Assembly: GCF_030814995.1 (NCBI RefSeq)
Contig: NZ_JAUSVX010000010.1
Location: forward strand, 186,001-250,000
Length of the DNA stretch: 64,000 nt
Reading direction: 5' to 3'
From: Labrys wisconsinensis
GTDB taxonomy: Bacteria > Pseudomonadota > Alphaproteobacteria > Rhizobiales > Labraceae
The notes beneath the pieces are model-generated. The model was not told the origin of the DNA and did no database searches. It saw nothing but the letters and a program-made list of their open reading frames with translations. The translations under genes and the position numbers were made by a program. Numbering within the stretch: position 1 is the first letter of the stretch; each line of letters starts with the position of its first letter. This document shows, piece after piece, positions 1 to 64,000 of the stretch.

Positions 1-75
1 TTCCTCCTGACCGCGCCGCCCCTGCGCCTGCCGGGCTCGTTCGGCTCGCCCGCCACGCCCGTGGCGACGGTCTGA
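1..75 (+). CDS. C-terminal end of a gene cut by the window edge, possibly cyclase-family
   Basis: An open frame enters from the left edge and stops at TGA 73-75, giving 24 residues that end PATPVATV. The tail (LLTAPPLRLPG, then GSPATPVATV) resembles the C-terminus of cyclase/kynurenine-formamidase-like proteins, which often end with a small-residue GSPxR/T-x-V pattern. The match is short, so the family is only a suggestion. The gene would converge on the dehydrogenase at 89-814, leaving 13 bases between the stops. Confidence 0.35.
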   Translation, partial: FLLTAPPLRLPGSFGSPATPVATV

Positions 76-88
76 GGCACCCCGGGCC

Positions 89-814
89 TCACGCCGCGCG
101 GAAGCCGCCGTCGACCGGCAGGCTGACGCCGTTGATCATGGCGGCGCCCTCGCTCAGGAGATAGGCGATGGCCTCGGCCACCTCGACCGGCTCGACGAAG
201 CGGCCCATCGGGATGCGGCTCAGCATCGGGCCGGACTTGGCCGGATCGCTCCAGGCCTTCACCGCCATCGGCGTCAGCGTCACCACCGGGTTGACGGCAT
301 TGACGCGGATGCCCTTGGGCGCAAGCTCGACCGCCATGACCGTGGTGAGGGAGTCGAGCGCGCCCTTGGAGGCGCAATAGGCCGCGTGGTCGACCACGCC
401 GTAATAGGACGCGGTGCTGGAGACGTTGACGATGGCGCCGCGCTTGCCGCGCGCGATCAGGCTCCGCGCCGTCTCCTGGCTGAAGATCAGCGCCGCCTTG
501 AGGTTGACCGCCATGATCTCGTCGAAGGCCTCGAGCGTCGTGTCGAGGAAAGATTGCAGCGTCGTGGTGCCGGCATTGTTGACGAGGCGGTCGATCGGCT
601 GCAGCGCCTCGGCCGCCCGCCGCGTCGCCGCGGCATCGGTGAGATCGACGGCCAGGGTCTCGCAGCCGATCTCGGCCTGGAGGCTGGCAAGGTCGCCTGC
701 GTCCCGCCCGACGGCGACCACCTTGGCACCCCGGTCGGCCAGAAGCTTCGCCGTGGCGCGGCCGATGCCCTTGCTGGCCCCAGTGACCAGGATGCGTTCG
801 TCCACGAAGTCCAT
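89..814 (-). CDS. SDR-family oxidoreductase, L-xylulose reductase-like
   Basis: A 241-residue classical short-chain dehydrogenase/reductase, expected to interconvert a sugar or polyol hydroxyl and a ketone with NAD(P)H in the cytoplasm. The cofactor motif TGASKGIG is near residue 10, followed by NNAG, the serine region NVSST and the catalytic pair in YCASK. The C-terminus PVDGGF is typical. The overall pattern (VTGASKGIGR, RIPMGRF, LPVDGGF) resembles dicarbonyl/L-xylulose reductase more than generic SDRs. ATG at 814 was chosen because GGAGGAAC precedes it directly; the frame extends further upstream without a usable start signal. It sits alone between the left-edge gene and higBA. The substrate cannot be read from sequence; a role in pentulose or polyol use would suit the surrounding sugar genes. 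Confidence 0.85.
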   Translation of the reverse strand: MDFVDERILVTGASKGIGRATAKLLADRGAKVVAVGRDAGDLASLQAEIGCETLAVDLTDAAATRRAAEALQPIDRLVNNAGTTTLQSFLDTTLEAFDEIMAVNLKAALIFSQETARSLIARGKRGAIVNVSSTASYYGVVDHAAYCASKGALDSLTTVMAVELAPKGIRVNAVNPVVTLTPMAVKAWSDPAKSGPMLSRIPMGRFVEPVEVAEAIAYLLSEGAAMINGVSLPVDGGFRAA

Positions 815-894
815 GAGTTCCTCCAGCCTCTTTTCGGTCGCTTGCAGGCTAGGGGAGTCGGGCCGCCGCGGGCAAGCCGGCGTTGAGATAGCGG

Positions 895-1188
895 TCAAGC
901 CGCCTGCGGCTCGATGGTCGCCAAGTCCTGCGCGATCCTCTCGCCTTCGGCATGCAGATCGTACTTGGTCTGCATATTCATGAACCATTGTGGATCGACG
1001 TTGAAGAAACGGCCGAGGCGCAGCGCAATGTTGGCGGAGATACCCTGCCGGCCGCGGCAGATCTCGTTGATCCGGCTGCGGGGCACGTGGATCGCCTTGG
1101 CGAGCGCGTAGACTGAGAGTCCCATGGGAGCGAGGAACTCCTCCTTCAGGATCGCGCCAGGATGGGGCAGGGAAATCTCGCGAGCCAT
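895..1188 (-). CDS. higA: HigA-family antitoxin, XRE-type HTH
   Basis: This 97-residue protein has the HigA/VapI layout. A short N-terminal stretch (LPHPGAILKEEF) leads into a Xre-type helix-turn-helix (LSVYALAKAI, PRSRINEICRGR), then ISANIALRLGRFF, which is typical of addiction-module antidotes. It should neutralise the HigB toxin and repress the operon by binding the upstream palindrome. Its start lies 9 bases after the higB stop, and its ribosome site (GAGGAGG) overlaps the end of higB, so the two are translationally linked. The toxin-first order is normal for higBA and unlike most other type II systems. Confidence 0.9.
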   Translation of the reverse strand: MAREISLPHPGAILKEEFLAPMGLSVYALAKAIHVPRSRINEICRGRQGISANIALRLGRFFNVDPQWFMNMQTKYDLHAEGERIAQDLATIEPQAA

Positions 1189-1197
1189 ATCGCCTCC

Positions 1198-1479
1198 TCA
1201 ATGATAATCCACGAACTCGACGTCATAGGCGTCGCCGTCGCGCCAGTTGAAGCAGATCCGCCACTGATCGTTGACGCTGATCGACCACTGCCCCACTCGA
1301 TCACCAGCGAGCTTGTGGAGCCTGTTTCCGGGCGGAACACGCAGATCTTCGACCCGCGTCACGGTATCCAGCAGAAAGAGCTTCGTGACTGCCCGCTTGG
1401 CGGCGTCAGGCGGGACACCTTTAGGGACCCGGCCATCGGCAAGGGCTTGTGTGCGAGCGTCTCTATATGTCCGGATCAC
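1198..1479 (-). CDS. higB: HigB-type toxin, RelE-superfamily mRNA interferase
   Basis: The 93-residue product begins VIRTYRDA and continues through KLFLLDTV, LHKLAGDRVGQWSISVNDQWRI and FNWRDGDAYDVEFVDYH, the HigB/RelE-fold pattern. Such toxins cleave mRNA in translating ribosomes. I chose GTG at 1479 because family members begin MIxSFKDxxT; longer starts would run through the operator. The usual basic and aromatic residues near the C-terminus (R in WRICFNW, D and Y in VEFVDYH) are present, so nothing suggests inactivation. It is first in an operon with higA. Confidence 0.88.
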   Translation of the reverse strand: MIRTYRDARTQALADGRVPKGVPPDAAKRAVTKLFLLDTVTRVEDLRVPPGNRLHKLAGDRVGQWSISVNDQWRICFNWRDGDAYDVEFVDYH

Positions 1480-1488
1480 ATGCAGTAG

Positions 1489-1507
1489 CGTACATAAAAA
1501 TTGTACG
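1489..1507 (-). promoter_or_regulatory. Probable HigA operator, 19-bp palindrome
   Basis: CGTACA (1489-1494) and TGTACG (1502-1507) are perfect inverted 6-mers separated by TAAAAAT. The site starts 10 bases upstream of the higB GTG, where HigA antitoxins normally bind to autoregulate. The arms and spacing are seen directly; binding by this HigA is inferred. Confidence 0.6.
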
Positions 1508-1628
1508 AAGGCCAAGCCCGAGGCAACCCGGCGCTGATCGAGCGCTACCCCGTTTGATATCGGCCGCGCCGCACCGCAGCATCGAATCCCTTTGACGCCC
1601 CGCCGGCCCGCAGCTAACGTCCGCCCGC

Positions 1629-1649
1629 TTGGTATCAAAGGTATACCAA
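1629..1649 (+). promoter_or_regulatory. Palindromic operator of the GntR regulator (UxuR/NanR-like)
   Basis: TTGGTAT (1629-1635) and ATACCAA (1643-1649) form a perfect 7-bp inverted repeat with a 7-bp spacer, directly against the ATG of the regulator at 1650. It also contains GGTATC and GGTATA in direct repeat, nine bases apart. TTGGTAT...ATACCAA half-sites and tandem GGTATA repeats are known for FadR-subfamily regulators such as UxuR and NanR, so autoregulation is likely. The position means the TTG at 1629 is part of the operator, not a start codon. Confidence 0.6.
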
Positions 1650-2372
1650 ATGCCCCCTGCCACCATCCGGCGCCGCAAGCTCTACGAGGAGATCGCCGAC
1701 GATCTGGAGCGGATGATCCAGGACGGGCAGTACGCGCCCGAGGACCTGCTGCCGTCCGAGCGCGACCTGATGAGCCAGTACGGCGTCGGCCGGCCGGCGG
1801 TGCGCGAGGCGCTGTTCCACCTGCGCAAGATGGGGCTGGTCGAGGTCCGCTCCGGCGAGCGGGCCCGCGTCACCCGCCCGACCCCGGCCTTCGTCATCGG
1901 CACCCTGTCCGGCACCGCCCGCCACATGCTGGCGGCGCCCGGTGGCGTGCAGGATTTCCAGAACGCCCGCCTGTTCTTCGAGACCGGCCTCGCCCGCCAT
2001 GCCGCGCTGCACGCCGGCGCGGACGACCTCGCCGCGTTCGAGGCGGCGCTGGCGGCCAACCGCGCCGCCATCGGCGACCTCAGGCGCTTCCGCGACAGCG
2101 ACGTCGCTTTTCACTACGTGCTGGCGCTGATCCCGCGCAACGCCATCTTCACCGCCATCCATGCAGCCCTGGCCGACTGGCTGACCGAGCAGCGCCAGAC
2201 CACCCTGGCGCCGGCGCAGGACAACGCCCTCTACGAGACGGTCTACGAGGCCCACCGCGCCATCTTCGAGGGCGTGGCCTCCCGCGATCCCGACCGTGCC
2301 GAGCGGGCGATGCGCGAGCATCTCGACTATGTCTCGCGGCGCTACGCCGCCGTCGTGGAGGGGCGGCGATGA
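1650..2372 (+). CDS. GntR/FadR-family transcriptional regulator, NanR-like
   Basis: A 240-residue protein with an N-terminal winged helix (LYEEIADDLERMI, LLPSERDLMSQYGVGRPAVREAL) and a C-terminal all-helical FCD ligand domain from about residue 90. The phrases NGERARVxRP-like SGERARVTRP, ARLFFETGLARHAA and FHYVLALIPRNAIFTAIHAALADWL closely follow E. coli NanR. NanR senses sialic acid, but no sialic-acid genes are seen here, so the ligand is probably another acidic sugar or its breakdown product. Its stop overlaps the next ATG (ATGA), so it heads the operon of catabolic and transport genes that follows. It probably binds the palindrome at 1629-1649 and may control the whole 1650-11613 block. 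Confidence 0.88.
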   Translation: MPPATIRRRKLYEEIADDLERMIQDGQYAPEDLLPSERDLMSQYGVGRPAVREALFHLRKMGLVEVRSGERARVTRPTPAFVIGTLSGTARHMLAAPGGVQDFQNARLFFETGLARHAALHAGADDLAAFEAALAANRAAIGDLRRFRDSDVAFHYVLALIPRNAIFTAIHAALADWLTEQRQTTLAPAQDNALYETVYEAHRAIFEGVASRDPDRAERAMREHLDYVSRRYAAVVEGRR

Positions 2373-2674
2373 ACGGCTACGTCGTGATCGTCGAGTTCCG
2401 CCTGCAGCCGGGTGCCCTGCCGGCCTTCCGCCGCCTCGTCGATGCCAATGCCCGCGCCTCGGTGCGCGAGGAGCCGGGCTGCCGGCGCTTCGACGTGGTC
2501 GAGCCGGCTGATGAGGCGGACCGGGTGCTGCTCTACGAGATCTACGCCGACCGCGCCGCCTTCGAGGCGCATATGCGCACCGGCCATTACCGGAGCTTCG
2601 ACGCCGACAGCGCCGGCCTGGTGGCGGCCAAGAGCGTGATCACGGGCGCCCTCGTCTGCGAGGGCTCGGCCTAG
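2369..2674 (+). CDS. Antibiotic biosynthesis monooxygenase (ABM)-fold protein
   Basis: This 101-residue dimeric alpha/beta-barrel (ferredoxin-like) protein of the ABM superfamily shows the usual landmarks: YVVIVEFRLQPG at the N-terminus, then EPGCRRFDVVEP, LLYEIYADRAAFEAHMRTGHY, and a final hydrophobic strand. Members range from heme or quinone monooxygenases to cofactor-free isomerases such as LsrG. Overlapping the regulator stop and preceding an aldolase and a dehydrogenase, it more probably acts as an isomerase or mutarotase on a catabolic intermediate than in antibiotic synthesis; that is inference. A second ABM-fold gene lies at 43405-43722 in a similar setting. Confidence 0.85.
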   Translation: MNGYVVIVEFRLQPGALPAFRRLVDANARASVREEPGCRRFDVVEPADEADRVLLYEIYADRAAFEAHMRTGHYRSFDADSAGLVAAKSVITGALVCEGSA

Positions 2675-2732
2675 AGGCTGTCAAGGACCATGGAACGCGC
2701 CGCCCGGGCAACGGGCGGACGGGAGGAGAGAC

Positions 2733-3521
2733 ATGACGGAGCAAAGCCTGAAGGCCATGGCGCGGACCAGGGCGCCGAAGTTCGGGCACTTCATCGTCGA
2801 GTTCGCGACGCCCGGCATCGGCCATGTCCTGAAGGCGGCGGGCTGCGACTTCGCGCTGTTCGACCTGGAGCATTCCGGCTTCCATTTCGAGACGGTGAAG
2901 AGCGTGCTGCGCTATTTCGAGGCCGCCGCCCTGCCGGCCATCGTGCGCGTGCCCTCCAAGGAGTACCACCACATCGCCCGCGCCATGGACATGGGCGCCG
3001 AGGGCCTGATGCTGCCGATGGTCGGCACTGCCGAGGAGGCGCGGCGCATCGTCCACTCGATGAAGTACCATCCCGAAGGCGCACGCGGCGTCGCGCTCCA
3101 GGTGGCGCACGACCGCTATCGCCCCGGCTCCGTCGCGGACAAGTTCGCGGCCGCCAATGCCCGCTCGACCTTCTTCTGCCAGATCGAGACCGCGGAAGGC
3201 GTCGAGAATGCCGACGCCATCGCCGCCGTGGAGGAGGTCGACTGCCTCTGGGTCGGCCATTTCGACCTCTCCGTCTCGCTCGGCATCCCCGGCGAGTTCG
3301 AGCATCCGGCGTTCAAGGCCGCCATCGACAGGACCATCGCCGCTGCCAGGAAGCACGGCAAGGCGCTCGGGCGCCTGGTGCCCGACGTCGAGACCGGCAT
3401 CGCCCTCTACGCCGCCGGCTTCGACTTCATCTGCTATTCCGGCGATGCCTGGGTGCTGCGGAGCGCCCTGGCGGAGGCGGTGACGCGCCTGCGCCAGGGC
3501 ACCGAGAGCCACGGGAGCTGA
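2733..3521 (+). CDS. HpcH/HpaI-family aldolase
   Basis: A 262-residue class II, metal-dependent aldolase of the HpcH/HpaI family, which reversibly cleaves 2-keto-3-deoxy acids to pyruvate (or a hydroxypyruvate-like donor) and an aldehyde. The signature elements appear in order: FDLEHS near residue 47, RVPS near 70, the metal glutamate in QIET (about 150), and the metal aspartate in VGHFDLS (about 172). The start has a strong GGAGGAGAG site. It is followed after 3 bases by a 2-hydroxyacid dehydrogenase, which could reduce or oxidise its product. The length is normal for the family. The exact substrate is unknown. Confidence 0.88.
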   Translation: MTEQSLKAMARTRAPKFGHFIVEFATPGIGHVLKAAGCDFALFDLEHSGFHFETVKSVLRYFEAAALPAIVRVPSKEYHHIARAMDMGAEGLMLPMVGTAEEARRIVHSMKYHPEGARGVALQVAHDRYRPGSVADKFAAANARSTFFCQIETAEGVENADAIAAVEEVDCLWVGHFDLSVSLGIPGEFEHPAFKAAIDRTIAAARKHGKALGRLVPDVETGIALYAAGFDFICYSGDAWVLRSALAEAVTRLRQGTESHGS

Positions 3522-3524
3522 GCC

Positions 3525-4574
3525 ATGACCACGCCCTTCCGCGTCGCCCTCTCCGGGGATTTCAGGCAGGCCGACGGCTCGCCGACCTATCCCGATTTCG
3601 ACCTGCAGCCGCTGATCGCCGCACCCGGCGTCGAGATCGCTTTCCTCGACTCGGCGAGCCCGATCCGCGGCGAGCAGCTCGAGGATTTCGACGCCCTGAT
3701 CCTGCTCGCCCATCGCTTCGGCGCCGAGAGCGTGCCCAGGAGCGGGCGCCTGTCCGTCGTCGCCCGCTTCGGCGTCGGCTATGACACGGTCGACGTCGAG
3801 GCCTGCACCCGCGCCGGCATCGCCCTGGTGATCACGCCGGACGGGGTGCGCCGGCCGGTGGCGGTGTCGATCATCACGCTGATGCTGGCGCTCACCGGCA
3901 AGCTGATGGTCAAGGACCGGCTCACCCGCCAGGCGGCCGCGGGCTTCGCCCGGCGCTCCGACCATATGGGCGTCGGCCTGGTCGGGCGCACCATCGGCTC
4001 CCTTGGCATCGGCAATATCGGCGCCGAGCTGTTCCGGCTCCTGAAGCCCTTCGACATGCGCTTCATCGCCCATGATCCCTTTGCCGACAAAGCATTGGCG
4101 GCCGAGCTCGGCATCGAGCTCGTCGGCCTCGAGGACGTGTTCCGCCAGGCCGACATCGTCTCGGTCAGCTGCCCGCTGACGCCTGAGACCCGCCACCTCG
4201 TCAACGCCGAGCGCATCGGCCTGATGAAGCCGACCGCCTATCTCATCAACACCGCGCGCGGACCGATCGTCGACCAGAAGGCGCTGACAGCGGCGCTGCA
4301 GGCCGGCCGCATCGCCGGCGCCGGGCTCGACGTGCTGGAGCAGGAGCCGCCGGATCCCGACGATCCGATCCTCAGGCTCGACACCGTCATCCTGTCGCCG
4401 CACGCGCTGTGCTGGACCGACCAGTGCTTCGCCGGCAACGGCGCCGCCGATGTCCGGGCCGTGCTCGACGTCCAGCACGGGCGCGAGCCGCGCGGCGTCG
4501 TCAACCGCGCCGTGCTGGAGACGCCGCGCTGGCGCGAGCGCCTCGCCGACTACGCCAAGGCCGTGCGGCCATAG
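3525..4574 (+). CDS. D-2-hydroxyacid dehydrogenase, phosphoglycerate dehydrogenase-like
   Basis: The protein has 349 residues. The NAD-binding motif LGIGNIG lies near residue 165. The catalytic arginine sits in NTARGPIVD (about 245), the glutamate in EQEPPDPDDP, and the histidine in SPHALCW. The substrate-domain loop GVGYDTVD is present, but the usual NTPGxN segment is replaced by TPDGVRRPVA, so it belongs to a divergent subgroup with its own substrate. It would oxidise or reduce a 2-hydroxy/2-keto acid with NAD(H). It lies in one operon with the aldolase, 3 bases apart. A distinct relative occurs at 40910-41860. Confidence 0.88.
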   Translation: MTTPFRVALSGDFRQADGSPTYPDFDLQPLIAAPGVEIAFLDSASPIRGEQLEDFDALILLAHRFGAESVPRSGRLSVVARFGVGYDTVDVEACTRAGIALVITPDGVRRPVAVSIITLMLALTGKLMVKDRLTRQAAAGFARRSDHMGVGLVGRTIGSLGIGNIGAELFRLLKPFDMRFIAHDPFADKALAAELGIELVGLEDVFRQADIVSVSCPLTPETRHLVNAERIGLMKPTAYLINTARGPIVDQKALTAALQAGRIAGAGLDVLEQEPPDPDDPILRLDTVILSPHALCWTDQCFAGNGAADVRAVLDVQHGREPRGVVNRAVLETPRWRERLADYAKAVRP

Positions 4575-4656
4575 CCGATCCAAAGGGAAATCCGGGCGCC
4601 GACGCATGAGAACAGCACTCGACCGGGCGCCCGCGGGACGAGTGAGGGAGGAAGAC

Positions 4657-6318
4657 ATGAACGAGCGTGAAAGGCGTGACTTCGAAGCCGGCCTCGCCGA
4701 GGAGGTCGACGCGTTCCTGGCCGGCCGGCCGACCCGACGGATCTTCATCACCCGGCTCGGCCAGATGATGGGCATGCTGCCGCTGGCCGGCGCCGTGCTG
4801 CCGGCCTGGGTCGACCAGGCGCTGGCTGCCACGGCCATCGACCTCGCGGACGCCTCGACGCCGCTCGGCAAGGCCCAGGCAGCCGCCCTCAAGGCCTCGA
4901 CCGAGGGCCCGGCCGACGGCTCGGCCTTCCGGGCGGTCGAGGCGGCCAAGAAATTCTCCGGCGTCACCCTGAGCATGACCTACGAGGCCGGCCTGCAGGC
5001 GCTCGACCCGCGCAACTTCTCCGGCCCGGTCTGGGAACAGCTCACCGGCATCAAGTCGAACGTGGTCGAGCTCTCCCATCCCGATCAGTATTCCAAGCCG
5101 GTGGCCGAGCACATCGCCGCCTCCGGGGCCTATGACATCCTCGACATCGAGCCGGCCTGGACGCCTTCCCTGGCCGATGGCGGCGTCATCGCGCCGCTCG
5201 ACGACTACATCGCCAAATACATGAACAAGGCGGATTTCGACGACTACCATCCGCTGTTCAAGGCGCTGCCGACCTACAAGGGTAAGATCTGGGGCTTCTT
5301 CGACGACGGCGACATGCTCGCCCTCTACTATCGCAAGGACATCTTCGAGGATCCCAAGCTCAAGGACGCCTACGCCAAGACGTTCAACAAGGCGCTCGAG
5401 GTGCCGAAGACCTGGGAAGACTATGCGCAAGTGGCGCAGTTCATCTCCGACCAGCTGGCGCCCGCCACCTACGGCGCCGGCCATTTCCGCAAGGCCGGCA
5501 GCCCCGGCAACCAGTACGACTTCCTGCAGCAGTTCCGGGCCAACAAGGGCGTTTTCTTCGACGAGGCCATGAAGGCCCAGCTCGCCTCGCCCCAGGGCAT
5601 CCGGACGCTGGAGAACATGCTGGCCGCCAACAAGGCCTCCATCCCCGGCAACAACGAGCTCGACGCCGTCTCGCTCTGGGCCGCCTTCCTGCAAGGCAAG
5701 GTGGCGATGATCTATTCCTGGCCGCCGACCGGGCGCATGGCCGCCAACTATTCCCAGAGCGCCAAGGCGATCAACTTCATCCCGCAATCCTCGGTCGCCG
5801 GCAAGGTCGGCTATGCCGTGATGCCCGGCGGCCATCCCGAGCACGCCACCGGCTACAGCAAGGCCCTGGCGGCCGAATCCGCCAATGCCGAGGCCGCTTA
5901 TCTCTTCATGCAATGGGCGACCTCGCCGCCGGTGTCGCTGGCGCGGACAATGCTGCCCTATTCGCTGCGCGACCCCTATCGCCTGTCGCACTACAAGTCG
6001 GAGCATTACCGCGCCCTCTGGCCGGACGCGAAGGACTACCTGGTCAACCTCTGCAACTCCGCCAATGTCGGCCTGCTCGATATGGTCATGCCCGGCTGGC
6101 AGGACTACGCCCTGTCGCTCGACCGGATGTGCACCTCCGTCTGGGCCGGAACCGATCCCAAGACCGCGCTCGAGACCGCCGCGGCCGAATGGGACCAGAC
6201 CACCGAGCGGCTCGGCGTCGACAGCCAGAAGGCTTTCTACGCCGAATACAACAAGCTCCCGGGCTCCTCGGCGGACCACACGGTGGAGTCGCTCGGGATG
6301 GCGGTGAAGCTGGAGTGA
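4657..6318 (+). CDS. Extracellular sugar-binding protein with a Tat-type signal
   Basis: A 553-residue family-1 solute-binding protein for a CUT1 ABC importer. The N-terminus is unusual: about 25 polar residues precede a twin-arginine motif (TRRIFIT, residues 26-32), a hydrophobic run (MGMLPLAGAVLPAWV) and a possible ALA cleavage site near residue 53. It should therefore be exported folded through Tat rather than Sec. The mature part has family features (YDILDIEPAW, YRKDIFEDP, WPPTGRMAANY). It is about 100 residues longer than typical members. ATG 4657 was chosen for its GGGAGGAAG site. The two permeases and ATPase that follow complete the transporter; the ligand is unknown, though the operon points to a sugar or sugar acid. 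Confidence 0.87.
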   Translation: MNERERRDFEAGLAEEVDAFLAGRPTRRIFITRLGQMMGMLPLAGAVLPAWVDQALAATAIDLADASTPLGKAQAAALKASTEGPADGSAFRAVEAAKKFSGVTLSMTYEAGLQALDPRNFSGPVWEQLTGIKSNVVELSHPDQYSKPVAEHIAASGAYDILDIEPAWTPSLADGGVIAPLDDYIAKYMNKADFDDYHPLFKALPTYKGKIWGFFDDGDMLALYYRKDIFEDPKLKDAYAKTFNKALEVPKTWEDYAQVAQFISDQLAPATYGAGHFRKAGSPGNQYDFLQQFRANKGVFFDEAMKAQLASPQGIRTLENMLAANKASIPGNNELDAVSLWAAFLQGKVAMIYSWPPTGRMAANYSQSAKAINFIPQSSVAGKVGYAVMPGGHPEHATGYSKALAAESANAEAAYLFMQWATSPPVSLARTMLPYSLRDPYRLSHYKSEHYRALWPDAKDYLVNLCNSANVGLLDMVMPGWQDYALSLDRMCTSVWAGTDPKTALETAAAEWDQTTERLGVDSQKAFYAEYNKLPGSSADHTVESLGMAVKLE

Positions 6319-6377
6319 GGATCGACGCTTTCGGCTGAGGCGCCTACCTTTGACACGGCAGGGCGCAACGGTTCAGC

Positions 6378-6506
6378 GTCATGGACGGGCTTGTCCCGTC
6401 CATCCACGCGAACACAGCCGGTGACGAGAGAGGCGCCGGCTGGCGTCGAGCATGCACATGAGGACGTCGCGTTCGCGTGGATGGGCGAATCAAGTCCGCC
6501 CATGAC
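6378..6506. repeat. Nested inverted-repeat element in the intergenic space
   Basis: Two 36-bp arms (6378-6413 and 6471-6506) are inverted copies with a few mismatches; both carry GTCATGG...CATCCACGCGAAC-type ends. Each arm is itself a near palindrome (CATGGACGGG and TCCCGTCCAT around CTTG in the left arm). They enclose 57 bp. This resembles the dispersed palindromic intergenic elements common in Rhizobiales. It occupies much of the 298-bp gap between the binding-protein and permease genes, where a folded RNA could lower expression of the downstream membrane genes. Confidence 0.7.
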
Positions 6507-6616
6507 GTCGAGGTTGCGGCGGGATTGCTCGATGAGGCTCTCGGTCGTCCTCGCGGACGCATCGGCCCGCGGCGATAGGACGTCGAGCCGCAACACACCG
6601 ACACGAGACGGATCGC

Positions 6617-7555
6617 ATGGTGCAGGACGCCCTCCGACTCTCCCCCGCCCGGCCGCACGCCGGCGTGCTGGCGCGCCTGTCCGACTGGAGCGACCGGCAG
6701 TTCAAATGGCTGCTGGTCGCCCCCGCCGTGCTCCTGATCCTGGCGCTGTCGGTCTATCCCCTGCTGTTCTCGATCTGGGTCGCCTTCGTCAACTACGACT
6801 TCCAGGTTCCCGGCCATGCCTTCGTCGGCCTGAAGAACTTCGCGCTGGTGGTGTTCGACCCCGTGGCGCGCTGGTCGCTGGTCCTCACCGTGCTGCTCTC
6901 GGCCGCCAACGTCGTCGTCGAGTTCGGCCTCGGCCTGGCCCTGGCGCTGGCCATGGTGCGCAGCTTTCCCGGCCGCGGCCTCGTCATGTCGATCCTGATC
7001 GTGCCGCTGTTCATCAGCCCGGTCATCGTCGGCCAGGCCTGGGCGCTGCTGCTGCAGCGGCCCTTCGGGCCGACCAACTACCTCCTCGGCCAGCTTCTCG
7101 GCCGCGAGGTGACGATCGGCTGGCTGACCGAGAGCCCGTGGATCTACATCGCCCTGATCCTCGCCGACGTCTGGCAGTGGACGCCGTTCATGTTCGTCAT
7201 CCTGCTGGCCGGCCTGACCTCGATCCCGCCCAACCTCTACGAGGCGGCCGAGCTCGACGGCGTCGGCGGCTGGCTCGCCTTCCGCGCCATCACCCTGCCG
7301 CAGCTCGCGCCGATGATCCTTCTGGCGATCACCTTCCGCCTGCTCGATGCGATCAAGCTGTTCGACACGATCTTCATCATGACCGCCGGCGGCCCGGGCA
7401 CGAAGACCTACACCTCGTCCTTCTACCTCTACACCGTCGGCTTCACCCAGTTCCACCTGTCGCAGGCGACCGCCGGCAGCTGGATCTTCCTGATCCTGAC
7501 CGCGATCGTCGTCAGCCTGCTGGTCCGCCGCCTCCTGAAAGCGGAGCAGGCGTGA
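6617..7555 (+). CDS. CUT1 sugar ABC transporter permease (MalF/UgpA type)
   Basis: This 312-residue inner-membrane protein has six predicted membrane segments. The first follows the charged N-terminus (WLLVAPAVLLILALSVYPLLF). The cytoplasmic EAA loop that contacts the ATPase (YEAAELDGVGGWLAFRAITLP) is near residue 210. The motif TAGGPGTKTYT near the end is typical of MalF-like subunits. Its stop overlaps the start of the second permease by one base, so the two are coupled. It forms the translocation pore with the product of 7555-8394 and works with the binding protein at 4657 and the ATPase at 8403. Confidence 0.92.
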   Translation: MVQDALRLSPARPHAGVLARLSDWSDRQFKWLLVAPAVLLILALSVYPLLFSIWVAFVNYDFQVPGHAFVGLKNFALVVFDPVARWSLVLTVLLSAANVVVEFGLGLALALAMVRSFPGRGLVMSILIVPLFISPVIVGQAWALLLQRPFGPTNYLLGQLLGREVTIGWLTESPWIYIALILADVWQWTPFMFVILLAGLTSIPPNLYEAAELDGVGGWLAFRAITLPQLAPMILLAITFRLLDAIKLFDTIFIMTAGGPGTKTYTSSFYLYTVGFTQFHLSQATAGSWIFLILTAIVVSLLVRRLLKAEQA

Positions 7556-8394
7556 TGGCGAACCCGACACCTCGCTGGCGCCGCAAGGGCTCGGCCGCCC
7601 GCTTCGTCCTGCTCGGCGCCTTCGTGCTGTTCGTGCTGGCGCCGCTCTACTGGATGTTCGTCACCTCGATCAAGCCGAGCGACGACTATCTCGCCGTGCC
7701 GCCGGTCTGGTTCCCGGCGCAGCCGACCTCGGTGCACTACACCGCCGCGCTGTTCGCCTATCGCGGCCTGCAGGGCCTCATCAACAGCCTCGTCATCTCG
7801 CTCGCCGCCACGGTGCTGTCGGCGCTGTTCGGCACGATGATGGCCTATAGCCTGGCGAGGTTCGGGACAGGCGGCAGGCACCTGTCCTTCTGGGTGCTGT
7901 CGCAACGCTTCCTGCCGCCGATCGCGGTGGTGCTGCCGATCTTCCTGATCTATCGCAGCATCGGCCTGCACGATTCCCGCCTCGGCATGATCATCGCCTA
8001 CACCGTCTTCACCCTGCCGGTGACGGTGTGGATGATGTTCGCCTATTTCCGCGGCCTGCCGCGCTCGATGGAGGATGCGGCGCTGGTCGACGGCTGCACC
8101 CGCTGGCAGGCCTTCTGGAGCGTCGCCGTGCCGCTGGCCGCGCCCGGCATCGTCGCGGCGGCGGTGTTCGCCTTCATCGCCTGCTGGACCGAATTCTTCT
8201 TCGCCCTGGTCCTGACCAGCCGCAACGCCTTCACGCTGCCCACCGTGTTCCGCGCCTTCCTCGGCTTCCAGGGCGCGCAATATGGCGAGGCCAGCGCCCT
8301 CGCCATCGTCTCGCTGGTGCCGTCCATTCTGCTCGGCGTGCTGGCGCAGCGCCACCTCGTGCGCGGGCTGACGCTCGGCGCCGTCCGCGGATAG
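7555..8394 (+). CDS. CUT1 sugar ABC transporter permease (MalG/UgpE type)
   Basis: A 279-residue partner permease. The first membrane helix ([25 protein letters not shown]) matches the start of MalG proteins. The EAA loop reads [22 protein letters not shown], and the long C-terminal helices follow. ATG 7555 overlaps the upstream stop. Eight bases separate it from the ATPase gene, so all four transporter genes are probably one operon. The residues give no clear hint of substrate. Confidence 0.92.
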
Positions 8395-8402
8395 GATCCC
8401 CC

Positions 8403-9503
8403 ATGGCCGACGTCACCATCTCCCGCCTGCACAAGCGCTACGGCAGCTTCCATGCCGTGCGCGGCATCGACCTCGCCATTCCCGACGGCGAGTTCACCGT
8501 GCTGGTCGGGCCGTCCGGCTGCGGCAAGTCGACCCTGCTGCGCACCATCGCCGGCCTGGAGGATGCCAGCGAAGGCGAGATCGCCATCGGCGGCACGGTC
8601 GTCAACGACATGCGCCCGCGCGACCGCGACGTCGCCATGGTGTTCCAGGACTATGCGCTCTATCCCCACATGCGGGTGGCGCAGAATATCGGCTTCGGCC
8701 TGCGGGCCCGGAAGATGCCGAAGGCCGACATCGAGGCGCGCGTCGGCCGCGCCGCCGCCATGCTCGGCATCACCGCCCTGCTCGGCCGCTATCCGCGCCA
8801 GCTCTCCGGCGGCCAGCGCCAGCGCGTCGCCATCGGCCGCGCCATCGTGCGCAACCCGCAGATCTTCCTGTTCGACGAGCCGCTCTCCAATCTCGACGCG
8901 CAACTGCGCGACGAGATGCGCAGCGAGATCAAGCGCCTGCACCAGGAGATCCGCACGACGATGATCTACGTCACGCACGACCAGATCGAGGCGATGACCC
9001 TGGCCGACCGGATCGTGCTGATGCGCGACGGCGTGATCGAGCAGTCCGGCCCGCCGCTCGATCTGTTCGAGCGCCCGGTCTCGCGCTTCGTCGCCGGCTT
9101 CCTCGGCTCGCCCCAGATGGGCTTCGTGCCCTCGACGCTGGTGCGCAACGGCTCTGGCGCCGCCATCCTGCCCAAGGGTGCCGGCACGCCGCTGCCCCTG
9201 CCGCCGGGCCGCATCGGGCCGGCCGTGCCCGACGGCGTGCCGGTGCTGTTCGGCATCCGGCCCGAGCACATCGCCCGGGCCGGTGACGGCGCCCCGGCGC
9301 CCGGCGTCGCGCGGATCGACGCCGAGATCGAGCTGGTGCAGCCGACCGGCTCGCGCAGCTTCGCGACCTTCCGCCTCGCCGGCGTGCCGATCCTGGCGGA
9401 GCTGCGCGCCCATGACGTCAGCCGTCCCGGCGAGCGCATCACGCTCGACCTCAACCTCGACCGCGCGTCGCTGTTCGACGCGGCAACGGAGAAGGCGCTG
9501 TGA
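8403..9503 (+). CDS. Sugar ABC transporter ATPase, UgpC/MalK type
   Basis: The 366-residue nucleotide-binding subunit has Walker [10 protein letters not shown] near residue 37, signature LSGGQRQRV near 134, Walker [12 protein letters not shown] near 155 and the H-loop YVTHDQ. A C-terminal OB-fold (TOBE) regulatory domain covers roughly residues 235-366 ([18 protein letters not shown]). MalK/UgpC-type ATPases can serve several CUT1 transporters. That matters here because the related transporter at 11855-14984 has no ATPase of its own, so this subunit may drive both. Confidence 0.93.
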
Positions 9504-9642
9504 GGCGGCGGGGTGGTCGGCCGATGAGCCGGGCCAGAAATGAGCTTGCTCCAACAGCAGGCGTCATGACCGCGCCTTTCGACAGGCCGGACAGCCGATC
9601 CATGCCAAACACTCCCTGCACCCAACCGATGATGGACCTGCC

Positions 9643-11613
9643 ATGACCACACCAACCGAACCGAGCCGGGCGGTCCGGCTCTGCGGCACCGACGAGATCG
9701 AGGCGCCCGTGCGCCTGCTGCGGGCCGGCCCGCTCTCGGCCGAGCTCGACAATGGGGCGCTGCGCGCCATCCGCGTCGGCGAGGTCGAGGTGATCCGCGC
9801 CATCGCCTTCCTGGTGCGCGACGAGAACTGGGGCACGCTGGCGCCGCGGCTCGGCGACCTCATGATCATCGAGGATCCCGAAGGCTTCAGCGTCACCTAC
9901 CGCGCCACCTGCGCCGACGCAAAGCGCACCCTGGTCTACGACGCCCGCATCACCGGCCGCCCCGACGGCTCGCTCGACTTCGAGGCGACCGCCATGCCGG
10001 TCACGGACGTCGAGACCAACCGCACCGGCTTCATCGTGCTGCACCCGGTCGAAGGCGTCGCCGGCCATCCCGTCAAGGTGCTGCACGTCGACGGCCGCGA
10101 GGAGGCCTCCGCCTTCCCCGACCGCATCGACCCGATGCAGCCCTTCCGCGACATCCGCGCCCTCACCCACGAAGCCATGCCCGGCCTGTGGGTGACCTGC
10201 GCCATGACCGGCGACACCTTCGAGATGGAGGACCAGCGCAACTGGTCCGACGCGTCCTACAAGACCTATGTGCGGCCGCTCGCCCTGCCCTGGCCCTACA
10301 CGCTGGCGAAGGGCGCGCCGATGACCCAGGCGGTGAAGCTCACCGTCGCCGGGCCGCTGCCCGCCCCGGTGGCCGCCGGCGCCGTCAAGCCGGTGACGGT
10401 GCGCGTCGGGGCCGAGACCGGCGGCCTCCTGCCGGAGATCGGCATCGGCGTGCCGGCCGAGGAGGCGGAGCATGCGCTGCGCCACGCCGACCTCGTGCGC
10501 CGCCTCGCGCCGCGCGCCCTGATCTGCCAGCTCGACCGGCGCCGGGGCGATGGCGCCGCGGCGCTCGCCCGGTACCGCACCCTCGCCGAGCGCACCGGCG
10601 CGGCGATCATGCTCGAGATCGTCTTGCCCGGCGGCATGGATCCGGCGGCCGAGCTCGCGCCGGTGGCGGAGGCGGCGCGCGAGGCCGGCGTCACGCCGGC
10701 AGCGATCACGGTCTTCCCGGCGCAGGACCTCAAATCCGTGCTGCCCGGCTCGCCCTGGCCGGACATGCCGAGCTTCGAGGCGATCTATGCCGCGGCGCGG
10801 GCGGCCTTTCCCGGCGTGCGGCTCGGCGGCGGCATGGCGACCTATTTCACCGAGCTCAACCGCAAGCGCCCGCCGGCGGGCCTCATCGACTTCGTCACCA
10901 ACACCACCTGCCCGACGGTGCACGCCGCCGACGACCGCTCCGTCATGGAGACGCTGGAGGCCCTGCCCTACCAGATCCTCTCGACCCGCGCCTTCATGGG
11001 CGACAGGCCCATGCATATCGGCCCGAGCACCATCGGCTGCCGCGAGAACCCCTACGGCCAGGCGACGACGCCCAACCCGGACAACGGCCGCAAGTGCCTG
11101 TCGCGGCTCGACCCGCGCCAGCGTGGCCTGTTCAACGCCGCCTACACCGTCGGCTATGCCGCGGCCTTCGCCCGCGGCGGCATCGCGGCCCTCGCCATGG
11201 GCGCGCCGACCGGCCCGTTCGGCTTCATCCATCGCGCCATGGACGGGCCGCAGCCCTTCTACGGCGACCGTGACGGCGCCCTCTATCCCGCCTTCCACGT
11301 CATGGCCGGCCTGGCGGCCGGCAGCGGCGCAGACCTGGTCGAGGCGACATCCGACCGCCGCAGCGCCGTCGAGGCGCTGGCCTGGCGCGAGGGCGGCGGC
11401 ACGGTGCTCTGGCTCGCCAACCTGACGCCGGACGACCAGACGGTGGCGCTGGCGGGCGTCGCGCCCGGGCGGGCCAGGGCGGCGGTGCTGGACGCGGCGA
11501 GCTTCGTGGCGGCGGCGGGAGATCCCGACCTGCTGGCGAAGGCAGCGCACCCGCTCGAGGGCGCTGAGCTGACGCTGGGGTCGTATGCCGTGGCGCGGGT
11601 GGAGATCGGGTGA
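9643..11613 (+). CDS. D-apionate lactonase-like protein
   Basis: The 656-residue cytoplasmic protein has no signal peptide. Length and motifs (LRAGPLSAELDNGALR, RDENWGTLAPRL, TNRTGFIVLHP, EDQRNWSDASYKTYVRPLALPWPYTL, then a TIM-barrel-like half with FVTNTTCPTVHAADD) match my memory of the ApnL family, which opens D-apionolactone to D-apionate. The assignment rests on recognition only, and catalytic residues are not verified. It begins 139 bases after the ATPase gene on the same strand. The other enzymes of the described apionate routes (apiose dehydrogenase, apionate oxidoisomerase) are not recognisable nearby, so the true lactone may differ. It could instead be a broader sugar lactonase or glycosidase-like enzyme. 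Confidence 0.6.
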   Translation: MTTPTEPSRAVRLCGTDEIEAPVRLLRAGPLSAELDNGALRAIRVGEVEVIRAIAFLVRDENWGTLAPRLGDLMIIEDPEGFSVTYRATCADAKRTLVYDARITGRPDGSLDFEATAMPVTDVETNRTGFIVLHPVEGVAGHPVKVLHVDGREEASAFPDRIDPMQPFRDIRALTHEAMPGLWVTCAMTGDTFEMEDQRNWSDASYKTYVRPLALPWPYTLAKGAPMTQAVKLTVAGPLPAPVAAGAVKPVTVRVGAETGGLLPEIGIGVPAEEAEHALRHADLVRRLAPRALICQLDRRRGDGAAALARYRTLAERTGAAIMLEIVLPGGMDPAAELAPVAEAAREAGVTPAAITVFPAQDLKSVLPGSPWPDMPSFEAIYAAARAAFPGVRLGGGMATYFTELNRKRPPAGLIDFVTNTTCPTVHAADDRSVMETLEALPYQILSTRAFMGDRPMHIGPSTIGCRENPYGQATTPNPDNGRKCLSRLDPRQRGLFNAAYTVGYAAAFARGGIAALAMGAPTGPFGFIHRAMDGPQPFYGDRDGALYPAFHVMAGLAAGSGADLVEATSDRRSAVEALAWREGGGTVLWLANLTPDDQTVALAGVAPGRARAAVLDAASFVAAAGDPDLLAKAAHPLEGAELTLGSYAVARVEIG

Positions 11614-11825
11614 GGCCGGCAACGGGCTGCGCGAGGCGCAACGACGGGGAGGGAATCGGCAGACGTCGCGCTCGATGCCGATGATGTCGAACCCGGCCGG
11701 CTCACCGCGTCTGGCGCGGTCGCTGTCCTTGCCTGTATAGGCATGTCTGTGCAGCTTCGTCACCGAGCCGCATCGCTTCGCAGGCCCGCCCGTCCCGCCG
11801 TGGGCCCCGCCCCTTCTCCACACCC

Positions 11826-11872
11826 CGTCATACCGGCGTCACCGACCGGCGCCAATGACTGCCGGCATGACG
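11826..11872. repeat. Inverted repeat overlapping the permease start
   Basis: CGTCATACCGGC (11826-11837) and GCCGGCATGACG (11861-11872) are inverted 12-mers with one mismatch. The element covers both candidate ATG codons (11855, 11867) of the permease that follows. It may be a small dispersed palindrome, or a hairpin masking the translation start. Confidence 0.5.
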
Positions 11873-12799
11873 GATTTGCTGCTGCGCACCATGACGGTCG
11901 GCCGGAGCGGCGGCATGCGCCGCCTCGGGCTCCGCCTGCCGGCGGCGCTGCCCTACTGGCTGCTGCTGCCCTCGCTGTTCTTCCTGTTCCTGTTCACCTA
12001 TGTGCCGGTCCTGCAGGCGCTGATGCAGGCGGTGACCATCGAAGGCTTCGGCGGCAAGGTCACCGGCCACGGCCTCGACAATTTCCGCCGGCTGTTCGGC
12101 GACGAGGCCTTCGTCAAGGCGCTGACCAACAATATCGTCTACGGTGTCGGCACGGTCGTGCCCTCGCTCGTCCTCGCCGTGGCGCTGGCGGTGGCGCTGG
12201 AGGACTCCACCCGCATCAACCGGCTGCTGCGCACCGTCTTCGTCTTCCCGCTGATGCTGCCGCTGGTCGCCGCCGCCACCCTGTTCGCCTTCGTGCTGAT
12301 GCCGGGCGTCGGCCTCATCGACTACCACCTCGCCAAGCTCGGCGTCGCCCAGACCAACTGGCTCGGCAACCCCGACATCGCGCTCTATTCCGTCATCGGC
12401 CTCACCATCTGGAAGAATGCCGGCTACTACATGCTGTTCGTCCTGGCCGGGTTGCAGGGCATCCCGCAGGACCTCTACGACGCGGCCAGGCTCGACGGCG
12501 CCGGCGCGCTCACCCGCTTTTCCAAGATCACCCTGCCGCTGCTGAAGCCGACGCTGGCCTTCGTGCTGGTCATCGCCATCATCAACGTGGTGACGCAGGT
12601 CGACCATGTCATCGTCCTGACCAGCGGTGGCCCGTCCAATTCCACCAACGTCCTGCTCAACTACATCTTCCAGGCCGCGCACGAGCAGAACGACGTCGGC
12701 CTCGGCGCCGCCGCCACATTGGTCACCGTCGCCCTGCTGCTGGCGCTCTCCGTCTTGTCGATGAAGACGCTGGAGCGCGGCATGCACTACGAGTCCTGA
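11855..12799 (+). CDS. ABC transporter permease, UgpA-like
   Basis: A CUT1 inner-membrane permease of about 314 residues. It has an N-terminal membrane helix (LPYWLLLPSLFFLFLFTYVPVL), the GLDNFRRLF segment typical of UgpA/MalF, an EAA loop (YDAARLDGAGALTRFSKITLP) and the late motif SGGPSNSTNVL. The start is uncertain. ATG 11855 and 11867 lie in an inverted repeat and lack a clear ribosome site; ATG 11891 or 11915 would also retain every membrane segment. It is followed by a MalG-type permease, a binding protein and a GpdQ-type phosphodiesterase, which suggests import of a glycerophosphodiester or related compound. Confidence 0.88.
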   Translation: MTAGMTDLLLRTMTVGRSGGMRRLGLRLPAALPYWLLLPSLFFLFLFTYVPVLQALMQAVTIEGFGGKVTGHGLDNFRRLFGDEAFVKALTNNIVYGVGTVVPSLVLAVALAVALEDSTRINRLLRTVFVFPLMLPLVAAATLFAFVLMPGVGLIDYHLAKLGVAQTNWLGNPDIALYSVIGLTIWKNAGYYMLFVLAGLQGIPQDLYDAARLDGAGALTRFSKITLPLLKPTLAFVLVIAIINVVTQVDHVIVLTSGGPSNSTNVLLNYIFQAAHEQNDVGLGAAATLVTVALLLALSVLSMKTLERGMHYES

Positions 12800-12801
12800 C
12801 C

Positions 12802-13656
12802 ATGGCCGCCGCGACCATGGGGACCGAGCCCCTCCGCCTGACGCCCGGCCGCCTCGTGCTGATCGTCCTGCTCTGCGGCGTGGCGCTGGTCTGGGCGACG
12901 CCGCTGATCTGGATGATCGTCGCCTCGGCCAAGGACATCCCCTATGGCGACCAGACCGCCGCCTCGCTGGTGCCGTCGGCGCCGACCGTGCAGCATTTCC
13001 TCGATGCCTGGGACCAGGGGGCCTTTCCCACCTGGTATCTCAACACGGTTCTGATGTGCGGCGGCATCCTCGCCGTGCAGATCGTCACCATCATGCTGGC
13101 CGGCTATGCCTTCGCCCGCATGGAGTTCAAGGGCAAGACGGCGCTGTTCTACGCCTTCCTCCTGCAGCTCACCCTCGCCCCGGCCGTGCTGATCGTGCCC
13201 AACACGGCGATGCTGGTGAAGCTCGACCTCTACGACACGCTGGCCGGGGTGATGGCGCCCTATTTCGCCTCGGCCTTCGGCGTCTTCCTGATGCGCCAGA
13301 CCTTCAAGACCATCCCGCGCGACTTCGAGGACGCGGCGATCATCGACGGCGCCAATCTCTGGCAGCTGATCCGCTACGTCCTGTTCCCACTGGCGCGGCC
13401 CGGCCTCATCGCCTTTTCCATCGTCTCGGTCACCAGCCATTGGAACGAGTTCCTCTGGCCGCTGATGGTCACCGACAGCCCCGGCAACATGGTGCTCACC
13501 GTCGGCCTCACCTCCTTCGTCCGCTCGGCCGAGCAGGCGGCGGACTGGGGCCTGGTCGCCGCCTCCACCCTGCTGGTCGCCGGGCCGCTCCTCGTCGTCT
13601 TCGCGCTGTTCCAGCGCCAGTTCGTCAATTCCTTCCTGTTCTCCGGTGTCAAATAG
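12802..13656 (+). CDS. ABC transporter permease, UgpE-like
   Basis: A 284-residue MalG/UgpE-type permease that begins two bases after the previous stop. Features: first helix LIVLLCGVALVWATPLIWMIVAS, the segment AGYAFARMEFKGK, the EAA loop FEDAAIIDGANLWQLIRYVLFPLARP and SHWNEFLWPL, all standard for this subunit. It pairs with the upstream permease. There is no ATPase gene in this cluster. Confidence 0.92.
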   Translation: MAAATMGTEPLRLTPGRLVLIVLLCGVALVWATPLIWMIVASAKDIPYGDQTAASLVPSAPTVQHFLDAWDQGAFPTWYLNTVLMCGGILAVQIVTIMLAGYAFARMEFKGKTALFYAFLLQLTLAPAVLIVPNTAMLVKLDLYDTLAGVMAPYFASAFGVFLMRQTFKTIPRDFEDAAIIDGANLWQLIRYVLFPLARPGLIAFSIVSVTSHWNEFLWPLMVTDSPGNMVLTVGLTSFVRSAEQAADWGLVAASTLLVAGPLLVVFALFQRQFVNSFLFSGVK

Positions 13657-13667
13657 GAGCCGATCCC

Positions 13668-14984
13668 TTGACCTTGCTGAAATCCATCGCCGCGGCCGCG
13701 GCGCTGACCGCGCTGACCGCGACCAGCACGCTCGCGGCCACCGCGGTCGACATGTTCTTCCCCGTGCCGGTCGACGGCGCCCTGGCCAAGCAGATGCAGG
13801 TGCTGGTCACCCGCTTCAACGCCGAGCATCCCGACATCGTGGTGACCGCCGCCTATACCGGCAGCTATGACGAGACCGACGTCAAGACGCGCGCCGCCAT
13901 CCGCGCCGGCAAGCCGCCGGCGGTGGCGATCATGAGCGCCAACTTCCTGACGCAGTACCATATCGACGACCTGATCGAGCCGCTCGACCCGCTGGTCCAG
14001 GCCGACGGCAAGACGTCCGATGGGTTCATGGACCAGTTCTGGCCGGCCCTGCACGGCAATGCCCGCATCGGCGGCAAGATCTACGGCGTGCCCTTCCACA
14101 ATTCGACGCCGCTGCTCTACTACAATGCCGACGCCTTCAAGGAGGTCGGCCTCGACCCCGACAAGCCGCCGGTCACCTGGCAGGACCTCGTCGACGACGC
14201 CCGCAAGCTGACCAAGCGCGACGGCGACAAGGTCACGCGCTGGGGCTTCATGATCCCCGGCACCTACGACATCCTCGGCTGGACCATGTCGGCGCTGGCC
14301 ATGTCGAACGGCGGCCTCTACTACAATCCCGAGTTCGGTGGCGAGATCTATTACGACACGCCCTCGATGATCGGCGCGCTCACCTTCGTCGACGACCTCG
14401 TGCACAAGTTCAAGGTGACGCCGGAAGGCACGATCCCGACGCCGGCGATGAACAACGCCTTCTTCGGCGGCCAGGCGGCGATGATCGTCTCCTCCACCGG
14501 CTCGCTCTCCTTCATCCGCCAGAACATGAAGGCCAATTACCGCGTCGCCTTCATCCCGCGCAACGTGCGCAACGCCGTCGCCATCGGCGGCGCCTCGCTG
14601 ATCATCCCCAAGGGCAATTCGCCCGAGCGCGAGAAGGCCGCCTGGACCCTGATCACCTGGCTCACCAGCCCGGCGGTGTCGGGCGAATGGAGCCGCTTCA
14701 CCGGCTATTTCGCTCCGAACAAGGCGGCCTATGACCTGCCCGAGATGAAGGACTTCCTCGCCCAGCACGCCGACGCCAAGGTGGCGCTCGACCAGCTCGC
14801 CTATGCCAAGCCCTGGTTCGCCACCTACAACACGGTGGCGGTGCGCAAGGCCCTTGAGGACCAGGTCCAGGCCATGCTGTCCGGCAAGGTCACGCCGGTC
14901 GAGGCGGCCAAGGTGGCGCAGGCCAATGCCGACAAGCTGATGAAGCCCTATGTCGAGGAAACGGCGCTGAACCTGCCGAAATGA
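13668..14984 (+). CDS. Periplasmic solute-binding protein, UgpB-like
   Basis: A family-1 solute-binding protein of 438 residues. The start is TTG at 13668, preceded by GGAGCC; no ATG occurs before the signal sequence. The Sec signal (LTLLKSIAAAAALTALTATSTLAA) has a likely cut after LAA. The mature region fits UgpB proteins: FNAEHPDIVVTAAYTGSYD, YHIDDLIEPLDPL, YGVPFHNSTPLLYYN, SSTGSLSFIRQNM and FAPNKAAYDLPEM. UgpB binds glycerol-3-phosphate and glycerophosphocholine. With a GpdQ-like enzyme downstream, a glycerophosphodiester is the best guess for the ligand. Confidence 0.88.
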   Translation: MTLLKSIAAAAALTALTATSTLAATAVDMFFPVPVDGALAKQMQVLVTRFNAEHPDIVVTAAYTGSYDETDVKTRAAIRAGKPPAVAIMSANFLTQYHIDDLIEPLDPLVQADGKTSDGFMDQFWPALHGNARIGGKIYGVPFHNSTPLLYYNADAFKEVGLDPDKPPVTWQDLVDDARKLTKRDGDKVTRWGFMIPGTYDILGWTMSALAMSNGGLYYNPEFGGEIYYDTPSMIGALTFVDDLVHKFKVTPEGTIPTPAMNNAFFGGQAAMIVSSTGSLSFIRQNMKANYRVAFIPRNVRNAVAIGGASLIIPKGNSPEREKAAWTLITWLTSPAVSGEWSRFTGYFAPNKAAYDLPEMKDFLAQHADAKVALDQLAYAKPWFATYNTVAVRKALEDQVQAMLSGKVTPVEAAKVAQANADKLMKPYVEETALNLPK

Positions 14985-15010
14985 GCGCTCGTTGACGTCT
15001 CGTCTCCAGC

Positions 15011-15033
15011 GAGGGCGGCCCTGCGCCGCCCTC
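15011..15033 (+). terminator. Hairpin after the binding-protein gene
   Basis: GAGGGCGGC (15011-15019) and GCCGCCCTC (15025-15033) form a perfect 9-bp stem with loop CCTGC, followed by TTCCCTGTCT. The T-tract is poor, so it may be a partial terminator or an RNA-stabilising hairpin that protects the transporter message while lowering read-through into the phosphodiesterase gene. Confidence 0.55.
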
Positions 15034-15058
15034 TTCCCTGTCTGCCCGGACCGATCCC

Positions 15059-15886
15059 ATGCTCATCGCCCACCTCACCGACCTGCACGTCCGCCCCTCC
15101 GGCCAGCCGGCCTATCGCGTCTCCGAGACCACCATGTTCACCCGGCGCGCCGTCGACGCGGTGCGCGCGCTGCCGTCGCGGCCGGACTGCCTGATCATCT
15201 CAGGCGACCTCACCGATTGCGGGCTGGTGGAGGAGTACCAGCTCCTGAAGGGCCTGCTCGACCGGCTCGACATGCCGGTCTACCTGATCCCGGGCAATCA
15301 TGACCGCCGCGAGAACCTCACGGACGTCTTCGCCGGCTATCCCGGCATCGCACCGGGCGCGCAGCGGGTGCGCTACGCGGTCGAGGACCATCCGGTGCGC
15401 CTGATCGCCCTCGACACCGTGGTGCCGGGCGCCAGCCGCGGCGAGCTCGACGCGCAGAGCCTCGCCTGGCTCGACGAGACGCTCGCCGCCCGGCCGCATG
15501 CGCCGACCATCGTCTTCATGCACCATCCGCCCTTCGACTGCGGCATCCGCCACATGGACGTGATCCGCCTCCTCGACGGCGCCGAAGCGATGGAGGCGAT
15601 CGTCGCCCGCCATCACCAGGTGGAGCGCGTGCTCTGCGGCCATCATCACCGCCCGATCCACCGGCGCTGGGCCGGCACCATCGCCTCGACCGGCCCCTCC
15701 GTCGCCCATCAGGTGACGCTGGATCTCGATCCGCGCGATGCCGGCTCCATGGTGTTCGAGCCGCCGGCCTACCAGCTCCACCTCTGGAGCGAAGAGGCCG
15801 GCCTCGTCACCCACATGGCCTATGTCGAGCGCTTCCCAGGGCCGCATCCCTTCGTGCTCGACCCGTCCTATCCCGGCATGAGCTGA
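15059..15886 (+). CDS. GpdQ/CpdA-type metallophosphodiesterase
   Basis: A 275-residue calcineurin-like binuclear metallophosphoesterase. The metal ligands appear in order: DLH near residue 8, SGDLTD near 50, PGNHDRR near 80, HHPP near 156 and GHHH near 195. The phrase IISGDLTDCGLVEEYQLLKGLL and the VxLIPGNHD block follow GpdQ, which hydrolyses glycerophosphodiesters; cAMP phosphodiesterase CpdA is the closest alternative. No signal peptide is seen, so it should act in the cytoplasm on an imported diester. It lies 74 bases after a UgpB-like gene, past a hairpin. The combination supports phosphodiester scavenging. Confidence 0.87.
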   Translation: MLIAHLTDLHVRPSGQPAYRVSETTMFTRRAVDAVRALPSRPDCLIISGDLTDCGLVEEYQLLKGLLDRLDMPVYLIPGNHDRRENLTDVFAGYPGIAPGAQRVRYAVEDHPVRLIALDTVVPGASRGELDAQSLAWLDETLAARPHAPTIVFMHHPPFDCGIRHMDVIRLLDGAEAMEAIVARHHQVERVLCGHHHRPIHRRWAGTIASTGPSVAHQVTLDLDPRDAGSMVFEPPAYQLHLWSEEAGLVTHMAYVERFPGPHPFVLDPSYPGMS

Positions 15887-15910
15887 CCGCCGCGCCGAGC
15901 CGCACAGGCG

Positions 15911-17194
15911 TCAGGCGGAGCCGGCCGCCGTGCGGGCTCCGCCCTCCCCGGCGGCCGGCGCGGACGCATCCTGCCGGCAAGCCGGCCGCAGCAAGGCGCC
16001 GAAGCCGATCCAGAGCGCGACCGCGGCCAGGGCGAAGCCGCCGAGCACGAGGAAGGCCGCGGGGTAGCCCCGGGCCTGCGCGATCCAGCCGCCGATGGCG
16101 GGGCTGAGCGAGGCGCCCAGGCCCTGCACCATCATCACCGTGCCCTGGCCGACATTGACCCGGCCGGTGCCGTTGAGGATGCGGGCGACGAGGCCGGGAA
16201 CGGCGACGCTCTGCAGGCCGGCGCCGACCCCGTCGAGGACCTGCACGGGATAGACGCCCCGCCAGTCGATGAGGTTGGCCGCGATCAGGCCGCGGACCGG
16301 CAGGGCCAGGAACGAGATCAGCAGCACGAGCCAGTAGCCGCGCCGCTCGGCCATGCGCATCGCGACCAGGGATGCGACGATCATCACCGCCTGCGCCACG
16401 ACGATGGTCATGGCGGTGAAGCTCGCGGGGTCGCCCCGCCCGGCCGCGACCACGGCCAGCCCGTAGAGCGGCAGCATCGCCCCGTTGCCGAGATGGAAGC
16501 AGGCGAGCGCGGCGGCCAGCACCAGGAGGGGGCGGCATTCCACCAGGACGGAGAGGCCGCTGACCCGATGGGCCCGGTCGCCGCCCTCCCCGGCTCCGCG
16601 CGCGGCATCGTCGTCGATCGCCTCGGCCGGGATCATCAGCGCCGAGGTCACCGTCAGCACGCCGAACACGGCCGCGAGGCAGAACACCGCCGGCAGGCCG
16701 AAGGCCCAGCCGAGCAGGCCGGAGAGGCCGGCGCCGACCATGTTGCCGGCATGGTTGAAGGCCTGGTTCTGCCCGTTCTGGCGATTGAAGCCCTTCTGGC
16801 GCACCATGCCGAGCGTGATGCCGGCGACCGCCGGGACGATGGCGCTGCCGGCGATGGCGGTGGCGACGAGGGACGCCGCCACCAGCCAGAACTGCTGCGA
16901 CATCAGGACGAGCGCCGAGGCGACCACGGTGCAGGCGGCCGAGCCGACGACATAGGCCCGCTTGCGCGAGGTCGCGTCGATCAGGGCGCCGGCCGGCGCC
17001 GTCACCAGCATGCCGGCGACGCCGCCGATGGTCATGACCGTGCCGATGAGGCCGCTCTCCCAGCCGTGCGCCAGGAGATAGACGCCGAGAAAAGGCCCGA
17101 CGCCGGCCTGGATGTCGGCCATGAAGAAGTTCAGCGCCCTGAGCGCCCCGAGGCCGCGCCCTGCCCCCGTCTCGCCCCCTGCCGCAGCCGTCAT
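15911..17194 (-). CDS. MFS transporter
   Basis: A 427-residue major-facilitator protein with about 12 membrane segments and the loop-2/3 motif region [17 protein letters not shown]. The N-terminal half contains [21 protein letters not shown], typical of a small group of uncharacterised MFS proteins; the substrate is unknown. ATG 17194 was taken for its GGGAGGACC ribosome site. Its stop faces the stop of the phosphodiesterase gene across 24 bases, so the two genes converge. Confidence 0.87.
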
Positions 17195-17408
17195 GGTGGT
17201 CCTCCCTCTCCTGCGGCCGCGGCCGGGCGCGCGGGATGGCCGGCCTGTTGCAACGTCCCCGCCGGCTTTCGGTTCCGGCGGCCGGCATCGCCAGGGCCCG
17301 AGGCATGCCGGAACAAATCGCCGCCACCGCCGTTGAGGGTCGACGTGCCGGCGCCATGGTCGACCGCCTCGGGTGGCCATGGGCCGCCGCCGGACCAGGG
17401 AGGCGGTG

Positions 17409-17663
17409 ATGGGATTCAAGCGCGATCGCGAGGGTTCGCCCGAATACGACGTGGAATCGGACGAGGCGGTCCTCGCCAGCGGCCCCGGCGGCGAGGGCAA
17501 CAGGGAGTCGCTCTCGGACGCCCTTCGGCGCGGCGTCACGCCCGAGCTGGCGCGCAAGCTCGCCGAGGAGGCCGCCACGGCAAAGGCGCCCGACGCCGAC
17601 GACGATGTCGAGCATGTCGAGACGCCGGCCGGCCCGCAGCCGCCCCTGCCGGGCTCCGGCTAG
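17409..17663 (+). CDS. Small acidic hypothetical protein
   Basis: An 84-residue hydrophilic, acidic protein without signal or membrane segments, starting [18 protein letters not shown] and ending in a Pro-rich tail. ATG 17409 has GGGAGGCGG upstream. It is divergent from the MFS gene and stands alone. Low-complexity charged composition suggests it is largely disordered. I recognise no family. Confidence 0.55.
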
Positions 17664-17827
17664 CGCCGGACCTGCAAAGGAGCGCGAACAGGCGTCCGCG
17701 CATCGCCACGAAAATCCTCGCTGATCGGAACGGCGCGTCGCGTATCCGCGCGCCGCCGAGGCCTTCGATTCCGGATGTCCGAGCCGGTCGCATGCGCTAT
17801 GCCTGCCGCTTTCGCGGGAGGAGCGTC

Positions 17828-18619
17828 ATGGCGTCACCGATCAGGATCGCGGTGGCCGGCGCACGCGGCCATATGGGCCGGGCGGTGATCGAAGCCCTGG
17901 CCGACGAGCCGGGGCTGGTGCTCGCCGCCCGCTTCGGCCGGCCGGGCGACGAGCGGGACGGCCTCGTCGACAGGGCCGCCGCGCTCGCCGCCGCCGACGT
18001 GGTGCTCGACTTCACCACCGGCGCCGCCTCGGCCGCCCTGGCGCAGGCCTGCGCCGCGCGCGGCGGGCCGGCGCTGGTGATCGGCGCCACCGGCTTCGAG
18101 CCGCCCGAGCTCGCGGCCGTCGCCGAGGCGGCCCGCCGCATCCCGATCGTGCGCGCCGGCAATTTCTCGCTCGGCCTCGCCATGCTGCTCGGGCTGGTGG
18201 CCCAGGCCGCCCGCGCCCTGCCGGCCGAGGCCTGGGATATCGAGATCCTCGAGGCCCATCACCGCCGCAAGCTCGACGCGCCTTCCGGCACGGCGCTGAT
18301 GCTGGGCGAGGCCGCCGCCGCGGGCCGCGGCGTCGCGCTCGCCGCGGTGGAGCGGCGCGGACGCGACGGCCTGGCCGGCCCGCGTCCGCCCGGCGAGATC
18401 GGTTTCGCCGTGCTGCGCGGCGGCGGCATCGTCGGCGAGCACAGCGTGGTTTTCGCGGCCGAGAGCGAGACCCTCACCCTGTCTCATGCGGCGCACGACC
18501 GCGGCATGTTCGCCCGCGGCGCCCTCGCCGCCGCCCGCTGGATCGTCGGGCGGGCGCCGGGCGCATATGACATGCAGGACGTGCTGGGGTTCATGCCGAT
18601 TGGACAAGAGAACGGCTAG
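17828..18619 (+). CDS. dapB: 4-hydroxy-tetrahydrodipicolinate reductase
   Basis: The 263-residue enzyme reduces the dihydrodipicolinate precursor in lysine and diaminopimelate synthesis. The NAD(P) motif is [12 protein letters not shown] near residue 9; [11 protein letters not shown] and VIGATGFE follow. The substrate motif [18 protein letters not shown] (about 145-163) contains the catalytic His-His and Lys. The C-terminal [21 protein letters not shown] is characteristic. ATG 17828 is preceded by GGGAGGAGC. Its last four bases overlap the convergent parE stop. The gene stands apart from other dap genes, so a second copy elsewhere in the genome is possible. Confidence 0.93.
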
Positions 18620-18909
18620 TCTGGCAGATTCCTGCTCACGTCCTGCTTCTGGTGCAGAATGCGGATGATTTCCAGTCGATCACCGTGGTCACGGAAATAG
18701 GCCATATGCGATCCGGCGGCGTATTTCAGGTAGCCAGAGCGTATGTCGACCGGCCGGCCTCGTCTGGCACCGGAGGCCAGACCATGGCAGGCGTCGCGGA
18801 TTTCATCCGTATAGCGGTCTGCCTGATCCGGTCCCCAATGCTCGGCGCTGTAGTCCCAAATATAGTCGAGGTCCGCCTCCGCCGCAGGCGAGAGGGCAAG
18901 GGACTTCAT
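18616..18909 (-). CDS. parE: ParE-family toxin
   Basis: A 97-residue RelE/ParE-superfamily toxin: [28 protein letters not shown] at the N-terminus, then [25 protein letters not shown] and [10 protein letters not shown]. The GxHMxYFR-like strand and the RILHxxxD ending are the ParE pattern. ParE toxins act on DNA gyrase. Its start overlaps the parD stop (ATGA), so they are translationally coupled. The reading frame is intact. Confidence 0.9.
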
Positions 18910-19154
18910 CGGTCCTCATACTCCGCGCGCTTGCGGGCTTTGAATTCCTCGAAATCGAAAGGGCGGGGCTCGCCCGACTGCTCGCCGGCAATGAGGGCAT
19001 CCTGCAGGGCCTTCACCTTGGCCTCATGGTCTTCCAGAAGCCGAAGCCCTGCCCGCACAACGTCACTGGCCGAGCCGTAGCGGCCTGCCCGCACTTGATC
19101 GCTGATGAAGCTGGCGAAATGATCCCCCAGCGTGACGGAGGTGTTGCGACCCAT
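18906..19154 (-). CDS. parD: ParD-family antitoxin
   Basis: An 82-residue antitoxin with an N-terminal ribbon-helix-helix ([40 protein letters not shown]), the standard CopG/ParD DNA-binding unit. A flexible acidic C-terminal segment ([17 protein letters not shown]) would wrap the toxin. It should repress its own promoter. It is first in the operon, with parE next. Confidence 0.9.
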
Positions 19155-19194
19155 CGGAGCACCTTGCTGTTCGTGACGAATCGTCGTGTACCAA

Positions 19195-19222
19195 TATGTA
19201 ATACATCCCGCTGAGGGGGCAA
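19195..19222 (-). promoter_or_regulatory. Possible parDE promoter
   Basis: On the minus strand TTGCCC (plus 19217-19222) and TACATA (plus 19195-19200) are 16 bases apart, 41 bases upstream of the parD ATG, in a locally AT-rich patch. This is a housekeeping-like arrangement; ParD would be expected to bind here. Confidence 0.35.
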
Positions 19223-19282
19223 GGATCAGCAAGGACCATCGCCCATGCCAGGGATTTCGTCGTCGGCGAGCACAGCGCCCCC

Positions 19283-20392
19283 TCACGCCATGGCGCCGCG
19301 CGCCGCCACCGGCCACAGGCGCTCCACCCGGCCCCGCCGCACGCCGACATACCAGTCGTGCCGGTCGACCGTCGGGTCGCAATGGCCGGGGACCAGGCGC
19401 AGGCGCTGGCCGAGAGCCAGCGGCTCGGCGCCGGGGTCGAGCGCCAGCTGCCCGTGCTCGTCGGAGGCGGCGACATAGCGCACGTCCTGCCGGCCCGAGA
19501 CCAGCGGCAGGCCGCTGTCGATCGCCACGGCCTTGTGGCCGGCATCGACCACCGCGGTGCCCGGGCGCGGCGCGCTCATCACGCCGGCGAGCACGAACAG
19601 CGCCTGGCGGAACGGCGGCGGCGCCTGGTTGCGGGCATAGTCGGCATCCATGAACACGTAGGAGCCGGCCTGCAGCTCGGTGAACACGCCGCTGGCCGCC
19701 TCCAGCGCAAAGCTGCCGGTGCCGGCCCCCGTCACCACCTCGCAGGCGAGGCCGTGGCGACGGAGGTCCTCCACCACGCTGCCGGCCCGCTCCACGGCCG
19801 CGCCGACCGCCGCCGCCCGCTCCTCCGGGGTGCGCAGGTGCTGGGCCAGCCCGTGATAGGCCTGGATGCCGCCGAAGATCAGGTGCGGGCTCGCGGCGAT
19901 GCGCCGGGCGAGCGCCGTCGCATCCGGCCCCGGCGCCGCGCCGCAGCGGCCGCCGCCGGCGTCGATCTCGACCAGCACGCGCAGGCGCACGCCGGCATCC
20001 GCCGCAGCCGCGGCGGCGGCGTCGACGCCGCGGGGATCATCGGCGCAGAGGCCGATGCGGGCGATGCGCGCCAGCGCGGCCAGGCGCGCCAGCTTCGCCG
20101 GATCGACCACCTCGTTGGAGACGAGGATGTCGGGAACGCCGCCCCAGGCCAGGACCTCGGCCTCGCCGACCTTCTGCACGCACTGGCCGACCGCGCCGCG
20201 CGCCGCCTGCAGATGCGCGACGACCGGCGACTTGTGCGTCTTGGCGTGCGGGCGCAGCCTGACGCCGGCCGCGGCGACGAGCCCGGCCATATGGTCGAGA
20301 TTGGCCTCGAAGGCGTCGAGGTCGACGATCAGCGCGGGCGTGTCGACCGCGTCCTCGCGCATGCCGGGCTGCGCCGGCGGTTGCTGCAGCAT
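19283..20392 (-). CDS. DSD1-type PLP enzyme, 3-hydroxy-D-aspartate aldolase-like
   Basis: A 369-residue fold-type III PLP enzyme with an alanine-racemase-like barrel. The PLP lysine is expected in [10 protein letters not shown] (about residue 50). The zinc site is PGHCDP near the C-terminus, followed by [24 protein letters not shown], a tail shared with beta-hydroxyaspartate aldolase (BhcC), D-threonine aldolase and D-serine dehydratase. Other matching blocks are [28 protein letters not shown] and [16 protein letters not shown]. It should act on a D- or erythro-3-hydroxy amino acid. It lies downstream of an amidohydrolase gene on the same strand with a good AAGGAGG site. Which of the three reactions it performs is not decidable from sequence. 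Confidence 0.85.
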
Positions 20393-20417
20393 GATGGCCT
20401 CCTTCAGCGCGCGGGTC

Positions 20418-21545
20418 TCATGCCGGCCAGGCCCGGCCGGCGACCACCAGGCCCTCGGCGAACAGGCGCTCGCCGGCCGTCACCACCTCGCCGCGCACGT
20501 CCTCCAGCGGGAAGGCCCCCTCCCTCAGCGACAGGATGCTGGCATCGCCCACCGAGCCGGGCTTGAGCGTGCCGAGCTCCGGCCGGCCCAGCGCCCTGGC
20601 GGCGTTGACGGTGGAGGCGGCGATCACCTGATCGAGCGGCATGCCGAGCGCCAGGAACTTGGAGAGCGTCGTGACCTGGTCGTAGGCCGGGCCGTTGATG
20701 CACAGGGCATGCACGTCCGAGGAGATGGTGTCGGGCAGGAAGCCGTGGTCGAGCATGGCCCGCGCCGTCTTCCAGCCGAAGGAGCCCATGCCGTGGCCGA
20801 TGTCGAACAGCACGCCGCGCTCGCGCGCCGCCAGCACCTCGGGCTTGATCGAACCGTTGCCGGCGACCGGCGCATTCGGGAACGGCCGGAAGCAATGGGT
20901 CAGCACGTCGCCGGGGCGCAGGCGCTCGACCACCGCCTCGTAGGAGGGCGGCGGCTCGTCGATATGCACCATCATCGGCAGGCCGGTCTCGTCGGCGACC
21001 TGCAGCGCGATGTCGAGCGGAGCGATGCCGGCCGGCCCGCTGGCGTGGAGGCCGATCCTGACCTTGATGCCGATGATCAGGTCCCGGTTGGCCTCGGCCA
21101 CCTCGACCGCGTCGCGCGCCGCCATCAGGCGGATGTCGTGGCTCTCGCCGACCATGATCCGGTGCGAGAAGCCGAAGATGCCGGCGAAGGAGACGTGGAG
21201 ATAGACCAGCACGCGCACCGGACAGGGCTCGATGACATGGCGGCGGAAGCCGGCAAAGTTGCCCGGCCCGGCGCTGCCCGTGTCGACGCATGTGGTGACC
21301 GCGCTCGCCTTGGCGTAATCCGCCGGATCGACGCCGAGCGAGGTGCCGCCCCAATAGACGTGGGTGTGCAGGTCGATCAGGCCCGGCGTGACGATCCTGC
21401 CGGCGACGTCGCGCATCTCGGCGCCCTCCAGGCCCTCGCCGATCGCCGCGACCCTGCCGCCGGCGAAGGCGACGTCGGCGACGCGGTCGATCCCCTGGGA
21501 CGGGTCGACCACCCGGCCGTTGCGGAGCACGAGATCGAAAGGCAT
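20418..21545 (-). CDS. Amidohydrolase/deacetylase-family metallohydrolase
   Basis: The 375-residue enzyme has a dihydroorotase-like TIM barrel. Metal ligands: HxH in DLHTHVYWG (about 60), a carbamylated-lysine candidate in IGIKVRIG, His in MVHIDEPP and LTHCFRP, and Asp in SSDVHAL. The small beta-sandwich domain ends the protein (GDASILSLREG). It is close to the Atu3266/EF0837 group, which deacetylates acyl-hydroxy acids or cleaves cyclic amides. It is first in a two-gene operon with the PLP enzyme, suggesting that it releases an N- or O-acylated hydroxy amino acid for the aldolase. That coupling is inference. Confidence 0.85.
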   Translation of the reverse strand: MPFDLVLRNGRVVDPSQGIDRVADVAFAGGRVAAIGEGLEGAEMRDVAGRIVTPGLIDLHTHVYWGGTSLGVDPADYAKASAVTTCVDTGSAGPGNFAGFRRHVIEPCPVRVLVYLHVSFAGIFGFSHRIMVGESHDIRLMAARDAVEVAEANRDLIIGIKVRIGLHASGPAGIAPLDIALQVADETGLPMMVHIDEPPPSYEAVVERLRPGDVLTHCFRPFPNAPVAGNGSIKPEVLAARERGVLFDIGHGMGSFGWKTARAMLDHGFLPDTISSDVHALCINGPAYDQVTTLSKFLALGMPLDQVIAASTVNAARALGRPELGTLKPGSVGDASILSLREGAFPLEDVRGEVVTAGERLFAEGLVVAGRAWPA

Positions 21546-21819
21546 GGCATCACTCGCTGCGGGAGGGACGGTACCGGGCGGGGAGCCCGGCGCGGCCGGC
21601 AGGGCGCCGGCGGCTCGCGCCCGCCAGGGATAGCAGGGATGCGGGGACCTGTCTGCGGGCCGGAGGGCGATCGCAGCGGCCGTGGCCGGCGTGCCGGAAC
21701 CCGAGCCGAGGCGCACCGTGCCCGTCCACTCATGGAGCCTGAGGCGACGCCTTGGAGCTCGTGCAGGCTTGCACCGGCCCCGCCCTCCCCCCAGACTGCC
21801 GCCCGTCCGGGAGACTGCC

Positions 21820-22947
21820 ATGACTCTGCCTGCCTTCCTGTATGCGTGGGGCTCCCGCGCCGCCCTGCTCCTCGCGCTGGCCCTCGCCGGCGCGGCGCCG
21901 GCCGGCGCCGCCGACGCGCCCCTGATCGGCGCCTATCTCTGGGGCGGGCAGCTCGACCGCGGCCAGGGCCTCGAGCGTTTCCACGCCTCGGTCGACTTCC
22001 TCATGAAGCAGGGCTTTCACGCCATCCGCATCCCGATGACCGAGAACAGCCTCGACGAGATCGGCATCGACCGCACCCGCTGCGGCGCGGGCGCCGACAC
22101 CGCCTGCTTCCTCCGGCAGGCGCTGGACAGCCCGGCCTTCGACGCGCCCGGCCTGCGGCTCCTGATGATCACCCTGCACGAAAGCGCCTCGAAGGGCGTG
22201 CTCGCCGACGGGCTGACCCCCGAGCGCCGCCAGGCGATCACCGCCGAGCTGACCGGCGTTCTGGAGACGCTGCAGCACCGTTTCGCCGGTCGGTCGGTCG
22301 AGATCGTGCTCTCCAACTGGGAGGGCGACAACCAGGTCTATTGCGGCAGCGTGGTGCGCTATGCCCGCCAGCCCGCGTTCACCGCGAGCTGCGACACGCC
22401 GACGGGCGACGGCCTCGACCGGCGGCTGGCGCATTTCGTCGACTGGATGCAGCTGCGCGACGCCGTGGTGCAAACCTTCCGCGCCGCCCATCCCGGCTTC
22501 GACGTCGAGCATGCGCCGGAGTTCAACCTCGCCTATCTCGGCCCGCGCAACTGCAAGACCCGCTGCGACGTTTCCCGCACCGTCTTCGCCGCCCTGGCCC
22601 GGGCCGGCAAGCGCCCGCTCTGCTCCTTCTCCTCCTACAACAGCACCAACCGCGGCGCGCTGCAGGACGACCTCCCCCGCCTGCTCGCCACCTGCGACCG
22701 CGTGATCCTCGGCGAGCTCGGCTTCGCGCCGGCGCGCCAGGGCCCGGAGCGTGTGCGCCAGGGCTTCGCGAAAGCCGCGGCGGCGGCCGCCGCCTTCCCC
22801 GGCAAGGTCCCGGCAATGGTGATCTGGAACGCCTTCGACCAGCCCGGCCGGACACGGGAGGACAGCTTCGGGCTGTACAGGGAGGACGGGACGCCGGGGA
22901 ATGTGGTGAACCTGCCGGCGGGCATGGCGCCGGGCGCGGCGCCGTAA
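21820..22947 (+). CDS. Secreted TIM-barrel-like protein of unknown function
   Basis: A 375-residue protein with a clear Sec signal (ALLLALALAGAAPAGAAD). The mature part has glycosidase-like patterns: LIGAYLWGGQLDRG, FLMKQGFHAIRIPMTEN, LRLLMITLHES, ILSNWEGDNQVYCG, EFNLAYLGPRNC and VIWNAFDQPG. Several cysteine pairs suggest disulphides in the periplasm. The layout is reminiscent of clan-A glycoside hydrolases, with Glu in NWEGDN a possible catalytic residue, but I do not recognise a named family. A 13-codon piece closely matching its APGLRLLMITLHE segment lies at 31617-31655, on the far side of the sigma-factor locus. Confidence 0.8.
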   Translation: MTLPAFLYAWGSRAALLLALALAGAAPAGAADAPLIGAYLWGGQLDRGQGLERFHASVDFLMKQGFHAIRIPMTENSLDEIGIDRTRCGAGADTACFLRQALDSPAFDAPGLRLLMITLHESASKGVLADGLTPERRQAITAELTGVLETLQHRFAGRSVEIVLSNWEGDNQVYCGSVVRYARQPAFTASCDTPTGDGLDRRLAHFVDWMQLRDAVVQTFRAAHPGFDVEHAPEFNLAYLGPRNCKTRCDVSRTVFAALARAGKRPLCSFSSYNSTNRGALQDDLPRLLATCDRVILGELGFAPARQGPERVRQGFAKAAAAAAAFPGKVPAMVIWNAFDQPGRTREDSFGLYREDGTPGNVVNLPAGMAPGAAP

Positions 22948-23035
22948 CGGGCCGGAGCCGGCACCGCAGATCCGCCGGCGGCCGGCCTGCGTACAATGCG
23001 CATCGTCCCCCGCCGGATTCACCGCGAGGCCCGCC

Positions 23036-23413
23036 ATGCGCATGCTGATCGCCCTGCCTCTCTCCCTCGTGCTGTCCGTGGCGGCCGCCGCCGAGCGCGG
23101 CGTGGCCGCTCCCTATGGCATCTGGATGCGCGGCGACGGCAATGCCCGGGTGCGGATCGCCCCCTGCGGCGCCAAGCTGTGCGCCACCAATCTCTGGATC
23201 CGGGACCCGTCCAGCGGAGAGGCGGTCGGCGACCGCCTCGTCATGAGCCTTGCGCCGAAGGGCGGCTCGACGCTGGCAGGCTCCGCCTTCGACCCGAAGC
23301 GGAACCTCACCTATGCGCTGGAGATGCAGGTCGGGGCCAAGCGGCTGGAGACACGCGGCTGCATCCTCGGCCAGATCCTGTGCAAGACGGTATCCTGGTC
23401 CCGCACGAAGTGA
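23036..23413 (+). CDS. DUF2147-like secreted protein
   Basis: A 125-residue protein with a Sec signal (MLIALPLSLVLSVAAAAE). The mature domain matches DUF2147: PYGIWMRGDGNARVRIAPCGAKLCATNLWI, then AFDPKRNLTYALEMQVGAKRLETRGCIL and CKTVSW. Such proteins are small periplasmic beta-barrels of unknown function. It lies 88 bases after the secreted TIM-barrel gene on the same strand, and may be cotranscribed with it. Confidence 0.82.
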   Translation: MRMLIALPLSLVLSVAAAAERGVAAPYGIWMRGDGNARVRIAPCGAKLCATNLWIRDPSSGEAVGDRLVMSLAPKGGSTLAGSAFDPKRNLTYALEMQVGAKRLETRGCILGQILCKTVSWSRTK

Positions 23414-23463
23414 GCGGCGCCCAGGCGCGATTGCCGCTCATCCGGGCGAGCCCGGAGCCCCAA

Positions 23464-23558
23464 AGCATTTTCCAGCGGACCGGCACTCGCGTGAAAAAAT
23501 GCGCAGGAACAAGGAGATGCAGAGCGCTCTCGATTCAACCTGAAGCGATCGCGCTTCA
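23464..23558. repeat. Dispersed intergenic repeat ending in a TGAAGCG palindrome
   Basis: The segment begins GCATTTTCCAG, carries ACCGGCACTCGCGTGAAAAAATGCG, and ends in TGAAGCG (23541-23547) and CGCTTCA (23552-23558) around ATCG. This order resembles an intergenic repeat widespread in Rhizobiales genomes (from memory). The final palindrome overlaps the stop codon of the methyltransferase at 23556, so it may also terminate both converging transcripts. Confidence 0.55.
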
Positions 23559-24785
23559 GCCCCGGAGCGTGTAGAAGCCGACGTCGATGGCGCGGGCGCG
23601 GAAGCCGCCCTCGCAGTAGCCGAGATAATAGTCCCACAGGCGCCGGAACTCCTCGCCGAAGCCGAGCCTGTCGATGTCGCGGCGGGCGGCGCCGAAGCGC
23701 CGGCGCCACTCGGCCAGGGTCAGGGCATAGCTGGCGCCGAAGCTCTCCAGCCCGACCAGGTCGAGCCCCGCCCGCCGGGCATGGGTGGCGATCAGGGCCT
23801 TGGTGGGCAGCATCCCGCCGGGGAAGATGTGGCGCTGGATGAAGTCGGTGTTGCGGCGATAGCCCTCGAACCGGTCCTCGGCGATGGTGATGACCTGGAG
23901 CACCGCCGTGCCGCCGTGCTTCAGGCACTCCCTCACCTTGCGGAAATAGATGGGCCAGTAGCGCTCGCCGACCGCTTCCAGCATCTCGATGGAGACGATG
24001 CGATCATAGCGGCCCTCCGCCTCGCGGTAGTCCTGGAAGCGCAGGCGGGCACGGCCGTCGAGCCCCTCCCCGGCCAGCATGGCGGTGCCGTAGGCGAGCT
24101 GCTCGCGCGACAGGGTGAGGCCGGTGACGTCGGCGCCGCGCCGGGCGAGGGCGGCCGCGAGGCCGCCCCAGCCGCAGCCGATCTCCAGCACCGTGTCGCC
24201 GCTCCGGACGTCCATGAGCGCGAGGACGCGCCGGATCTTTGCCGCCTGCGCCTCCTCCAGGCTCTGGCCGGGCGCTTCGTAGAGCGCGGAGGAATAGCTC
24301 ATGCTCCGGTCGAGCCAGAGACGGTAGAAGGCGTTGCCGAGGTCGTAGTGAAAGGCGATGTTGCGCCGGCTGCCGTCCGGCGAATTGCCGCGCAGCGCAT
24401 GGCGCAGCCGGTTCCACAGGCGCAGCGGCAGCAGCGCCGCCAGCCGCGCCTCGAGCTGGGGCACGTTGAGGGCGGCCAGCTCGACGAGGGCAGCCAGGTC
24501 CGGGCTGGACCAGTCACCCGCGACATAGGCCTCGGAGAAGCCGACATCGCCGCCGGTCAGGAGCCGGCGCAGGGCGCGCCAGCGATGCAGCACCAGGGTC
24601 GCGTCCGGGCCCGGCGCCGCGCCGCGCCCGGCCAGCCGCCGCTGCTCCGGCGTGACGATGGCGAGGCGGCCGGCCGCCAGGCTGCCGAGCAGGCGCTTCA
24701 GGATCAGGTCCCTCGGGCCGGACCGGCCCTCGGTCCCGGCCAGCGCTTCCGGCAGGTCGTCGCGGCGGTCGGTGTCGACATGCAT
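23556..24785 (-). CDS. Cyclopropane-fatty-acyl-phospholipid synthase-like methyltransferase
   Basis: A 409-residue SAM-dependent methyltransferase acting on unsaturated membrane acyl chains. The SAM motif VLEIGCGWGG is near residue 200; NIAFHYDLGNAFYRLWLD, MSYSSALY, IVSIEMLEAVGERYWP and FIQRHIFPGGMLPT are family hallmarks, and an N-terminal SCP2-like domain precedes them. It is the last gene of the minus-strand operon (FAD oxidoreductase, DUF1365, this gene), 3 bases after DUF1365, with GGAGGA as ribosome site. Under an RpoE-type promoter it would modify lipids during singlet-oxygen stress; relatives in Rhodobacter act in furan fatty acid formation. It has a divergent paralogue at 30071-31129. 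Confidence 0.92.
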   Translation of the reverse strand: MHVDTDRRDDLPEALAGTEGRSGPRDLILKRLLGSLAAGRLAIVTPEQRRLAGRGAAPGPDATLVLHRWRALRRLLTGGDVGFSEAYVAGDWSSPDLAALVELAALNVPQLEARLAALLPLRLWNRLRHALRGNSPDGSRRNIAFHYDLGNAFYRLWLDRSMSYSSALYEAPGQSLEEAQAAKIRRVLALMDVRSGDTVLEIGCGWGGLAAALARRGADVTGLTLSREQLAYGTAMLAGEGLDGRARLRFQDYREAEGRYDRIVSIEMLEAVGERYWPIYFRKVRECLKHGGTAVLQVITIAEDRFEGYRRNTDFIQRHIFPGGMLPTKALIATHARRAGLDLVGLESFGASYALTLAEWRRRFGAARRDIDRLGFGEEFRRLWDYYLGYCEGGFRARAIDVGFYTLRG

Positions 24786-24788
24786 GCG

Positions 24789-25598
24789 TCATCGTCCTCC
24801 AGGCCGGGATGAGGGGACAATGCTGACCGCGGCGGCCGGCGGCGCCGGGCGGGCACGCAGCCCGATGCCCTTTGCCCAGAGCCACAGCGCCTCCCAATGG
24901 ATGGCGGCGACGACCTTGAACGTCAGCAGGGGGTAGGCGAAAGCCGCGCGGGCGAGCTGGCGGTCGGTCAGCGGGCGTCGCGCGGCGGTGTGCACCGCGC
25001 TGAGCACCGGGCCGTCGGCGCCGCTGACCAGGATGGCGACGGCGAGGCCGTCTCCCGGCGGCAGGACCCGGAAGGCGTAGGTCAGCTCCATGTCCATGAA
25101 CGGCGAGACATGGAAGCGCTTGGCGGCATGCTGGCGCAGCACCGGCCCGTCCGCGGCCTCGACCGGGATGAGGTAGGAATGCCTCTGGCCGAACGTGTTG
25201 TTGACCTCGTAGAGCACCGCCATCAGCTCGCCGGAGCGGCGGTGGCAGAAATAGACGCTGAGGGGGTTGAAGGCATAGCCGAGGATGCGCGGCATCGCCA
25301 GCAGCCGGACCGCGCCGCCGTCCGGCGCCAGCCCGGCGGTGCGCAGGAGGGCCTCGACCTCGGCCTTCAGCCCGCCCGCCGACGGAGGCCGGCCCCGCTC
25401 GCTGCCATGGTCTCGATCGTGGAAGCTGAACAGGTTGAAGCGGTTGCGCGAGAACAGCCAGAGGCGCCGGGACAGGTCCTCCAGCTCGTCCAGGTCGAGC
25501 AGGACGGAGACCATGCGGTAGGCCAGCCGGTGCCGGCGCGGCTTCAGCCGCACGTGCCTCACCGTGCCGGCATAGAGGGCGGAGCGCAGCTCGCTCAT
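24789..25598 (-). CDS. DUF1365-family protein
   Basis: The 269-residue DUF1365 protein opens with SALYAGTVRHVRLKPRRHRLAYRM and continues through ILGYAFNPLSVYFCHR, VNNTFGQRHSYLI, KRFHVSPFMDMELTYAF and a C-terminal membrane-associated stretch (LLTFKVVAAIHWEALWLWAKG). The family almost always lies between an FAD amine oxidase-like gene and a Cfa-like methyltransferase, as here. Its biochemical role is unproven. The start overlaps the upstream oxidoreductase stop by four bases. Confidence 0.92.
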   Translation of the reverse strand: MSELRSALYAGTVRHVRLKPRRHRLAYRMVSVLLDLDELEDLSRRLWLFSRNRFNLFSFHDRDHGSERGRPPSAGGLKAEVEALLRTAGLAPDGGAVRLLAMPRILGYAFNPLSVYFCHRRSGELMAVLYEVNNTFGQRHSYLIPVEAADGPVLRQHAAKRFHVSPFMDMELTYAFRVLPPGDGLAVAILVSGADGPVLSAVHTAARRPLTDRQLARAAFAYPLLTFKVVAAIHWEALWLWAKGIGLRARPAPPAAAVSIVPSSRPGGR

Positions 25599-26944
25599 AG
25601 CGCCGGCTCCGGCTCGGCCGTTGCATGCACCGCGCGGCCGAGATGGATGCGCCCGGATTCCTCCGGCACCGTCCAGGGACGGCGCACGCCGCCCAGCGCC
25701 TCGGCGACGGCGAGGCCGGACTGCAGGCCGTCCTCGTGAAAGCCGGCGCCGAAATAGGCCCCGCAGAACCAGACGCCGCCCCGGCCCTGCAGGCGCCACA
25801 GGCGGCGCTGCGCGGCCATGGCGCCGGCGTCGAACAGAGGGTGCTCGTAGACCGCGCGGTGCAGGACGGCAGCCGGATCGGGCGCCACGACCGGGTTGAG
25901 GGTGACGAACAGCGGCAGGGCGTCCGGGATGCCTTGCAGGCGGTTCATCCAGTAGGTGACGCAGAGCCGCTCGCCGCCCTGCCGCAAGGTGAGGTAGTTC
26001 CAGGCCGCCCAGGCCGCGCGCCGCCGCGGCATCAGGCGGGGGTCGCCGTGCAGCACCGCCTCGTTGCGGCTGTAGCGGAAGGCGCCGAGCAGGCGCGATT
26101 CCTCGGCGAGCGGCGGCTCCAGCAGGGCGAGCGCCTGGTCGGCATGGGTGGCCAGCACGGCGTGGTCGAACCGGTGGTCCTGCCCGGCTGCGTCGGTCAG
26201 CATGACGCCGCCCGTCACGCGCCGCACGCGCCCGACCGCGCAACCCGCCCGCACCCGGCCCCGCATGGCCTGGCGCAGCCGCGCGACGTAGCTGCGGCTG
26301 CCGCCGGCGACCGTGCGCCAGGCCGGTCGCCCGGTCAGCTTGAGCAGGCCGTGGGTGTCGCAGAACCGCACGAAGGCGGCCGCAGGATGGCGCCCGACTT
26401 CGGCGGCCGCGGTCGACCAGATGGCGGCGGCCATGGGATAGAGATGGTCCTGGCGGAACGCGGTGCCGTAGCCTCCGGCGTCGAGATAGGCGTCGAGGCT
26501 GGCGGCGCCCATGGCGGGCAGGTCGCGCGGCGCCTCCCGGTAGAAGCGCAGGAGGTCGCGCAGCATCGCCCAGAAGCGGGGCGCGGCGAGGTTGCGCGGC
26601 TGGGCGAACAGGCCGCGCAGCCCGGACCCGCAATATTCGAGCCGTCCGCCGTCGATCGAGACGGCGAACGACATCTCCGTCTCCCGGGTGCCCACGCCGA
26701 GATGGGCGAACAGGGCCGTGAGGTTGGGATAGGTCGTCTCGTTGTAGACGATGAAGCCGGTATCGACCGGCACCCCGGCGACATCGACCGTGTTGCTGTG
26801 GCCGCCGAGCCGCTCCTCCGCCTCGAACAGCGTCACCACGTGGCGCGTCGACAGCAGCCAGGCCGCCGAGAGCCCGGAAATGCCGCTGCCGACCACGGCG
26901 ATCCGCAGCGGCGGGCCAGGCACGATGTCCTGTCGAAATGTCAT
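25595..26944 (-). CDS. FAD-dependent amine oxidase-like oxidoreductase
   Basis: The 449-residue flavoprotein has an N-terminal dinucleotide motif VVGSGISGLSAAW (GSGISG at 19-24), EAEERLGGHSNT for ribose binding, and VDTGFIVYNETTYPNL. The C-terminal flavin motif is FCGAYFGAGFHEDGLQSGLAVAEALGG-like. This is the amine-oxidase/desaturase-like group that travels with DUF1365 and Cfa homologues; in Rhodobacter such genes belong to the RpoE regulon. It is first in its operon, 43 bases from the nearer edge of a predicted RpoE-type promoter. Oxidation or desaturation of a methylated acyl chain is plausible; the reaction is inferred from context. Confidence 0.9.
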   Translation of the reverse strand: MTFRQDIVPGPPLRIAVVGSGISGLSAAWLLSTRHVVTLFEAEERLGGHSNTVDVAGVPVDTGFIVYNETTYPNLTALFAHLGVGTRETEMSFAVSIDGGRLEYCGSGLRGLFAQPRNLAAPRFWAMLRDLLRFYREAPRDLPAMGAASLDAYLDAGGYGTAFRQDHLYPMAAAIWSTAAAEVGRHPAAAFVRFCDTHGLLKLTGRPAWRTVAGGSRSYVARLRQAMRGRVRAGCAVGRVRRVTGGVMLTDAAGQDHRFDHAVLATHADQALALLEPPLAEESRLLGAFRYSRNEAVLHGDPRLMPRRRAAWAAWNYLTLRQGGERLCVTYWMNRLQGIPDALPLFVTLNPVVAPDPAAVLHRAVYEHPLFDAGAMAAQRRLWRLQGRGGVWFCGAYFGAGFHEDGLQSGLAVAEALGGVRRPWTVPEESGRIHLGRAVHATAEPEPAL

Positions 26945-26987
26945 GGGCGGCTTTCGCGGTGAGCCAAGCGTTCGACGTTCTCGGCTG

Positions 26988-27017
26988 CATGTACGAAGAC
27001 CGCCTTTCGCTGGATCA
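26988..27017 (-). promoter_or_regulatory. Predicted RpoE (ECF11)-type promoter of the lipid operon
   Basis: On the minus strand TGATCC (plus 27012-27017) is followed after exactly 18 bases by TACATG (plus 26988-26993). The Rhodobacter RpoE consensus, as I recall it, is TGATC-N18-TAxGA; the -35 and spacing match and the -10 matches partly. It points at the FAD oxidoreductase gene and stands back to back with the rpoE promoter. Confidence 0.6.
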
Positions 27018-27029
27018 CCGCCGCTGCGA

Positions 27030-27059
27030 TGATCCAACCCTCGATGCGGCGCGTAGAAG
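27030..27059 (+). promoter_or_regulatory. Predicted autoregulatory RpoE (ECF11)-type promoter
   Basis: TGATCC (27030-27035) is followed after 18 bases by TAGAAG (27054-27059), an excellent fit to the RpoE/ECF11 promoter pattern. Transcription would begin near 27066. This argues against the ATG codons at 27029 and 27065 as starts of the sigma factor. Confidence 0.68.
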
Positions 27060-27136
27060 CGTGCATGAATGCCTTGCTGGAGCATGCCCGATCCCGCGAC
27101 CGCTCATCCGCTCCGGCAGCGCAGCGAGGGGTGCGT

Positions 27137-27715
27137 GTGACGCGTTCGTTGAGTGACCAGCCCGTGCCGGCCGGGGGCGATCTCGACCGGCTGATCCTGA
27201 GGATTGCCGCAGAGCGCGACAGGCAGGCCTTCGCGTTGCTCTATCGCCACGTCGCGCCGCGCCTGAAGGCTTTCCTGATCCGGTCCGGCCTCGCCGCCAA
27301 CACCGCCGAGGAGATCGCCCAGGAGGTCATGCTCGCGGTCTGGCGCAAGGCGTCCTATTTCGACCCCGCACGGGCCGGCGCCTCGACCTGGATCTTCACC
27401 ATCGCGCGGAACCTGCGCATCGACCATCTCCGCCGGGCCCGGGCCGGCAGCGCCGCGGAGGCCGGTCCGGCCTGGGATACGGACGCCGGCCCCTCCGGCG
27501 AAGCGCTGCTCATGGCCTCCGAGCGCGAGGCCCGCGTGCGGGCGGCGGTGCAGGCGCTGTCCGAGGAGCAGGCGGCGGTGCTGCGCCTGTCGTTCTTCGG
27601 CGACAAGGCCCATGCCGAGATCGCGCGCGAGCTCGCCCTGCCGCTCGGCACGGTCAAGTCGCGCGTCCGCCTTGCCCTCGCCAGGCTGCGCACTCTCCTG
27701 GAAGGCGACTCATGA
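27137..27715 (+). CDS. rpoE: ECF sigma factor, RpoE/SigK (ECF11) type
   Basis: I call a 192-residue ECF sigma factor starting at GTG 27137, behind GCGAGGGG and downstream of the predicted promoter; GTG 27131 is also possible. Region 2 is FALLYRHVAPRLKAFLIRSGL, EEIAQEVMLAVWRKA and STWIFTIARNLRIDHLRR. Region 4 is LSEEQAAVLRLSFFGDKAHAEIARELALPLGTVKSRVRLALARLR. Sequence and partner place it with Rhodobacter RpoE, which answers singlet oxygen. Its stop overlaps the chrR start (ATGA). It probably activates its own promoter and those at 26988-27017 and 31566-31595. Confidence 0.93.
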   Translation: MTRSLSDQPVPAGGDLDRLILRIAAERDRQAFALLYRHVAPRLKAFLIRSGLAANTAEEIAQEVMLAVWRKASYFDPARAGASTWIFTIARNLRIDHLRRARAGSAAEAGPAWDTDAGPSGEALLMASEREARVRAAVQALSEEQAAVLRLSFFGDKAHAEIARELALPLGTVKSRVRLALARLRTLLEGDS

Positions 27716-28365
27716 CCATCTCCCATCACCCGACCGACGAGACGCTGCTGCGCCATGCAGCCGGCCACCTGCCGGCCGGCCCGGCCCTCGTGGTCGCGAC
27801 CCACCTGTCCGGCTGCCCGGCCTGCCGGAGCCGCCTCGCCGCGTTCGAGGCCGTCGGGGGAATGATGCTGGAGGAGATCGAGCCGGAGGCCATGGCGCCG
27901 GACGCCTTCGCCGCCCTGCTTCATCGCCTCGACCGTCCCGAGCCGCCGCCCCCTCCGGCGCCGGCGCCGGGGTCGGGCCGGCTGCCCCACGGCATCGTCC
28001 TGCCCGAGCCGCTGCGGGACTGCGAGATCGGCCCCTGGCGCTGGATCGGCATCGGCATCCGGGCGAGCACCGTCACCGTGCCGCAGAACCGGGAAGCCCG
28101 GCTGACGCTGCTGCGCGTCGGTCCCGACCGCAAGCTGCCGGAGCACGGCCACACCGGCACCGAGTTCACGCAGGTCCTGTTCGGATCCTTCTCCGACAGC
28201 TTCGGACGCTACGGGCCCGGCGACCTGACGGAGATGGGCGCGGAGGTCGAGCACCAGCCGGTCGTCGACCCGGAGGGCGAGTGCATCTGCCTTGCCGCCC
28301 TCGAAGGCGAGATGCGGCTCTCCGGATGGCTGGGCCGCCTGATCCAGCCCTTCATCCGCCTCTGA
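27712..28365 (+). CDS. chrR: ChrR-type zinc anti-sigma factor with cupin domain
   Basis: The 217-residue anti-sigma factor has both ChrR domains. The N-terminal zinc site is His6, His31, Cys35 and Cys38 (HLSGCPAC), at exactly the positions known in Rhodobacter ChrR. A Pro-rich linker (77-86) leads to the C-terminal cupin with His145, His147, Glu151 (EHGHTGTEF) and His181 (VEHQP), the known second metal site shifted by four residues. It holds RpoE inactive until singlet oxygen triggers its loss. It is coupled to rpoE by a four-base overlap. Confidence 0.95.
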   Translation: MTISHHPTDETLLRHAAGHLPAGPALVVATHLSGCPACRSRLAAFEAVGGMMLEEIEPEAMAPDAFAALLHRLDRPEPPPPPAPAPGSGRLPHGIVLPEPLRDCEIGPWRWIGIGIRASTVTVPQNREARLTLLRVGPDRKLPEHGHTGTEFTQVLFGSFSDSFGRYGPGDLTEMGAEVEHQPVVDPEGECICLAALEGEMRLSGWLGRLIQPFIRL

Positions 28366-28368
28366 ACG

Positions 28369-29250
28369 ATGGCGCGCGCCTGGAGCCTGCTCGTCGCCGC
28401 AGCGATCCTCGGCTGCGCCGCGGCCGCATGGCTGGCGCCCCTGGCCGTGCTCAATGCCTTCGCCCGCGCCGAGGACTGCAGCGAGCGCACCGGACTGTCC
28501 TATGCCGACGGGCCGCGGCACGGGCTGGACGTCTATGTCCCCGCCGGCCCGGGCCAGGGGCGCCCGGTCGTGGTGTTCTTCTACGGCGGCGGCTGGGAAG
28601 AAGGCGAGCGCGGATCCTACCGTTTCATCGCCGCGGCCCTGGCCGGCCGAGGCTTCGTGACCGTGGTGCCGGACTATCGCGTCTATCCGCAGGTCCGCTT
28701 TCCCGCCTTCCTTCAGGACGCGGCGCTCGCGGTGCGATGGGCGCACGACCACGCCGCCCAATTCGGCGGGGATGGCGGGCGCCTGGTCCTGGTCGGCCAT
28801 TCCGCCGGCGCCCACATCGCCGCCATGCTCACCTTCGACCGGCAATGGCTGGCGGATGTGGGCCTCGACGCCACCCGGGACCTCCGGGGCATGGTCGGCC
28901 TGGCCGGCCCCTACGACTTCCTGCCGCTGCACAGCCGGACGCTGGAGGCGATCTTCGGCACCGGCCCGGCGCTCGAGCGCACCCAGCCGATCACCTTCGT
29001 CGACGGCGGCGAGGCGCCGGTGTTCCTCGCCACCGGCGCGCACGACGCCACCGTCGACCCGGGCAACACCGAGCGCCTGGCGGCGCGCATCCGTGCGCGC
29101 GGCGGGCGCGTCGACACCAGGCTCTATGACTGGGTGGACCACCGCACCCTGATCGGCGCCTTCGGGTGGCCGCTGCGCCCGCTCGCGCCCGTCCTCGCGG
29201 ACACAGCCGCCTTCATCCGGTCCGTGACCGGGCCGCAGGCCGCGACATGA
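28369..29250 (+). CDS. Alpha/beta-hydrolase, HSL/BD-FAE-like esterase
   Basis: A 293-residue esterase with a hydrophobic N-terminus (LLVAAAILGCAAAAWLAPL) that could be a membrane anchor or a weak lipobox (ILGC). The oxyanion motif is FFYGGGWEEGERGSY near residue 72, the nucleophile elbow GHSAGAH near 142, the Asp in TGAHDATVDPGN and the His in VDHRTL. It begins three bases after the chrR stop and overlaps the DUF1295 start, so it belongs to the rpoE operon. In that setting it may release or trim lipids in the envelope; the substrate is unknown. Confidence 0.87.
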   Translation: MARAWSLLVAAAILGCAAAAWLAPLAVLNAFARAEDCSERTGLSYADGPRHGLDVYVPAGPGQGRPVVVFFYGGGWEEGERGSYRFIAAALAGRGFVTVVPDYRVYPQVRFPAFLQDAALAVRWAHDHAAQFGGDGGRLVLVGHSAGAHIAAMLTFDRQWLADVGLDATRDLRGMVGLAGPYDFLPLHSRTLEAIFGTGPALERTQPITFVDGGEAPVFLATGAHDATVDPGNTERLAARIRARGGRVDTRLYDWVDHRTLIGAFGWPLRPLAPVLADTAAFIRSVTGPQAAT

Positions 29251-30074
29251 GCATGATCCCGCTCCTGGCGAGCCTCGCCGTCGCGCTCGCCGCGACCATG
29301 GCCACGGCCTGGCTCGTCGCGCTGCGCAGCGGCAATCACGGCTGGATCGACGTGATCTGGTCCTTCGCGGTCGGAGCCGGCGGCGTCGCGGCGGCCCTCG
29401 TCCCGGCCGGTCCGGCCACCTGGATGCCCCGGCAGCTCTTCGTCGCAGCGCTCGCAGCGGCATGGTCGCTGCGCCTCGGCGGCCATATCCTGCGCCGCAC
29501 GCTGGGCGGCGGGGACGACCCGCGCTATGCCCAGCTGAGGCGGGACTGGGGCGAGCGGGCGCCCGCCCGCCTGTTCTGGTTCCTGCAGATCCAGGCCGCC
29601 GCGGCCATCCTTCTGGTGCTCGCCATCGCGGCCGCGGCCCGCAACCCGCTGCCCGCCATCCGGGCCGGCGACCTCGTCGGCGCGGCGATCCTCGCCGCGG
29701 CCGTCGCGGGCGAGGCCGTCGCCGACCGCCAGCTGGCGCGGTTTCGCGCCGATCCCGCCAACCGCGGCCGCGTCTGCGACAGCGGCCTGTGGGGCGTGTC
29801 GCGCCACCCCAACTATGTCTTCGAGTGGCTCGCCTGGGTCGCCTACCCCGTGATCGCGATCGAGTCCGCGGGTGGCGGCTATCCCTTCGGCTTCCTCGCC
29901 CTGCTCGGCCCGCTCCTGATGTACGGACTGCTCGCGCACGCCTCCGGCATTCCGCCGACGGAGGCCCACATGCTGCGCTCGCGCGGCGATGCCTACCGCG
30001 CCTACCAGCGGCGGGTGAATGCCTTCTGGCCGGGCCCACCGCGGCGGCCGGCGAACGGAGCCGGAGACCCATGA
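29247..30074 (+). CDS. DUF1295 membrane protein, steroid 5-alpha-reductase-like
   Basis: A 275-residue polytopic membrane protein with about six hydrophobic segments. The DUF1295 hallmarks are GNHGWIDVIWSFAVG, WSLRLGGHILRR, ADRQLARFRADPANRGRVCDSGLWGVSRHPNYVFEWLAW, and the late LRSRGDAYRAYQRRVNAFWP. The family is related to 3-oxo-5-alpha-steroid 4-dehydrogenases and often accompanies Cfa homologues. It overlaps its neighbours by four bases on each side and is thus tightly coupled. A reductase role on a lipid double bond is inferred. Confidence 0.92.
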   Translation: MSMIPLLASLAVALAATMATAWLVALRSGNHGWIDVIWSFAVGAGGVAAALVPAGPATWMPRQLFVAALAAAWSLRLGGHILRRTLGGGDDPRYAQLRRDWGERAPARLFWFLQIQAAAAILLVLAIAAAARNPLPAIRAGDLVGAAILAAAVAGEAVADRQLARFRADPANRGRVCDSGLWGVSRHPNYVFEWLAWVAYPVIAIESAGGGYPFGFLALLGPLLMYGLLAHASGIPPTEAHMLRSRGDAYRAYQRRVNAFWPGPPRRPANGAGDP

Positions 30075-31129
30075 ACCTGATCGCCGCGGCCGGCCGCCTC
30101 GCCGAGCGCCTGCCACTGCCCGATGCCGTGACGCGATTGGGCATCGGCCTCCTCGTCGGCCGCACGGCGCGCAGCCTCGGGGCCGTGCCGGCCGGCGAGG
30201 AGAGCCGCTTCGCGCAGGCCATGGCCAGCCGGCCGGTGGCCGAGCACGCCGACCGCGCCAACGACCAGCACTATGCCCTGCCTCCTGCCTTCTTCGGCCT
30301 GATCCTCGGTCCGCGCCGCAAATATTCCTGCTGCCTCTACGAGCGCGAGAGCGACACGCTCGCGGACGCCGAGATGCGGGCCCTGGAGGAGACCGCCCGC
30401 CACGCCGATCTCGCCGATGGGCAGCATATCCTGGAGCTCGGCTGCGGCTGGGGCTCGCTGACCCTGTTCATGGCCGAGCGCTTCCCCGCTGCGAGCATCG
30501 TCGCGGTGTCGAACTCGCCGCTCCAGGGCCGCCACATCCAGGCGCAGGCGCGAGAGCGCGGCCTCGCCAACGTGACGGTCGTCACGGCCGACATGAACGT
30601 CTTCCGCCCCGACACCGTCTTCGAGCGCATCGTCTCGGTCGAGATGTTCGAGCACATGGCCAACTGGCCCATCCTGTTCGCCCGCGCCCGGTCCTGGCTG
30701 GCGCCGCAGGGGCGGATGTTCCTGCATGTCTTCACGCACCGATCCACGCCTTACCGCTTCGACGACGGCGACGAAGGCGACTGGATCGCCCGGCATTTCT
30801 TCACCGGCGGCATCATGCCGAGCGAGGGTCTGGCGCATCGCTTCGCCGACCAGTTCGCCGTCGAGGCGGAATGGCGCTGGAGCGGACGCCACTACCAGCG
30901 GACCGCGCTCGACTGGCTGGCCAATTTCGACGCCGGCCGGGCGGAGATCGACCGGCTGCTCGAGACGGTCTACGGCGCCGAGGCCGGGCTGTGGCGGCGG
31001 CGCTGGCGGCTGTTCTTCCTGGCGACCGCAGGCCTGTTCGGCCATCGGGCCGGCGAGGACTGGGGCGTCAGCCATTACCGGCTGCGCCCCGCGCCGGCCG
31101 CGGCCGCGGACGACCCGCTCAGCCGTTGA
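30071..31129 (+). CDS. Cfa-like SAM-dependent methyltransferase, second paralogue
   Basis: The 352-residue protein has SAM motif ILELGCGWGSLTLFMAERFP near residue 120, HYALPPAFFGLILGPRRKYSCCLYE, IVSVEMFEHMANWPILF and HFFTGGIMPSEGLAHRFADQF. It resembles the shorter Cfa-related group (about 350 residues, without the SCP2-like N-terminal domain) and differs clearly from the Cfa at 23556-24785. It is the last gene of the rpoE operon. The two enzymes could methylate different positions or substrates. It overlaps the convergent DUF2177 gene by 11 bases. Confidence 0.9.
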   Translation: MNLIAAAGRLAERLPLPDAVTRLGIGLLVGRTARSLGAVPAGEESRFAQAMASRPVAEHADRANDQHYALPPAFFGLILGPRRKYSCCLYERESDTLADAEMRALEETARHADLADGQHILELGCGWGSLTLFMAERFPAASIVAVSNSPLQGRHIQAQARERGLANVTVVTADMNVFRPDTVFERIVSVEMFEHMANWPILFARARSWLAPQGRMFLHVFTHRSTPYRFDDGDEGDWIARHFFTGGIMPSEGLAHRFADQFAVEAEWRWSGRHYQRTALDWLANFDAGRAEIDRLLETVYGAEAGLWRRRWRLFFLATAGLFGHRAGEDWGVSHYRLRPAPAAAADDPLSR

Positions 31130-31547
31130 GCCAGCCGACCGCGCGCTGCGCGACCAGCATGCCGGCCGTGGCCGCGATCGCGGTCAGCGCCGTGCCCCAG
31201 GCCATGTCGGCGACGGTGACGATCACCGGCCAGTCCCGCAGGGTGGCATGGTTGGTGAGGTCGTAGGTGCCGTAGGCGACGAGCCCGAACAGCGCGCCGA
31301 GCGCCAGCGCCGTGGTCCAGCGGCCGGAGGCGAGCGCGGGCTGGACCGCGAACACGACCACGCCGGCGATGTAGAGGGCATAGAACAGCACCGCGGGCGG
31401 CAGGTTCACCGTCTCCGCCAGCAGCGGGCCCAGCTTCGGCCGGTAGAGCGCGCCGGCCATCCGACTGAGCCAGAGGCCGTCGAGCGCGAGGAAGACGACG
31501 CCTGTCGCCACATAGCTCACGAGATAGGCCATCGTCGCTGCCTTCAT
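31119..31547 (-). CDS. DUF2177 membrane protein
   Basis: A 142-residue protein with four hydrophobic segments and the DUF2177 pattern: FLALDGLWLSRMAGALYRPKLGPL, LFYALYIAGVVVFAV and ALFGLVAYGTYDLTNHATLRDWP. Its function is unknown. It starts 19 bases downstream of a third TGATCC-N18-TA promoter, so it looks like a member of the same sigma regulon transcribed toward the rpoE operon. The 3' ends overlap, so antisense interference between the two transcripts is possible. Confidence 0.88.
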   Translation of the reverse strand: MKAATMAYLVSYVATGVVFLALDGLWLSRMAGALYRPKLGPLLAETVNLPPAVLFYALYIAGVVVFAVQPALASGRWTTALALGALFGLVAYGTYDLTNHATLRDWPVIVTVADMAWGTALTAIAATAGMLVAQRAVGWLNG

Positions 31548-31565
31548 GCCGGTTGCGGGCAGGGA

Positions 31566-31595
31566 CGGATACGTCGCGGGACCCGCCGCGGATCA
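31566..31595 (-). promoter_or_regulatory. Predicted RpoE-type promoter of the DUF2177 gene
   Basis: On the minus strand TGATCC (plus 31590-31595) is followed after exactly 18 bases by TATCCG (plus 31566-31571). The -35 and spacing are identical to the two promoters at 26988-27059; the -10 keeps only TA. The gene start is 19 bases downstream. Confidence 0.55.
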
Positions 31596-31616
31596 GCGGG
31601 CGGTGCGGCCGCCGGC

Positions 31617-31655
31617 GCACCGGGGCTGAAGCTGCTGATGATCACCCTGCACGAG
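31617..31655 (+). pseudogene. Remnant of a gene like 21820-22947
   Basis: Thirteen codons read APGLKLLMITLHE. The intact gene at 22144-22182 reads APGLRLLMITLHE, with 20 consecutive identical bases (31635-31654 against 22162-22181). Similarity stops on both sides. It looks like the last trace of a decayed or partly duplicated paralogue at the distal edge of the sigma-factor locus. Confidence 0.5.
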
Positions 31656-31689
31656 CGGCCGGCGAGATCGCCGCCCGGCAGCCCGAGCA

Positions 31690-32190
31690 TCAACGCAGAT
31701 CGGCCAGGGGATAGGTGATCTGGTTGAGCACGAGCATCGTCGACGTCTCGGCCACGGCCGGAATGCCCTGGAGCGCGTTGATCGTGAACTCGCGCAGGGC
31801 GTCGGTGTCCTCGACCCAGACCCGCAGGAGGTAGTCGCTCCGGCCGCTCACCAGCAGGCATTCGGTGATCTCCGGCCTCTTGCCGATTGCCTCGAGGAAC
31901 TGCTCATGGCCTTCGGGTCCATAGCGGGACAGCTTCACGAACATCACCACGCAAAGCTTCAGCCCGAGGGCAGCCGGATTGATCCTGGCCGAATAGCCGT
32001 CGATCACGCCGGACTCTTCCAGTTGCCGGATGCGCCGACTGCAGGGCGTCGGCGACAGGCCGACCCTCTCGGCGACGTCGAGGTTCGACATGCGGCCGTC
32101 TTCGACCAGATGCCTGAGGATCTTGCGATCGATCGCGTCGAGCCGCGGTCGGAGGGAAGCCCTTCGGCTTTTCGGCTCCTCGTGGTGCAT
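31690..32190 (-). CDS. Lrp/AsnC-family transcriptional regulator
   Basis: A 166-residue protein. The N-terminal winged helix is LDAIDRKILRHLVEDGRMSNLDVAERVGLSPTPCSRRIRQLEESGVIDGY; the C-terminal RAM/AsnC ligand domain (CVVMFVKLSRYG, ITECLLVSGRSDYLLRVWVEDTDALREF) ends NQITYPLADLR. ATG 32190 was chosen to give the family length. It is divergent from an aminotransferase gene 88 bases away, the usual layout for an Lrp protein controlling an amino acid degradation gene. The ligand is probably an amino acid related to the aminotransferase substrate. Confidence 0.9.
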   Translation of the reverse strand: MHHEEPKSRRASLRPRLDAIDRKILRHLVEDGRMSNLDVAERVGLSPTPCSRRIRQLEESGVIDGYSARINPAALGLKLCVVMFVKLSRYGPEGHEQFLEAIGKRPEITECLLVSGRSDYLLRVWVEDTDALREFTINALQGIPAVAETSTMLVLNQITYPLADLR

Positions 32191-32278
32191 TTCGCTACGA
32201 TCTCCGCCACCGAGCCCGAAAATTGCACGCACTCTCTACGAACGCGAGTGTTATCCTGCCGCCAGGCTGGAGGTGAGC

Positions 32279-33511
32279 ATGGAGATGTCGAGAACCGCAC
32301 CGTCGCGCTTGACCGCCCGACGGCCGTCATTCGCCAGGTGGATGGACACGACGAACGACATCACGCGCGTGTTCCTGTCGGCGGGCCGTATCCCCGGATT
32401 GATCAGCCTGGCGGGGGGATTGCCCGAACCGAGCACGTTTCCGGCATCGGAGATCGCGACCATCGCCCGCGACGTGATCGAAGCCCATCCGGGGGAGGTG
32501 CTCGGCTATGGGCCGATCGAGGGGCTGCCCGAGCTGCGCGACAAGCTGGCCGCACGCTTCGGCTCGGCGGCGCTCAATCTCACGCGGGCCAACGTGCTGG
32601 TCACCTCGGGCGGCATGCAGGGCCTCGATCTGATCGGCAAGGTGCTGCTGGAGGAGGGCGGCCTCATTGCCGGCCAGTTCCCGACCTACCTGGGCGCGCT
32701 CGACGCCTGGCGCCCGCGCTCTCCGACAGTCCGCAAGATGATCCTGGAGGCACCGGATTTCGAGCCCCTGTCCGCGCTCGACGGCGCGCAGTTCGCCTAC
32801 ACGGTGCCCAACTTCTCCAACCCGACCGGCAGGATGGTCGATGTCGGGATGCGGCAGGCCCTGGCCGATGCCGCGGATCGCAGCGGCACCTGGCTGATCG
32901 AGGACGACCCCTACGGCACGTTGCACTACGATGGCGCGCCCCTGCCCCGGATGATCGAGCTCAGCGCGCGCTCCCGTCCCGGCGAGCCCTACCAGGGCCC
33001 GGTCGTCTACATGGGCACCCTGTCGAAGGAGATCGCCCCCGGCCTGCGGATCGGCTGGGTCATTGCCGCGCCCGAGATGATCGAGGCGCTCACCATGGCC
33101 AAGCAGGGCTCGGACATGTGCACCAGCGGCGTCACCCAACGCATCGCCCTGGCAGCCCTGGAGGCGGGCCTGATCGAGCGTATCCAGCCGGCGGTCCTCG
33201 ACATCTACCGTCGGCGCCGCGATGCGCTCTGCGCGGCGATGGCGGAGCACCTCGGCGACTGGTTCGACTGGGACATCCCGGTCGGCGGCATGTTCGTCTG
33301 GGCCGTGGCGAAGGACCCGGCGATGGACACGGACCTGCTTCTCCCCCATGCCATGGCGGCTGGCGTCTGCGTCGTGCCCAGCAGCGTCTTCGATGCGTCG
33401 GGCCTCGATCGCCGTGCGCTCCGCATCAACTTCTCCTTCAACGAGCCCGACACGCTGCACGAAGGCGTCAGGCGTCTGGCGAAGGCGATCACGACGATGC
33501 AGGGAAGCTGA
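32279..33511 (+). CDS. PLP-dependent aminotransferase, class I, LysN/2-aminoadipate type
   Basis: The 410-residue fold-type I aminotransferase lacks the helix-turn-helix domain of MocR proteins. Features: LISLAGGLPEPSTFP near residue 45, YGPIEGLPELRDKLAAR, VPNFSNPTGR with the cofactor Asn, EDDPYGTLHYDG, and the PLP lysine in GTLSKEIAPGLRIGW near 250. This group includes 2-aminoadipate and branched-chain aminotransferases. ATG 32279 follows GGAGGTGAGC. It is in an operon with an RraA-like gene one base downstream and divergent from an Lrp regulator, so amino acid catabolism is likely. Confidence 0.9.
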   Translation: MEMSRTAPSRLTARRPSFARWMDTTNDITRVFLSAGRIPGLISLAGGLPEPSTFPASEIATIARDVIEAHPGEVLGYGPIEGLPELRDKLAARFGSAALNLTRANVLVTSGGMQGLDLIGKVLLEEGGLIAGQFPTYLGALDAWRPRSPTVRKMILEAPDFEPLSALDGAQFAYTVPNFSNPTGRMVDVGMRQALADAADRSGTWLIEDDPYGTLHYDGAPLPRMIELSARSRPGEPYQGPVVYMGTLSKEIAPGLRIGWVIAAPEMIEALTMAKQGSDMCTSGVTQRIALAALEAGLIERIQPAVLDIYRRRRDALCAAMAEHLGDWFDWDIPVGGMFVWAVAKDPAMDTDLLLPHAMAAGVCVVPSSVFDASGLDRRALRINFSFNEPDTLHEGVRRLAKAITTMQGS

Positions 33512-33512
33512 G

Positions 33513-34184
33513 ATGACCGTCACCATCCATTCCGCCCCTCGGTCCGATCTCACGCCGGCGGAGGTCGAGGCCTGGCGCTCCGTCCCCGTGGCGATCGCCG
33601 TGGACCTGGCACGGGACATCGGCCAGATCGATCCGGCCATCCGCCCGCTCAATCCGCCGGGCCGGCAACCTGCCTTGTTCGGACGCGCCGTGACCGTCTC
33701 GTGCGAGCCTCCCGACTTCGGGGCGGTGGTCCACGCGCTCGACATCGTCGGCCCGGGCGACGTCCTGATGATCGCGGCAGCCGGCAATGCCGAATTCGCC
33801 ATGATCGGCGAGATCCTCGGCGGGCACGTCCGAAACCGCGGCGGCGTCGGCATCGTCTGCGACGGTGCCGTCCGTGACGTCGCGACCCTGGCCACGTGGC
33901 CCGACTTCTCGGTCTTTGCCAGGTTCGTCACGCCCCGTGGGCCGGCCTCCGCCGAGCGCGGCTCGATCAATGCGCCGGTGGTCATCGGCGGACGGCTGGT
34001 GACCCCGGGCGATCTCGTCATCGGCGACGATGACGGCCTCGTCGCCCTGTCGCCGGCCACGGTCCGCTCACGCATCGCGGACGCACGGGAGAAGCAGGCG
34101 CGAGAGGCAGGCTGGATCGAGAGCCTTGCGAGCGGACGAGGGGCGATCGAGACGTTTGGGTTGGCAGCGGCGAAGACGCGATAG
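33513..34184 (+). CDS. RraA-family aldolase/decarboxylase-like protein
   Basis: A 223-residue protein of the RraA/HMG-aldolase fold. The active-site signature is GIVCDGAVRDVATL near residue 113, with the Arg-Asp pair that binds substrate and divalent metal in 4-hydroxy-4-methyl-2-oxoglutarate aldolases. VVHALDIVGPGDVLMIAAAGN and the late GDLVIGDDDGLVAL are standard. RNase-inhibitor RraA proteins share the fold but are shorter (about 160 residues). With the aminotransferase just upstream, it may cleave or decarboxylate the 2-oxo acid produced. Confidence 0.85.
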   Translation: MTVTIHSAPRSDLTPAEVEAWRSVPVAIAVDLARDIGQIDPAIRPLNPPGRQPALFGRAVTVSCEPPDFGAVVHALDIVGPGDVLMIAAAGNAEFAMIGEILGGHVRNRGGVGIVCDGAVRDVATLATWPDFSVFARFVTPRGPASAERGSINAPVVIGGRLVTPGDLVIGDDDGLVALSPATVRSRIADAREKQAREAGWIESLASGRGAIETFGLAAAKTR

Positions 34185-34211
34185 CGCGAGGCACGCCAAT
34201 CGCCGTCTGTC

Positions 34212-34460
34212 ATGCCCTTCGAACTCCCACCCTACCTCGACGACCTTCGCGATCCCGAGCGCGTCCACCGCATCATCGACTTCGGCGGCGGCACCTTCAT
34301 CGCCCTGATCAGTCGTGGCGACGGCACGGCGCGTTATCTCGCGGAGTTCATCAACCCCACCGACCCCAACGACGACGACCGCCACCGCTCAGGCCTGTTC
34401 GCGACGCTGGCCGAAGCCGAGCGCGACGCCCTGGCCTGGATGGACAGCTACCGCGGCTGA
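34212..34460 (+). CDS. Small hypothetical protein
   Basis: An 82-residue soluble protein (MPFELPPYLDDLRDPERVHR, then FGGGTFIALISRGDGTARYL, FINPTDPNDDDRHRSGLF, and LAEAERDALAWMDSY). It has no signal or membrane segment. It lies 27 bases after the RraA-like gene on the same strand and just before the truncated emrB copy. I do not recognise a family. Confidence 0.6.
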   Translation: MPFELPPYLDDLRDPERVHRIIDFGGGTFIALISRGDGTARYLAEFINPTDPNDDDRHRSGLFATLAEAERDALAWMDSYRG

Positions 34461-34469
34461 CACCGCCCC

Positions 34470-34906
34470 TCACTCCATCGCCACGCTGTGATCCACTGCG
34501 GGCTTGCTCGCCGGCTTCCTCAGCAGCATCACCAGCGGCATCGCCACCAGCGACATCAGCATCGAGAGCTTGAAGTCGTCGATATAGGCGATGATCGTCG
34601 CCTGGGCCGTGATCAGGTTGTCGAGCGCGGCGCGGCCCGCGGCGGTGAAGGGGTCGAGGCTTTGCTGCACGGCCGTGGTGTCGAAGCCGCGGTTGAACGG
34701 CGTGACATAGGCGCCGATCGAGGCGTGGTTGACCTGGACGTTCTCGGTGAGCAGGGCCGAGACCACCGAGATGCCGACGCTGGAGCCGACATTGCGCGAG
34801 AGGTTGTAGAGGCCGGTGCCCTCGCCGCGCATCTGCGCCGGCAAGGTGGAGAAGGCGACCGTCGTCAGCGGCACAAGAGGAGGCCGAAGCCGGCGCCCTG
34901 GGCGAG
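34470..34906 (-). pseudogene. 5'-truncated, frameshifted copy of emrB
   Basis: This segment matches the last ~145 codons of the intact emrB at 43747-44184, same orientation, with scattered substitutions. It includes VPLTTVAFSTLPAQMRGEGTGLY and ends KPAVDHSVAME. The upstream part has a one-base deletion near 34873 (TTCGTGCCG in the intact copy, TTGTGCCG here), which breaks the frame. Similarity stops abruptly near 34906, where AT-rich DNA begins. It cannot make a transporter. It is the left member of the direct repeat that flanks the 34907-43746 islet. Confidence 0.85.
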
Positions 34907-34923
34907 AGTTTTTCATCGACAAA

Positions 34924-34968
34924 ATTATCAATAATCCTATTGACGAGAAAGGATCGTCGTCGCATTGT
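34924..34968 (+). promoter_or_regulatory. Possible promoter and operator of the islet transporter operon
   Basis: ATTAT-CA-ATAAT (34924-34935) is a 12-bp palindrome. Just after it TTGACG (34940-34945) and CATTGT (34963-34968) are 17 bases apart, a plausible -35/-10 pair for the binding-protein gene at 35030. The palindrome is a candidate site for the islet's own GntR regulator (41909-42628). Confidence 0.35.
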
Positions 34969-35029
34969 CCTCGGCAACGCCGCAGCCGGCCTCTCGACGC
35001 CCGGCAGAGAACGGCGCGAGGAGGAAATC

Positions 35030-36103
35030 ATGATCAATTCGACAATGCGGCGCCGTATCATCGGCAGGATGGCGACCGGGTTCATCGTCTTGAGCGGCAT
35101 CTCTTTCGGCAGCCTGCAGCCCGCTCTCGCCGAAGAGCCAATCACGATGGGTGCTTCGGTGCCGTATATGAACGACCCTGCTTGGGTTCGTATCGTCGAT
35201 TACGCCCAATACGTCGCCAAGATACTCGATATCAATCTCGTTGTTGTCGATGCCGCCGGCAAGGAAGACAAGCAGATCCAGGACGTACAGTCGTTGCTGT
35301 CGCGCGATGTGAAAGCCCTGATATTCGTCCCGGTCTCGGCGGCAAATGCCCCGGCCATCATTCGCCTCGCCGACCGCGCGAAGGTGCCGGCAATCGCGAC
35401 CGACCGATATCCCGGCTTTCCCGCCAACAACAAGGAATCGCCCTATCTGACCTTCGTCGGCCCCGACAATGTCGATGCGGGACGCAAGATTGCGCAATTC
35501 ATGATCGACCAGGGCGTCAAGAATTTCGTGGCCATCGGCGGCACGCCCGGCGATTCGAACAATCAGGAACGCTCCAAGGGAATGCGCGACGCGATCGCCG
35601 CCTCAGCCGACAAGGGCGTCAAGCTCCTGCAATATGTCGGCGTCCTTCAATCCGAGGACAACGGTTACGCGACGATGCAAAACCTCCTCTCGGCCCATCC
35701 GAGCGGAACCATCGACGGCGTCTGGTGCTATAACGACGCGCTCTGCGTCGGGGCTTACCGGGCGATCAAGCAGGCCGGACGGGACAAGGAGATCAAGATC
35801 GGCTCCATGGACCTCAATCCGCAGGCTCTCGATCTGATCAAGGACAAGACGAACTTCATCTATTCGATCGGCGGTCATTGGCTGATGCTCGGCTTTGCCG
35901 AGATGATCGCGTATGACTATGTGCACGGACATAAGCCTCTGTCCGACTTCTCACGCATTGAAGATGTCGGCGTCGACGCGGACGGATTCAGCAAATTCAA
36001 AGCCCAGTATATCGACTCGAACCCACCTTTCGATATCAAACACTATATGCTGACGTTCAATCCGGACACCAAGACACAGACCCCTCCCCTGACGCTCAAG
36101 TAA
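35030..36103 (+). CDS. CUT2 sugar ABC transporter substrate-binding protein
   Basis: A 357-residue periplasmic binding protein of the RbsB/peripla_BP_4 type. A signal peptide (GRMATGFIVLSGISFGSLQPALAEE) leads into MGASVPYMNDPAWVRIVDYAQY, then QDVQSLLSRDVKALIFVPVSA, TDRYPGFPANNKESPYLTFVGPDN and GVWCYNDALCVGAYRAI. Base composition here looks lower in GC than the flanking genes, in keeping with acquired DNA. ATG 35030 follows GAGGAAAT. It is first in the islet operon. The ligand is unknown. Confidence 0.9.
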   Translation: MINSTMRRRIIGRMATGFIVLSGISFGSLQPALAEEPITMGASVPYMNDPAWVRIVDYAQYVAKILDINLVVVDAAGKEDKQIQDVQSLLSRDVKALIFVPVSAANAPAIIRLADRAKVPAIATDRYPGFPANNKESPYLTFVGPDNVDAGRKIAQFMIDQGVKNFVAIGGTPGDSNNQERSKGMRDAIAASADKGVKLLQYVGVLQSEDNGYATMQNLLSAHPSGTIDGVWCYNDALCVGAYRAIKQAGRDKEIKIGSMDLNPQALDLIKDKTNFIYSIGGHWLMLGFAEMIAYDYVHGHKPLSDFSRIEDVGVDADGFSKFKAQYIDSNPPFDIKHYMLTFNPDTKTQTPPLTLK

Positions 36104-36122
36104 GCCGACGCAGGAAAACGCA

Positions 36123-36150
36123 GTCGAGAGATTGCTTGCGGTCTCTCGAC
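36123..36150 (+). promoter_or_regulatory. Intercistronic hairpin between binding protein and permease
   Basis: GTCGAGAGA (36123-36131) and TCTCTCGAC (36142-36150) form a perfect 9-bp stem with a 10-base loop and no T-tract. Such hairpins after binding-protein genes often stabilise the upstream message and so raise binding-protein over permease levels. Confidence 0.6.
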
Positions 36151-36177
36151 TTTGCAACAGCGCAATCCGGATCTTCA

Positions 36178-37173
36178 ATGTCCTCTCAGATCACTGCATC
36201 CTGGCGCCGTCGGCTCGAACTGGGGCGCTTCGCAACATCATTCCCGGGCATGGCGTCCGATATTCTCGGGCGCTATATCGCCTATGCCGCGCTGATCTTG
36301 CTCATCGTGTTTTTCGGACTGCTGGCGCCCTCGCTGTTTCTCACGCGAGGCAATTTCGAGACGATCCTGCAGAACAGCGCCGTGCAATGCGTGGTCGCGA
36401 TCGGGATGACATTCGTGATCCTCATCGGCAGCATCGATCTTTCGGTTGGATCGAACATGGCGCTGACCGCGACCCTTGCCGCCATGGCGAGCAACCAGAT
36501 CGGCAGCAGCGCCTTTTTCCTGACGCCGCTGATCGGCGCCCTCATCGGCCTGACCAACGCTCTCGTCTTCGTTCATGGTCGCATACCCTCGTTCGTGGTC
36601 ACGCTGGGCTCCTTGTCGGTTGCCCGCGGCCTGACGCTGATCATCAGCAACGGCACGCCGGTTCCGATCCCTTTCGACGGCCTCTTTTCCGACATCGGCA
36701 TCCCGCCGGTCCCGATTTTCATCGTGATCGGGCTGGCCCTGGTCGCCTCCTTCGTGCTGCTCAAGACGACCTTCGGCCGCTACACCTTTGCCATCGGCGG
36801 TGACGAGGACAAGGCCAGCATGCTCGGCCTGCCGGTCAATGGCGTGAAGATCGCCGTGTTCACCATGTCCGGTGCCCTGGCCGGCCTCGGCGGAGGCATC
36901 CTGGCCGCGGAGATCGGCTCGGGCAGCCCGACAATGGGGACAGGCTTTGAATTGACCGCCATCTCGGCGGTGGTGATCGGGGGCACCTCGCTGACGGGGG
37001 GGCGCGGCTCGATCCTCGGCACCATCGTCGGCAGCCTGGTCATGAGCACGCTCGCCAACGGCCTCATCATCCTGGGCATATCGACGGATGTGCAGACGGT
37101 CCTGACCGGCATCGTGCTGGTGGGCGCGGTCCTGCTCTCGATCCAGCGCGGCAAGATCAAAGTGATGAAATAG
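36178..37173 (+). CDS. CUT2 sugar ABC transporter permease (RbsC-like)
   Basis: The 331-residue permease has eight or more membrane segments. RbsC/BPD_transp_2 hallmarks: LFLTRGNFETILQNSAVQCVVAIGMTFVILIGSIDLSVGS, TLGSLSVARGLTLI, GRYTFAIGGDEDKASMLGLPVNGVKIAVFTMSGALAGLGG, and VVIGGTSLTGGRGSILGT. ATG 36178 was chosen. It follows the binding-protein gene after a hairpin and precedes the ATPase gene by 40 bases. Confidence 0.92.
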   Translation: MSSQITASWRRRLELGRFATSFPGMASDILGRYIAYAALILLIVFFGLLAPSLFLTRGNFETILQNSAVQCVVAIGMTFVILIGSIDLSVGSNMALTATLAAMASNQIGSSAFFLTPLIGALIGLTNALVFVHGRIPSFVVTLGSLSVARGLTLIISNGTPVPIPFDGLFSDIGIPPVPIFIVIGLALVASFVLLKTTFGRYTFAIGGDEDKASMLGLPVNGVKIAVFTMSGALAGLGGGILAAEIGSGSPTMGTGFELTAISAVVIGGTSLTGGRGSILGTIVGSLVMSTLANGLIILGISTDVQTVLTGIVLVGAVLLSIQRGKIKVMK

Positions 37174-37213
37174 CGCGAGCCTTCTTCTCCCCATCAAAAT
37201 CGGAATTGCCAAG

Positions 37214-38023
37214 ATGACGACCGCGGCAACTCAGGCACACAACGGCGCGAATGCGTGGAGCACGGCGAGGAACTCCACGCCCTTCCTGCAGATCCGAGGC
37301 CTTTGCAAGCAGTTCGGCGGCATTCAGGCGTTGCGCGATATCGATCTCGACATCTATCCCGGCGAGGTTCTCGGCCTGCTGGGAGACAATGGCGCCGGAA
37401 AGTCGACACTCATCAAGAGCATTTCGGGTGTCTACATACCGACTTCCGGCACGATGCAATGCGAAGGAAAATCCGTCTCGATCTCGTCTCCGAACGTCGC
37501 CCGTTCCCTCGGCATCGAGACGGTCTTTCAGGACCTCGCCCTGATCCCCAATCTGGATGCCGCCGCCAACCTGTTCATCGGCCGCGAGATCGGCTGGTTC
37601 AAGGGCCTCCTTCGCGTCATGAACCAGCGCGCGATGCTGGAGGACGTCAAGAAGACGCTGGACCAGCTCGACATCCATATTCCCTCGCTTCGCCTCGACG
37701 TGGAGGGCTTTTCAGGGGGCCAGAGGCAGGCCATCGCGATTGCCCGGGCGATACGCTGGAAGGCCAAGCTCGTCATTCTCGACGAGCCGACGGCAGCGCT
37801 CAGCGTTCCGGAACAACGCAAGGTCCTGGCCCTGACGCGCCAGCTGGCCTCCCAGGGCGTCGCGGTCATCTACATCACCCACAACATCCTCGACGTCATT
37901 GCCGTCACCGACCGCCTGGCCATCCTTCACCGGGGCCGGAAGGCAGCCGAGATCGCCACGAAAGACTGTGACGAGCACGAAATCGTCTCCCTCATCATGG
38001 GCAAGAGCAAGCCCTCGATCTGA
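37214..38023 (+). CDS. CUT2 sugar ABC transporter ATPase, single domain (FrcA-like)
   Basis: A 269-residue ATPase with one nucleotide-binding domain, unlike the two-domain RbsA type. Walker A is GDNGAGKST near residue 58, the signature FSGGQRQAI near 163, Walker B LVILDEPTAALS near 185, and the H-loop YITHN. Single-domain versions of this family, such as FrcA for fructose in Rhizobium, work as homodimers. It completes the islet transporter. Confidence 0.92.
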   Translation: MTTAATQAHNGANAWSTARNSTPFLQIRGLCKQFGGIQALRDIDLDIYPGEVLGLLGDNGAGKSTLIKSISGVYIPTSGTMQCEGKSVSISSPNVARSLGIETVFQDLALIPNLDAAANLFIGREIGWFKGLLRVMNQRAMLEDVKKTLDQLDIHIPSLRLDVEGFSGGQRQAIAIARAIRWKAKLVILDEPTAALSVPEQRKVLALTRQLASQGVAVIYITHNILDVIAVTDRLAILHRGRKAAEIATKDCDEHEIVSLIMGKSKPSI

Positions 38024-38062
38024 CGACGGCCCTGCCGCCGCGCGCCCTTTCGGAGAGAAGTC

Positions 38063-39310
38063 ATGACCGAATGCCCATCGCCAGCTTACGCCAGGAACAT
38101 GCGCCTGATCGGTTTCAGCGATCAGGGCGGCCGGCCGGATGGCAACCAGCTGATGGTGCATCGCGGCTATGCCTATGTCGGCCACATGTATTCGAAGGGA
38201 TTCAGCATCATCGATGTGCGCGATCCCAAGAATCCCCGCTTCGTCAGATATATGGAAGCCCCGCTCCACACCTGGAACATCCATCTCCAGGCGCACGACG
38301 ATCTGCTTCTGGTGGTCAATGGCCGTGACATGAAGGCCCTGCCTGCCTTCTCCGACGACAAGAGCTATTACAAGGCGAAATCATCGACCGCCTTCAACCT
38401 GGGAAGGGAGGATCGGACCTGGACCGCCGGCATGAGCGTCTGGGATCTGTCGAAGCCCGAGGAGCCGCGCCAGATCGGCTTCATGCCGGTGGAGGGCGTG
38501 GGTCTTCACCGGATCTGGTACGTCGGCGGACGCTGGGCCTACGCTTCGGCGCTGCTCGACGGCTTCAGCGACTACATCATGATCACCATCGACATGGCCG
38601 ATCCGACGAAGCCCGTCGAGACGGGGCGATTTTGGCTGCCCGGCATGAATCTGGCGGCCGGCGAGACGCCGGACTGGCCCTTGGAATTCGGGCGCTACGG
38701 GCTGCATCATCCCATCGTCCACGGCGACACGGCCTATTGCAGCTGGCGTGATGGCTGTCTTGCCGTCGTCGACGTCGCCGATCGGGCAAAGCCGCGGCTC
38801 ATCGCGCACAAGAGCTGGGCGCCTCCCTTCGGCGGCGGCACCCACAACGCCTTGCCACTGCCCGATCGCGACCTGCTCGTCGTTCTCGACGAGGCCGTGC
38901 TCGACCATCAGGAGGATGGCGACAAGCCGATCTGGCTGTTCGACATCCGCGAGCCTTCCAACCCGGTCAGCATCTCGACCTTTCCCTCGCCCAGGGACGC
39001 CGACTACAAGGCGAAGGGCGGCCATTTCGGGCCGCACAACATCCATGAGAACCGGCCGGGCTCCTTCGTCAGCTCGGACCTGATCTTCGCGACCTATCAG
39101 AATGCCGGACTGAGGGTCTTCGACATTCGCGACCAATATGCCCCTGTCGAGGTGGGAGCCCTCGTGCCCCCGCCGCCGCCCCGGATGATGGATGGAAAGT
39201 CGGGCCGGGACCCGGTGATTCAGATGTGCGACGTTTTCGTCGACAGCAATGGCCTGATCTTCACCACCGATCACCACGCAGGGCTCTGCATTGTCGAGTT
39301 CAACGGCTGA
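38063..39310 (+). CDS. LVIVD-repeat beta-propeller protein, histidine-rich
   Basis: A 415-residue cytoplasmic protein without signal peptide. It is built of repeated blades of the LVIVD type (YAYVGHMYSKGFSIIDVRDP, AYCSWRDGCLAVVDVADRAKP, GLRVFDIRDQYAP, GLIFTTDHHAGLCIVEF). Histidines recur at the blade edges: HTWNIHLQAHDD, GLHRIW, YGLHHPIVH, GGGTHN, GHFGPHNIHENR and TDHHAG. A ring of histidines at the centre of a propeller is how oligogalacturonate lyase, carotenoid oxygenases and methanethiol oxidase hold a metal, so an enzyme is plausible. It lies between the transporter and the catabolic enzymes of the islet. I know of no assigned reaction for this group. Confidence 0.8.
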   Translation: MTECPSPAYARNMRLIGFSDQGGRPDGNQLMVHRGYAYVGHMYSKGFSIIDVRDPKNPRFVRYMEAPLHTWNIHLQAHDDLLLVVNGRDMKALPAFSDDKSYYKAKSSTAFNLGREDRTWTAGMSVWDLSKPEEPRQIGFMPVEGVGLHRIWYVGGRWAYASALLDGFSDYIMITIDMADPTKPVETGRFWLPGMNLAAGETPDWPLEFGRYGLHHPIVHGDTAYCSWRDGCLAVVDVADRAKPRLIAHKSWAPPFGGGTHNALPLPDRDLLVVLDEAVLDHQEDGDKPIWLFDIREPSNPVSISTFPSPRDADYKAKGGHFGPHNIHENRPGSFVSSDLIFATYQNAGLRVFDIRDQYAPVEVGALVPPPPPRMMDGKSGRDPVIQMCDVFVDSNGLIFTTDHHAGLCIVEFNG

Positions 39311-39367
39311 TGCCGCTGGTTCTCACTCCATTCAACCAAAGCAGCGCCGCGCTGCGAGGACTGTGAA

Positions 39368-40135
39368 ATGCCGAAATTCTGCGCCAACCTCAAATGGCTC
39401 TTCACCGAGTTGCCATTCCTGGATCGGTTCGACGCCGCGGCGCGCGCCGGTTTTCAGGCCGTCGAATACGCCTCGCCTTACGAGTTCAGCGCCGCTGAAA
39501 TCCGCGGCCGATTGCGAGCCTGCGGCCTTCGCCAGGTGCTGTTCAACACGCCCGCCGGTGGCGGCTCCGGCATGGCGTGCGTCCCCGCGCGACGTGACGA
39601 GTTCCGGGACGGTGTGAGGAAGGCGCTGGACTACGCGGCGGACCTGGACTGCGGCCTGGTCCATCTGATGGCGGGCATCGTCCCCTCCGATCTCAGCCGC
39701 GACACGGCCGCGGCCGCCTATGCCGCCAACGTTGCCTGGGCTGCGGATCAGGCGGAGCCGGCCGGCGTGAGGCTGGTCCTCGAACCGATCAATCAGCGCG
39801 ACGTGCCCGGCTTCTTCCTCCGGACGCAGGAAGAGGGCGCGGCGGTTGTCGAGGCGATCGGGCGCGAGCGCATCGGCCTTCAGTTCGACATCTACCATTG
39901 CCAGGTGGCGCAGGGCGATGTGACGCGCCGGCTGGAGGCCCTGATGCCGGCAATCGCCCACATGCAGGTTGCCGACGTTCCCGGCCGCAACGAGCCGGGG
40001 ACGGGTGAGATTGCCTGGGACTATGTGTTTCGGCGGATCGATGAGCTGGGTTACGCGGGATGGGTCGGCTGTGAGTATCGCCCGGCGACGGAAACAAGCG
40101 CCGGTCTCGGCTGGCTGAAGCGCTTCTCGGCGTGA
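39368..40135 (+). CDS. Hydroxypyruvate isomerase-family protein (AP2Ec/TIM barrel)
   Basis: A 255-residue xylose-isomerase-like TIM barrel. Landmarks: FCANLKWLFTELPFLDRFDAAARAGFQAVEY at the N-terminus, VHLMAGIVP, VLEPINQRDVPGFFL, GLQFDIYHCQVAQGD, IAHMQVADVPGRNEPGTGEIAWDYVFRRI and VGCEYRP. The metal-binding Glu, Asp, His and Glu are in place. This matches Hyi and the 2-oxo-tetronate isomerase OtnI. It probably interconverts an aldose/ketose or 2-oxo sugar acid. It is cotranscribed with the hydratase 7 bases downstream. Confidence 0.88.
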   Translation: MPKFCANLKWLFTELPFLDRFDAAARAGFQAVEYASPYEFSAAEIRGRLRACGLRQVLFNTPAGGGSGMACVPARRDEFRDGVRKALDYAADLDCGLVHLMAGIVPSDLSRDTAAAAYAANVAWAADQAEPAGVRLVLEPINQRDVPGFFLRTQEEGAAVVEAIGRERIGLQFDIYHCQVAQGDVTRRLEALMPAIAHMQVADVPGRNEPGTGEIAWDYVFRRIDELGYAGWVGCEYRPATETSAGLGWLKRFSA

Positions 40136-40142
40136 GGGCCGC

Positions 40143-40913
40143 ATGATGGTGCTCGAACCCGTCGATCAAGCCGCCTCCGCCCTTCTGCAGGCCCGCCGAG
40201 CCCGTCGCTGGCTCCCTTCGCTGCCCGAAGCCTGCCGCCCGCGGTCCTTGCGGGACTCCTATGCCATTCAGGGCAAGGTTCTTGCCGAGCTCGGCCCTAT
40301 TGCAGCCTGGAAGGTCGGTGCGCCGAGGCCGGACGCGGAACCCGCTTGCGCCGCGATCGCAACGGCCACGACGTTCGAATCCGGAACCGTGATTCCCGCC
40401 GCCATGTTTCATATGCTCGGCATCGAGGCGGAGATCGCGTACCGGCTTTCGTCCGACCTGCCGCCACGCGATCGGGACTATGAGCCCGACGAGTTGATCG
40501 CGGCCATCGGCTCTATTCATCCGGTGATCGAGATCTCCGACACCCGTTTTGTCGAATGGGCCTCGCAGGATCGCTTCAGCCACGTCGCGGACCAGCTCAA
40601 TCACGGCGCGCTCATCGTCGGAGAGGGGCGCTCGGATTGGTGCGATGTCGCGGTGACGTCGCAGGAAACCATCCTGTCGATCAACGGCGAGACCAGCGCA
40701 GCGGTCGTGGGGGGCAACCCCGCCGGAGACCCGCTTCGTCTGCTCCTCTGGCTCGCCAATGTCGGCGCCCGCCCGTTCGGCGGGCTTCGGGCCGGGACGG
40801 TTGTGACGACAGGGTCGGTCACCGGAGTCGCATTCGTCACGGCGCCCGCGAAGGTCGCCGCACGGCTGCCCGGCATCGGGTCCGTCACGGCGACGATCGG
40901 AGAAGACCGATGA
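40143..40913 (+). CDS. 2-keto-4-pentenoate hydratase/FAH-like protein
   Basis: A 256-residue protein of the MhpD/decarboxylase hydratase group in the fumarylacetoacetate-hydrolase superfamily. It has AWKVGAPRPDAEPACA, an early conserved MLGIEAEIAYRL with the metal glutamates (EAE near residue 100), HPVIEISDTRF, and LLWLANVGARPFGGLRAGTVVTTGSVTG near the C-terminus. Such enzymes add water to, or decarboxylate, 2-keto-enoic acids. The start is ATG 40143 or the adjacent 40146. Its stop overlaps the dehydrogenase start. Confidence 0.87.
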   Translation: MMVLEPVDQAASALLQARRARRWLPSLPEACRPRSLRDSYAIQGKVLAELGPIAAWKVGAPRPDAEPACAAIATATTFESGTVIPAAMFHMLGIEAEIAYRLSSDLPPRDRDYEPDELIAAIGSIHPVIEISDTRFVEWASQDRFSHVADQLNHGALIVGEGRSDWCDVAVTSQETILSINGETSAAVVGGNPAGDPLRLLLWLANVGARPFGGLRAGTVVTTGSVTGVAFVTAPAKVAARLPGIGSVTATIGEDR

Positions 40914-41860
40914 CCCCGGATGCCTCCGCCGCGAAACCCGGGCTTCTGCTGCTGGACCGCTTCAACCAGACCACCGAGAACCGATTCGCCGAGAGCTTCG
41001 ACGTCCATAGGTCCTATGAACCGGGGTTCTCCCTTGAAAAATATGCCGCGGACATCGTTGCGATTGCGACCTCGGGCGCCAAGGGCGCGCCGAATGAGGT
41101 CGTCGAGCATCTTCCCCGGCTTCGGATCGTGTCGATCCGCGGCGTGGGTACCGATGCCGTCGACCTCCAATTGACCCATCGCCACGGGATCGTGGTCACG
41201 ACGACGCCGAACCTCCTCACCGATGATGTCGCAGATCTCGCGCTCGCACTCCTCCTGGCCTGTGCCAGGCGTCTCTGCCAGGCGGACCGTTTCGTCCGCG
41301 CGGGAGGCTGGAAGCCGGGTTCCGCGCTGCCGCTCGGGCGAAAGGTGACGGGAATGCGCGTCGGGATCGTCGGGTTGGGCCGGGTCGGCCGAGCGATCGC
41401 GAGGCGCCTCGAGGCCTTCCGCGCAACGATCCGCTACAGCGACATCCAGGCGTTCGAGGATGTGCCCTACGCGTTCGCCCCGACGGTGCTGGCCTTGGCG
41501 CAGGGCTGCGATGCGCTGATTCTGGCGGCCTCCGGTGGCCCGGCGTCGTTCCGCATCGTCGACAGGGCGGTGCTGGGGGCCCTGGGACCGCAGGGCCTGC
41601 TGATCAACGTCGCTCGCGGCAGTCTCGTCGATGAGCAGGCCCTGGTCGAAGCCCTGGTCGAGCACCGGCTCGGCGGCGCCGGGCTGGACGTTTTCGTTGA
41701 CGAGCCGAACGTTCCTTCTGCCCTGTTGGGGCTCGATCGGGTCGTCCTCCAGCCTCACCGGGCCAGCGCCACGGAGGATACACGGCAGGCGATGGAGACC
41801 CTTGTGCTCGACAACCTGTTGGCGCATTTCGCCGGCGAGCCACTGGTCGGCGTGGTGTGA
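40910..41860 (+). CDS. D-2-hydroxyacid dehydrogenase (glyoxylate/hydroxypyruvate reductase-like)
   Basis: A 316-residue NAD(P)-dependent dehydrogenase. The substrate loop is IRGVGTDAVDL, with NLLTDDVADLALALLLA; the cofactor motif is GIVGLGRVGRAIARRL near residue 148; the active-site Arg is in NVARGSLVDEQAL, Glu in VDEPNVPSAL and His in VLQPHRASATEDT. This is the glyoxylate/hydroxypyruvate reductase B subgroup, distinct from the dehydrogenase at 3525-4574. Coupled to the hydratase by ATGA, it would reduce or oxidise a hydroxyacid in the islet pathway. Confidence 0.9.
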   Translation: MTPDASAAKPGLLLLDRFNQTTENRFAESFDVHRSYEPGFSLEKYAADIVAIATSGAKGAPNEVVEHLPRLRIVSIRGVGTDAVDLQLTHRHGIVVTTTPNLLTDDVADLALALLLACARRLCQADRFVRAGGWKPGSALPLGRKVTGMRVGIVGLGRVGRAIARRLEAFRATIRYSDIQAFEDVPYAFAPTVLALAQGCDALILAASGGPASFRIVDRAVLGALGPQGLLINVARGSLVDEQALVEALVEHRLGGAGLDVFVDEPNVPSALLGLDRVVLQPHRASATEDTRQAMETLVLDNLLAHFAGEPLVGVV

Positions 41861-41908
41861 TCCATGCAGGAGAGACCGGCAGGCACACAAGGCATTCGTG
41901 GGAGCGGA

Positions 41909-42628
41909 ATGGTATCGGCAGCTCGGGCTCAAGATGAAGGCAGTTCGGCGAACCGCAAGGACAGCGACATGCTCAACCCTGTCGTTGCGTCGCTTGAACA
42001 GGATATCGTGCTTGGACGTCTTCACCCTCGCGAGAGGCTGGTGGAAGACGATCTCATGCGCCGCTTCTCGGTGAAAAGGCACGTGATCCGCCAGGCGTTG
42101 GCGGATCTCGAGCAGATGGGCGTGGTCGATCGCATCCCCAATCGCGGTGCCATGGTTCGCGTCTATGCCGCCGAGGATATCCAGCAGCTCTATGTGGTGC
42201 GCGATCTCCTCGAGACCCAGGCCGCCAGCCTCGTGCCGATGCCGATGGACAAGGCCGATCTCGATGATCTCAAGGCCATCCAGGCCGTGCACGACCAGGC
42301 GGTCGCCCATGGAGATCTCGGCCTCGTCTTCCGCTCCAACGTCGAGTTCCACGAACATCTGTTCGCCAAGACCGGCAATCGCTACCTCGCCGAGGCCATC
42401 AAGCAGTTCGCGCTGCGAACGCATGGCATCCGCTTCTATTGCCTGACCTATCCCGGCTATCTCGAGCAGTCCCGCCGGGAGCACTGGCTGATGATCGAGG
42501 CCATCGAGGGCCGCGACAGGGCGACGCTCGTGAGGCTGTGCAGCCAGCACCTGCTCGCTTCGCGGCTCTGTTACGAGAAGGCGGCCGGCCTGCGCGTCGC
42601 CACCGAGGTGCCCGTCGATGCGCGTTGA
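41909..42628 (+). CDS. GntR-family regulator with FCD domain
   Basis: A 239-residue regulator: winged helix LEQDIVLGRLHPRERLVEDDLMRRFSVKRHVIRQALADLEQMGVVDRIPNRGAMVRV, then an FCD domain (VVRDLLETQAASLVP, FRSNVEFHEHLFAKTGN, SRREHWLMIEAIEGRD). ATG 41909 has GGGAGCGG upstream; ATG 41864 would add 15 residues. Embedded in the islet operon, it is the natural local regulator of the transporter and enzymes, and may bind the palindrome at 34924-34935. Confidence 0.88.
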   Translation: MVSAARAQDEGSSANRKDSDMLNPVVASLEQDIVLGRLHPRERLVEDDLMRRFSVKRHVIRQALADLEQMGVVDRIPNRGAMVRVYAAEDIQQLYVVRDLLETQAASLVPMPMDKADLDDLKAIQAVHDQAVAHGDLGLVFRSNVEFHEHLFAKTGNRYLAEAIKQFALRTHGIRFYCLTYPGYLEQSRREHWLMIEAIEGRDRATLVRLCSQHLLASRLCYEKAAGLRVATEVPVDAR

Positions 42629-42727
42629 AACGTGCCGAATCCCGCAAGTCGGGCTCGCCGGATGTTGTCCCGGCGGCCTGGCAAGCCCTTCCGGAAATCG
42701 CCGCAAGTCCCACAGCGAAAGCCGATC

Positions 42728-43408
42728 ATGACACGAATAGCGTTGATCCACGCCGTGCAGGCCGCCGTGCAGCCTATCGAGGATGCCTTCAAGGCCTATT
42801 GGCCGGAGGCCAGGCGCACCAATCTTCTCGACGACTCCTTGACGCGCGACCGCGAGATCGCCGGAGACCTGACCCCGGAACTTTCGCAACGGATGGTCGG
42901 TCTCGCCTCCTATGTGGCAGGAACGGGCGCGGATGGGATCCTGTTCACCTGTTCCGCCTTCGGCAAAGGTATCGAAGCCGCCGCCCGCGCTCTGCCGATC
43001 CCCGTTCTCAAGCCGAACGAGGCCATGTTCGATGCTGCGCTCGATGTCGGCGGCCGCATCGGCATGCTGGCGACGTTCGAGCCAGCCGTGGCTTCAATGG
43101 AGGAGGAGTTTCATGAGCTCACACGCCAGCGAGGATCGGACGCGACGATCGAAACCCTGGTGGTGCCGGGCGCACGCCGCGCTCTCATGGCGAATGACCT
43201 CCTGGAGCATGACCGCCTGATCGCCAATGCTGCCCCGGCCCTGCATCATTGCAGCGCGATCATGCTGGCGCATTTTTCCATGGCCTCGGCCGAGAAGGCC
43301 GTCGCCGCGAATTCAGACCGCATCGTTCTGTCTGCGCCAAGGAGCGCAATCGAGAAGCTCAAGTCCGCGTTGGGGCAAGCACACAGAGAGGAGCTCGGAG
43401 ACACATGA
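42728..43408 (+). CDS. Aspartate/glutamate racemase-family protein
   Basis: A 226-residue protein of the Asp/Glu/hydantoin racemase superfamily. The two cysteine-like positions of the fold are occupied by Cys in DGILFTCSAFGKGI (about residue 78) and by His-His-Cys in LHHCSAIMLAHFSMASA (about 180), so at least one catalytic cysteine is present. Superfamily members include maleate isomerase and AroM-like proteins. In this islet it more probably isomerises a hydroxy or dicarboxylic acid than an amino acid. Its stop overlaps the ABM gene start. Confidence 0.82.
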   Translation: MTRIALIHAVQAAVQPIEDAFKAYWPEARRTNLLDDSLTRDREIAGDLTPELSQRMVGLASYVAGTGADGILFTCSAFGKGIEAAARALPIPVLKPNEAMFDAALDVGGRIGMLATFEPAVASMEEEFHELTRQRGSDATIETLVVPGARRALMANDLLEHDRLIANAAPALHHCSAIMLAHFSMASAEKAVAANSDRIVLSAPRSAIEKLKSALGQAHREELGDT

Positions 43409-43722
43409 TCCATGTCATCGCCACCATCACGGCCAAGCCCGGCCACCGCGATGCGGTTCTTGCCCATTTCCGCGCGAACATGCCGGCTGTGCGGGCTGAA
43501 AAGGGATGTATCGAGTACACGCCCGTTGTCGATGTCGCGAACGGTGGCTCCAGCCAGACAGCGCTCGGGCCCGATACATTCATGGTCATCGAAAAGTGGC
43601 AGACGATCGACGATCTCGCCGCGCACGCGGCATCGAGCCATATGGCGGCCTATGCGGCCAAGGTCAAAGATCTGCTCGCCGCGCGCACGATCCGCGTTCT
43701 GACGGCCGCCGTCGAAGCGTGA
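43405..43722 (+). CDS. ABM-fold protein (putative quinol monooxygenase/isomerase-like)
   Basis: A 105-residue dimeric alpha/beta-barrel protein: MIHVIATITAKPGHRDAVLAHF, RAEKGCIEYTPVVD, FMVIEKWQTIDDLAAHAASSHMAAYAAKV and a final strand. The YgiN/LsrG-like pattern (KPGxxxAV, EKGCIEY, ExWxxxxxLxxHxxSxH) is complete. It is the last gene of the islet, coupled to the racemase-like gene. As in the cluster at 2369-4574, an ABM-fold gene accompanies a 2-hydroxyacid dehydrogenase and a GntR regulator, which favours an isomerase or mutarotase role. Confidence 0.85.
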   Translation: MIHVIATITAKPGHRDAVLAHFRANMPAVRAEKGCIEYTPVVDVANGGSSQTALGPDTFMVIEKWQTIDDLAAHAASSHMAAYAAKVKDLLAARTIRVLTAAVEA

Positions 43723-43746
43723 AAGAGGCGGCCGCCGCCCGGCCAC

Positions 43747-44184
43747 TCACTCCATCGCCACGCTGTGATCCACCGCCGGCTTGGCCTGGGGCTTCCTCAG
43801 CAGCATCACCAGCGGCATCGCCACCAGCGACATCAGCATCAAGAGCTTGAAGTCGTCGATATAGGCGATGATCGTCGCCTGCGCCGTGATCAGGCTGTCG
43901 AGCGCGGCGCGGCCGGCGGCGGTAAGGGGGTCGAGGCTGTGCTGCACGGCCGTGGTGTCGAAGCCGCGGTTGAACGGCGTGACATAGGCGCCGATCGAGG
44001 CGTGGTTGACCTGGACGTTCTCGGTGAGCAGGGCCGAGACCACCGAGATGCCGACGCTGGAGCCGACATTGCGCGAGAGGTTGTAGAGGCCGGTGCCCTC
44101 GCCGCGCATCTGCGCCGGCAAGGTGGAGAAGGCGACCGTCGTCAGCGGCACGAACAGGAAGCCGAGGCCGGCGCCCTGGACGAA
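43747..44184 (-). repeat. Right copy of the direct repeat flanking the catabolic islet
   Basis: The 3' 438 bases of emrB are repeated at 34470-34906 (437 bases, one deletion) in the same orientation. Similarity begins at the stop codon on one side and ends inside the gene on the other. The repeats bracket 34907-43746. No integrase or short att-like core was found. Confidence 0.85.
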
Positions 44185-45294
44185 GCCGACGGAGACGATG
44201 GTCCATTCCGAGACGTCGGGGGTCCAGCCGGTCATGTCGTACATGGCCCAGGCGGTGAGGCCGAGGCCGGCCGCGAGCAGCACGCGTGTGTCGACCTTGC
44301 CGATCAGCCGGCCGACGATGAACATGCACACCATCGTGCCCATGCCGCGCGGACCCATGACGATGCCGGCGGTCATCACGGGATAGCCCATCAGCGTCTG
44401 CAGATAGGGCGTCATCAGCGCCAGCGAGGCGAGATAGGTGACGCCGACGACGAAGATGAAGAACATGCTCACCGCGAAGTTGCGGTCGAGGAACAGGCGC
44501 GGATTGACGAAGGAGCGCTCGGCCGTGAAGGTGTGCGCCAGGAAGAGGTAGAAGGCGCTGGCCGCCACCAGCGCCTCGATCTGCACCTCCGCCGAGGAGA
44601 GCCAGTCGAGCTGCTCGCCGCGGTCGAGGAAGAGCTGCAGGCCGGCGATGGCGATCGAGAGCATGCCGAAGCCGAACCAGTCGAGCCGGGCCTGCGAATC
44701 CGCCTTCGTCTCCGTCACGAAGGTGACGATGCCGAGGAAGGCGACGAGGCCGATCGGCACGTTGATGTAGAACACCCAGCGCCAGGAGATGTTCTCGGTC
44801 AGCCAGCCGCCGATCACCGGCCCGAGCACCGGGCCAACCATCACGGAGACGCCGAACAGCGCCATGGCCGAGCCGCGCTCCTCCGGCGTGTAGATGTCGA
44901 GCAGGATGCCCTGGGAGAGCGGCACCAGCGAGGCGCCGAACACGCCCTGCAGCAGGCGGAAGCCGACGATCTGGGGCAGCGACTGCGCCAGGCCGCACAG
45001 CACCGAGGCGACGACGAAGCCGGCGATGGCGACGAGCAGCACGTTCTTGCGCCCGAACCGGGCGGCGAGGAAGCCGGAGGGCGGCGTCATGATCGCCGCG
45101 GCGACGATGTAGGAGGTCAGCACCCAGTTGATCTGGTCGGCGCTGGCCGAGACGCTGCCCTGGATATAGGGCAGCGCCACGTTGGCGATGGTGGTGTCCA
45201 GCGCCTGCATGATCACCGCCAGGATGACGCAGGCGGTGATGGCGCCGCGATTGGCGACCGGAGAGGCCGCCGGCTGGGCTACGGCGTTACTCAT
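43747..45294 (-). CDS. emrB: DHA2-family multidrug efflux MFS transporter, EmrB-like
   Basis: A 515-residue, 14-helix drug:H+ antiporter. Motifs: LDTTIANVALPYIQGS in helix 1, PSGFLAARFGRKNVLL (motif A), RLLQGVFGASLVPLSQ (motif B) and GPVLGPVIGGWLTENISWRWVFYINVPIG (motif C) with the family-specific tail. The start overlaps the emrA stop by eight bases. Together with EmrA and an outer-membrane channel encoded elsewhere, it would export hydrophobic drugs. The last ~145 codons are duplicated at 34470-34906. Confidence 0.95.
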   Translation of the reverse strand: MSNAVAQPAASPVANRGAITACVILAVIMQALDTTIANVALPYIQGSVSASADQINWVLTSYIVAAAIMTPPSGFLAARFGRKNVLLVAIAGFVVASVLCGLAQSLPQIVGFRLLQGVFGASLVPLSQGILLDIYTPEERGSAMALFGVSVMVGPVLGPVIGGWLTENISWRWVFYINVPIGLVAFLGIVTFVTETKADSQARLDWFGFGMLSIAIAGLQLFLDRGEQLDWLSSAEVQIEALVAASAFYLFLAHTFTAERSFVNPRLFLDRNFAVSMFFIFVVGVTYLASLALMTPYLQTLMGYPVMTAGIVMGPRGMGTMVCMFIVGRLIGKVDTRVLLAAGLGLTAWAMYDMTGWTPDVSEWTIVSVGFVQGAGLGFLFVPLTTVAFSTLPAQMRGEGTGLYNLSRNVGSSVGISVVSALLTENVQVNHASIGAYVTPFNRGFDTTAVQHSLDPLTAAGRAALDSLITAQATIIAYIDDFKLLMLMSLVAMPLVMLLRKPQAKPAVDHSVAME

Positions 45295-46516
45295 GGTCCT
45301 TGCCGCCGGGGAAGCGGCCGAAGAGGTTGGTGACGAAGTCCGGCAGGCCGCGGGCATGGCCGGTGTCGATATCGGCCGTGACGCTCATGCCGACGCGCAG
45401 CGGCGGCCTGCCGGCCATGTCGTCGATGCTGATGCGCATCGGGATGCGCTGCACCACCTTCACCCAGTTGCCGGAGGTGTTCTGCGCCGGCAGGAGCGAG
45501 AAGCTGGAGCCCGAGGCCGGACTGATGCTGGCGACCTTGCCCTTCCATTCGACGCCGGGATAGGTGTCGACGGTGATGGTCACGGGCTGGCCGGGCCGGA
45601 CATAGGTGAGCTCGGTCTCCTTCGGCATGGCCGAGATCCAGACATTGCTGGTCGAGACCAGCGAGAAGCCGGGCTGCGAGGCCTGCAGGTAGGAGCCGAC
45701 CTGCAGCGAGGAGACGTTGGTGACGATGCCGTCGAAGGGCGCGCGCACGATGGTGTCGTTGAGGTCGCGCTGGGCGGCGTCGACCCCGGCCTGGGCCTGG
45801 AGGTAGAACGGGTTCTGCTCCACCGTCTGGTTCGGGTCGTTGCCGAGCTGAGCCAGCATGGCCTGGGCCGCGGCCTTGGCCACCGCCACCTTCTGCAGGC
45901 CGGCGTCGAGGTCGTGCTTGGCCGAGTCGTAGGCGGCGCGCGAGGCGGCGGCGCTGGAGGCGAGGTCCTGCTGGCGCTTGAACTGGGTCTGGTAGAAGGG
46001 AATGTCGGCCTCGGCCTGGGCGATCTGGGCCACGGCCTGGTCGTAGCTCGCCTTCAGGGTCAGCACCTGGTTGCGCACCGTGCCGAGCTGCGCCTGCGCC
46101 CCGGCGAGCGCGATGCGGAAGGACTCGCCCTTCAGCCGGAACAGCACCTGCCCCTTCTTGACCACCTCGTTGTCGTGCACCTCGATCGAGGAGACGATGC
46201 CGGAGACGTCGGTGGAGACGCCGACCATGTCCGCCCGGACATAGGCGTTGTCGGTCGACATCACCTGCCCGCCGGTCACGTAGTAGTAGCCGCCGACGAC
46301 GAGCGCCACCGGCAGCAGCGCGAACAGGAACGGGCGCAGGCGGCTGCGGCGCGGCTTGGCGGGAGCGGGCGGGGCCTGCGGCGGAGCGACGGCGGGCGCG
46401 GGGGCGGAAGGCGCCGGAGCCTTGTCGTCGCGACGCAGCTCGGCGACACCAGCGGCCTGCGCCGTGCCGGCGTCGGTCTCGGGGGTGGCGCGCAGGGGGG
46501 AGGAACCGTCAGCCAT
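45287..46516 (-). CDS. emrA: HlyD/EmrA-type membrane fusion protein
   Basis: A 409-residue periplasmic adaptor. A Pro/Ala-rich cytoplasmic N-terminus (about 55 residues) precedes one membrane anchor (FLFALLPVALVVGGYYYVTGG). The split biotinyl-lipoyl domain (VSTDVSGIVSSIEVHDNEVVKKGQVLFRL and IVRAPFDGIVTNVSSLQVGSYL) encloses an alpha-helical coiled-coil hairpin (about 130-250). A beta-barrel domain follows (GNWVKVVQRIPMRISID). It lies between marR and emrB with overlaps on both sides. Confidence 0.93.
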   Translation of the reverse strand: MADGSSPLRATPETDAGTAQAAGVAELRRDDKAPAPSAPAPAVAPPQAPPAPAKPRRSRLRPFLFALLPVALVVGGYYYVTGGQVMSTDNAYVRADMVGVSTDVSGIVSSIEVHDNEVVKKGQVLFRLKGESFRIALAGAQAQLGTVRNQVLTLKASYDQAVAQIAQAEADIPFYQTQFKRQQDLASSAAASRAAYDSAKHDLDAGLQKVAVAKAAAQAMLAQLGNDPNQTVEQNPFYLQAQAGVDAAQRDLNDTIVRAPFDGIVTNVSSLQVGSYLQASQPGFSLVSTSNVWISAMPKETELTYVRPGQPVTITVDTYPGVEWKGKVASISPASGSSFSLLPAQNTSGNWVKVVQRIPMRISIDDMAGRPPLRVGMSVTADIDTGHARGLPDFVTNLFGRFPGGKDHE

Positions 46517-46973
46517 GGCTTGCCTTCCTGTCTTCGACCGGCGTACGGCAGGCGTCGATCAGGTTCGTCTTCATGAGGGTGAGCGTCTTGAACAGATGCT
46601 CGCGGTCTTCGTCGGCGACGCCGGCGAGGGCTTCGGCACGGCTGACGTCGCCGATGGCGCGCATCTGGGTCATCAGCGGCAGCGCCGCGTCGCGCAGATA
46701 GAGCTGCCAGATGCGGCGGTCGGTCGGATGCTGGCGGCGCTCGATCAGGCCGCGCTCCTCCAGCTTGTCGAGGATGCGCACCAGGGTGATGCCCTCGATC
46801 TCCAGGATCTCGGCGAGGCCCCCCTGGTGGATGCCTTCGTTGTTGGCGAGGTAGGCCAGCGTCTGCCACTGCGAGCGGGTCAGCCCCAGGCCCCGGGCGC
46901 GCTGCTCGAACCGCTTGCGCAGGAGCCGCGCGACATCATGCAGCAGGAAGCCGAGGGTGGGCGTGTTGTTCAT
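46509..46973 (-). CDS. MarR-family transcriptional regulator
   Basis: A 154-residue repressor: LLHDVARLLRKRFEQRARGLGLTRSQWQTLAYLANNEGIHQGGLAEIL, then the winged-helix recognition part ITLVRILDKLEERGLIERRQHPTDRRIWQLYL with the DxR wing. ATG 46973 is called; a preceding TTG is in frame but less likely. It is first in the marR-emrA-emrB operon and should bind the palindrome 18 bases upstream, releasing it when a phenolic or drug ligand is present. Confidence 0.92.
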   Translation of the reverse strand: MNNTPTLGFLLHDVARLLRKRFEQRARGLGLTRSQWQTLAYLANNEGIHQGGLAEILEIEGITLVRILDKLEERGLIERRQHPTDRRIWQLYLRDAALPLMTQMRAIGDVSRAEALAGVADEDREHLFKTLTLMKTNLIDACRTPVEDRKASHG

Positions 46974-46990
46974 CAAAGAGAAGCCTGCTA

Positions 46991-47010
46991 GTCATAAGCA
47001 TCCTTATGAC
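46991..47010 (-). promoter_or_regulatory. MarR operator, perfect 20-bp palindrome
   Basis: GTCATAAG (46991-46998) and CTTATGAC (47003-47010) are perfect inverted 8-mers separated by CATC. The site is 18 bases upstream of the marR ATG and 20 bases upstream of the divergent gene at 47030, so one repressor could control both. Confidence 0.7.
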
Positions 47011-47029
47011 AAAGATGCATATAGAAAGC

Positions 47030-47470
47030 ATGGCCTCGTTGTGCAAGCGTCTGGATGCCGCATGGCGCGGATTTTCGCGGCGGCCGACGTCTCCGGCCGA
47101 GGCGGCCGGTCGTGGGAGAAACACGGGAACGGCGCGCCGGTTCCGGACCTGCCGGCCGGCTCTGGCCGCGGCCCTGATGCTGATCCTCGCCGCCGGCCCC
47201 GCGGCCGCGGCCTCGCCGGTGAGTTGCGGCGGGGCGGCCATGCTCGGCGCGGCGCAGCTCCTGTGCAGCCACACCGACCCGAAGCAGCCGACGCAGCTGT
47301 GCACCTTCAGCTGGGACCTGGTGACCTCGGACAATGTCAGCAAGGTGGTCGAGGGCTCGTTCCTGCTGCCGCCCGGCTCGTCCAACGTGCAGGTCTATTC
47401 CGGCAGCGGCTTCAACAACCAGCTCTCCCAGCCCATCATCCTGTGCCAGGCGAGCAAGAGGGCGCAGTGA
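47030..47470 (+). CDS. Small secreted hypothetical protein
   Basis: About 146 residues from ATG 47030. A basic N-terminus (RRFRTCRPALA) leads into a hydrophobic signal (ALAAALMLILAAGPAAAAS). The mature ~85 residues contain three cysteines (PVSCGGAAM, QLLCSHTD, TQLCTFSWDL) and a final ILCQASKRAQ, suggesting a small disulphide-bonded beta protein. ATG 47006 lies inside the MarR operator and is disfavoured. The gene is divergent from marR and may share its operator. No family is recognised. Confidence 0.6.
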   Translation: MASLCKRLDAAWRGFSRRPTSPAEAAGRGRNTGTARRFRTCRPALAAALMLILAAGPAAAASPVSCGGAAMLGAAQLLCSHTDPKQPTQLCTFSWDLVTSDNVSKVVEGSFLLPPGSSNVQVYSGSGFNNQLSQPIILCQASKRAQ

Positions 47471-47486
47471 CGCCGCGCCGCGGCCG

Positions 47487-47699
47487 TCAGTGCCGGGTCC
47501 GTCCGCCGGCCGGCGCAGGCGCGCGCCTGGCCTTGCGCAGCGGCTCCTCCGAAGCCGGCGCGCCCTCGCTGCGCTCGGCGAGGTCGAGCCAGCCGCTGGC
47601 CATCGCGACCATCAGCAGCCGCTCCTTCTCCGTGCCCGCGATCCTGGCAAGGCGCAGGCAATCGGCTGCGAACCTGCGATATTGAGCCGAACGTTCCAC
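47487..47699 (-). CDS. Small Rhizobiales-type hypothetical protein
   Basis: About 70 residues from GTG 47699 (a TTG at 47729 would add ten). The core VERSAQYRRFAADCLRLARIAGTEKERLLMVAMASGWLDLAERSE follows a small protein pattern common in Rhizobiales (YRRxAxECLxLA...LLxMAxxWxxLAE). A charged Pro-rich tail ends it. The function is unknown. It converges with the secreted protein gene, 16 bases apart. Confidence 0.6.
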   Translation of the reverse strand: MERSAQYRRFAADCLRLARIAGTEKERLLMVAMASGWLDLAERSEGAPASEEPLRKARRAPAPAGGRTRH

Positions 47700-47792
47700 G
47701 CGCCGCGATCCCCTCTCACGCAGAGGCAACGCGCGGCGGCGCGGAAGGTTCCGACGTCCTCGTGCACCGCCGAACCCGGCGGCGCTGCGGGC

Positions 47793-48791
47793 TCAGACCG
47801 TCTCCCAGGCGCCGCTCTTCTCCGAGCGGAACAGGGCATCGATGATGCGCATGTTCTGCACCGCGTCGGCCGGGCCGTAGGGCAAGGCGATCTCGCCGCG
47901 CACCGCGGCCGAGAAGGCGTCGGCCTCCTCCGCATATTGGTCGACGGGCTCGGTCAGGCTGGCGACGGCCGAGCGGTCGCCGAGCTGCGAGCCGTCGTCG
48001 GCGAGGGTCTTGCCCGCCTCGCCCTGCGGCGCGTTGAAGGGGATGACCACTTCCAGCCGCTTCCTGGTGCCGACGATCTCGACCCGCTGGAACGGGGTGA
48101 GCTGCGTCGACACGGTGAAGTCGAGCCGCCGGCCGCCGCCGAAGTCGAGGATGGCGGTGGCGAGCCGGTCGACGCCGCTGACGGGATCGCGGTCGACCAG
48201 GGCGACCACCCGCAGCGGCTCGGCCTCGAAGATGAAGCGGGCGACGACGATGGGGTAGCAGCCGATGTCGAGGATGCCGCCGCCGCCGATATCGGCCATG
48301 TTGCGAATGTTCTGGGGATCGTCGTTGAAATAGGAGAAGAAGCACTGGATGGCGCGCACCTCGCCGAGCGCCCCCGAGCGGGCCGCCTCGCGCGCCGCCA
48401 GCCATTGCGGATGGAAGCGGACCATGAAGGCCTCCATCACCAGCCGGTCCTGCGGCAGGGCGAGGAGGCGCTCGGCATCCGCCGTGTCGAGGCCGATCGG
48501 CTTCTCGCACAGCACATGCTTGCCGGCCGCCACCGCCTCGAGGGTGAGCGGCACGTGCAGGTGGTTGGGCAGCGGGTTGTAGACCGCCTCGATGTCGGGA
48601 TCGGCCAGGAGCTCGGCATAGGAGCCGTAGGCGCGCGGGATGCCGAGCTCGGCGGCCGCCGCCTTGGCCCGCCCGAGGTCGCGCGAGGCGATCGCCGTCA
48701 CCTCGGCCGTGCGCGAGCGCTGGATGCCCGGGATGACCTTCCCGGTGCCGATCAGGGCGGTGGAGAGGATGCCCCAGCGGGTCTTGGTCAT
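47793..48791 (-). CDS. Gfo/Idh/MocA-family oxidoreductase
   Basis: A 332-residue NAD(P)-dependent sugar dehydrogenase. The Rossmann motif region is WGILSTALIGTGKVIPGI, then AVYNPLPNHLHVP, the catalytic lysine in CEKPIGLD near residue 95, and GGGILDIGCYPI with the Asp/Tyr-type proton relay. It resembles D-xylose 1-dehydrogenase and dihydrodiol dehydrogenases. The start has GGAGCCG upstream. It is the last gene of the transporter operon on this strand, 40 bases after the second permease, so it probably oxidises the imported sugar. Confidence 0.88.
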   Translation of the reverse strand: MTKTRWGILSTALIGTGKVIPGIQRSRTAEVTAIASRDLGRAKAAAAELGIPRAYGSYAELLADPDIEAVYNPLPNHLHVPLTLEAVAAGKHVLCEKPIGLDTADAERLLALPQDRLVMEAFMVRFHPQWLAAREAARSGALGEVRAIQCFFSYFNDDPQNIRNMADIGGGGILDIGCYPIVVARFIFEAEPLRVVALVDRDPVSGVDRLATAILDFGGGRRLDFTVSTQLTPFQRVEIVGTRKRLEVVIPFNAPQGEAGKTLADDGSQLGDRSAVASLTEPVDQYAEEADAFSAAVRGEIALPYGPADAVQNMRIIDALFRSEKSGAWETV

Positions 48792-48831
48792 GATCGGCTC
48801 CTGTGTTGCCCCGAGCTTCGGAAATGCAGGT

Positions 48832-49773
48832 CTATCGTATCGTCTTTTCGCCGCCGGCGAGGGTGATGACGGCGATGATGATCAGGCCGGTGAGCAGCAG
48901 GCGGACGCCGGGATCGGCGCCGGCCGCGTTCAGCATGGTCACCACCAGGAACATGAACAGCGCCGCGCCCCAGACCCCAGGCACGCTCGCCCGGCCGCCA
49001 GCGACCGACGTGCCGCCGATGACCACCACGGCGATGGTGAGCAGCAGGTATTCCTCGCCCTGATCGAGCGAGTTGCCGCCGGAGAAGCCGGCGATCAGGG
49101 CGCCGGTCAGCCCCGCCAGGCCTCCGGAGAGCGCGTAGGTGATGAAGCGGGTGCGCTCGACGTCGAAGCCGGCGAGCTGCGCCGCCCGGTCGTTCTGCCC
49201 GACGGCCCCGACCGAGCGGCCATAGACGGTGCGCTCGAGCGCCAGGGCGACGAGGACCGCGGCGATGAGGGCGACGGCGGCGAGCAGCGGCACGCCGAAG
49301 AGCTTGGCGGTCACCAGGTCGGAGAACAGCTGCGGCGGCTTGATCTTGAGGCCGCGGCCGTTGACGATGGCGATCGACATCACCACCAGGCTGGACGACA
49401 GCGTCGCGATGATCGGCGGGATGCGCAGCAGCCGGATCAGGCCGAAATTGCAGGCGCCGACCGCCAGGCCCGCCAGCACGGCGGCCAGCAGCCCCGGCAC
49501 GATCATGGCAGGATCCTCGTTCATCACCAGCATCGAGACGGCGCTGGAGAGGGCGATGACCGAGGGGATGGACAGGTCGACATTGCCGGGCCCGGTGGTG
49601 ATCACCAGCATCTGGCCGAGCGACACCAGCACGGTGAAGGCGGAGAAGGAGAAGGCGGCGGTCAGGATCTGGCCGCCGCCCTGGCCGCCGGAGACCGCGA
49701 GCGTCGCCAGCCACGCGGCGACCGCCGCCAGGAACGACCAGATCCAGGGTTTGGCCAGGACGGTGCGCAGCAT
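48832..49773 (-). CDS. CUT2 ABC transporter permease (second of two)
   Basis: A 313-residue RbsC-type permease: LGQMLVITTGPGNVDLSIPSVIALSS, GFDVERTRFITYALSGGLAGLTGALIAGFSGGN, VVVIGGTSVAGGRASVPGVWGA. It overlaps the upstream permease by one codon position (ATG inside the stop region). The two permeases here are clearly different in sequence, so the channel is a heterodimer, unlike the usual RbsC homodimer. Confidence 0.92.
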   Translation of the reverse strand: MLRTVLAKPWIWSFLAAVAAWLATLAVSGGQGGGQILTAAFSFSAFTVLVSLGQMLVITTGPGNVDLSIPSVIALSSAVSMLVMNEDPAMIVPGLLAAVLAGLAVGACNFGLIRLLRIPPIIATLSSSLVVMSIAIVNGRGLKIKPPQLFSDLVTAKLFGVPLLAAVALIAAVLVALALERTVYGRSVGAVGQNDRAAQLAGFDVERTRFITYALSGGLAGLTGALIAGFSGGNSLDQGEEYLLLTIAVVVIGGTSVAGGRASVPGVWGAALFMFLVVTMLNAAGADPGVRLLLTGLIIIAVITLAGGEKTIR

Positions 49774-50717
49774 CACGCGGTCCTCGCCACCTGCTGGATC
49801 AGCGCCCGCAGCGCCAGGACCAGGATCAGGATCAGGCCCTGCGCGCCGATCTGCCAGTCCGGCGAGATGCGCAGGAAGGTGAGGAAGGACGAGGCCAGCG
49901 TCAGCGTCATGGCGCCGAGCACGGCGCCGACCGGCGAGACGCGGCCTCCGATGAAGGAGGCTCCGCCCAGGATCACCGCGGCGATCGAGATCAGCGTGTA
50001 GCGCGATGCGATGTTGGCATCGCCGGAGGTGGTGAGGCCGAGGAGGCTGAGGCCCGAGACCACGCCGAACAAGCCCGCCAGCGCATAGACGATGACCCGG
50101 ATGCGCAGCAGCGACCAGCCGGCACGCTGCACCGAGCGGGCATTGCCGCCGGCGCCGCGGATCAGCACGCCGAAGGTCGAGCGCATCACCAGGAGATAGG
50201 CGACGAGGGCCGCCGCCGCGGCGACCCAGATCGGCAGGGGCACGAAGGGCGGCTTGACCTGCATCGCCGCCTTGAGCCAGCCCGGCGCCGCGCCGCCGGG
50301 GGTGGGCAGCAGCATGATGGCGAGGCCCAGCCAGGCGAAGGAGAGGCCGAGCGTCACCACGATCGAGGGCAGCTTGCGCCACTCGATCAGGGCGCCGATC
50401 AGCGCATAGCCGGCGACCGCCGCCGCCAGCGCCGCGACGCCGAGCACCGGCGCGGTCGGCAGCAGCGTCGCGCCGATGCAGGCGACCAGCGACACGAAGG
50501 GACCGATCGAGAGGTCGAGGTCGTTGACCGCGATGATCAGCATCTGCGCGATGGTGGCGAAGATGATCGGCACGGCCAGGTTCAGGAGCAGGTTGACGCC
50601 GAAATAGGACATGGCCCGCGGCTGCTGCCAGAAGATGGCGGCGAACAGGGCGATCAGCGCCACCGCCGGCAGCGCGGCCTCCAGGGCCCAGGAGAGGCGC
50701 AGGCGCGTCGTCGTCAT
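49773..50717 (-). CDS. CUT2 ABC transporter permease (first of two)
   Basis: A 314-residue membrane protein of the same family: [109 protein letters not shown]. It overlaps the ATPase stop by four bases. It works with the permease at 48832-49773. Confidence 0.92.
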
Positions 50718-52204
50718 GGCGCGCTCCCGGCGGGAGCCTGCTCGAACGAGGCCTGCACCACCCGTTCCTCTGTCAGGTCGGCGGCCGCGATCTCGCGGAC
50801 GATGCGCCCGTCATGGAACACGTAGACGCGGTCGCAGTGGAACAGCTCGTCCATTTCCGTGGTGTACCAGAGGAAGGTGCGGCCGCCCTCGGCCTCGCCG
50901 CGGATCAGGCGATAGACCTCCTGCTTGGTGCCGACGTCGACGCCGCGCATCGGGTCGTCCATCAGCACCAGCCCGGCGGGCGAGCCGAGGGCGCGGGCGA
51001 ACAGCGCCTTCTGCTGGTTGCCGCCCGACAGCGACAGGATCGGGCTCTCGATCGACTTGCAGACAAGGGCGAGCCGCTTGCGCCAGTCCTCGGCCCGGCC
51101 CCGCTCGGCGCCGAGGTCGATGAGACCGCGGCGGGTCAGGTGCCGCAGCCAGCGCGGGCTCATGTTGCGCTCGATCGACCAGAGCGGGAACACGCCGTCG
51201 GCCTGCCGGTCGCCGGCCACCAGCGCCACGGCGCTGTGGACGGCGATGCCGGGCCGCCGGCGCCGCGCCGCCTCGTGGACCCGGAGCAGCAGGCTGGTCT
51301 GGCCGTGGCCGGCGAGCCCGGCAAGGCCGATGATCTCGCCCTTGTGGGCGGCGAGCGGCAGCGAGGCGGCGTCGGCGGACGCCACCGTGACGACCGCGGG
51401 CCCGGAGCGCGCGCCGGCGGCGGCCGCGGCGACCCGCTGCTCCGCAGCATGGCCCATGGCGGCGACGATCGTCTCGCGCGAGAAGGCCCCGGTCGGCCGG
51501 TCGGCGACGATGCGCCCGTCGCGCATCACCAGGACCCGGTCGGTCGCCGCCAGGACCTCGTCGATCTTGTGGGAGATGACGACGGCGCTGCGCTCGCCGG
51601 CGACGAAGCGGCGGACGAAGGAGACGAGCTGGCTCGCCGCGGTGGCGTCGAGCGAGGAGGTGGGCTCGTCGAGAATGACGACGAGGGCCTTGTCCCGGGT
51701 CTCGGTGAAGGCGCGGGCGATCTCGACCATCTGGCGCTGGCCGATCGGCAGATTGCCGACCGGGGTGTCCATGGCGAGGCCATGGCCCGGGAAGATCTCG
51801 TCGAGCTTGGCTCCGACCAGCCGCGCCGCTGCGCGCCGCCAGCCCAGGCCCCGGATCGAGGGGTGGGCGATCCGGGTGTTCTCGGCGATCGACAGGTTGG
51901 GGCAGAGCGACAGTTCCTGGAACACGCAACGCACCCCGAACCGGTGGGCGCTGCGCACGTCGTAGGCGCCGCCGATCGCTTCGCCGTGGAGCGTGAACAC
52001 CCCCTCGTCGGGCTGCAGCACCCCGGCGAGGAGGTTCATCAGGGTGGACTTGCCGGCGCCGTTATGGCCGACAAGGCCGAGGCATTCCCCGGCCCGCAGC
52101 GTGAAATCGACCGGCGAGAGCGCACGCACCGCGCCGAAGCTCTTGGCCACGCCCGTCAGCGCGACGGCCGTGGCTGCCTGGACCGGGACGGTGGCGAGGC
52201 TCAC
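50714..52204 (-). CDS. CUT2 ABC transporter ATPase, two-domain (RbsA-like)
   Basis: A 496-residue ATPase with two nucleotide-binding domains, starting at GTG 52204. The first has GHNGAGKST near residue 47, the signature region [12 protein letters not shown] and Walker [13 protein letters not shown]. The second has a degenerate Walker A ([11 protein letters not shown]), the signature LSGGNQQK near 405 and [12 protein letters not shown]. The asymmetric pattern is normal for the family. It begins 10 bases after the binding-protein stop. Confidence 0.93.
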
Positions 52205-52214
52205 GTCGGGCGCT

Positions 52215-53237
52215 TCACTTCGCCTTGGCGAGGAAGTCGATGACTTCCTTCTGCGAATATTCCTTGTTGGTGACGCTGCCCTTGTCGGTGCGCTTCAGGT
52301 CGTCCTCCAGGGAGTCCTGCGTCACCACCAGGATCGGCAGCGTCATGTCCTGCGGCGGCTTGGCGCCGGCCAGGATCTGCTGCGCCACCCAGAAGGCGAA
52401 GGTGCCGGCGCCGGGCGCGATCGAGGCCGACATGCTCTGGTAGCCGTTGGCGTCCTTCTGCTCCTTCCAGTAGGTCAGCTCGTCCTCGCGGTTGCCGAAG
52501 AAGATGGTCGGCACGGCGCGGCCCGCCGACTTGAAGGCCTGCGCCGCGCCGAAGCCGTCGCCGCCCTGCGTCACCACCGCCGCGACCTCGGGCAGCGTCG
52601 GCAGGATGCCGGCGACCTCCTTCTGGGCGACGGTCTGCGTCCAGTTGCCGTGCACGGAGCCGACGATCTTGAAGTCGGCATCGGCGGCGACGGCCGTGGT
52701 GATGCCCGCGTGGATCTCGTCGTCGACGAAGACGCCGGCAATGCCGCGGATCTCGAGCAGGTTGCCCTTGATGCCGCGGCTCTTGAGATAATCGATCTGC
52801 ATGGAGCCGAGCTTCTTGAAGTCGACCGCGATGCGGTAGGCGCAGGGCTCGGTGACGATGCCGTCGAAGGAGACGACGACGATGCCGGCGTCGCAGGCCT
52901 GCTTCACCGCGCCGTTGACGGCGGTGGGCGAGGCGGCGTTGATGACGATGGCATTGTAGCCCTGCAGGATCATGGTCTGGATCTGCGCGGCCTGCTCGGT
53001 CGCCTGGTTCTCCGAGGTGGTGAAGGCCGGCGCCTCGGCGACGATGCCGTCGGCCACCGCCTGCTTGGTCACCTTGTCCCAGCTCTTCAGCATCGCCTGG
53101 CGCCAGGAGTTCCCGGCATAATTGTTGGACAGGGCGATCTTCATGTCCTTGGTGTCGCCGGCCTGCGCGCCGGCGAGCGGCAGGGCGGCCAGCGCCGCGG
53201 CGGTTAGCAGCGCTTGGATGGATGGCGTGATGCGCAT
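52215..53237 (-). CDS. CUT2 sugar-binding protein
   Basis: A 340-residue periplasmic binding protein. The signal peptide ([22 protein letters not shown]) is followed by [75 protein letters not shown] and [14 protein letters not shown]. It is first in the five-gene operon binding protein-ATPase-permease-permease-oxidoreductase. The candidate operator at 53324-53339 lies 87 bases upstream. The ligand is a sugar of unknown identity. Confidence 0.9.
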
Positions 53238-53323
53238 GGTTTCCTCCCGGGAAAGCAGGGTTGAGACGGTCTTGCTTTTGATTGTTCCGCCGCGTGACGA
53301 GACGGCAGCCTGGGCCGTCAGTT

Positions 53324-53339
53324 AACTAGCATGTCAGTT
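53324..53339 (-). promoter_or_regulatory. Candidate FCD-GntR operator upstream of the sugar transporter
   Basis: The 16-mer has perfect AACT/AGTT ends and a central CATG, with purine and pyrimidine pairs between (AACT-RR-CATG-YY-AGTT). It lies between the GntR gene (53395-54132) and the transporter operon, the expected site for that regulator. Confidence 0.5.
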
Positions 53340-53394
53340 GCCGGTCAAGCGTGCCGCCGGCCTCACATTCGCGATTGTGAAGGGGGCGATGCGT

Positions 53395-54132
53395 CTACAT
53401 CCGTCCGACGTCGTGGGCGGCCTGGTCGAGCACCCGGTTCATCGCCGCCCGCGCCCCCGCGGTGTCGCGGAAGCGGATGCACTCCATCACGTCCTTGTGC
53501 AGCGACAGCGTCCGCGACTGGCTCTCCATCAGGCTGTTGGTGAGCAGCAGCGCCGCCTTCAGCGCCGTCTCCATGGTGCCGATCAGGCCGTTGAGCACGA
53601 TGTTGTGGCTGGCGGCGATGACGCCGCGGTGGAAGGCGAGGTCCGCCTCGCAGCAGGCGGCGAGGTCGTCGGGGATCGAGCGCTCCATGGCGAGATAGGC
53701 GTCCTCGATCACCGCCAGGTCGGCGGCGGTGCCCCGCCGGGCCGCAAGCTCGGCCGCCGCCGGCTCGATGATCCGCCGCGCCTCGACCAGGCTGGTGACG
53801 AGCTCGACGTCGCGGGTGAGGTTGGGATGCCAGGACAGCACCGCCGGGTCGAGCAGGCGCCAGTGCTCGCGCGGGCGGATCCGGGCGCCGATGCGCGGCC
53901 GCGTCTCCACCAGGCCCTTGGCCGAGAGCACCTTGACCGCCTCGCGCACCGAGGTGCGGCTGACGCCCAGCGCCGCGACCAGGTCCTCCTCGCGCGGCAG
54001 CGTCTCGCCCGGCGCATAGCGCCCGCCCAGCACCCAGGCGCCGATGGTGCGCACCACGCTGTCATGCACCTTGCCGCCGTCGGCCTGGACGGCGAGCATG
54101 GGCAGGAGCAGCGCGTCGAGGTCGCGGGTCAT
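53395..54132 (-). CDS. GntR-family regulator with FCD domain
   Basis: The 245-residue regulator has winged helix VVRTIGAWVLGGRYAPGETLPREEDLVAALGVSRTSVREAVKVLSAKGLVETRPRIGARI and an FCD domain with the metal-type residues in EADLAFHRGVIAASHN and LSLHKDVMECIRFRD. ATG 54132 was chosen; the frame continues upstream only into a GC-rich repeat. It lies between two sugar transporter operons transcribed the same way and could regulate one or both. A DgoR/GguR-like sugar acid ligand would be typical. Confidence 0.9.
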   Translation of the reverse strand: MTRDLDALLLPMLAVQADGGKVHDSVVRTIGAWVLGGRYAPGETLPREEDLVAALGVSRTSVREAVKVLSAKGLVETRPRIGARIRPREHWRLLDPAVLSWHPNLTRDVELVTSLVEARRIIEPAAAELAARRGTAADLAVIEDAYLAMERSIPDDLAACCEADLAFHRGVIAASHNIVLNGLIGTMETALKAALLLTNSLMESQSRTLSLHKDVMECIRFRDTAGARAAMNRVLDQAAHDVGRM

Positions 54133-54181
54133 GGGGTAGGCCGCTCGGGCGAGACTGAGCGAGACGCGACGCTTGCCGATC

Positions 54182-54280
54182 CCCTCCCCCTTGCGGGGAG
54201 GGGTACGGGGTGGGGGGGGTAGCCGTCGAGCTCCGTCCTGTGGGACCCCCACCCTTTATCCCTCCCCGCAAGGGGGAGGG
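54182..54280. repeat. GC-rich inverted repeat, 35-bp arms
   Basis: The arms at 54182-54216 and 54246-54280 both read CCCTCCCCCTTGCGGGGAGGG when read outward-in, with a few mismatches further in. The element sits between an araH-like gene and the GntR gene. It is a relative of the perfect repeat at 56847-56990. Confidence 0.8.
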
Positions 54281-54345
54281 AAGACGCGGGCGTCGCGCGC
54301 ATATCGACACGACCTGCGTCTCGCCCAGCCCTTCTCATCTCCCCC

Positions 54346-55293
54346 TCACGTCCGCCTGAGCGCCTGGCTGCGGACATTGTCGAGCAGCACGGCGAGCAGC
54401 AGGATCAGGCCGCGCACGAGATATTGGTAGAACGCCTGGATGTTGAGCAGGTTCATGGCGTTCTCGGCGATGCCGAGGATCAGCACGCCGACCACCACGC
54501 CGGAGATGGTGGCGCGGCCGCCGGCGAGCGACACGCCGCCGAGCACGCAGGCGGAGATGACCGAGAGCTCCAGGCCCGTCGCCGCGTTGGGCTGGCCGGA
54601 GGTGATGCGCGAGGCGAGCAGGATGCCGGCGACGGCGCACATCAGGCCCTGGACGGCGAAGATCCAGATGCGGGTGCGCGACACTTCCACGCCGGCGAGG
54701 CGCGAGGCATCGGGGTTGCCGCCGATCGCCAGCACGTTGCGGCCGAACACGGTGCGGTTGAGGATGAAGCCGAAGGCGGCAAGGCAGATGATCATCACCC
54801 AGACCGGCGCCGGGATGCCGAGGAACGGCGTCAGGGCGATGGCGTAGAAGCCGGCGTCGTTGACGCCGACGGCGCGCCCGTCCGAGACGATCAGCGCCAG
54901 GCCGCGCACGATCTGCATGGTGGCGAGGGTGGTGATCAGGGCGTTGATGCGCAGCTTGGCGATGACCACGCCGTTGATCACGCCGACGACGACGCCGGCC
55001 GCCAGCGCCAGCACCAGGCCGGCCAGGATGTGCCCCGCCCAGTTGGAGCCCATCACCGCCATCATGCCGGCGAAGGCCACCGTCGAGCCGACCGAGAGGT
55101 CGAAGTCGCGCGAGGCCAGGCACAGCATCATGCTGCCGGCGACGATGCCGATCGTCACCACCGACTGCAGGAGGCCCAGCATGTTGCGCTGGGTGAAGAA
55201 GTTCGGCACGAGCAGCGCCACCAGCGCGAAGGCGATGACGAACAGGATGACGAGGCCCTGGTCGCCCAGGACCAGGCGGCGCAGCGAATTCAT
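54346..55293 (-). CDS. araH: CUT2 ABC transporter permease, AraH-like
   Basis: A 315-residue permease: FFTQRNMLGLLQSVVTIGIVAGSMMLCLASRDFDLSVGSTVAFAGM, LATMQIVRGLALIVSDGRAVG, GGNPDASRLAGVEVSRTRIWIFAVQGLMCAVAG, SACVLGGVSLAGGRATISG, ending in a basic tail. ATASRDFDLSVGS-like wording is typical of AraH. It overlaps the ATPase stop by four bases. Its assignment to arabinose relies on the AraF-like binding protein; other aldoses are possible. Confidence 0.85.
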   Translation of the reverse strand: MNSLRRLVLGDQGLVILFVIAFALVALLVPNFFTQRNMLGLLQSVVTIGIVAGSMMLCLASRDFDLSVGSTVAFAGMMAVMGSNWAGHILAGLVLALAAGVVVGVINGVVIAKLRINALITTLATMQIVRGLALIVSDGRAVGVNDAGFYAIALTPFLGIPAPVWVMIICLAAFGFILNRTVFGRNVLAIGGNPDASRLAGVEVSRTRIWIFAVQGLMCAVAGILLASRITSGQPNAATGLELSVISACVLGGVSLAGGRATISGVVVGVLILGIAENAMNLLNIQAFYQYLVRGLILLLAVLLDNVRSQALRRT

Positions 55294-56795
55294 GAAACGG
55301 CTTCCTCGGCGTGCACCGGCAGGGCGGCGGCCAGAATGGCGTGTTCGTCGAACTGGTCGCGGCGGAACTCGGCGGCGATCCGCCCCTCGCGCATGACCAG
55401 GATGCGGTCGCAGATGCCCATCACCTCCGGCAGCTCGCTGGAGACGACACCGACGGCCAGGCCCTTCTCGGCGAGGTCGTAGAGGATGGCGTAGATCTCA
55501 GCTTTGGCGCCGACGTCGATGCCGCGCGTCGGCTCGTCGACCAGCAGCACCTTGAGGGCGGGCTCGGCCAGCCAGCGCGCCAGGATGGTCTTCTGCTGGT
55601 TGCCGCCGGAGAGGTTGACGATGTCCTGCCGGCGCGAGGGCGTGCGCACCCGGAGGCGCTTGATGAAGTCGTCCGCCACCGCCGCCTCGCGGGCGGGGCG
55701 GATCACGCCGAGCGGCGAGAAATGGCGGCGGGCGGCGATGACGATGTTCTCGCCCACCGAGCGGCCCTGGACGATGCCTTCGGCCTTGCGGTCCTCCGGG
55801 CACATGACGAGGCCGATCTCGATCGCGCCGCGCGGACGCGGGGCGAGCGGCGCGCCGTCGATGCGCACCGTGCCGGCGCTCGCGGCGTCGGCGCCGTAGA
55901 CGAGGCGGAAGAGCTCGCTGCGCCCGGCGCCGACCAGGCCGAAGAAGCCGAGGATCTCGCCGGCGCGCAGCGAGAAGCCCGCCGGCGCCTTCAGCCTGGC
56001 GCCGGCGATGTCCCTGACCTCGAGCCGGACCGCCCCGGCGGGCCGGCCGCGCCAGCCCCAGATGTCGCGGATCTCGCGCCCGACCATCTGGCGCACGATC
56101 TGATCGCGGCTGACGCCGGCCATGGTCTCGAAATGGGCGGCGAGGCGCCCGTCGCGCAGCACGGTGGCGCCGTCGCACAGGCGGAAGACCTCGTCGAGCC
56201 GGTGCGAGACATAGAGGATCACCTTGCCGGCGCGGCGCAGCTTGTCGATCAGGCGGAACAGCACCTCGCTCTCGGCGGCCGACAGTGAGGAGGTCGGCTC
56301 GTCCAGGGCGATCACCTTGGCTTCGGCCATGATCGCCTTGGCGATCTCGACCATCTGGCGCTGGCCGATCGAGAGCCGCGCCACCTTGGTGCGGGTGTCG
56401 ATGCCGCCGCCGACCTCGGCGATCGCCGCCGCCGCGGCCTGGTGCAGCGCCCTGAAGGACACGATGCCGCCGCGGTTCGGGAAGCGCCCGAGCGTCAGGT
56501 TCTCGCCGACGCTGAGCTCGGGCACGAGCTGCAGCTCCTGGTGCACGACCGCCACCCCTGATGTCATCGCCTCGTGCACCGAGGCAAAGCGCCCATCGCG
56601 CGTCCCCAGATGCAGCGCGCCGGCATCGGGCCGGATATCGCCGCCGAGGATCTTGATCAGCGTCGACTTGCCGGCGCCGTTCTCGCCGAGCAGGCCGTGC
56701 ACATGCCCCTCCGGCACGCCGAAGCTGACGCCCGACAGCGCCTGCACGCCGGGAAAGCCCTTGGAGATGCCGTCGAAGCGGAGGAAGGGGGTCAT
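55290..56795 (-). CDS. araG: CUT2 ABC transporter ATPase, AraG-like
   Basis: A 501-residue two-domain ATPase. First domain: [16 protein letters not shown] near residue 36, [32 protein letters not shown] and [20 protein letters not shown]. Second domain: GFFGLVGAGRSELF (degenerate Walker A), [28 protein letters not shown] and VLLVDEPTRGIDVGAKAEIY. ATG 56795 is called; an extended frame runs on into the intergenic repeat. It powers the AraF/AraH transporter. Confidence 0.88.
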   Translation of the reverse strand: MTPFLRFDGISKGFPGVQALSGVSFGVPEGHVHGLLGENGAGKSTLIKILGGDIRPDAGALHLGTRDGRFASVHEAMTSGVAVVHQELQLVPELSVGENLTLGRFPNRGGIVSFRALHQAAAAAIAEVGGGIDTRTKVARLSIGQRQMVEIAKAIMAEAKVIALDEPTSSLSAAESEVLFRLIDKLRRAGKVILYVSHRLDEVFRLCDGATVLRDGRLAAHFETMAGVSRDQIVRQMVGREIRDIWGWRGRPAGAVRLEVRDIAGARLKAPAGFSLRAGEILGFFGLVGAGRSELFRLVYGADAASAGTVRIDGAPLAPRPRGAIEIGLVMCPEDRKAEGIVQGRSVGENIVIAARRHFSPLGVIRPAREAAVADDFIKRLRVRTPSRRQDIVNLSGGNQQKTILARWLAEPALKVLLVDEPTRGIDVGAKAEIYAILYDLAEKGLAVGVVSSELPEVMGICDRILVMREGRIAAEFRRDQFDEHAILAAALPVHAEEAVS

Positions 56796-56846
56796 GGGGG
56801 GATTGATGAGCCGGTGGAATGATGCTGCAGGCGCGACGCCAGCAAT

Positions 56847-56990
56847 CCCCCTCCCCCTTGTGGGGAGGGGTGAGGGGTGGGGGTCCATCAGGAAAAGGCG
56901 CCGCGTACGTCGGAAGGCGCCCTTCAACGACCCGCCCACCCTATTCCGCACGACCCCCACCCCTCACCCCTCCCCACAAGGGGGAGGGGG
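56847..56990. repeat. Perfect 39-bp GC-rich inverted repeat
   Basis: The arms at 56847-56885 and 56952-56990 are exact inverted copies (core CCCTCCCCCTTGTGGGGAGGG) around a 66-base loop. It fills the gap between the binding-protein and ATPase genes of the ara-like operon, where the RNA hairpin could insulate expression of the binding protein from the membrane subunits. Confidence 0.9.
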
Positions 56991-57018
56991 AATGGCTGGC
57001 GTCGTGCCGATGGACGCC

Positions 57019-58002
57019 TCACTCCAGCCCCAGGCCCTTGCGCACCGTCTGGTAATCGTCGCGCTTGGCCAGTTCCCCGGCGGTCTGGACCAGCTTGGGC
57101 GGCTCCTTGCCGCCGATCCAGTCATACATGTTGAGCGAGGTCTCGTAGCCGTGGCGCTTGGGCGAGATGATCACCGTGGCGAAGAAGCCGGTGGGCTGGC
57201 CCTTCTTGAACTCGTTGATGGCCGAGTCCGCCCCGCCGATGCCGACCGCGATCACGTCCTCCGGCTTGATGCCGACGCTCTCGGTGGCGCGCACCGCGCC
57301 GAGCGCCGCCTCGTCGTTGAGGCCGAAGGCGACCCAGTGCTTCACGCCGGAATGGGCGTTGATGACCGTGGTCGCGGCGTTGAGCGCCGCCTCGGTGTCG
57401 GTCTTGGCCTGCGGCGCGTCATAGATGTTGGCGGCGGGGAAGCCGTTCTTGGTCAGCACCGCGATCGCGCCCTCGACCCGGTCCTTGGCCGTCGGCAGCT
57501 GGTCGTAGGAGACGCGGATGGCGCCGACGTCCTTCAAGTCCCAGCCGCGATGCTTGGCCTCGTCGATGATCGCCTGGCCGACCTGCTCGCCGATCTTGGT
57601 GGCGGAGATGCCCATATGCGGCACGTCGGCGAGCGGCGCGCCCGAGCCGTCGACCAGCTGGTCGTCGACCGTCATCAGCTTCAGGTTGTTGGCGGCCGAC
57701 TTGGCGACGATCGCCGGGCCGAGCTTGACGTCCGGCGTGCAGACGATGAAGCCCTGCACCCCCTGGGCGCCGAGATTGTCGATGGCCGCCATCACCTTCT
57801 CGCCGTCCTCGGCGCCGATCTTGACCAGGGTGAAGCCCTTTTCCTTGGCCGCGATCTCGGCGAACTTCCATTCGTCCTGGAACCACGGCTCCTCGGGCTG
57901 CTTGACCACGAAGCCGATCTTGACGTCGGCGGCAAAGGCCGGCGCCGCCAGGGCCTGCAGGGCGATGCCCGCCACGGCCAGTGCCTTCACGATGCGCTGC
58001 AT
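57019..58002 (-). CDS. araF: CUT2 sugar-binding protein, AraF-like
   Basis: A 327-residue periplasmic protein. Signal MQRIVKALAVAGIALQALAAPAFAAD, then KIGFVVKQPEEPWFQDEWKFAEIAAKEKGF, DGEKVMAAIDNLGAQGVQGFIVCTPDVKLGPAIV, TVDDQLVD, ISATKIGEQVGQ and HWVAFGLNDEAALGAVRATE. These blocks follow E. coli AraF closely, including the KQPEEPWFQxEWKFA start that lines the sugar site. L-arabinose or the similar D-galactose is the likely ligand; this fits the dehydrogenase and aldonate dehydratase upstream. Confidence 0.88.
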   Translation of the reverse strand: MQRIVKALAVAGIALQALAAPAFAADVKIGFVVKQPEEPWFQDEWKFAEIAAKEKGFTLVKIGAEDGEKVMAAIDNLGAQGVQGFIVCTPDVKLGPAIVAKSAANNLKLMTVDDQLVDGSGAPLADVPHMGISATKIGEQVGQAIIDEAKHRGWDLKDVGAIRVSYDQLPTAKDRVEGAIAVLTKNGFPAANIYDAPQAKTDTEAALNAATTVINAHSGVKHWVAFGLNDEAALGAVRATESVGIKPEDVIAVGIGGADSAINEFKKGQPTGFFATVIISPKRHGYETSLNMYDWIGGKEPPKLVQTAGELAKRDDYQTVRKGLGLE

Positions 58003-58040
58003 GTCGTCTCCTCCCGGATCCCTCTCGATCCTTTTGCTTG

Positions 58041-58083
58041 GGCACGTTCGGCGTGCCGCAAGTCGGTTGCGGGGCCTTGCCCC
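58041..58083 (-). terminator. Two adjacent hairpins between the SDR and AraF genes
   Basis: GGCACG (58041-58046) pairs with CGTGCC (58052-58057), and GGGGC (58071-58075) pairs with GCCCC (58079-58083). No T-tract follows, so they may be RNA-processing or attenuating elements rather than a true terminator. Confidence 0.35.
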
Positions 58084-58097
58084 GGATGGCGTCGCCC

Positions 58098-58874
58098 CTA
58101 CTCGTGGTAGAGGACGGACCGCCCGCCATCGATGACGATGCAGGCGGCGTTGATGAACGGAGCCTCGTCGGAGGCGAGGAAGACGGCGGTCATCGCCACC
58201 TCCTCCGGCCGGCCGATGCGCTTGGGCGGATGCAGATCATAGGCGCGCCGGCGCTCGGCCTCAGGGTCGGGAAAGGTGTTCCAGTAGGCGACCGCGATCG
58301 GCGTCTCGATATAGCCGGGCGCGATGGCGTTCACGCGGATGCCCTCGGCCGCATATTCGATGCCGAGCGAACGCGTCAGCCCGAGCAGCCCGTGCTTGGC
58401 CACGGGATAGGGGAAGGTGTGCGGGATGATGCTGAAGGAATGCGAGGAGGCGATGTTGACCACCGCGCCGTTCTTTCGCGACCGCATCGACGGCAGCACC
58501 GCCCGCGTCACGGTCCAGACGCCCTCGAGGTCGACGGCGAAGCAGCGCCGCCATTCCTCCTCGCTGGTCTCCAGGGGCTCGTGAAAGACGTTGATGCCGG
58601 CATTGTTGACCAGGATGTCGATGCTGCCATAAGCGGCGAGCGTCCGCGCCGCCATGGCCTCCACCGAGGTGCGGTCGGTGACGTCGGTCTCGACGAACTG
58701 CGCCCGCCCGCCGGCGGCCTCGATGGCGCGCGCCACGACGGCGCCGGTTTCGGCATTGCGCTCGGCGATCACCACGGTCGCCCCCTCCCGCGCGAAAGCC
58801 TCGGCCGTCGCCGCGCCGATGCCCTGCCCGGCGCCGGTGACGATCGCGGTCTTGCCTTTGAGGCGCCCGGTCAT
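58098..58874 (-). CDS. SDR-family sugar dehydrogenase
   Basis: A 258-residue classical SDR: TGAGQGIG near residue 12, DVTDR, NNAGINVFHEPLE, NIASSHSFS, the catalytic YPVAKHG near 157, and APGYIETPIAVAYWNTFPDPEA. The ending INAACIVIDGGRS is typical. In a cluster with an AraF-like transporter and a galactonate-dehydratase-like enzyme, it probably oxidises an aldose at C1. It follows the dehydratase gene by four bases and shares its operon. A lactonase to link the two steps is not seen in this operon. Confidence 0.87.
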   Translation of the reverse strand: MTGRLKGKTAIVTGAGQGIGAATAEAFAREGATVVIAERNAETGAVVARAIEAAGGRAQFVETDVTDRTSVEAMAARTLAAYGSIDILVNNAGINVFHEPLETSEEEWRRCFAVDLEGVWTVTRAVLPSMRSRKNGAVVNIASSHSFSIIPHTFPYPVAKHGLLGLTRSLGIEYAAEGIRVNAIAPGYIETPIAVAYWNTFPDPEAERRRAYDLHPPKRIGRPEEVAMTAVFLASDEAPFINAACIVIDGGRSVLYHE

Positions 58875-58878
58875 GGCC

Positions 58879-60051
58879 TCACCAGTCGACGATGGTGCCG
58901 TCGTCGAGGACGGCGTTGGTGGTGTGCAGCACTTCCGGCTGGAACGGGTGGGCGGCGCAGGCCGCCTCGTCGACGGTGATCCCGAGGCCCGGCGCCTCCG
59001 GCACCTGCCAGAAGCCGTCGATCATGCGGATCGGGCCCTGCACCACCTCGAAATACCAGGGCACGGCGCCGACCATCTCCTCCTGGATGACATGGTTGGG
59101 CGTCGACACCGCGAAATGCAGCGCCGCCACCCCGGCGATCGGCCCGAGCGGGTTGTGCGGCGCGACGCCGACCGAGACGGTCTCGGCCATGGCCGCGATC
59201 TTCTTGGCCTCGAGCAGGCCGCCGCAATGGCAGATGTCGGGCTGGGCGATGTCGACCGCGCGCGCCCGCAGCAGCTCGTCGAACTCCAGCCGGTCGACCA
59301 GGCGCTCGCCGGCGGCGATCGGCACGCTGGTCTTGGCTGCGATGGCAGCGAGGCCGGCGGTCTCGCCCGGCGGCAGCAGCTCCTCCACGAACATCGGCCG
59401 CCCCGGGGCGAGCGCCTCGACATAGGCCAGCGCCGCCCCGGCCGAGGCAGGCCGGCCGTGAAAGTCGACCATGATCTCGATGCCGGGCCCGACCGCGGCG
59501 CGCAGCGCCTCCATCATGCCCGCCACCTTGTCGACCTCCGGCAGCGGCGCGTGGAAATGGGTGTAGGGGATGAACACTGCCTTGAAGGCGCGGTAGCCCT
59601 TCTCGACCACCGCATGGGCGCGCTCCACCAGCGGCGCCGCGTCGAGGGTCTCGTAGACCGCGCGCATGTCGCCGAGGCCGAGATGGGTGTAGACGCGCAC
59701 CTTGTCGCGCACCTTGCCGCCGAGCAGGCGCCAGACCGGCAGGCCGAGATGCTTGCCATAGATGTCCCAGAGCGCGATCTCGATGCCGGAGATGGCGCTC
59801 ATGCCGATGGCGCCGAGCCGCCAGAACGAGTGCTTCTTCATCACCCGCACCGCCTGCTCGATGTCGCGCGGGTCGCGGCCGATGACGAGCGGCGTGAGAT
59901 CCTCGATCGCGCCGACCACGGCGCGCGTCTTCCACTCCAGCGTCGCCTCGCCCCAGCCGAACAGGCCGGGCTCGTCCGTCTCGACCTTGACGAACACCCA
60001 GTTGCGCATCTCCGCGTTGACCACGCGGGTGCTGATGCCGGTGATTTTCAA
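58879..60051 (-). CDS. Enolase-superfamily sugar acid dehydratase, D-galactonate dehydratase-like
   Basis: A 390-residue mandelate-racemase-type enzyme. I chose TTG 60051 because it gives the family start (M)KITGIST and has AGGA nearby; TTG 60072 would add seven residues. Metal ligands and catalytic residues are present: Asp-x-His in VDFHGRP, Glu in FVEELLPPGE, Glu in AAGERLVDR, His in APHNPLGP and Glu in IQEEMVG. This spacing is that of DgoD, which dehydrates D-galactonate to 2-keto-3-deoxygalactonate. A related aldonate is possible. It heads the dehydratase-SDR-transporter block. Confidence 0.88.
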   Translation of the reverse strand: MKITGISTRVVNAEMRNWVFVKVETDEPGLFGWGEATLEWKTRAVVGAIEDLTPLVIGRDPRDIEQAVRVMKKHSFWRLGAIGMSAISGIEIALWDIYGKHLGLPVWRLLGGKVRDKVRVYTHLGLGDMRAVYETLDAAPLVERAHAVVEKGYRAFKAVFIPYTHFHAPLPEVDKVAGMMEALRAAVGPGIEIMVDFHGRPASAGAALAYVEALAPGRPMFVEELLPPGETAGLAAIAAKTSVPIAAGERLVDRLEFDELLRARAVDIAQPDICHCGGLLEAKKIAAMAETVSVGVAPHNPLGPIAGVAALHFAVSTPNHVIQEEMVGAVPWYFEVVQGPIRMIDGFWQVPEAPGLGITVDEAACAAHPFQPEVLHTTNAVLDDGTIVDW

Positions 60052-60086
60052 GACGGGCGTTCCTCGCGTCAAAGCGACCTATTTAT

Positions 60087-60106
60087 CGTATGAATGCAGT
60101 CATACG
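60087..60106 (-). promoter_or_regulatory. Candidate operator upstream of the dehydratase operon
   Basis: CGTATGA (60087-60093) and TCATACG (60100-60106) are perfect inverted 7-mers around ATGCAG, 36 bases upstream of the called dehydratase start. GTATGA/TCATAC half-sites are typical of FCD-GntR sugar acid regulators; the regulator at 53395-54132 is one candidate. Confidence 0.5.
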
Positions 60107-60195
60107 CGGCCGTCGTCTTTCACGCAACTCCCCAGAACTCGACGAGATCGGAATTTCACGCTGGCAGAATTCCTTTGATTTATAGCATAAATAGA

Positions 60196-60225
60196 GCGGC
60201 CGCCAGGCTTGGAGCCGGCGGCCGC
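60196..60225 (-). terminator. Hairpin terminator of the MFS gene
   Basis: GCGGCCGCC (60196-60204) and GGCGGCCGC (60217-60225) form a perfect 9-bp stem with a 12-base loop, 18 bases past the MFS stop on the minus strand. An AT-rich stretch follows (CTCTATTTATG on that strand), with ATTTAT-AGC-ATAAAT at 60178-60192. Confidence 0.6.
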
Positions 60226-60242
60226 CCTGCTACGTGCTCGGC

Positions 60243-61439
60243 TCAGGCCGCCACCGCGACCGGGCGCAGCCGCACCCCGCCGAGGATGGTCAGCACCGCC
60301 AGGAGGAGGACCAGCGTGCTCGCGGCGAAGACCCCCGTGGCGCCGCTCGCGTCGAAGATCGCCCCGCCCACGGCCGCGCCGAGCGTGATGGCGAGCTGCA
60401 CCGCGGCGACCAGCAGGCCGCCGGCGCTCTCGGCCTGGTCCGGCACGGTGCGGGTCAGCCAGGTCGACCAGGCCACCGGCACGGCGCCGAAGGCCAGGCC
60501 CCACAGCGCGACCATCGCGGTGGCCGCGACCGGCACGCCGCCGAGGGCGAGGAGGCCGAGGCCGAGCAGGCTCATCAGCAGCGGCATGGCGACCAGCGTC
60601 AGCCTGAGGCTGCGCTCGAGCAGCAGTCCGGCCAGCATCGTGCCGACGAGATTGGCGATGCCGAAGCCGAGCAGGATGCCCGAGAGCGCGTTGATGCCGA
60701 CGCCCGTCACCGTCTCGAGGAAGGGCCTGATATAGGTGAAGACGGCGAAGTGCCCGGTGAACACCAAGAGCGCCGCCAGCATGCCGAGGCCGATGCCGGG
60801 ACGCGCCAGCACGTCGACGAGGGTGCGCAGGCGCGTCGAGCCGCTCGGCGCCATCCGCGGCAGCGTCGCGAGCTGGGCGGCGAGCACGACGAGGCCGAGC
60901 GCCGCCGCGATCAGGAAGACGCTGCGCCAGCCGATGATCGCGCCGAGATAGCTGCCGACCGGCGCGGCCAGGATGGTGGCGGCGGAGACGCCGCTGAAGA
61001 TCATGGAGAGGGCGCGCGGCACCAGCGCCTCCGGCACCAGGCGCATCGCCACGGCGGCGGACATGGTCCAGAAGCCGCCGATGGCCATGCCGAGCAGCAC
61101 GCGCCCGAGGAGCAGCAGCGGCAGGCCGGGCGCGAAGGCGACGATGAGGTTCGAGACGATCAGCAGCACCGAGAAGCCGAGCAGCACCAGCCGCCGGTCG
61201 ACGCGGCGCGTCGCGGCGGAGATCAGGAGGCTCGTCACCATGCCGACGATCGCGGTCGCCGTGACCGCCTGGCCGGCCGTGCCCTCGCTGATGCGCAGAT
61301 CCGCCGCCATCGGCGTCAGCAGGCTGGCCGGCAGGAACTCCGCCGTCACCAGCCCGAAGACGCCGAGCGTCATCGAGACCACGGCACCCCACGCGGGCGC
61401 CGCCCGCGCGCCCGCCTCCCCTGTCAACGCCTGGTTCAT
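60243..61439 (-). CDS. DHA1-family MFS exporter, NepI/AraJ-like
   Basis: A 398-residue, 12-helix major-facilitator protein: LGVFGLVTAEFLPASLLTPMAADL, ATAIVGMVTSLLISAATRRVDRRLVLLG (motif A), LLGRVLLGMAIGGFWTMSAAVAMRLVP and FSGVSAATILAAPVGSYLGAIIGWRSVF. These blocks fit the NepI/PbuE/AraJ exporters, which move nucleosides, sugars or drugs out of the cell. It is divergent from an AraC regulator, 112 bases start to start, a common pairing in which the regulator controls the exporter. Confidence 0.88.
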   Translation of the reverse strand: MNQALTGEAGARAAPAWGAVVSMTLGVFGLVTAEFLPASLLTPMAADLRISEGTAGQAVTATAIVGMVTSLLISAATRRVDRRLVLLGFSVLLIVSNLIVAFAPGLPLLLLGRVLLGMAIGGFWTMSAAVAMRLVPEALVPRALSMIFSGVSAATILAAPVGSYLGAIIGWRSVFLIAAALGLVVLAAQLATLPRMAPSGSTRLRTLVDVLARPGIGLGMLAALLVFTGHFAVFTYIRPFLETVTGVGINALSGILLGFGIANLVGTMLAGLLLERSLRLTLVAMPLLMSLLGLGLLALGGVPVAATAMVALWGLAFGAVPVAWSTWLTRTVPDQAESAGGLLVAAVQLAITLGAAVGGAIFDASGATGVFAASTLVLLLAVLTILGGVRLRPVAVAA

Positions 61440-61491
61440 CGAACGTCCTTTCGCATGTGCATTTTGCGTTGCAGCAAAGGTAGGATGGACA

Positions 61492-61543
61492 TTTCGGACG
61501 GACCATGCCATCAAATCCGGAATGCTTGATCGAAAGTCCGAAA
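61492..61543. promoter_or_regulatory. Paired half-sites between the MFS and AraC genes
   Basis: TTTCGGAC (61492-61499) and GTCCGAAA (61536-61543) are perfect inverted 8-mers 36 bases apart in the divergent promoter region, suitable for an AraC-type dimer. Confidence 0.45.
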
Positions 61544-61551
61544 CTCGCCCG

Positions 61552-62520
61552 ATGGCGGGGGCCCGCCCGCCGGCCGATCTCGTGAGCGAGCTGCTCATGG
61601 GCATGCGGCTGTTCGGGCTCGACTATCGCCGCATCCAGATCAGCCCGCCCTTCGGCATCCGCTTCGGCACGGTGGAGGGGCGGGCGCAGTTCCATTTCGT
61701 CGCCCGCGGCCCGGTGTTCCTGCGCGAGCCCGACGGCACGCTGCATGCCATGGCGGCGGGCGACGCCGTGCTGCTGCCACGCGGCGGCGCGCACGACCTC
61801 GTCTCCGGGCCCGATCTGCCCGGCCGCGACCTCGCCGCTTTCGAGACGGCGCCGCTCTGCCGCAATGTCGGCGCCATCGCGGCCTGCGACGGCGATTGTC
61901 CCGAGACCGGCGCCCTGGTGTTCAGCGGCTGCATGGAGTTCGACCTCGGCACCATGCACGCCCTGGTGGCGCTGATGCCCGGGGTGATGTTCGTCGGCAC
62001 GCTGCTGGACCGCTATCCCGAGATCCTGCCGATGCTGGAGGCGATGGAGCGCGAGGCGCGCAGCGAGCGGGCGGGCTTTGCCGGCATCCTGGCCCGGCTC
62101 GCCGACGTCATCTCCGCCTTCATCGTCCGGGGCTGGGTCGAGTGCGGCTGCGGCGATGCCAGCGGCTGGGTGGCGGCCCTGCGCGACCCGCGCCTCGGCC
62201 GCGTCATCGCCGCGCTGCATCACGACCCCGGCCGGGACTGGACCCTCTCCGAGCTCGCGGCCGCGATGGGCAGCTCGCGCTCGGTGTTCGCCGAGCGCTT
62301 CCTGGCCGTGACCGGCATGACGCCGCTGCGCTACCTCACCGAGCTGCGCATGCGCCTCGCCGCGCAATGGATCGGGCGCGACCGCATGCCGATCGACGCG
62401 GCGGCGCACCGCCTCGGCTACGGCTCCCAGGCCGCCTTCAGCCGCGCCTTCAAGCGGGTGATCGGCCGGCCCCCCGGCGCGGCGCGCTCCGACCCCGGCG
62501 CTGCCCGCCTCATGCCCTGA
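61552..62520 (+). CDS. AraC-family transcriptional regulator with cupin_6-like domain
   Basis: A 322-residue regulator. The N-terminal cupin-like domain (FHFVARGPVFLREPDGTLHAMAAGDAVLLPRGGAHDLVSGP) is of the type found beside MFS exporters. The C-terminal double helix-turn-helix reads LSELAAAMGSSRSVFAERFLAVTGMTPLRYLTELRMRLAAQWI and AAHRLGYGSQAAFSRAFKRVIGRPPGAAR. I prefer ATG 61552 because ATG 61522 would place a half-site inside the coding region. Two cysteine clusters (APLCRN, ACDGDC, FSGC) lie mid-protein and could sense redox or metal. Confidence 0.88.
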   Translation: MAGARPPADLVSELLMGMRLFGLDYRRIQISPPFGIRFGTVEGRAQFHFVARGPVFLREPDGTLHAMAAGDAVLLPRGGAHDLVSGPDLPGRDLAAFETAPLCRNVGAIAACDGDCPETGALVFSGCMEFDLGTMHALVALMPGVMFVGTLLDRYPEILPMLEAMEREARSERAGFAGILARLADVISAFIVRGWVECGCGDASGWVAALRDPRLGRVIAALHHDPGRDWTLSELAAAMGSSRSVFAERFLAVTGMTPLRYLTELRMRLAAQWIGRDRMPIDAAAHRLGYGSQAAFSRAFKRVIGRPPGAARSDPGAARLMP

Positions 62521-62622
62521 TACCGCCCCTTCCGTTCGAAGGCTCGTCCGGGACAGCATCGCGCGCCGAGATTACCAGCGGCGCTCCGATCAACCTTATA
62601 ATAATTCATAATAAGAATAATA

Positions 62623-62656
62623 GTTGCATAATTTCATAAGAAAATAATTATGCAAC
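62623..62656. promoter_or_regulatory. AT-rich inverted repeat upstream of the TonB receptor gene
   Basis: GTTGCATAATT (62623-62633) and AATTATGCAAC (62646-62656) are perfect inverted 11-mers separated by 12 bases, in the most AT-rich patch of the window (about 62597-62690). It may be a terminator for the araC gene or an operator for the receptor gene 136 bases downstream. Confidence 0.5.
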
Positions 62657-62696
62657 GATCCGTTTTTATTTGTTGATTATCGCGATCCTATCAGTC

Positions 62697-62719
62697 GATT
62701 GTACGACCTACATACAATC
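62697..62719 (+). promoter_or_regulatory. Second inverted repeat upstream of the TonB receptor gene
   Basis: GATTGTA (62697-62703) and TACAATC (62713-62719) are perfect inverted 7-mers around nine bases, 74 bases before the receptor ATG. This is a plausible operator; no Fur, RirA or Irr consensus was recognised. Confidence 0.45.
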
Positions 62720-62792
62720 AAACCGACGGCGAATACTGATAAGGCCGAAAAGGCAAGAAGCGCCGCGGGGATATCGCGTGGGAGGGCAAGAG

Positions 62793-64000
62793 ATGCTGCG
62801 CCATTTCTTGTTGCTGTCGTCCGTTGCCATCGTGAATGCCGCCCTGCTCGCTCCGGCCCGGGCGCAGGATGCACCGCCCGACGCCGGCGGCCTGGTGCTG
62901 CCCGGCATCGACGTGATCGACACCGCGCCGACCGGCGGCGCCATCGCCCGCGACAAGGTGCCGGCCGAGGTCCAGACGCTGTCGGCCGACGATTTCGCCA
63001 AGACCGGCTCGGCGGCGAGCACCGAGGCCCTGTTCCAGCGCCTGCCGGGTGTCACCCTGTCCGATGTCCAGGGCAACGGCTTCCTGTCCGACCTCTATTT
63101 CCGCGGCTTCGACGCTTCGCCCCTGCAGGGCACCTCGCAGGGCCTCGCCATCTACCAGAACGGCGTGCGCATCAACGAAACCTTCGGCGACACCGTCAAC
63201 TGGGACCTGATCCCCGAGGAGGCGATCGACCGGGCGGACCTGTGGACCAACAACCCCGCCTTCGGCCTCAACGCCCTCGGCGGGGCGCTCAACCTGACCA
63301 TGAAGAACGGCTTCACCTTCCAGGGCCTCGACGTGAAGCTGATGGGCGGCTCCAACGGCCGGATCCAGGGCTCGATGCAATATGGCAAGCAGATCGGCCC
63401 CTGGGGCCTCTACGTCGCCATCGACGGCCTGCACGACGACGGCTGGCGCGACTTCTCGCCCTCGGAGCTGAAGCGGGCCTATGCCGACCTCGGCTATAAG
63501 GTCGACGGCGCCGAGTTCCACCTCAACGCCACCGCCGCCGACAACAGCCTGGGCGTGGTCGGCCCGACGCCGGTGCAGATGCTCGACCAGCGCTATGGCA
63601 GCGTCTACACCTCGCCCCAGACCACCACCAACAAGCTGTTCATGCTCGATTTCAACGGCAAGGTCGAGCTCTCGCCGACCTGGACCGTGCAGGCCGACCT
63701 CTACTTCCGCCATTTCGAGCAGGCCCATGTCGACGGCAACGACACCGACGCTTCGCCGGACAATTGCCCCTCCTCCCTGTCCGGCTTCATCTGCCTCAGC
63801 GCCGACGACTTCCCGGCGGGGACCCCGGCCTCGCAGCTGGTGCTGCGGGACGCCAAGGGCAACCCGATCCCGGCGAGCGTGCTGAACGGCAACACCCCCG
63901 CCTCGCTCGACCGGACCTGGACCAAGGCCAACACCGAAGGCGGCTCGCTGCAGTTCACCAACACCGACCCGCTGTTCGGCTTCCCCAACCATTTCACCAT
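62793..64000 (+). CDS. TonB-dependent outer-membrane receptor, 5' part
   Basis: 402 codons are present before the window edge; the rest lies beyond. ATG 62793 follows GGAGGGCAAG. Signal peptide: FLLLSSVAIVNAALLAPARAQ. A short segment with LPGIDVIDTAP may be the TonB box region. The plug domain follows (TEALFQRLPGVTLSDVQGNG, LYFRGFDASPLQGTSQGLAIYQNGVRINE, DLIPEEAIDRADLWTNNPAFGLNALGGALNL), then the first barrel strands (SNGRIQGSMQYGKQIGPWGLYVAIDG). No N-terminal signalling domain is seen. The ligand is unknown. The upstream AT-rich inverted repeats suggest tight regulation. Confidence 0.93.
   Translation, partial: MLRHFLLLSSVAIVNAALLAPARAQDAPPDAGGLVLPGIDVIDTAPTGGAIARDKVPAEVQTLSADDFAKTGSAASTEALFQRLPGVTLSDVQGNGFLSDLYFRGFDASPLQGTSQGLAIYQNGVRINETFGDTVNWDLIPEEAIDRADLWTNNPAFGLNALGGALNLTMKNGFTFQGLDVKLMGGSNGRIQGSMQYGKQIGPWGLYVAIDGLHDDGWRDFSPSELKRAYADLGYKVDGAEFHLNATAADNSLGVVGPTPVQMLDQRYGSVYTSPQTTTNKLFMLDFNGKVELSPTWTVQADLYFRHFEQAHVDGNDTDASPDNCPSSLSGFICLSADDFPAGTPASQLVLRDAKGNPIPASVLNGNTPASLDRTWTKANTEGGSLQFTNTDPLFGFPNHFT

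Follow-up and report, generated by a model that had tools for sequence, protein, structure and literature searches.

Introduction

When a circle integrates in the Campbell manner, the incoming DNA comes to lie between direct repeats of the segment that it shares with the host, with one gene copy intact and one truncated. A related anatomy is known from the site-specific prophage e14 in icd of Escherichia coli K-12, for which PMC11148124 gives a duplicated gene tail of 165 bp (54 codons) with 12 exchanges; the gene is kept intact by the incoming tail, and the displaced tail lies on the far side (PMC11148124, PMC6379469). In homology-facilitated illegitimate recombination (HFIR) of incoming DNA, one homologous and one illegitimate end place new genes beside a conserved anchor (PMC3240628, PMC5361080), an outcome reported as rare, at 3e-10 per recipient in E. 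coli conjugation (PMC3240628). The sequential displacement of T6SS effector-immunity modules in Vibrio cholerae is described in similar terms, the module being anchored in a conserved stretch and the old downstream DNA being kept beyond it (PMC5361080).

The locus described here lies in a window of 64,000 nucleotides (the whole stretch of DNA analysed) from Labrys wisconsinensis, and it resembles each of these systems in part. As in a Campbell-type scar, direct repeats bracket the segment and one copy of the efflux gene emrB is intact while the other is truncated; in contrast to the Campbell case, neither a circle nor a replication gene is evidenced. As with e14 in icd, a displaced tail lies beyond the element and the gene is whole, apparently through a tail that came with the islet; unlike that prophage, the locus revealed no integrase, and its two tails share an identical tract of 212 bp. 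The combination of one apparently homologous and one apparently illegitimate end, with new genes beside a conserved anchor, recalls HFIR, but here the locus has two copies of the shared segment, aligned over 442 columns, and the event is read from a scar rather than observed. The likeness to V. cholerae lies in the anchored module with older DNA retained beyond it; the difference is that the T6SS cases concern effector and immunity genes in variable clusters of many strains, whereas this is a single case of a catabolic operon with no series of remnants.

The repeat and the islet

The two copies of the emrB 3' end (Table 1) have the same orientation and align by blastn and pairwise alignment over 442 columns, of which 422 are identical (95.5%), with one gap and a score of 704 bits. 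Homology is limited by codon 392 on one side and by a point 5 bp past the emrB stop codon on the other. The left copy lacks the 5' part of the gene and, some 31 bp from the truncated end, has lost one base at codon 402; from codon 403 it stays in frame up to the stop codon, with no earlier stop. The repeat, its orientation and the truncated, frameshifted left copy had been reported in a preliminary description of this DNA and are confirmed, with the breakpoints now mapped. A search of the 8.93 Mb genome with the repeat, in which 40 of 385 first-look candidates were scored, returned the two copies and two short, weak matches, and no third copy. In the window, this is the sole pair that passes a screen for at least 150 bp at 85% identity; the same screen on 400 kb of other stretches of the genome gave one pair, which is inverted.

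Table 1. Coordinates of the features in the window.
Feature	Coordinates	Strand	Basis
Left copy: displaced emrB 3' end, codon 392 to 5 bp past stop	34465..34905	-	blastn and pairwise alignment
3'-side tract: 14 substitutions up to the stop and one past it	34465..34662	-	pairwise alignment
Identical tract, 212 bp, 0 differences; likely exchange or conversion tract	34663..34874	-	
Ragged tract, emrB-5' side of left copy	34875..34905	-	4 substitutions and 1 deletion vs 32 bp of emrB
AT-rich leader of islet operon; 6-4-6 inverted repeat TCAATA-N4-TATTGA, TTGACG hexamer	34906..35029	+	read from sequence
SBP, periplasmic sugar-type substrate-binding protein	35030..36103	+	Pfam PF13407
ABC permease (BPD_transp_2), start codon provisional	36184..37173	+	Pfam PF02653
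ABC ATPase, single domain, 269 aa	37214..38023	+	Pfam PF00005
LVIVD-repeat protein	38063..39310	+	Pfam PF08309; homologs in the order
2-oxo-tetronate isomerase, OtnI type	39368..40135	+	NF043033 334.4 bits, cut-off 325
FAH-fold hydrolase/hydratase	40143..40913	+	Pfam PF01557
D-2-hydroxyacid dehydrogenase	40910..41860	+	Pfam PF02826, PF00389
GntR/FCD regulator	41864..42628	+	Pfam PF00392, PF07729
Asp/Glu racemase-fold protein	42632..43408	+	Pfam PF01177
ABM-domain protein, last islet gene, convergent to emrB	43405..43722	+	Pfam PF03992
Right copy: 3' end of intact emrB	43742..44183	-	blastn and pairwise alignment
Intact emrB-type DHA2 efflux permease, 536 aa	43747..45357	-	TIGR00711 407.8 bits, cut-off 230.2
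emrA-type adaptor	45287..46516	-	TIGR00998 242.4 bits, below 390.8 cut-off; emrB-linked in 4/4 congeners
MarR regulator	46509..46976	-	Pfam MarR; emrAB neighbour in 4/4 congeners

The 8.84 kb between the repeats hold ten co-oriented genes. A transporter, enzymes and a regulator had been recognized in this segment from the sequence, and the Pfam and NF043033 assignments bear this out; the completeness claimed for the catabolic set is not borne out, as no kinase or aldolase closes a pathway. The leader just inside the left junction is AT-rich and, as read from its sequence, is probably a promoter/operator; a consensus promoter scan found none. Profile searches detected no recombinase among the ten islet proteins, and the nine tyrosine integrase matches (PF00589) in the genome are all on other contigs, with none on the contig of the window (C10), so that the earlier remark that no integrase is visible holds for the islet proteins and for tyrosine integrases on this contig.

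The islet has a GC content of 63.4%, compared with 69.7% and 69.6% in the flanks. The lowest value, 57.4%, belongs to the SBP gene, the first of the islet, which had been suspected of being lower in GC. GC3 is also lower, ranging from 0.745 to 0.855 in the ten islet genes and from 0.857 to 0.952 in the seven flank genes measured, with a narrow gap at the edge (0.855 versus 0.857). On contig C5, 33 of 92 windows of equal size have a GC content as low as that of the islet; in tetranucleotide use, 20 of 194 sampled windows deviate as far or farther.

Mosaic structure of the repeat and history of emrB

The repeat is a mosaic, a feature first observed in this analysis. From the emrB-5' side, the copies differ at five positions in 32 bp, at none in the next 212 bp and at 14 in the last 193 bp. 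The middle tract thus holds 0 of the 18 substitutions (P = 2e-5), and a run of at least 211 appeared in 0 of 20000 weighted simulations. Among the relatives, this tract is nearly as variable as the 3' tract (mean distances of 22.7% and 27.9%).

In the 3' tract, 13 of the 14 bases of the left copy are present in at least 5 of 62 related emrB genes, compared with 31% of random substitutions under a null that gives every base change equal weight. With only half of the changes falling in a left copy free of selection, a count of 13/14 would have a chance of about 2% (hand estimate). The site counts use 62 of the 85 relative emrB loci, excluding 22 more distant ones (L131-L152) and L051, which is on the same contig as L092; the misaligned L119 was kept in the natural-base counts and segment identity ranks and dropped from the trees. 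Because nearly all of these bases are natural ones, the left tail resembles another functional allele more than a duplicate in decay. Simple duplication and decay predicts differences that are evenly spread and random in kind, and neither was seen. The mosaic and the natural character of the left tail together favour an exchange between two diverged emrB alleles over such a simple local event.

The ragged 31 bp of the left copy are changed mostly at positions that are conserved in relatives. A pattern search allowing 3 mismatches in five genomes found only the tract itself. Two candidate sources were rejected: a 27-base match on contig C4 (93%, E 7e-4), which has no EmrB homology around it, and three DHA2 paralogs of the same genome, which have other residues at those positions.

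The pump gene also carries signs of an earlier exchange, as judged from its groupings. The first 600 nt fall with a 12-member clade to which all four congeners belong (support 87), whereas the last 1008 nt group with five Phyllobacterium-type genes, apart from the congeners (support 97); both supports are read from unrooted trees, and the cut at 600 nt was picked after the identity profile had been seen. In the tree of the repeat region, the left and right tails are sisters (support 100), both of the Phyllobacterium-like 3' type and unlike the congeners. In seven segments along emrB, identity to one congener (L050) ranks 4th, 2nd, 11th, 46th, 6th, 23rd and 53rd of 62.

The islet and emrB in other genomes

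The emrA-emrB locus was compared with that of four congeners, as the preliminary description had proposed. Their EmrB proteins are 72-79% identical to the present one, and the 3' side of their emrB is occupied by a convergent GH15 gene and then GH3, directly in two and after about 3.3 kb in the other two. No islet genes were found in the emrB surroundings fetched from these congeners, and the genes left of the remnant (RraA/aminotransferase) are absent 3' of emrB in all four. Since GH15 and GH3 follow emrB in the congeners, the supposedly resident left side has itself been rearranged; that the congeners lack both the islet and the left-flank genes, while both tails are Phyllobacterium-like, indicates that the region changed more than once. 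In the present genome the GH15/GH3 pair is found on contig C16. The gene order at 23.0-31.5 kb of the window recurs at 6.11 Mb in one congener (G004), which has emrAB at 1.08 Mb.

No islet cluster was found at 80 further emrB loci, the best 80 of at least 593 confirmed; five hold one type of islet-gene homolog, in a listing that leaves out the ATPase, aminotransferase, MarR and EmrA queries. A second near-identical emrB copy occurs at 0 of the 85 relative loci. The extra EmrB homologs at 15 of them are distant paralogs (24.5-29% identity), four with short nucleotide matches of 68-70%.

The SBP was matched at E <=1e-100 in 2 of 397 genomes of an order sample and in 2 of 398 of a phylum sample, the own genome being counted in both. 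The two matches from other genomes were rejected as islet homologues, as they are 51-53% identical and lie in the order SBP, permease, Gfo/Idh-type ORF, ATPase; a paralog of the SBP on contig C4 of the same genome likewise has a different gene order. The LVIVD protein is common (57 of 397 order-sample genomes at E 1e-30, own included). An ABC ATPase or permease homolog lies within the stretch at 13 of 15 fetched LVIVD loci, and a permease at nine, with the islet gene order at none. Some part of the islet is matched by 676 plasmid records, none of which covers 80% of a 7994-base islet stretch, and the SBP has no plasmid match at 1e-60. The nearest plasmid homolog of the racemase (56%) adjoins otnK/otnC, a neighbourhood that hints at C4 sugar acids as substrates.

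Origin of the locus

The best explanation, in which we have about even confidence, is that the locus records an uptake of foreign DNA by recombination within emrB, through an exchange of diverged alleles and an illegitimate joint at 34905/34906. The incoming DNA, with a catabolic operon beside an emrB tail of its own, would have recombined with the resident gene within the high-identity tract. One side would have been joined by homologous, presumably RecA-type exchange and the other by the illegitimate joint, the incoming DNA having been a circle or a linear piece joined end-on. The pump gene would have remained whole, with the incoming tail (right copy) as its new end, and the resident tail would have been pushed aside together with the resident downstream DNA (left copy); we infer both this direction and the identity of the resident tail. 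The Campbell-type integration first proposed is partly supported. Homologous integration, with a whole gene on one side and a displaced tail on the other, is the best fit; a circle is not required, as a similar joint could arise from linear donor DNA that has one homologous and one illegitimate end.

Several observations support uptake through emrB: the 442-column repeat, which pairs a whole gene with a truncated tail and of which no third copy was found; the natural-base pattern, expected of two alleles that both evolved under selection; the lack of substitutions in the middle tract despite the variation of relatives there; the lower GC and GC3 of the islet, its absence from the stretches compared around emrB in four congeners, the lack of an islet cluster at 80 further loci and the lack of a tyrosine integrase on contig C10; and the conflict between the 5' and 3' groupings of emrB, pointing to an earlier exchange. 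Against it, a clean exchange does not account for the ragged 31 bp, two ordinary recombining alleles would not be predicted to lose homology just 5 bp past the stop codon, the compositional contrast is not unique in the genome, the resident side is rearranged relative to the congeners, and joints of this half-homologous, half-illegitimate kind are rare (PMC3240628). The sister tails of one Phyllobacterium-like type would also result from local duplication, and since both are of the same foreign type, our confidence shifts slightly from uptake towards that rival. There, emrB or emrAB would have been duplicated, both copies would have remained functional and diverged, 212 bp would later have been converted, and the left copy would have been truncated by a deletion or when the islet arrived. 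Such a history is possible but less probable: natural-looking differences are also expected of two functional paralogs kept for long, and an identical tract of conversion between repeats, but duplication, long maintenance, conversion and truncation are all needed, and the 85 relative loci offer only distant paralogs and no near-identical second emrB. Of the tandem duplication originally offered as the alternative, the simple form with decay is disfavoured by the mosaic and the 13/14 natural bases, and the form with diverged functional copies keeps some support.

It is unlikely, though the anatomy is that of e14 in icd, that the islet is a remnant or satellite of a site-specific element that inserted in the emrB tail and restored the gene, its integrase being lost or acting from elsewhere. 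The repeat had been considered far too long for an att core; this argument fails, since the 165 bp scar of e14 means that length alone does not exclude site-specific integration. The divergence is also comparable, with 14 exchanges in 193 bp (64 codons) here and 12 in the 165 bp (54 codons) given for icd (PMC11148124), and the end of homology 5 bp past the stop would suit such an insertion. However, no recombinase was detected among the islet proteins and no tyrosine integrase on contig C10, emrB is accompanied at the 85 loci by neither an islet-like cluster nor a second emrB end, and the diverged tracts are 212 bp apart instead of being split by a short core, which later gene conversion could mask. 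Larger rearrangements that brought islet and remnant beside emrB, so that the repeat marks the junction of two unrelated blocks, are suggested by the collinearity with G004 and the displaced GH15/GH3 pair; alone they leave the mosaic of two alleles unexplained, and we regard them as quite improbable. An assembly artefact, in which the identical tract served to mis-join the chromosome to a free circle or to DNA of a second strain, is very improbable. That tract is a possible mis-join site, in an assembly of 55 contigs whose contamination is estimated at 4.91%, but the copies diverge to either side of it, and since the four congeners also score 4-9%, such values may be typical of the genus. A circle of 9 kb would, moreover, be unlikely to persist if it lacked replication genes.

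Uptake of this sort, the most likely reading, is a known kind of event, preserved here in an unusually readable form: two tail alleles, an exchange tract and an illegitimate joint record a route by which an alphaproteobacterium may acquire an operon with no integrase involved. The weight of one case is small; should sister strains confirm it, split gene tails could serve to detect acquisitions that need no integrase and escape island finders. More speculatively, and with a low probability, the islet might be exchangeable in a RecA-dependent, integrase-free manner, leaving and returning through the emrB tails as long attachment sites and swapping the last 64 codons of the pump between two natural variants each time. 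Pump-gene tails would then be docking ports for catabolic operons, and the older Phyllobacterium-like exchange in emrB would fit. The two tail variants differ at six residues over these 64 codons.

Direct repeat of the emrB 3′ end

The preliminary description reported a truncated 437-base copy of the emrB 3′ end 8.8 kb from the intact gene, with a catabolic islet in the interval. The repeat is borne out by the alignment of the two ends, in which 422 of 442 columns are identical and one holds a gap. Besides these two copies, a search of the whole genome (8.93 Mb, 55 contigs) listed two matches, both short and weak, and a screen for repeat pairs (150 bp or longer, 85% identity or higher) in 400 kb taken elsewhere in this genome gave a single pair, which is inverted. 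Since so few others were found, the repeat is neither a chance match nor a common repeat.

Coordinates of the features in the window (last row: locus L210, on another contig of the same genome)
Feature	Position	Strand	Remark
Stretch collinear with congener G004	23036-31547		nine ORF matches
Left emrB 3′ copy	34465-34905	-	displaced
Left junction	34905/34906
Islet leader	34906-35029		AT-rich
Islet ABC ATPase gene	37214-38023	+	269 aa
Right emrB 3′ copy	43742-44183	-	end of the intact gene
emrB, intact	43747-45357	-
Imperfect inverted repeat	54165-54297		73%, window self-comparison
Imperfect inverted repeat	56830-57008		82%, window self-comparison
GH15/GH3 pair	L210 5325-11109		contig C16

Read in the direction of emrB, the repeat is a mosaic. 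The first 32 bp carry four substitutions and a one-base deletion at codon 402, the copies are identical over the middle 212 bp, and the last 193 bp, to the stop codon, carry 14 substitutions, with one further substitution just past the stop. The middle tract shows no unusual conservation: averaged over 62 related genes, the difference from the window gene is 22.7% there and 27.9% in the 3′ tract. When weighted by the variability of the relatives in the tracts, the absence of all 18 substitutions from the middle tract has P = 2e-5, with tract borders that were set after the data were seen; independently of those borders, a difference-free run of at least 211 arose in none of 20000 weighted simulations.

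Nature of the two tails

Of the 14 left-copy bases that differ in the 3′ tract, 13 are present in at least 5 of the 62 related emrB genes, a level that 31% of random substitutions in this tract reach; the exception is codon 506, invariant in all 62. The left copy reads open, with neither stop nor frameshift, from codon 403 through to its stop codon. Given these natural bases and the open frame, the left tail looks like a second natural allele rather than a copy decayed since it was cut off. A tree built on the shared part joins the left and right copies as sisters (support 100). At the ragged 5′ side of the left copy, the deletion and one substitution occur in none of the 62 relatives, two substitutions in 2 and one in 23; no source for this end was found by pattern search in five genomes, in a similarity match on contig C4 or in three DHA2 paralogs of the genome.

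The intact gene itself looks composite. Its first 600 nt cluster with a clade of 12 containing all four congeners (support 87), and its remaining 1008 nt with five Phyllobacterium-type genes (support 97), the congeners falling outside. It seems that emrB underwent an earlier exchange of its 3′ part, which shows it to be a gene apparently open to recombination. Because both tails carry the Phyllobacterium-type 3′ part, this would make the resident tail a non-ancestral one.

Comparison with relatives

Five genomes of the genus, including this one, were compared. In the stretches fetched around emrB, all four congeners have emrA and marR linked to it, and none has the islet genes or the RraA, aminotransferase and Lrp genes of the left flank. 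Downstream of emrB the congeners carry a GH15 and a GH3 gene, directly in two and after about 3.3 kb in the other two; here that pair is divergent and lies away from emrB. The stretch collinear with G004, which includes a cyclopropane-fatty-acid-synthase-type gene, matches that genome at 6.11 Mb, and its emrB is at 1.08 Mb. A second breakpoint is marked by the end of this collinearity at about 31.55 kb, to the left of the Lrp, aminotransferase and RraA genes.

The wider sample comprised 85 loci (the best 80 of at least 593 EmrB-relative loci and five others). Distant emrB paralogs are present in 15 of them and a homolog of some islet or left-flank gene in 6; a second, near-identical end of emrB is absent from all of them, as is the islet. 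The preliminary description had set conservation of the islet in relatives against its own reading. Among the congeners and these loci the islet lies at emrB in this genome only, and the islet-free site as pictured was seen in none of them, so the comparison neither refutes that reading nor decides for it.

Composition of the islet

A comparison of islet and flank composition had been proposed, and the islet, at 63.4%, is indeed lower in GC than its two flanks (69.7% and 69.6%). Its ten genes have a GC3 of 0.745-0.855, the seven flank genes measured one of 0.857-0.952. Windows of equal size as GC-poor as the islet number 4 of 192 on contig C1, 0 of 92 on C3, 33 of 92 on C5 and 0 of 12 in the DNA to the left of the window. 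Of 194 windows compared by tetranucleotide use, 20 deviate at least as much as the islet, 18 of them on C5. By these counts the islet contrasts with its surroundings yet resembles C5, which has 63.9% GC (100 kb sampled, L199-L203) against 70% on C1 and C3. Three of the genome's nine integrase matches lie on this contig, which may represent either a separate replicon or a region rich in islands.

Origin of the arrangement

Site-specific integration had been argued against in the preliminary description on account of the length of the repeat, judged too great for an att site. This argument is weak, because prophage e14 in icd duplicates 165 bp with 12 exchanges (PMC11148124). What speaks against such integration is threefold: the copies share a long identical tract, none of the genome's nine tyrosine-integrase matches falls on the contig of the window, and there is no recombinase among the ten islet proteins. 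Alternatively, emrB may once have been duplicated locally, the copies diverging before later conversion and truncation. The natural-allele character of the left tail fits two functional paralogs in one genome and alleles of two strains alike, and a non-ancestral resident tail would help the duplication. Transformation, too, can produce duplications, by unequal exchange (PMC3784515).

The simplest account is homologous and illegitimate joining of incoming operon DNA. Such DNA, in which the operon lay next to an emrB tail of its own, would have recombined with the resident emrB inside the 212-bp identical tract, and its other end would have joined illegitimately at the left junction; either circular or linear DNA would suffice. 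The repeat is confirmed as an observation and its reading as Campbell-type integration partly supported: a homologous joint in the identical tract fits, while the empty site was unseen and a circle is not required. The kind of event is already known. Integration events that combine a homologous end with an illegitimate one have been described in three naturally competent species and, with low frequency, in E. coli conjugation (PMC3240628); they were also put forward to explain how modules are displaced in V. cholerae, and are termed quite rare there (PMC5361080).

Gene content and leader of the islet

The ten islet genes, all on the + strand, encode in order a substrate-binding protein (SBP), a permease, a single-domain ATPase, an LVIVD protein, a 2-oxo-tetronate isomerase (model score above its cut-off), a FAH-fold protein, a 2-hydroxyacid dehydrogenase, a GntR/FCD regulator, a racemase-fold protein and an ABM protein. 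The islet and emrB are convergent, with 24 bp separating the end of the islet from the emrB stop. The islet leader contains a TTGACG hexamer, and a consensus scan found no promoter; read by eye, two of three homologous SBP genes likewise have TTGACG upstream, and the third has TTGACC. The sugar-type ATPase has one ABC domain, and its best-matching sugar-transporter models are about 500 aa long. Homologs of the LVIVD-repeat protein in the fetched loci L159-L173 share 60-67% identity, and a sugar-type ABC permease homolog lies within the stretch at 9 of these 15 loci.
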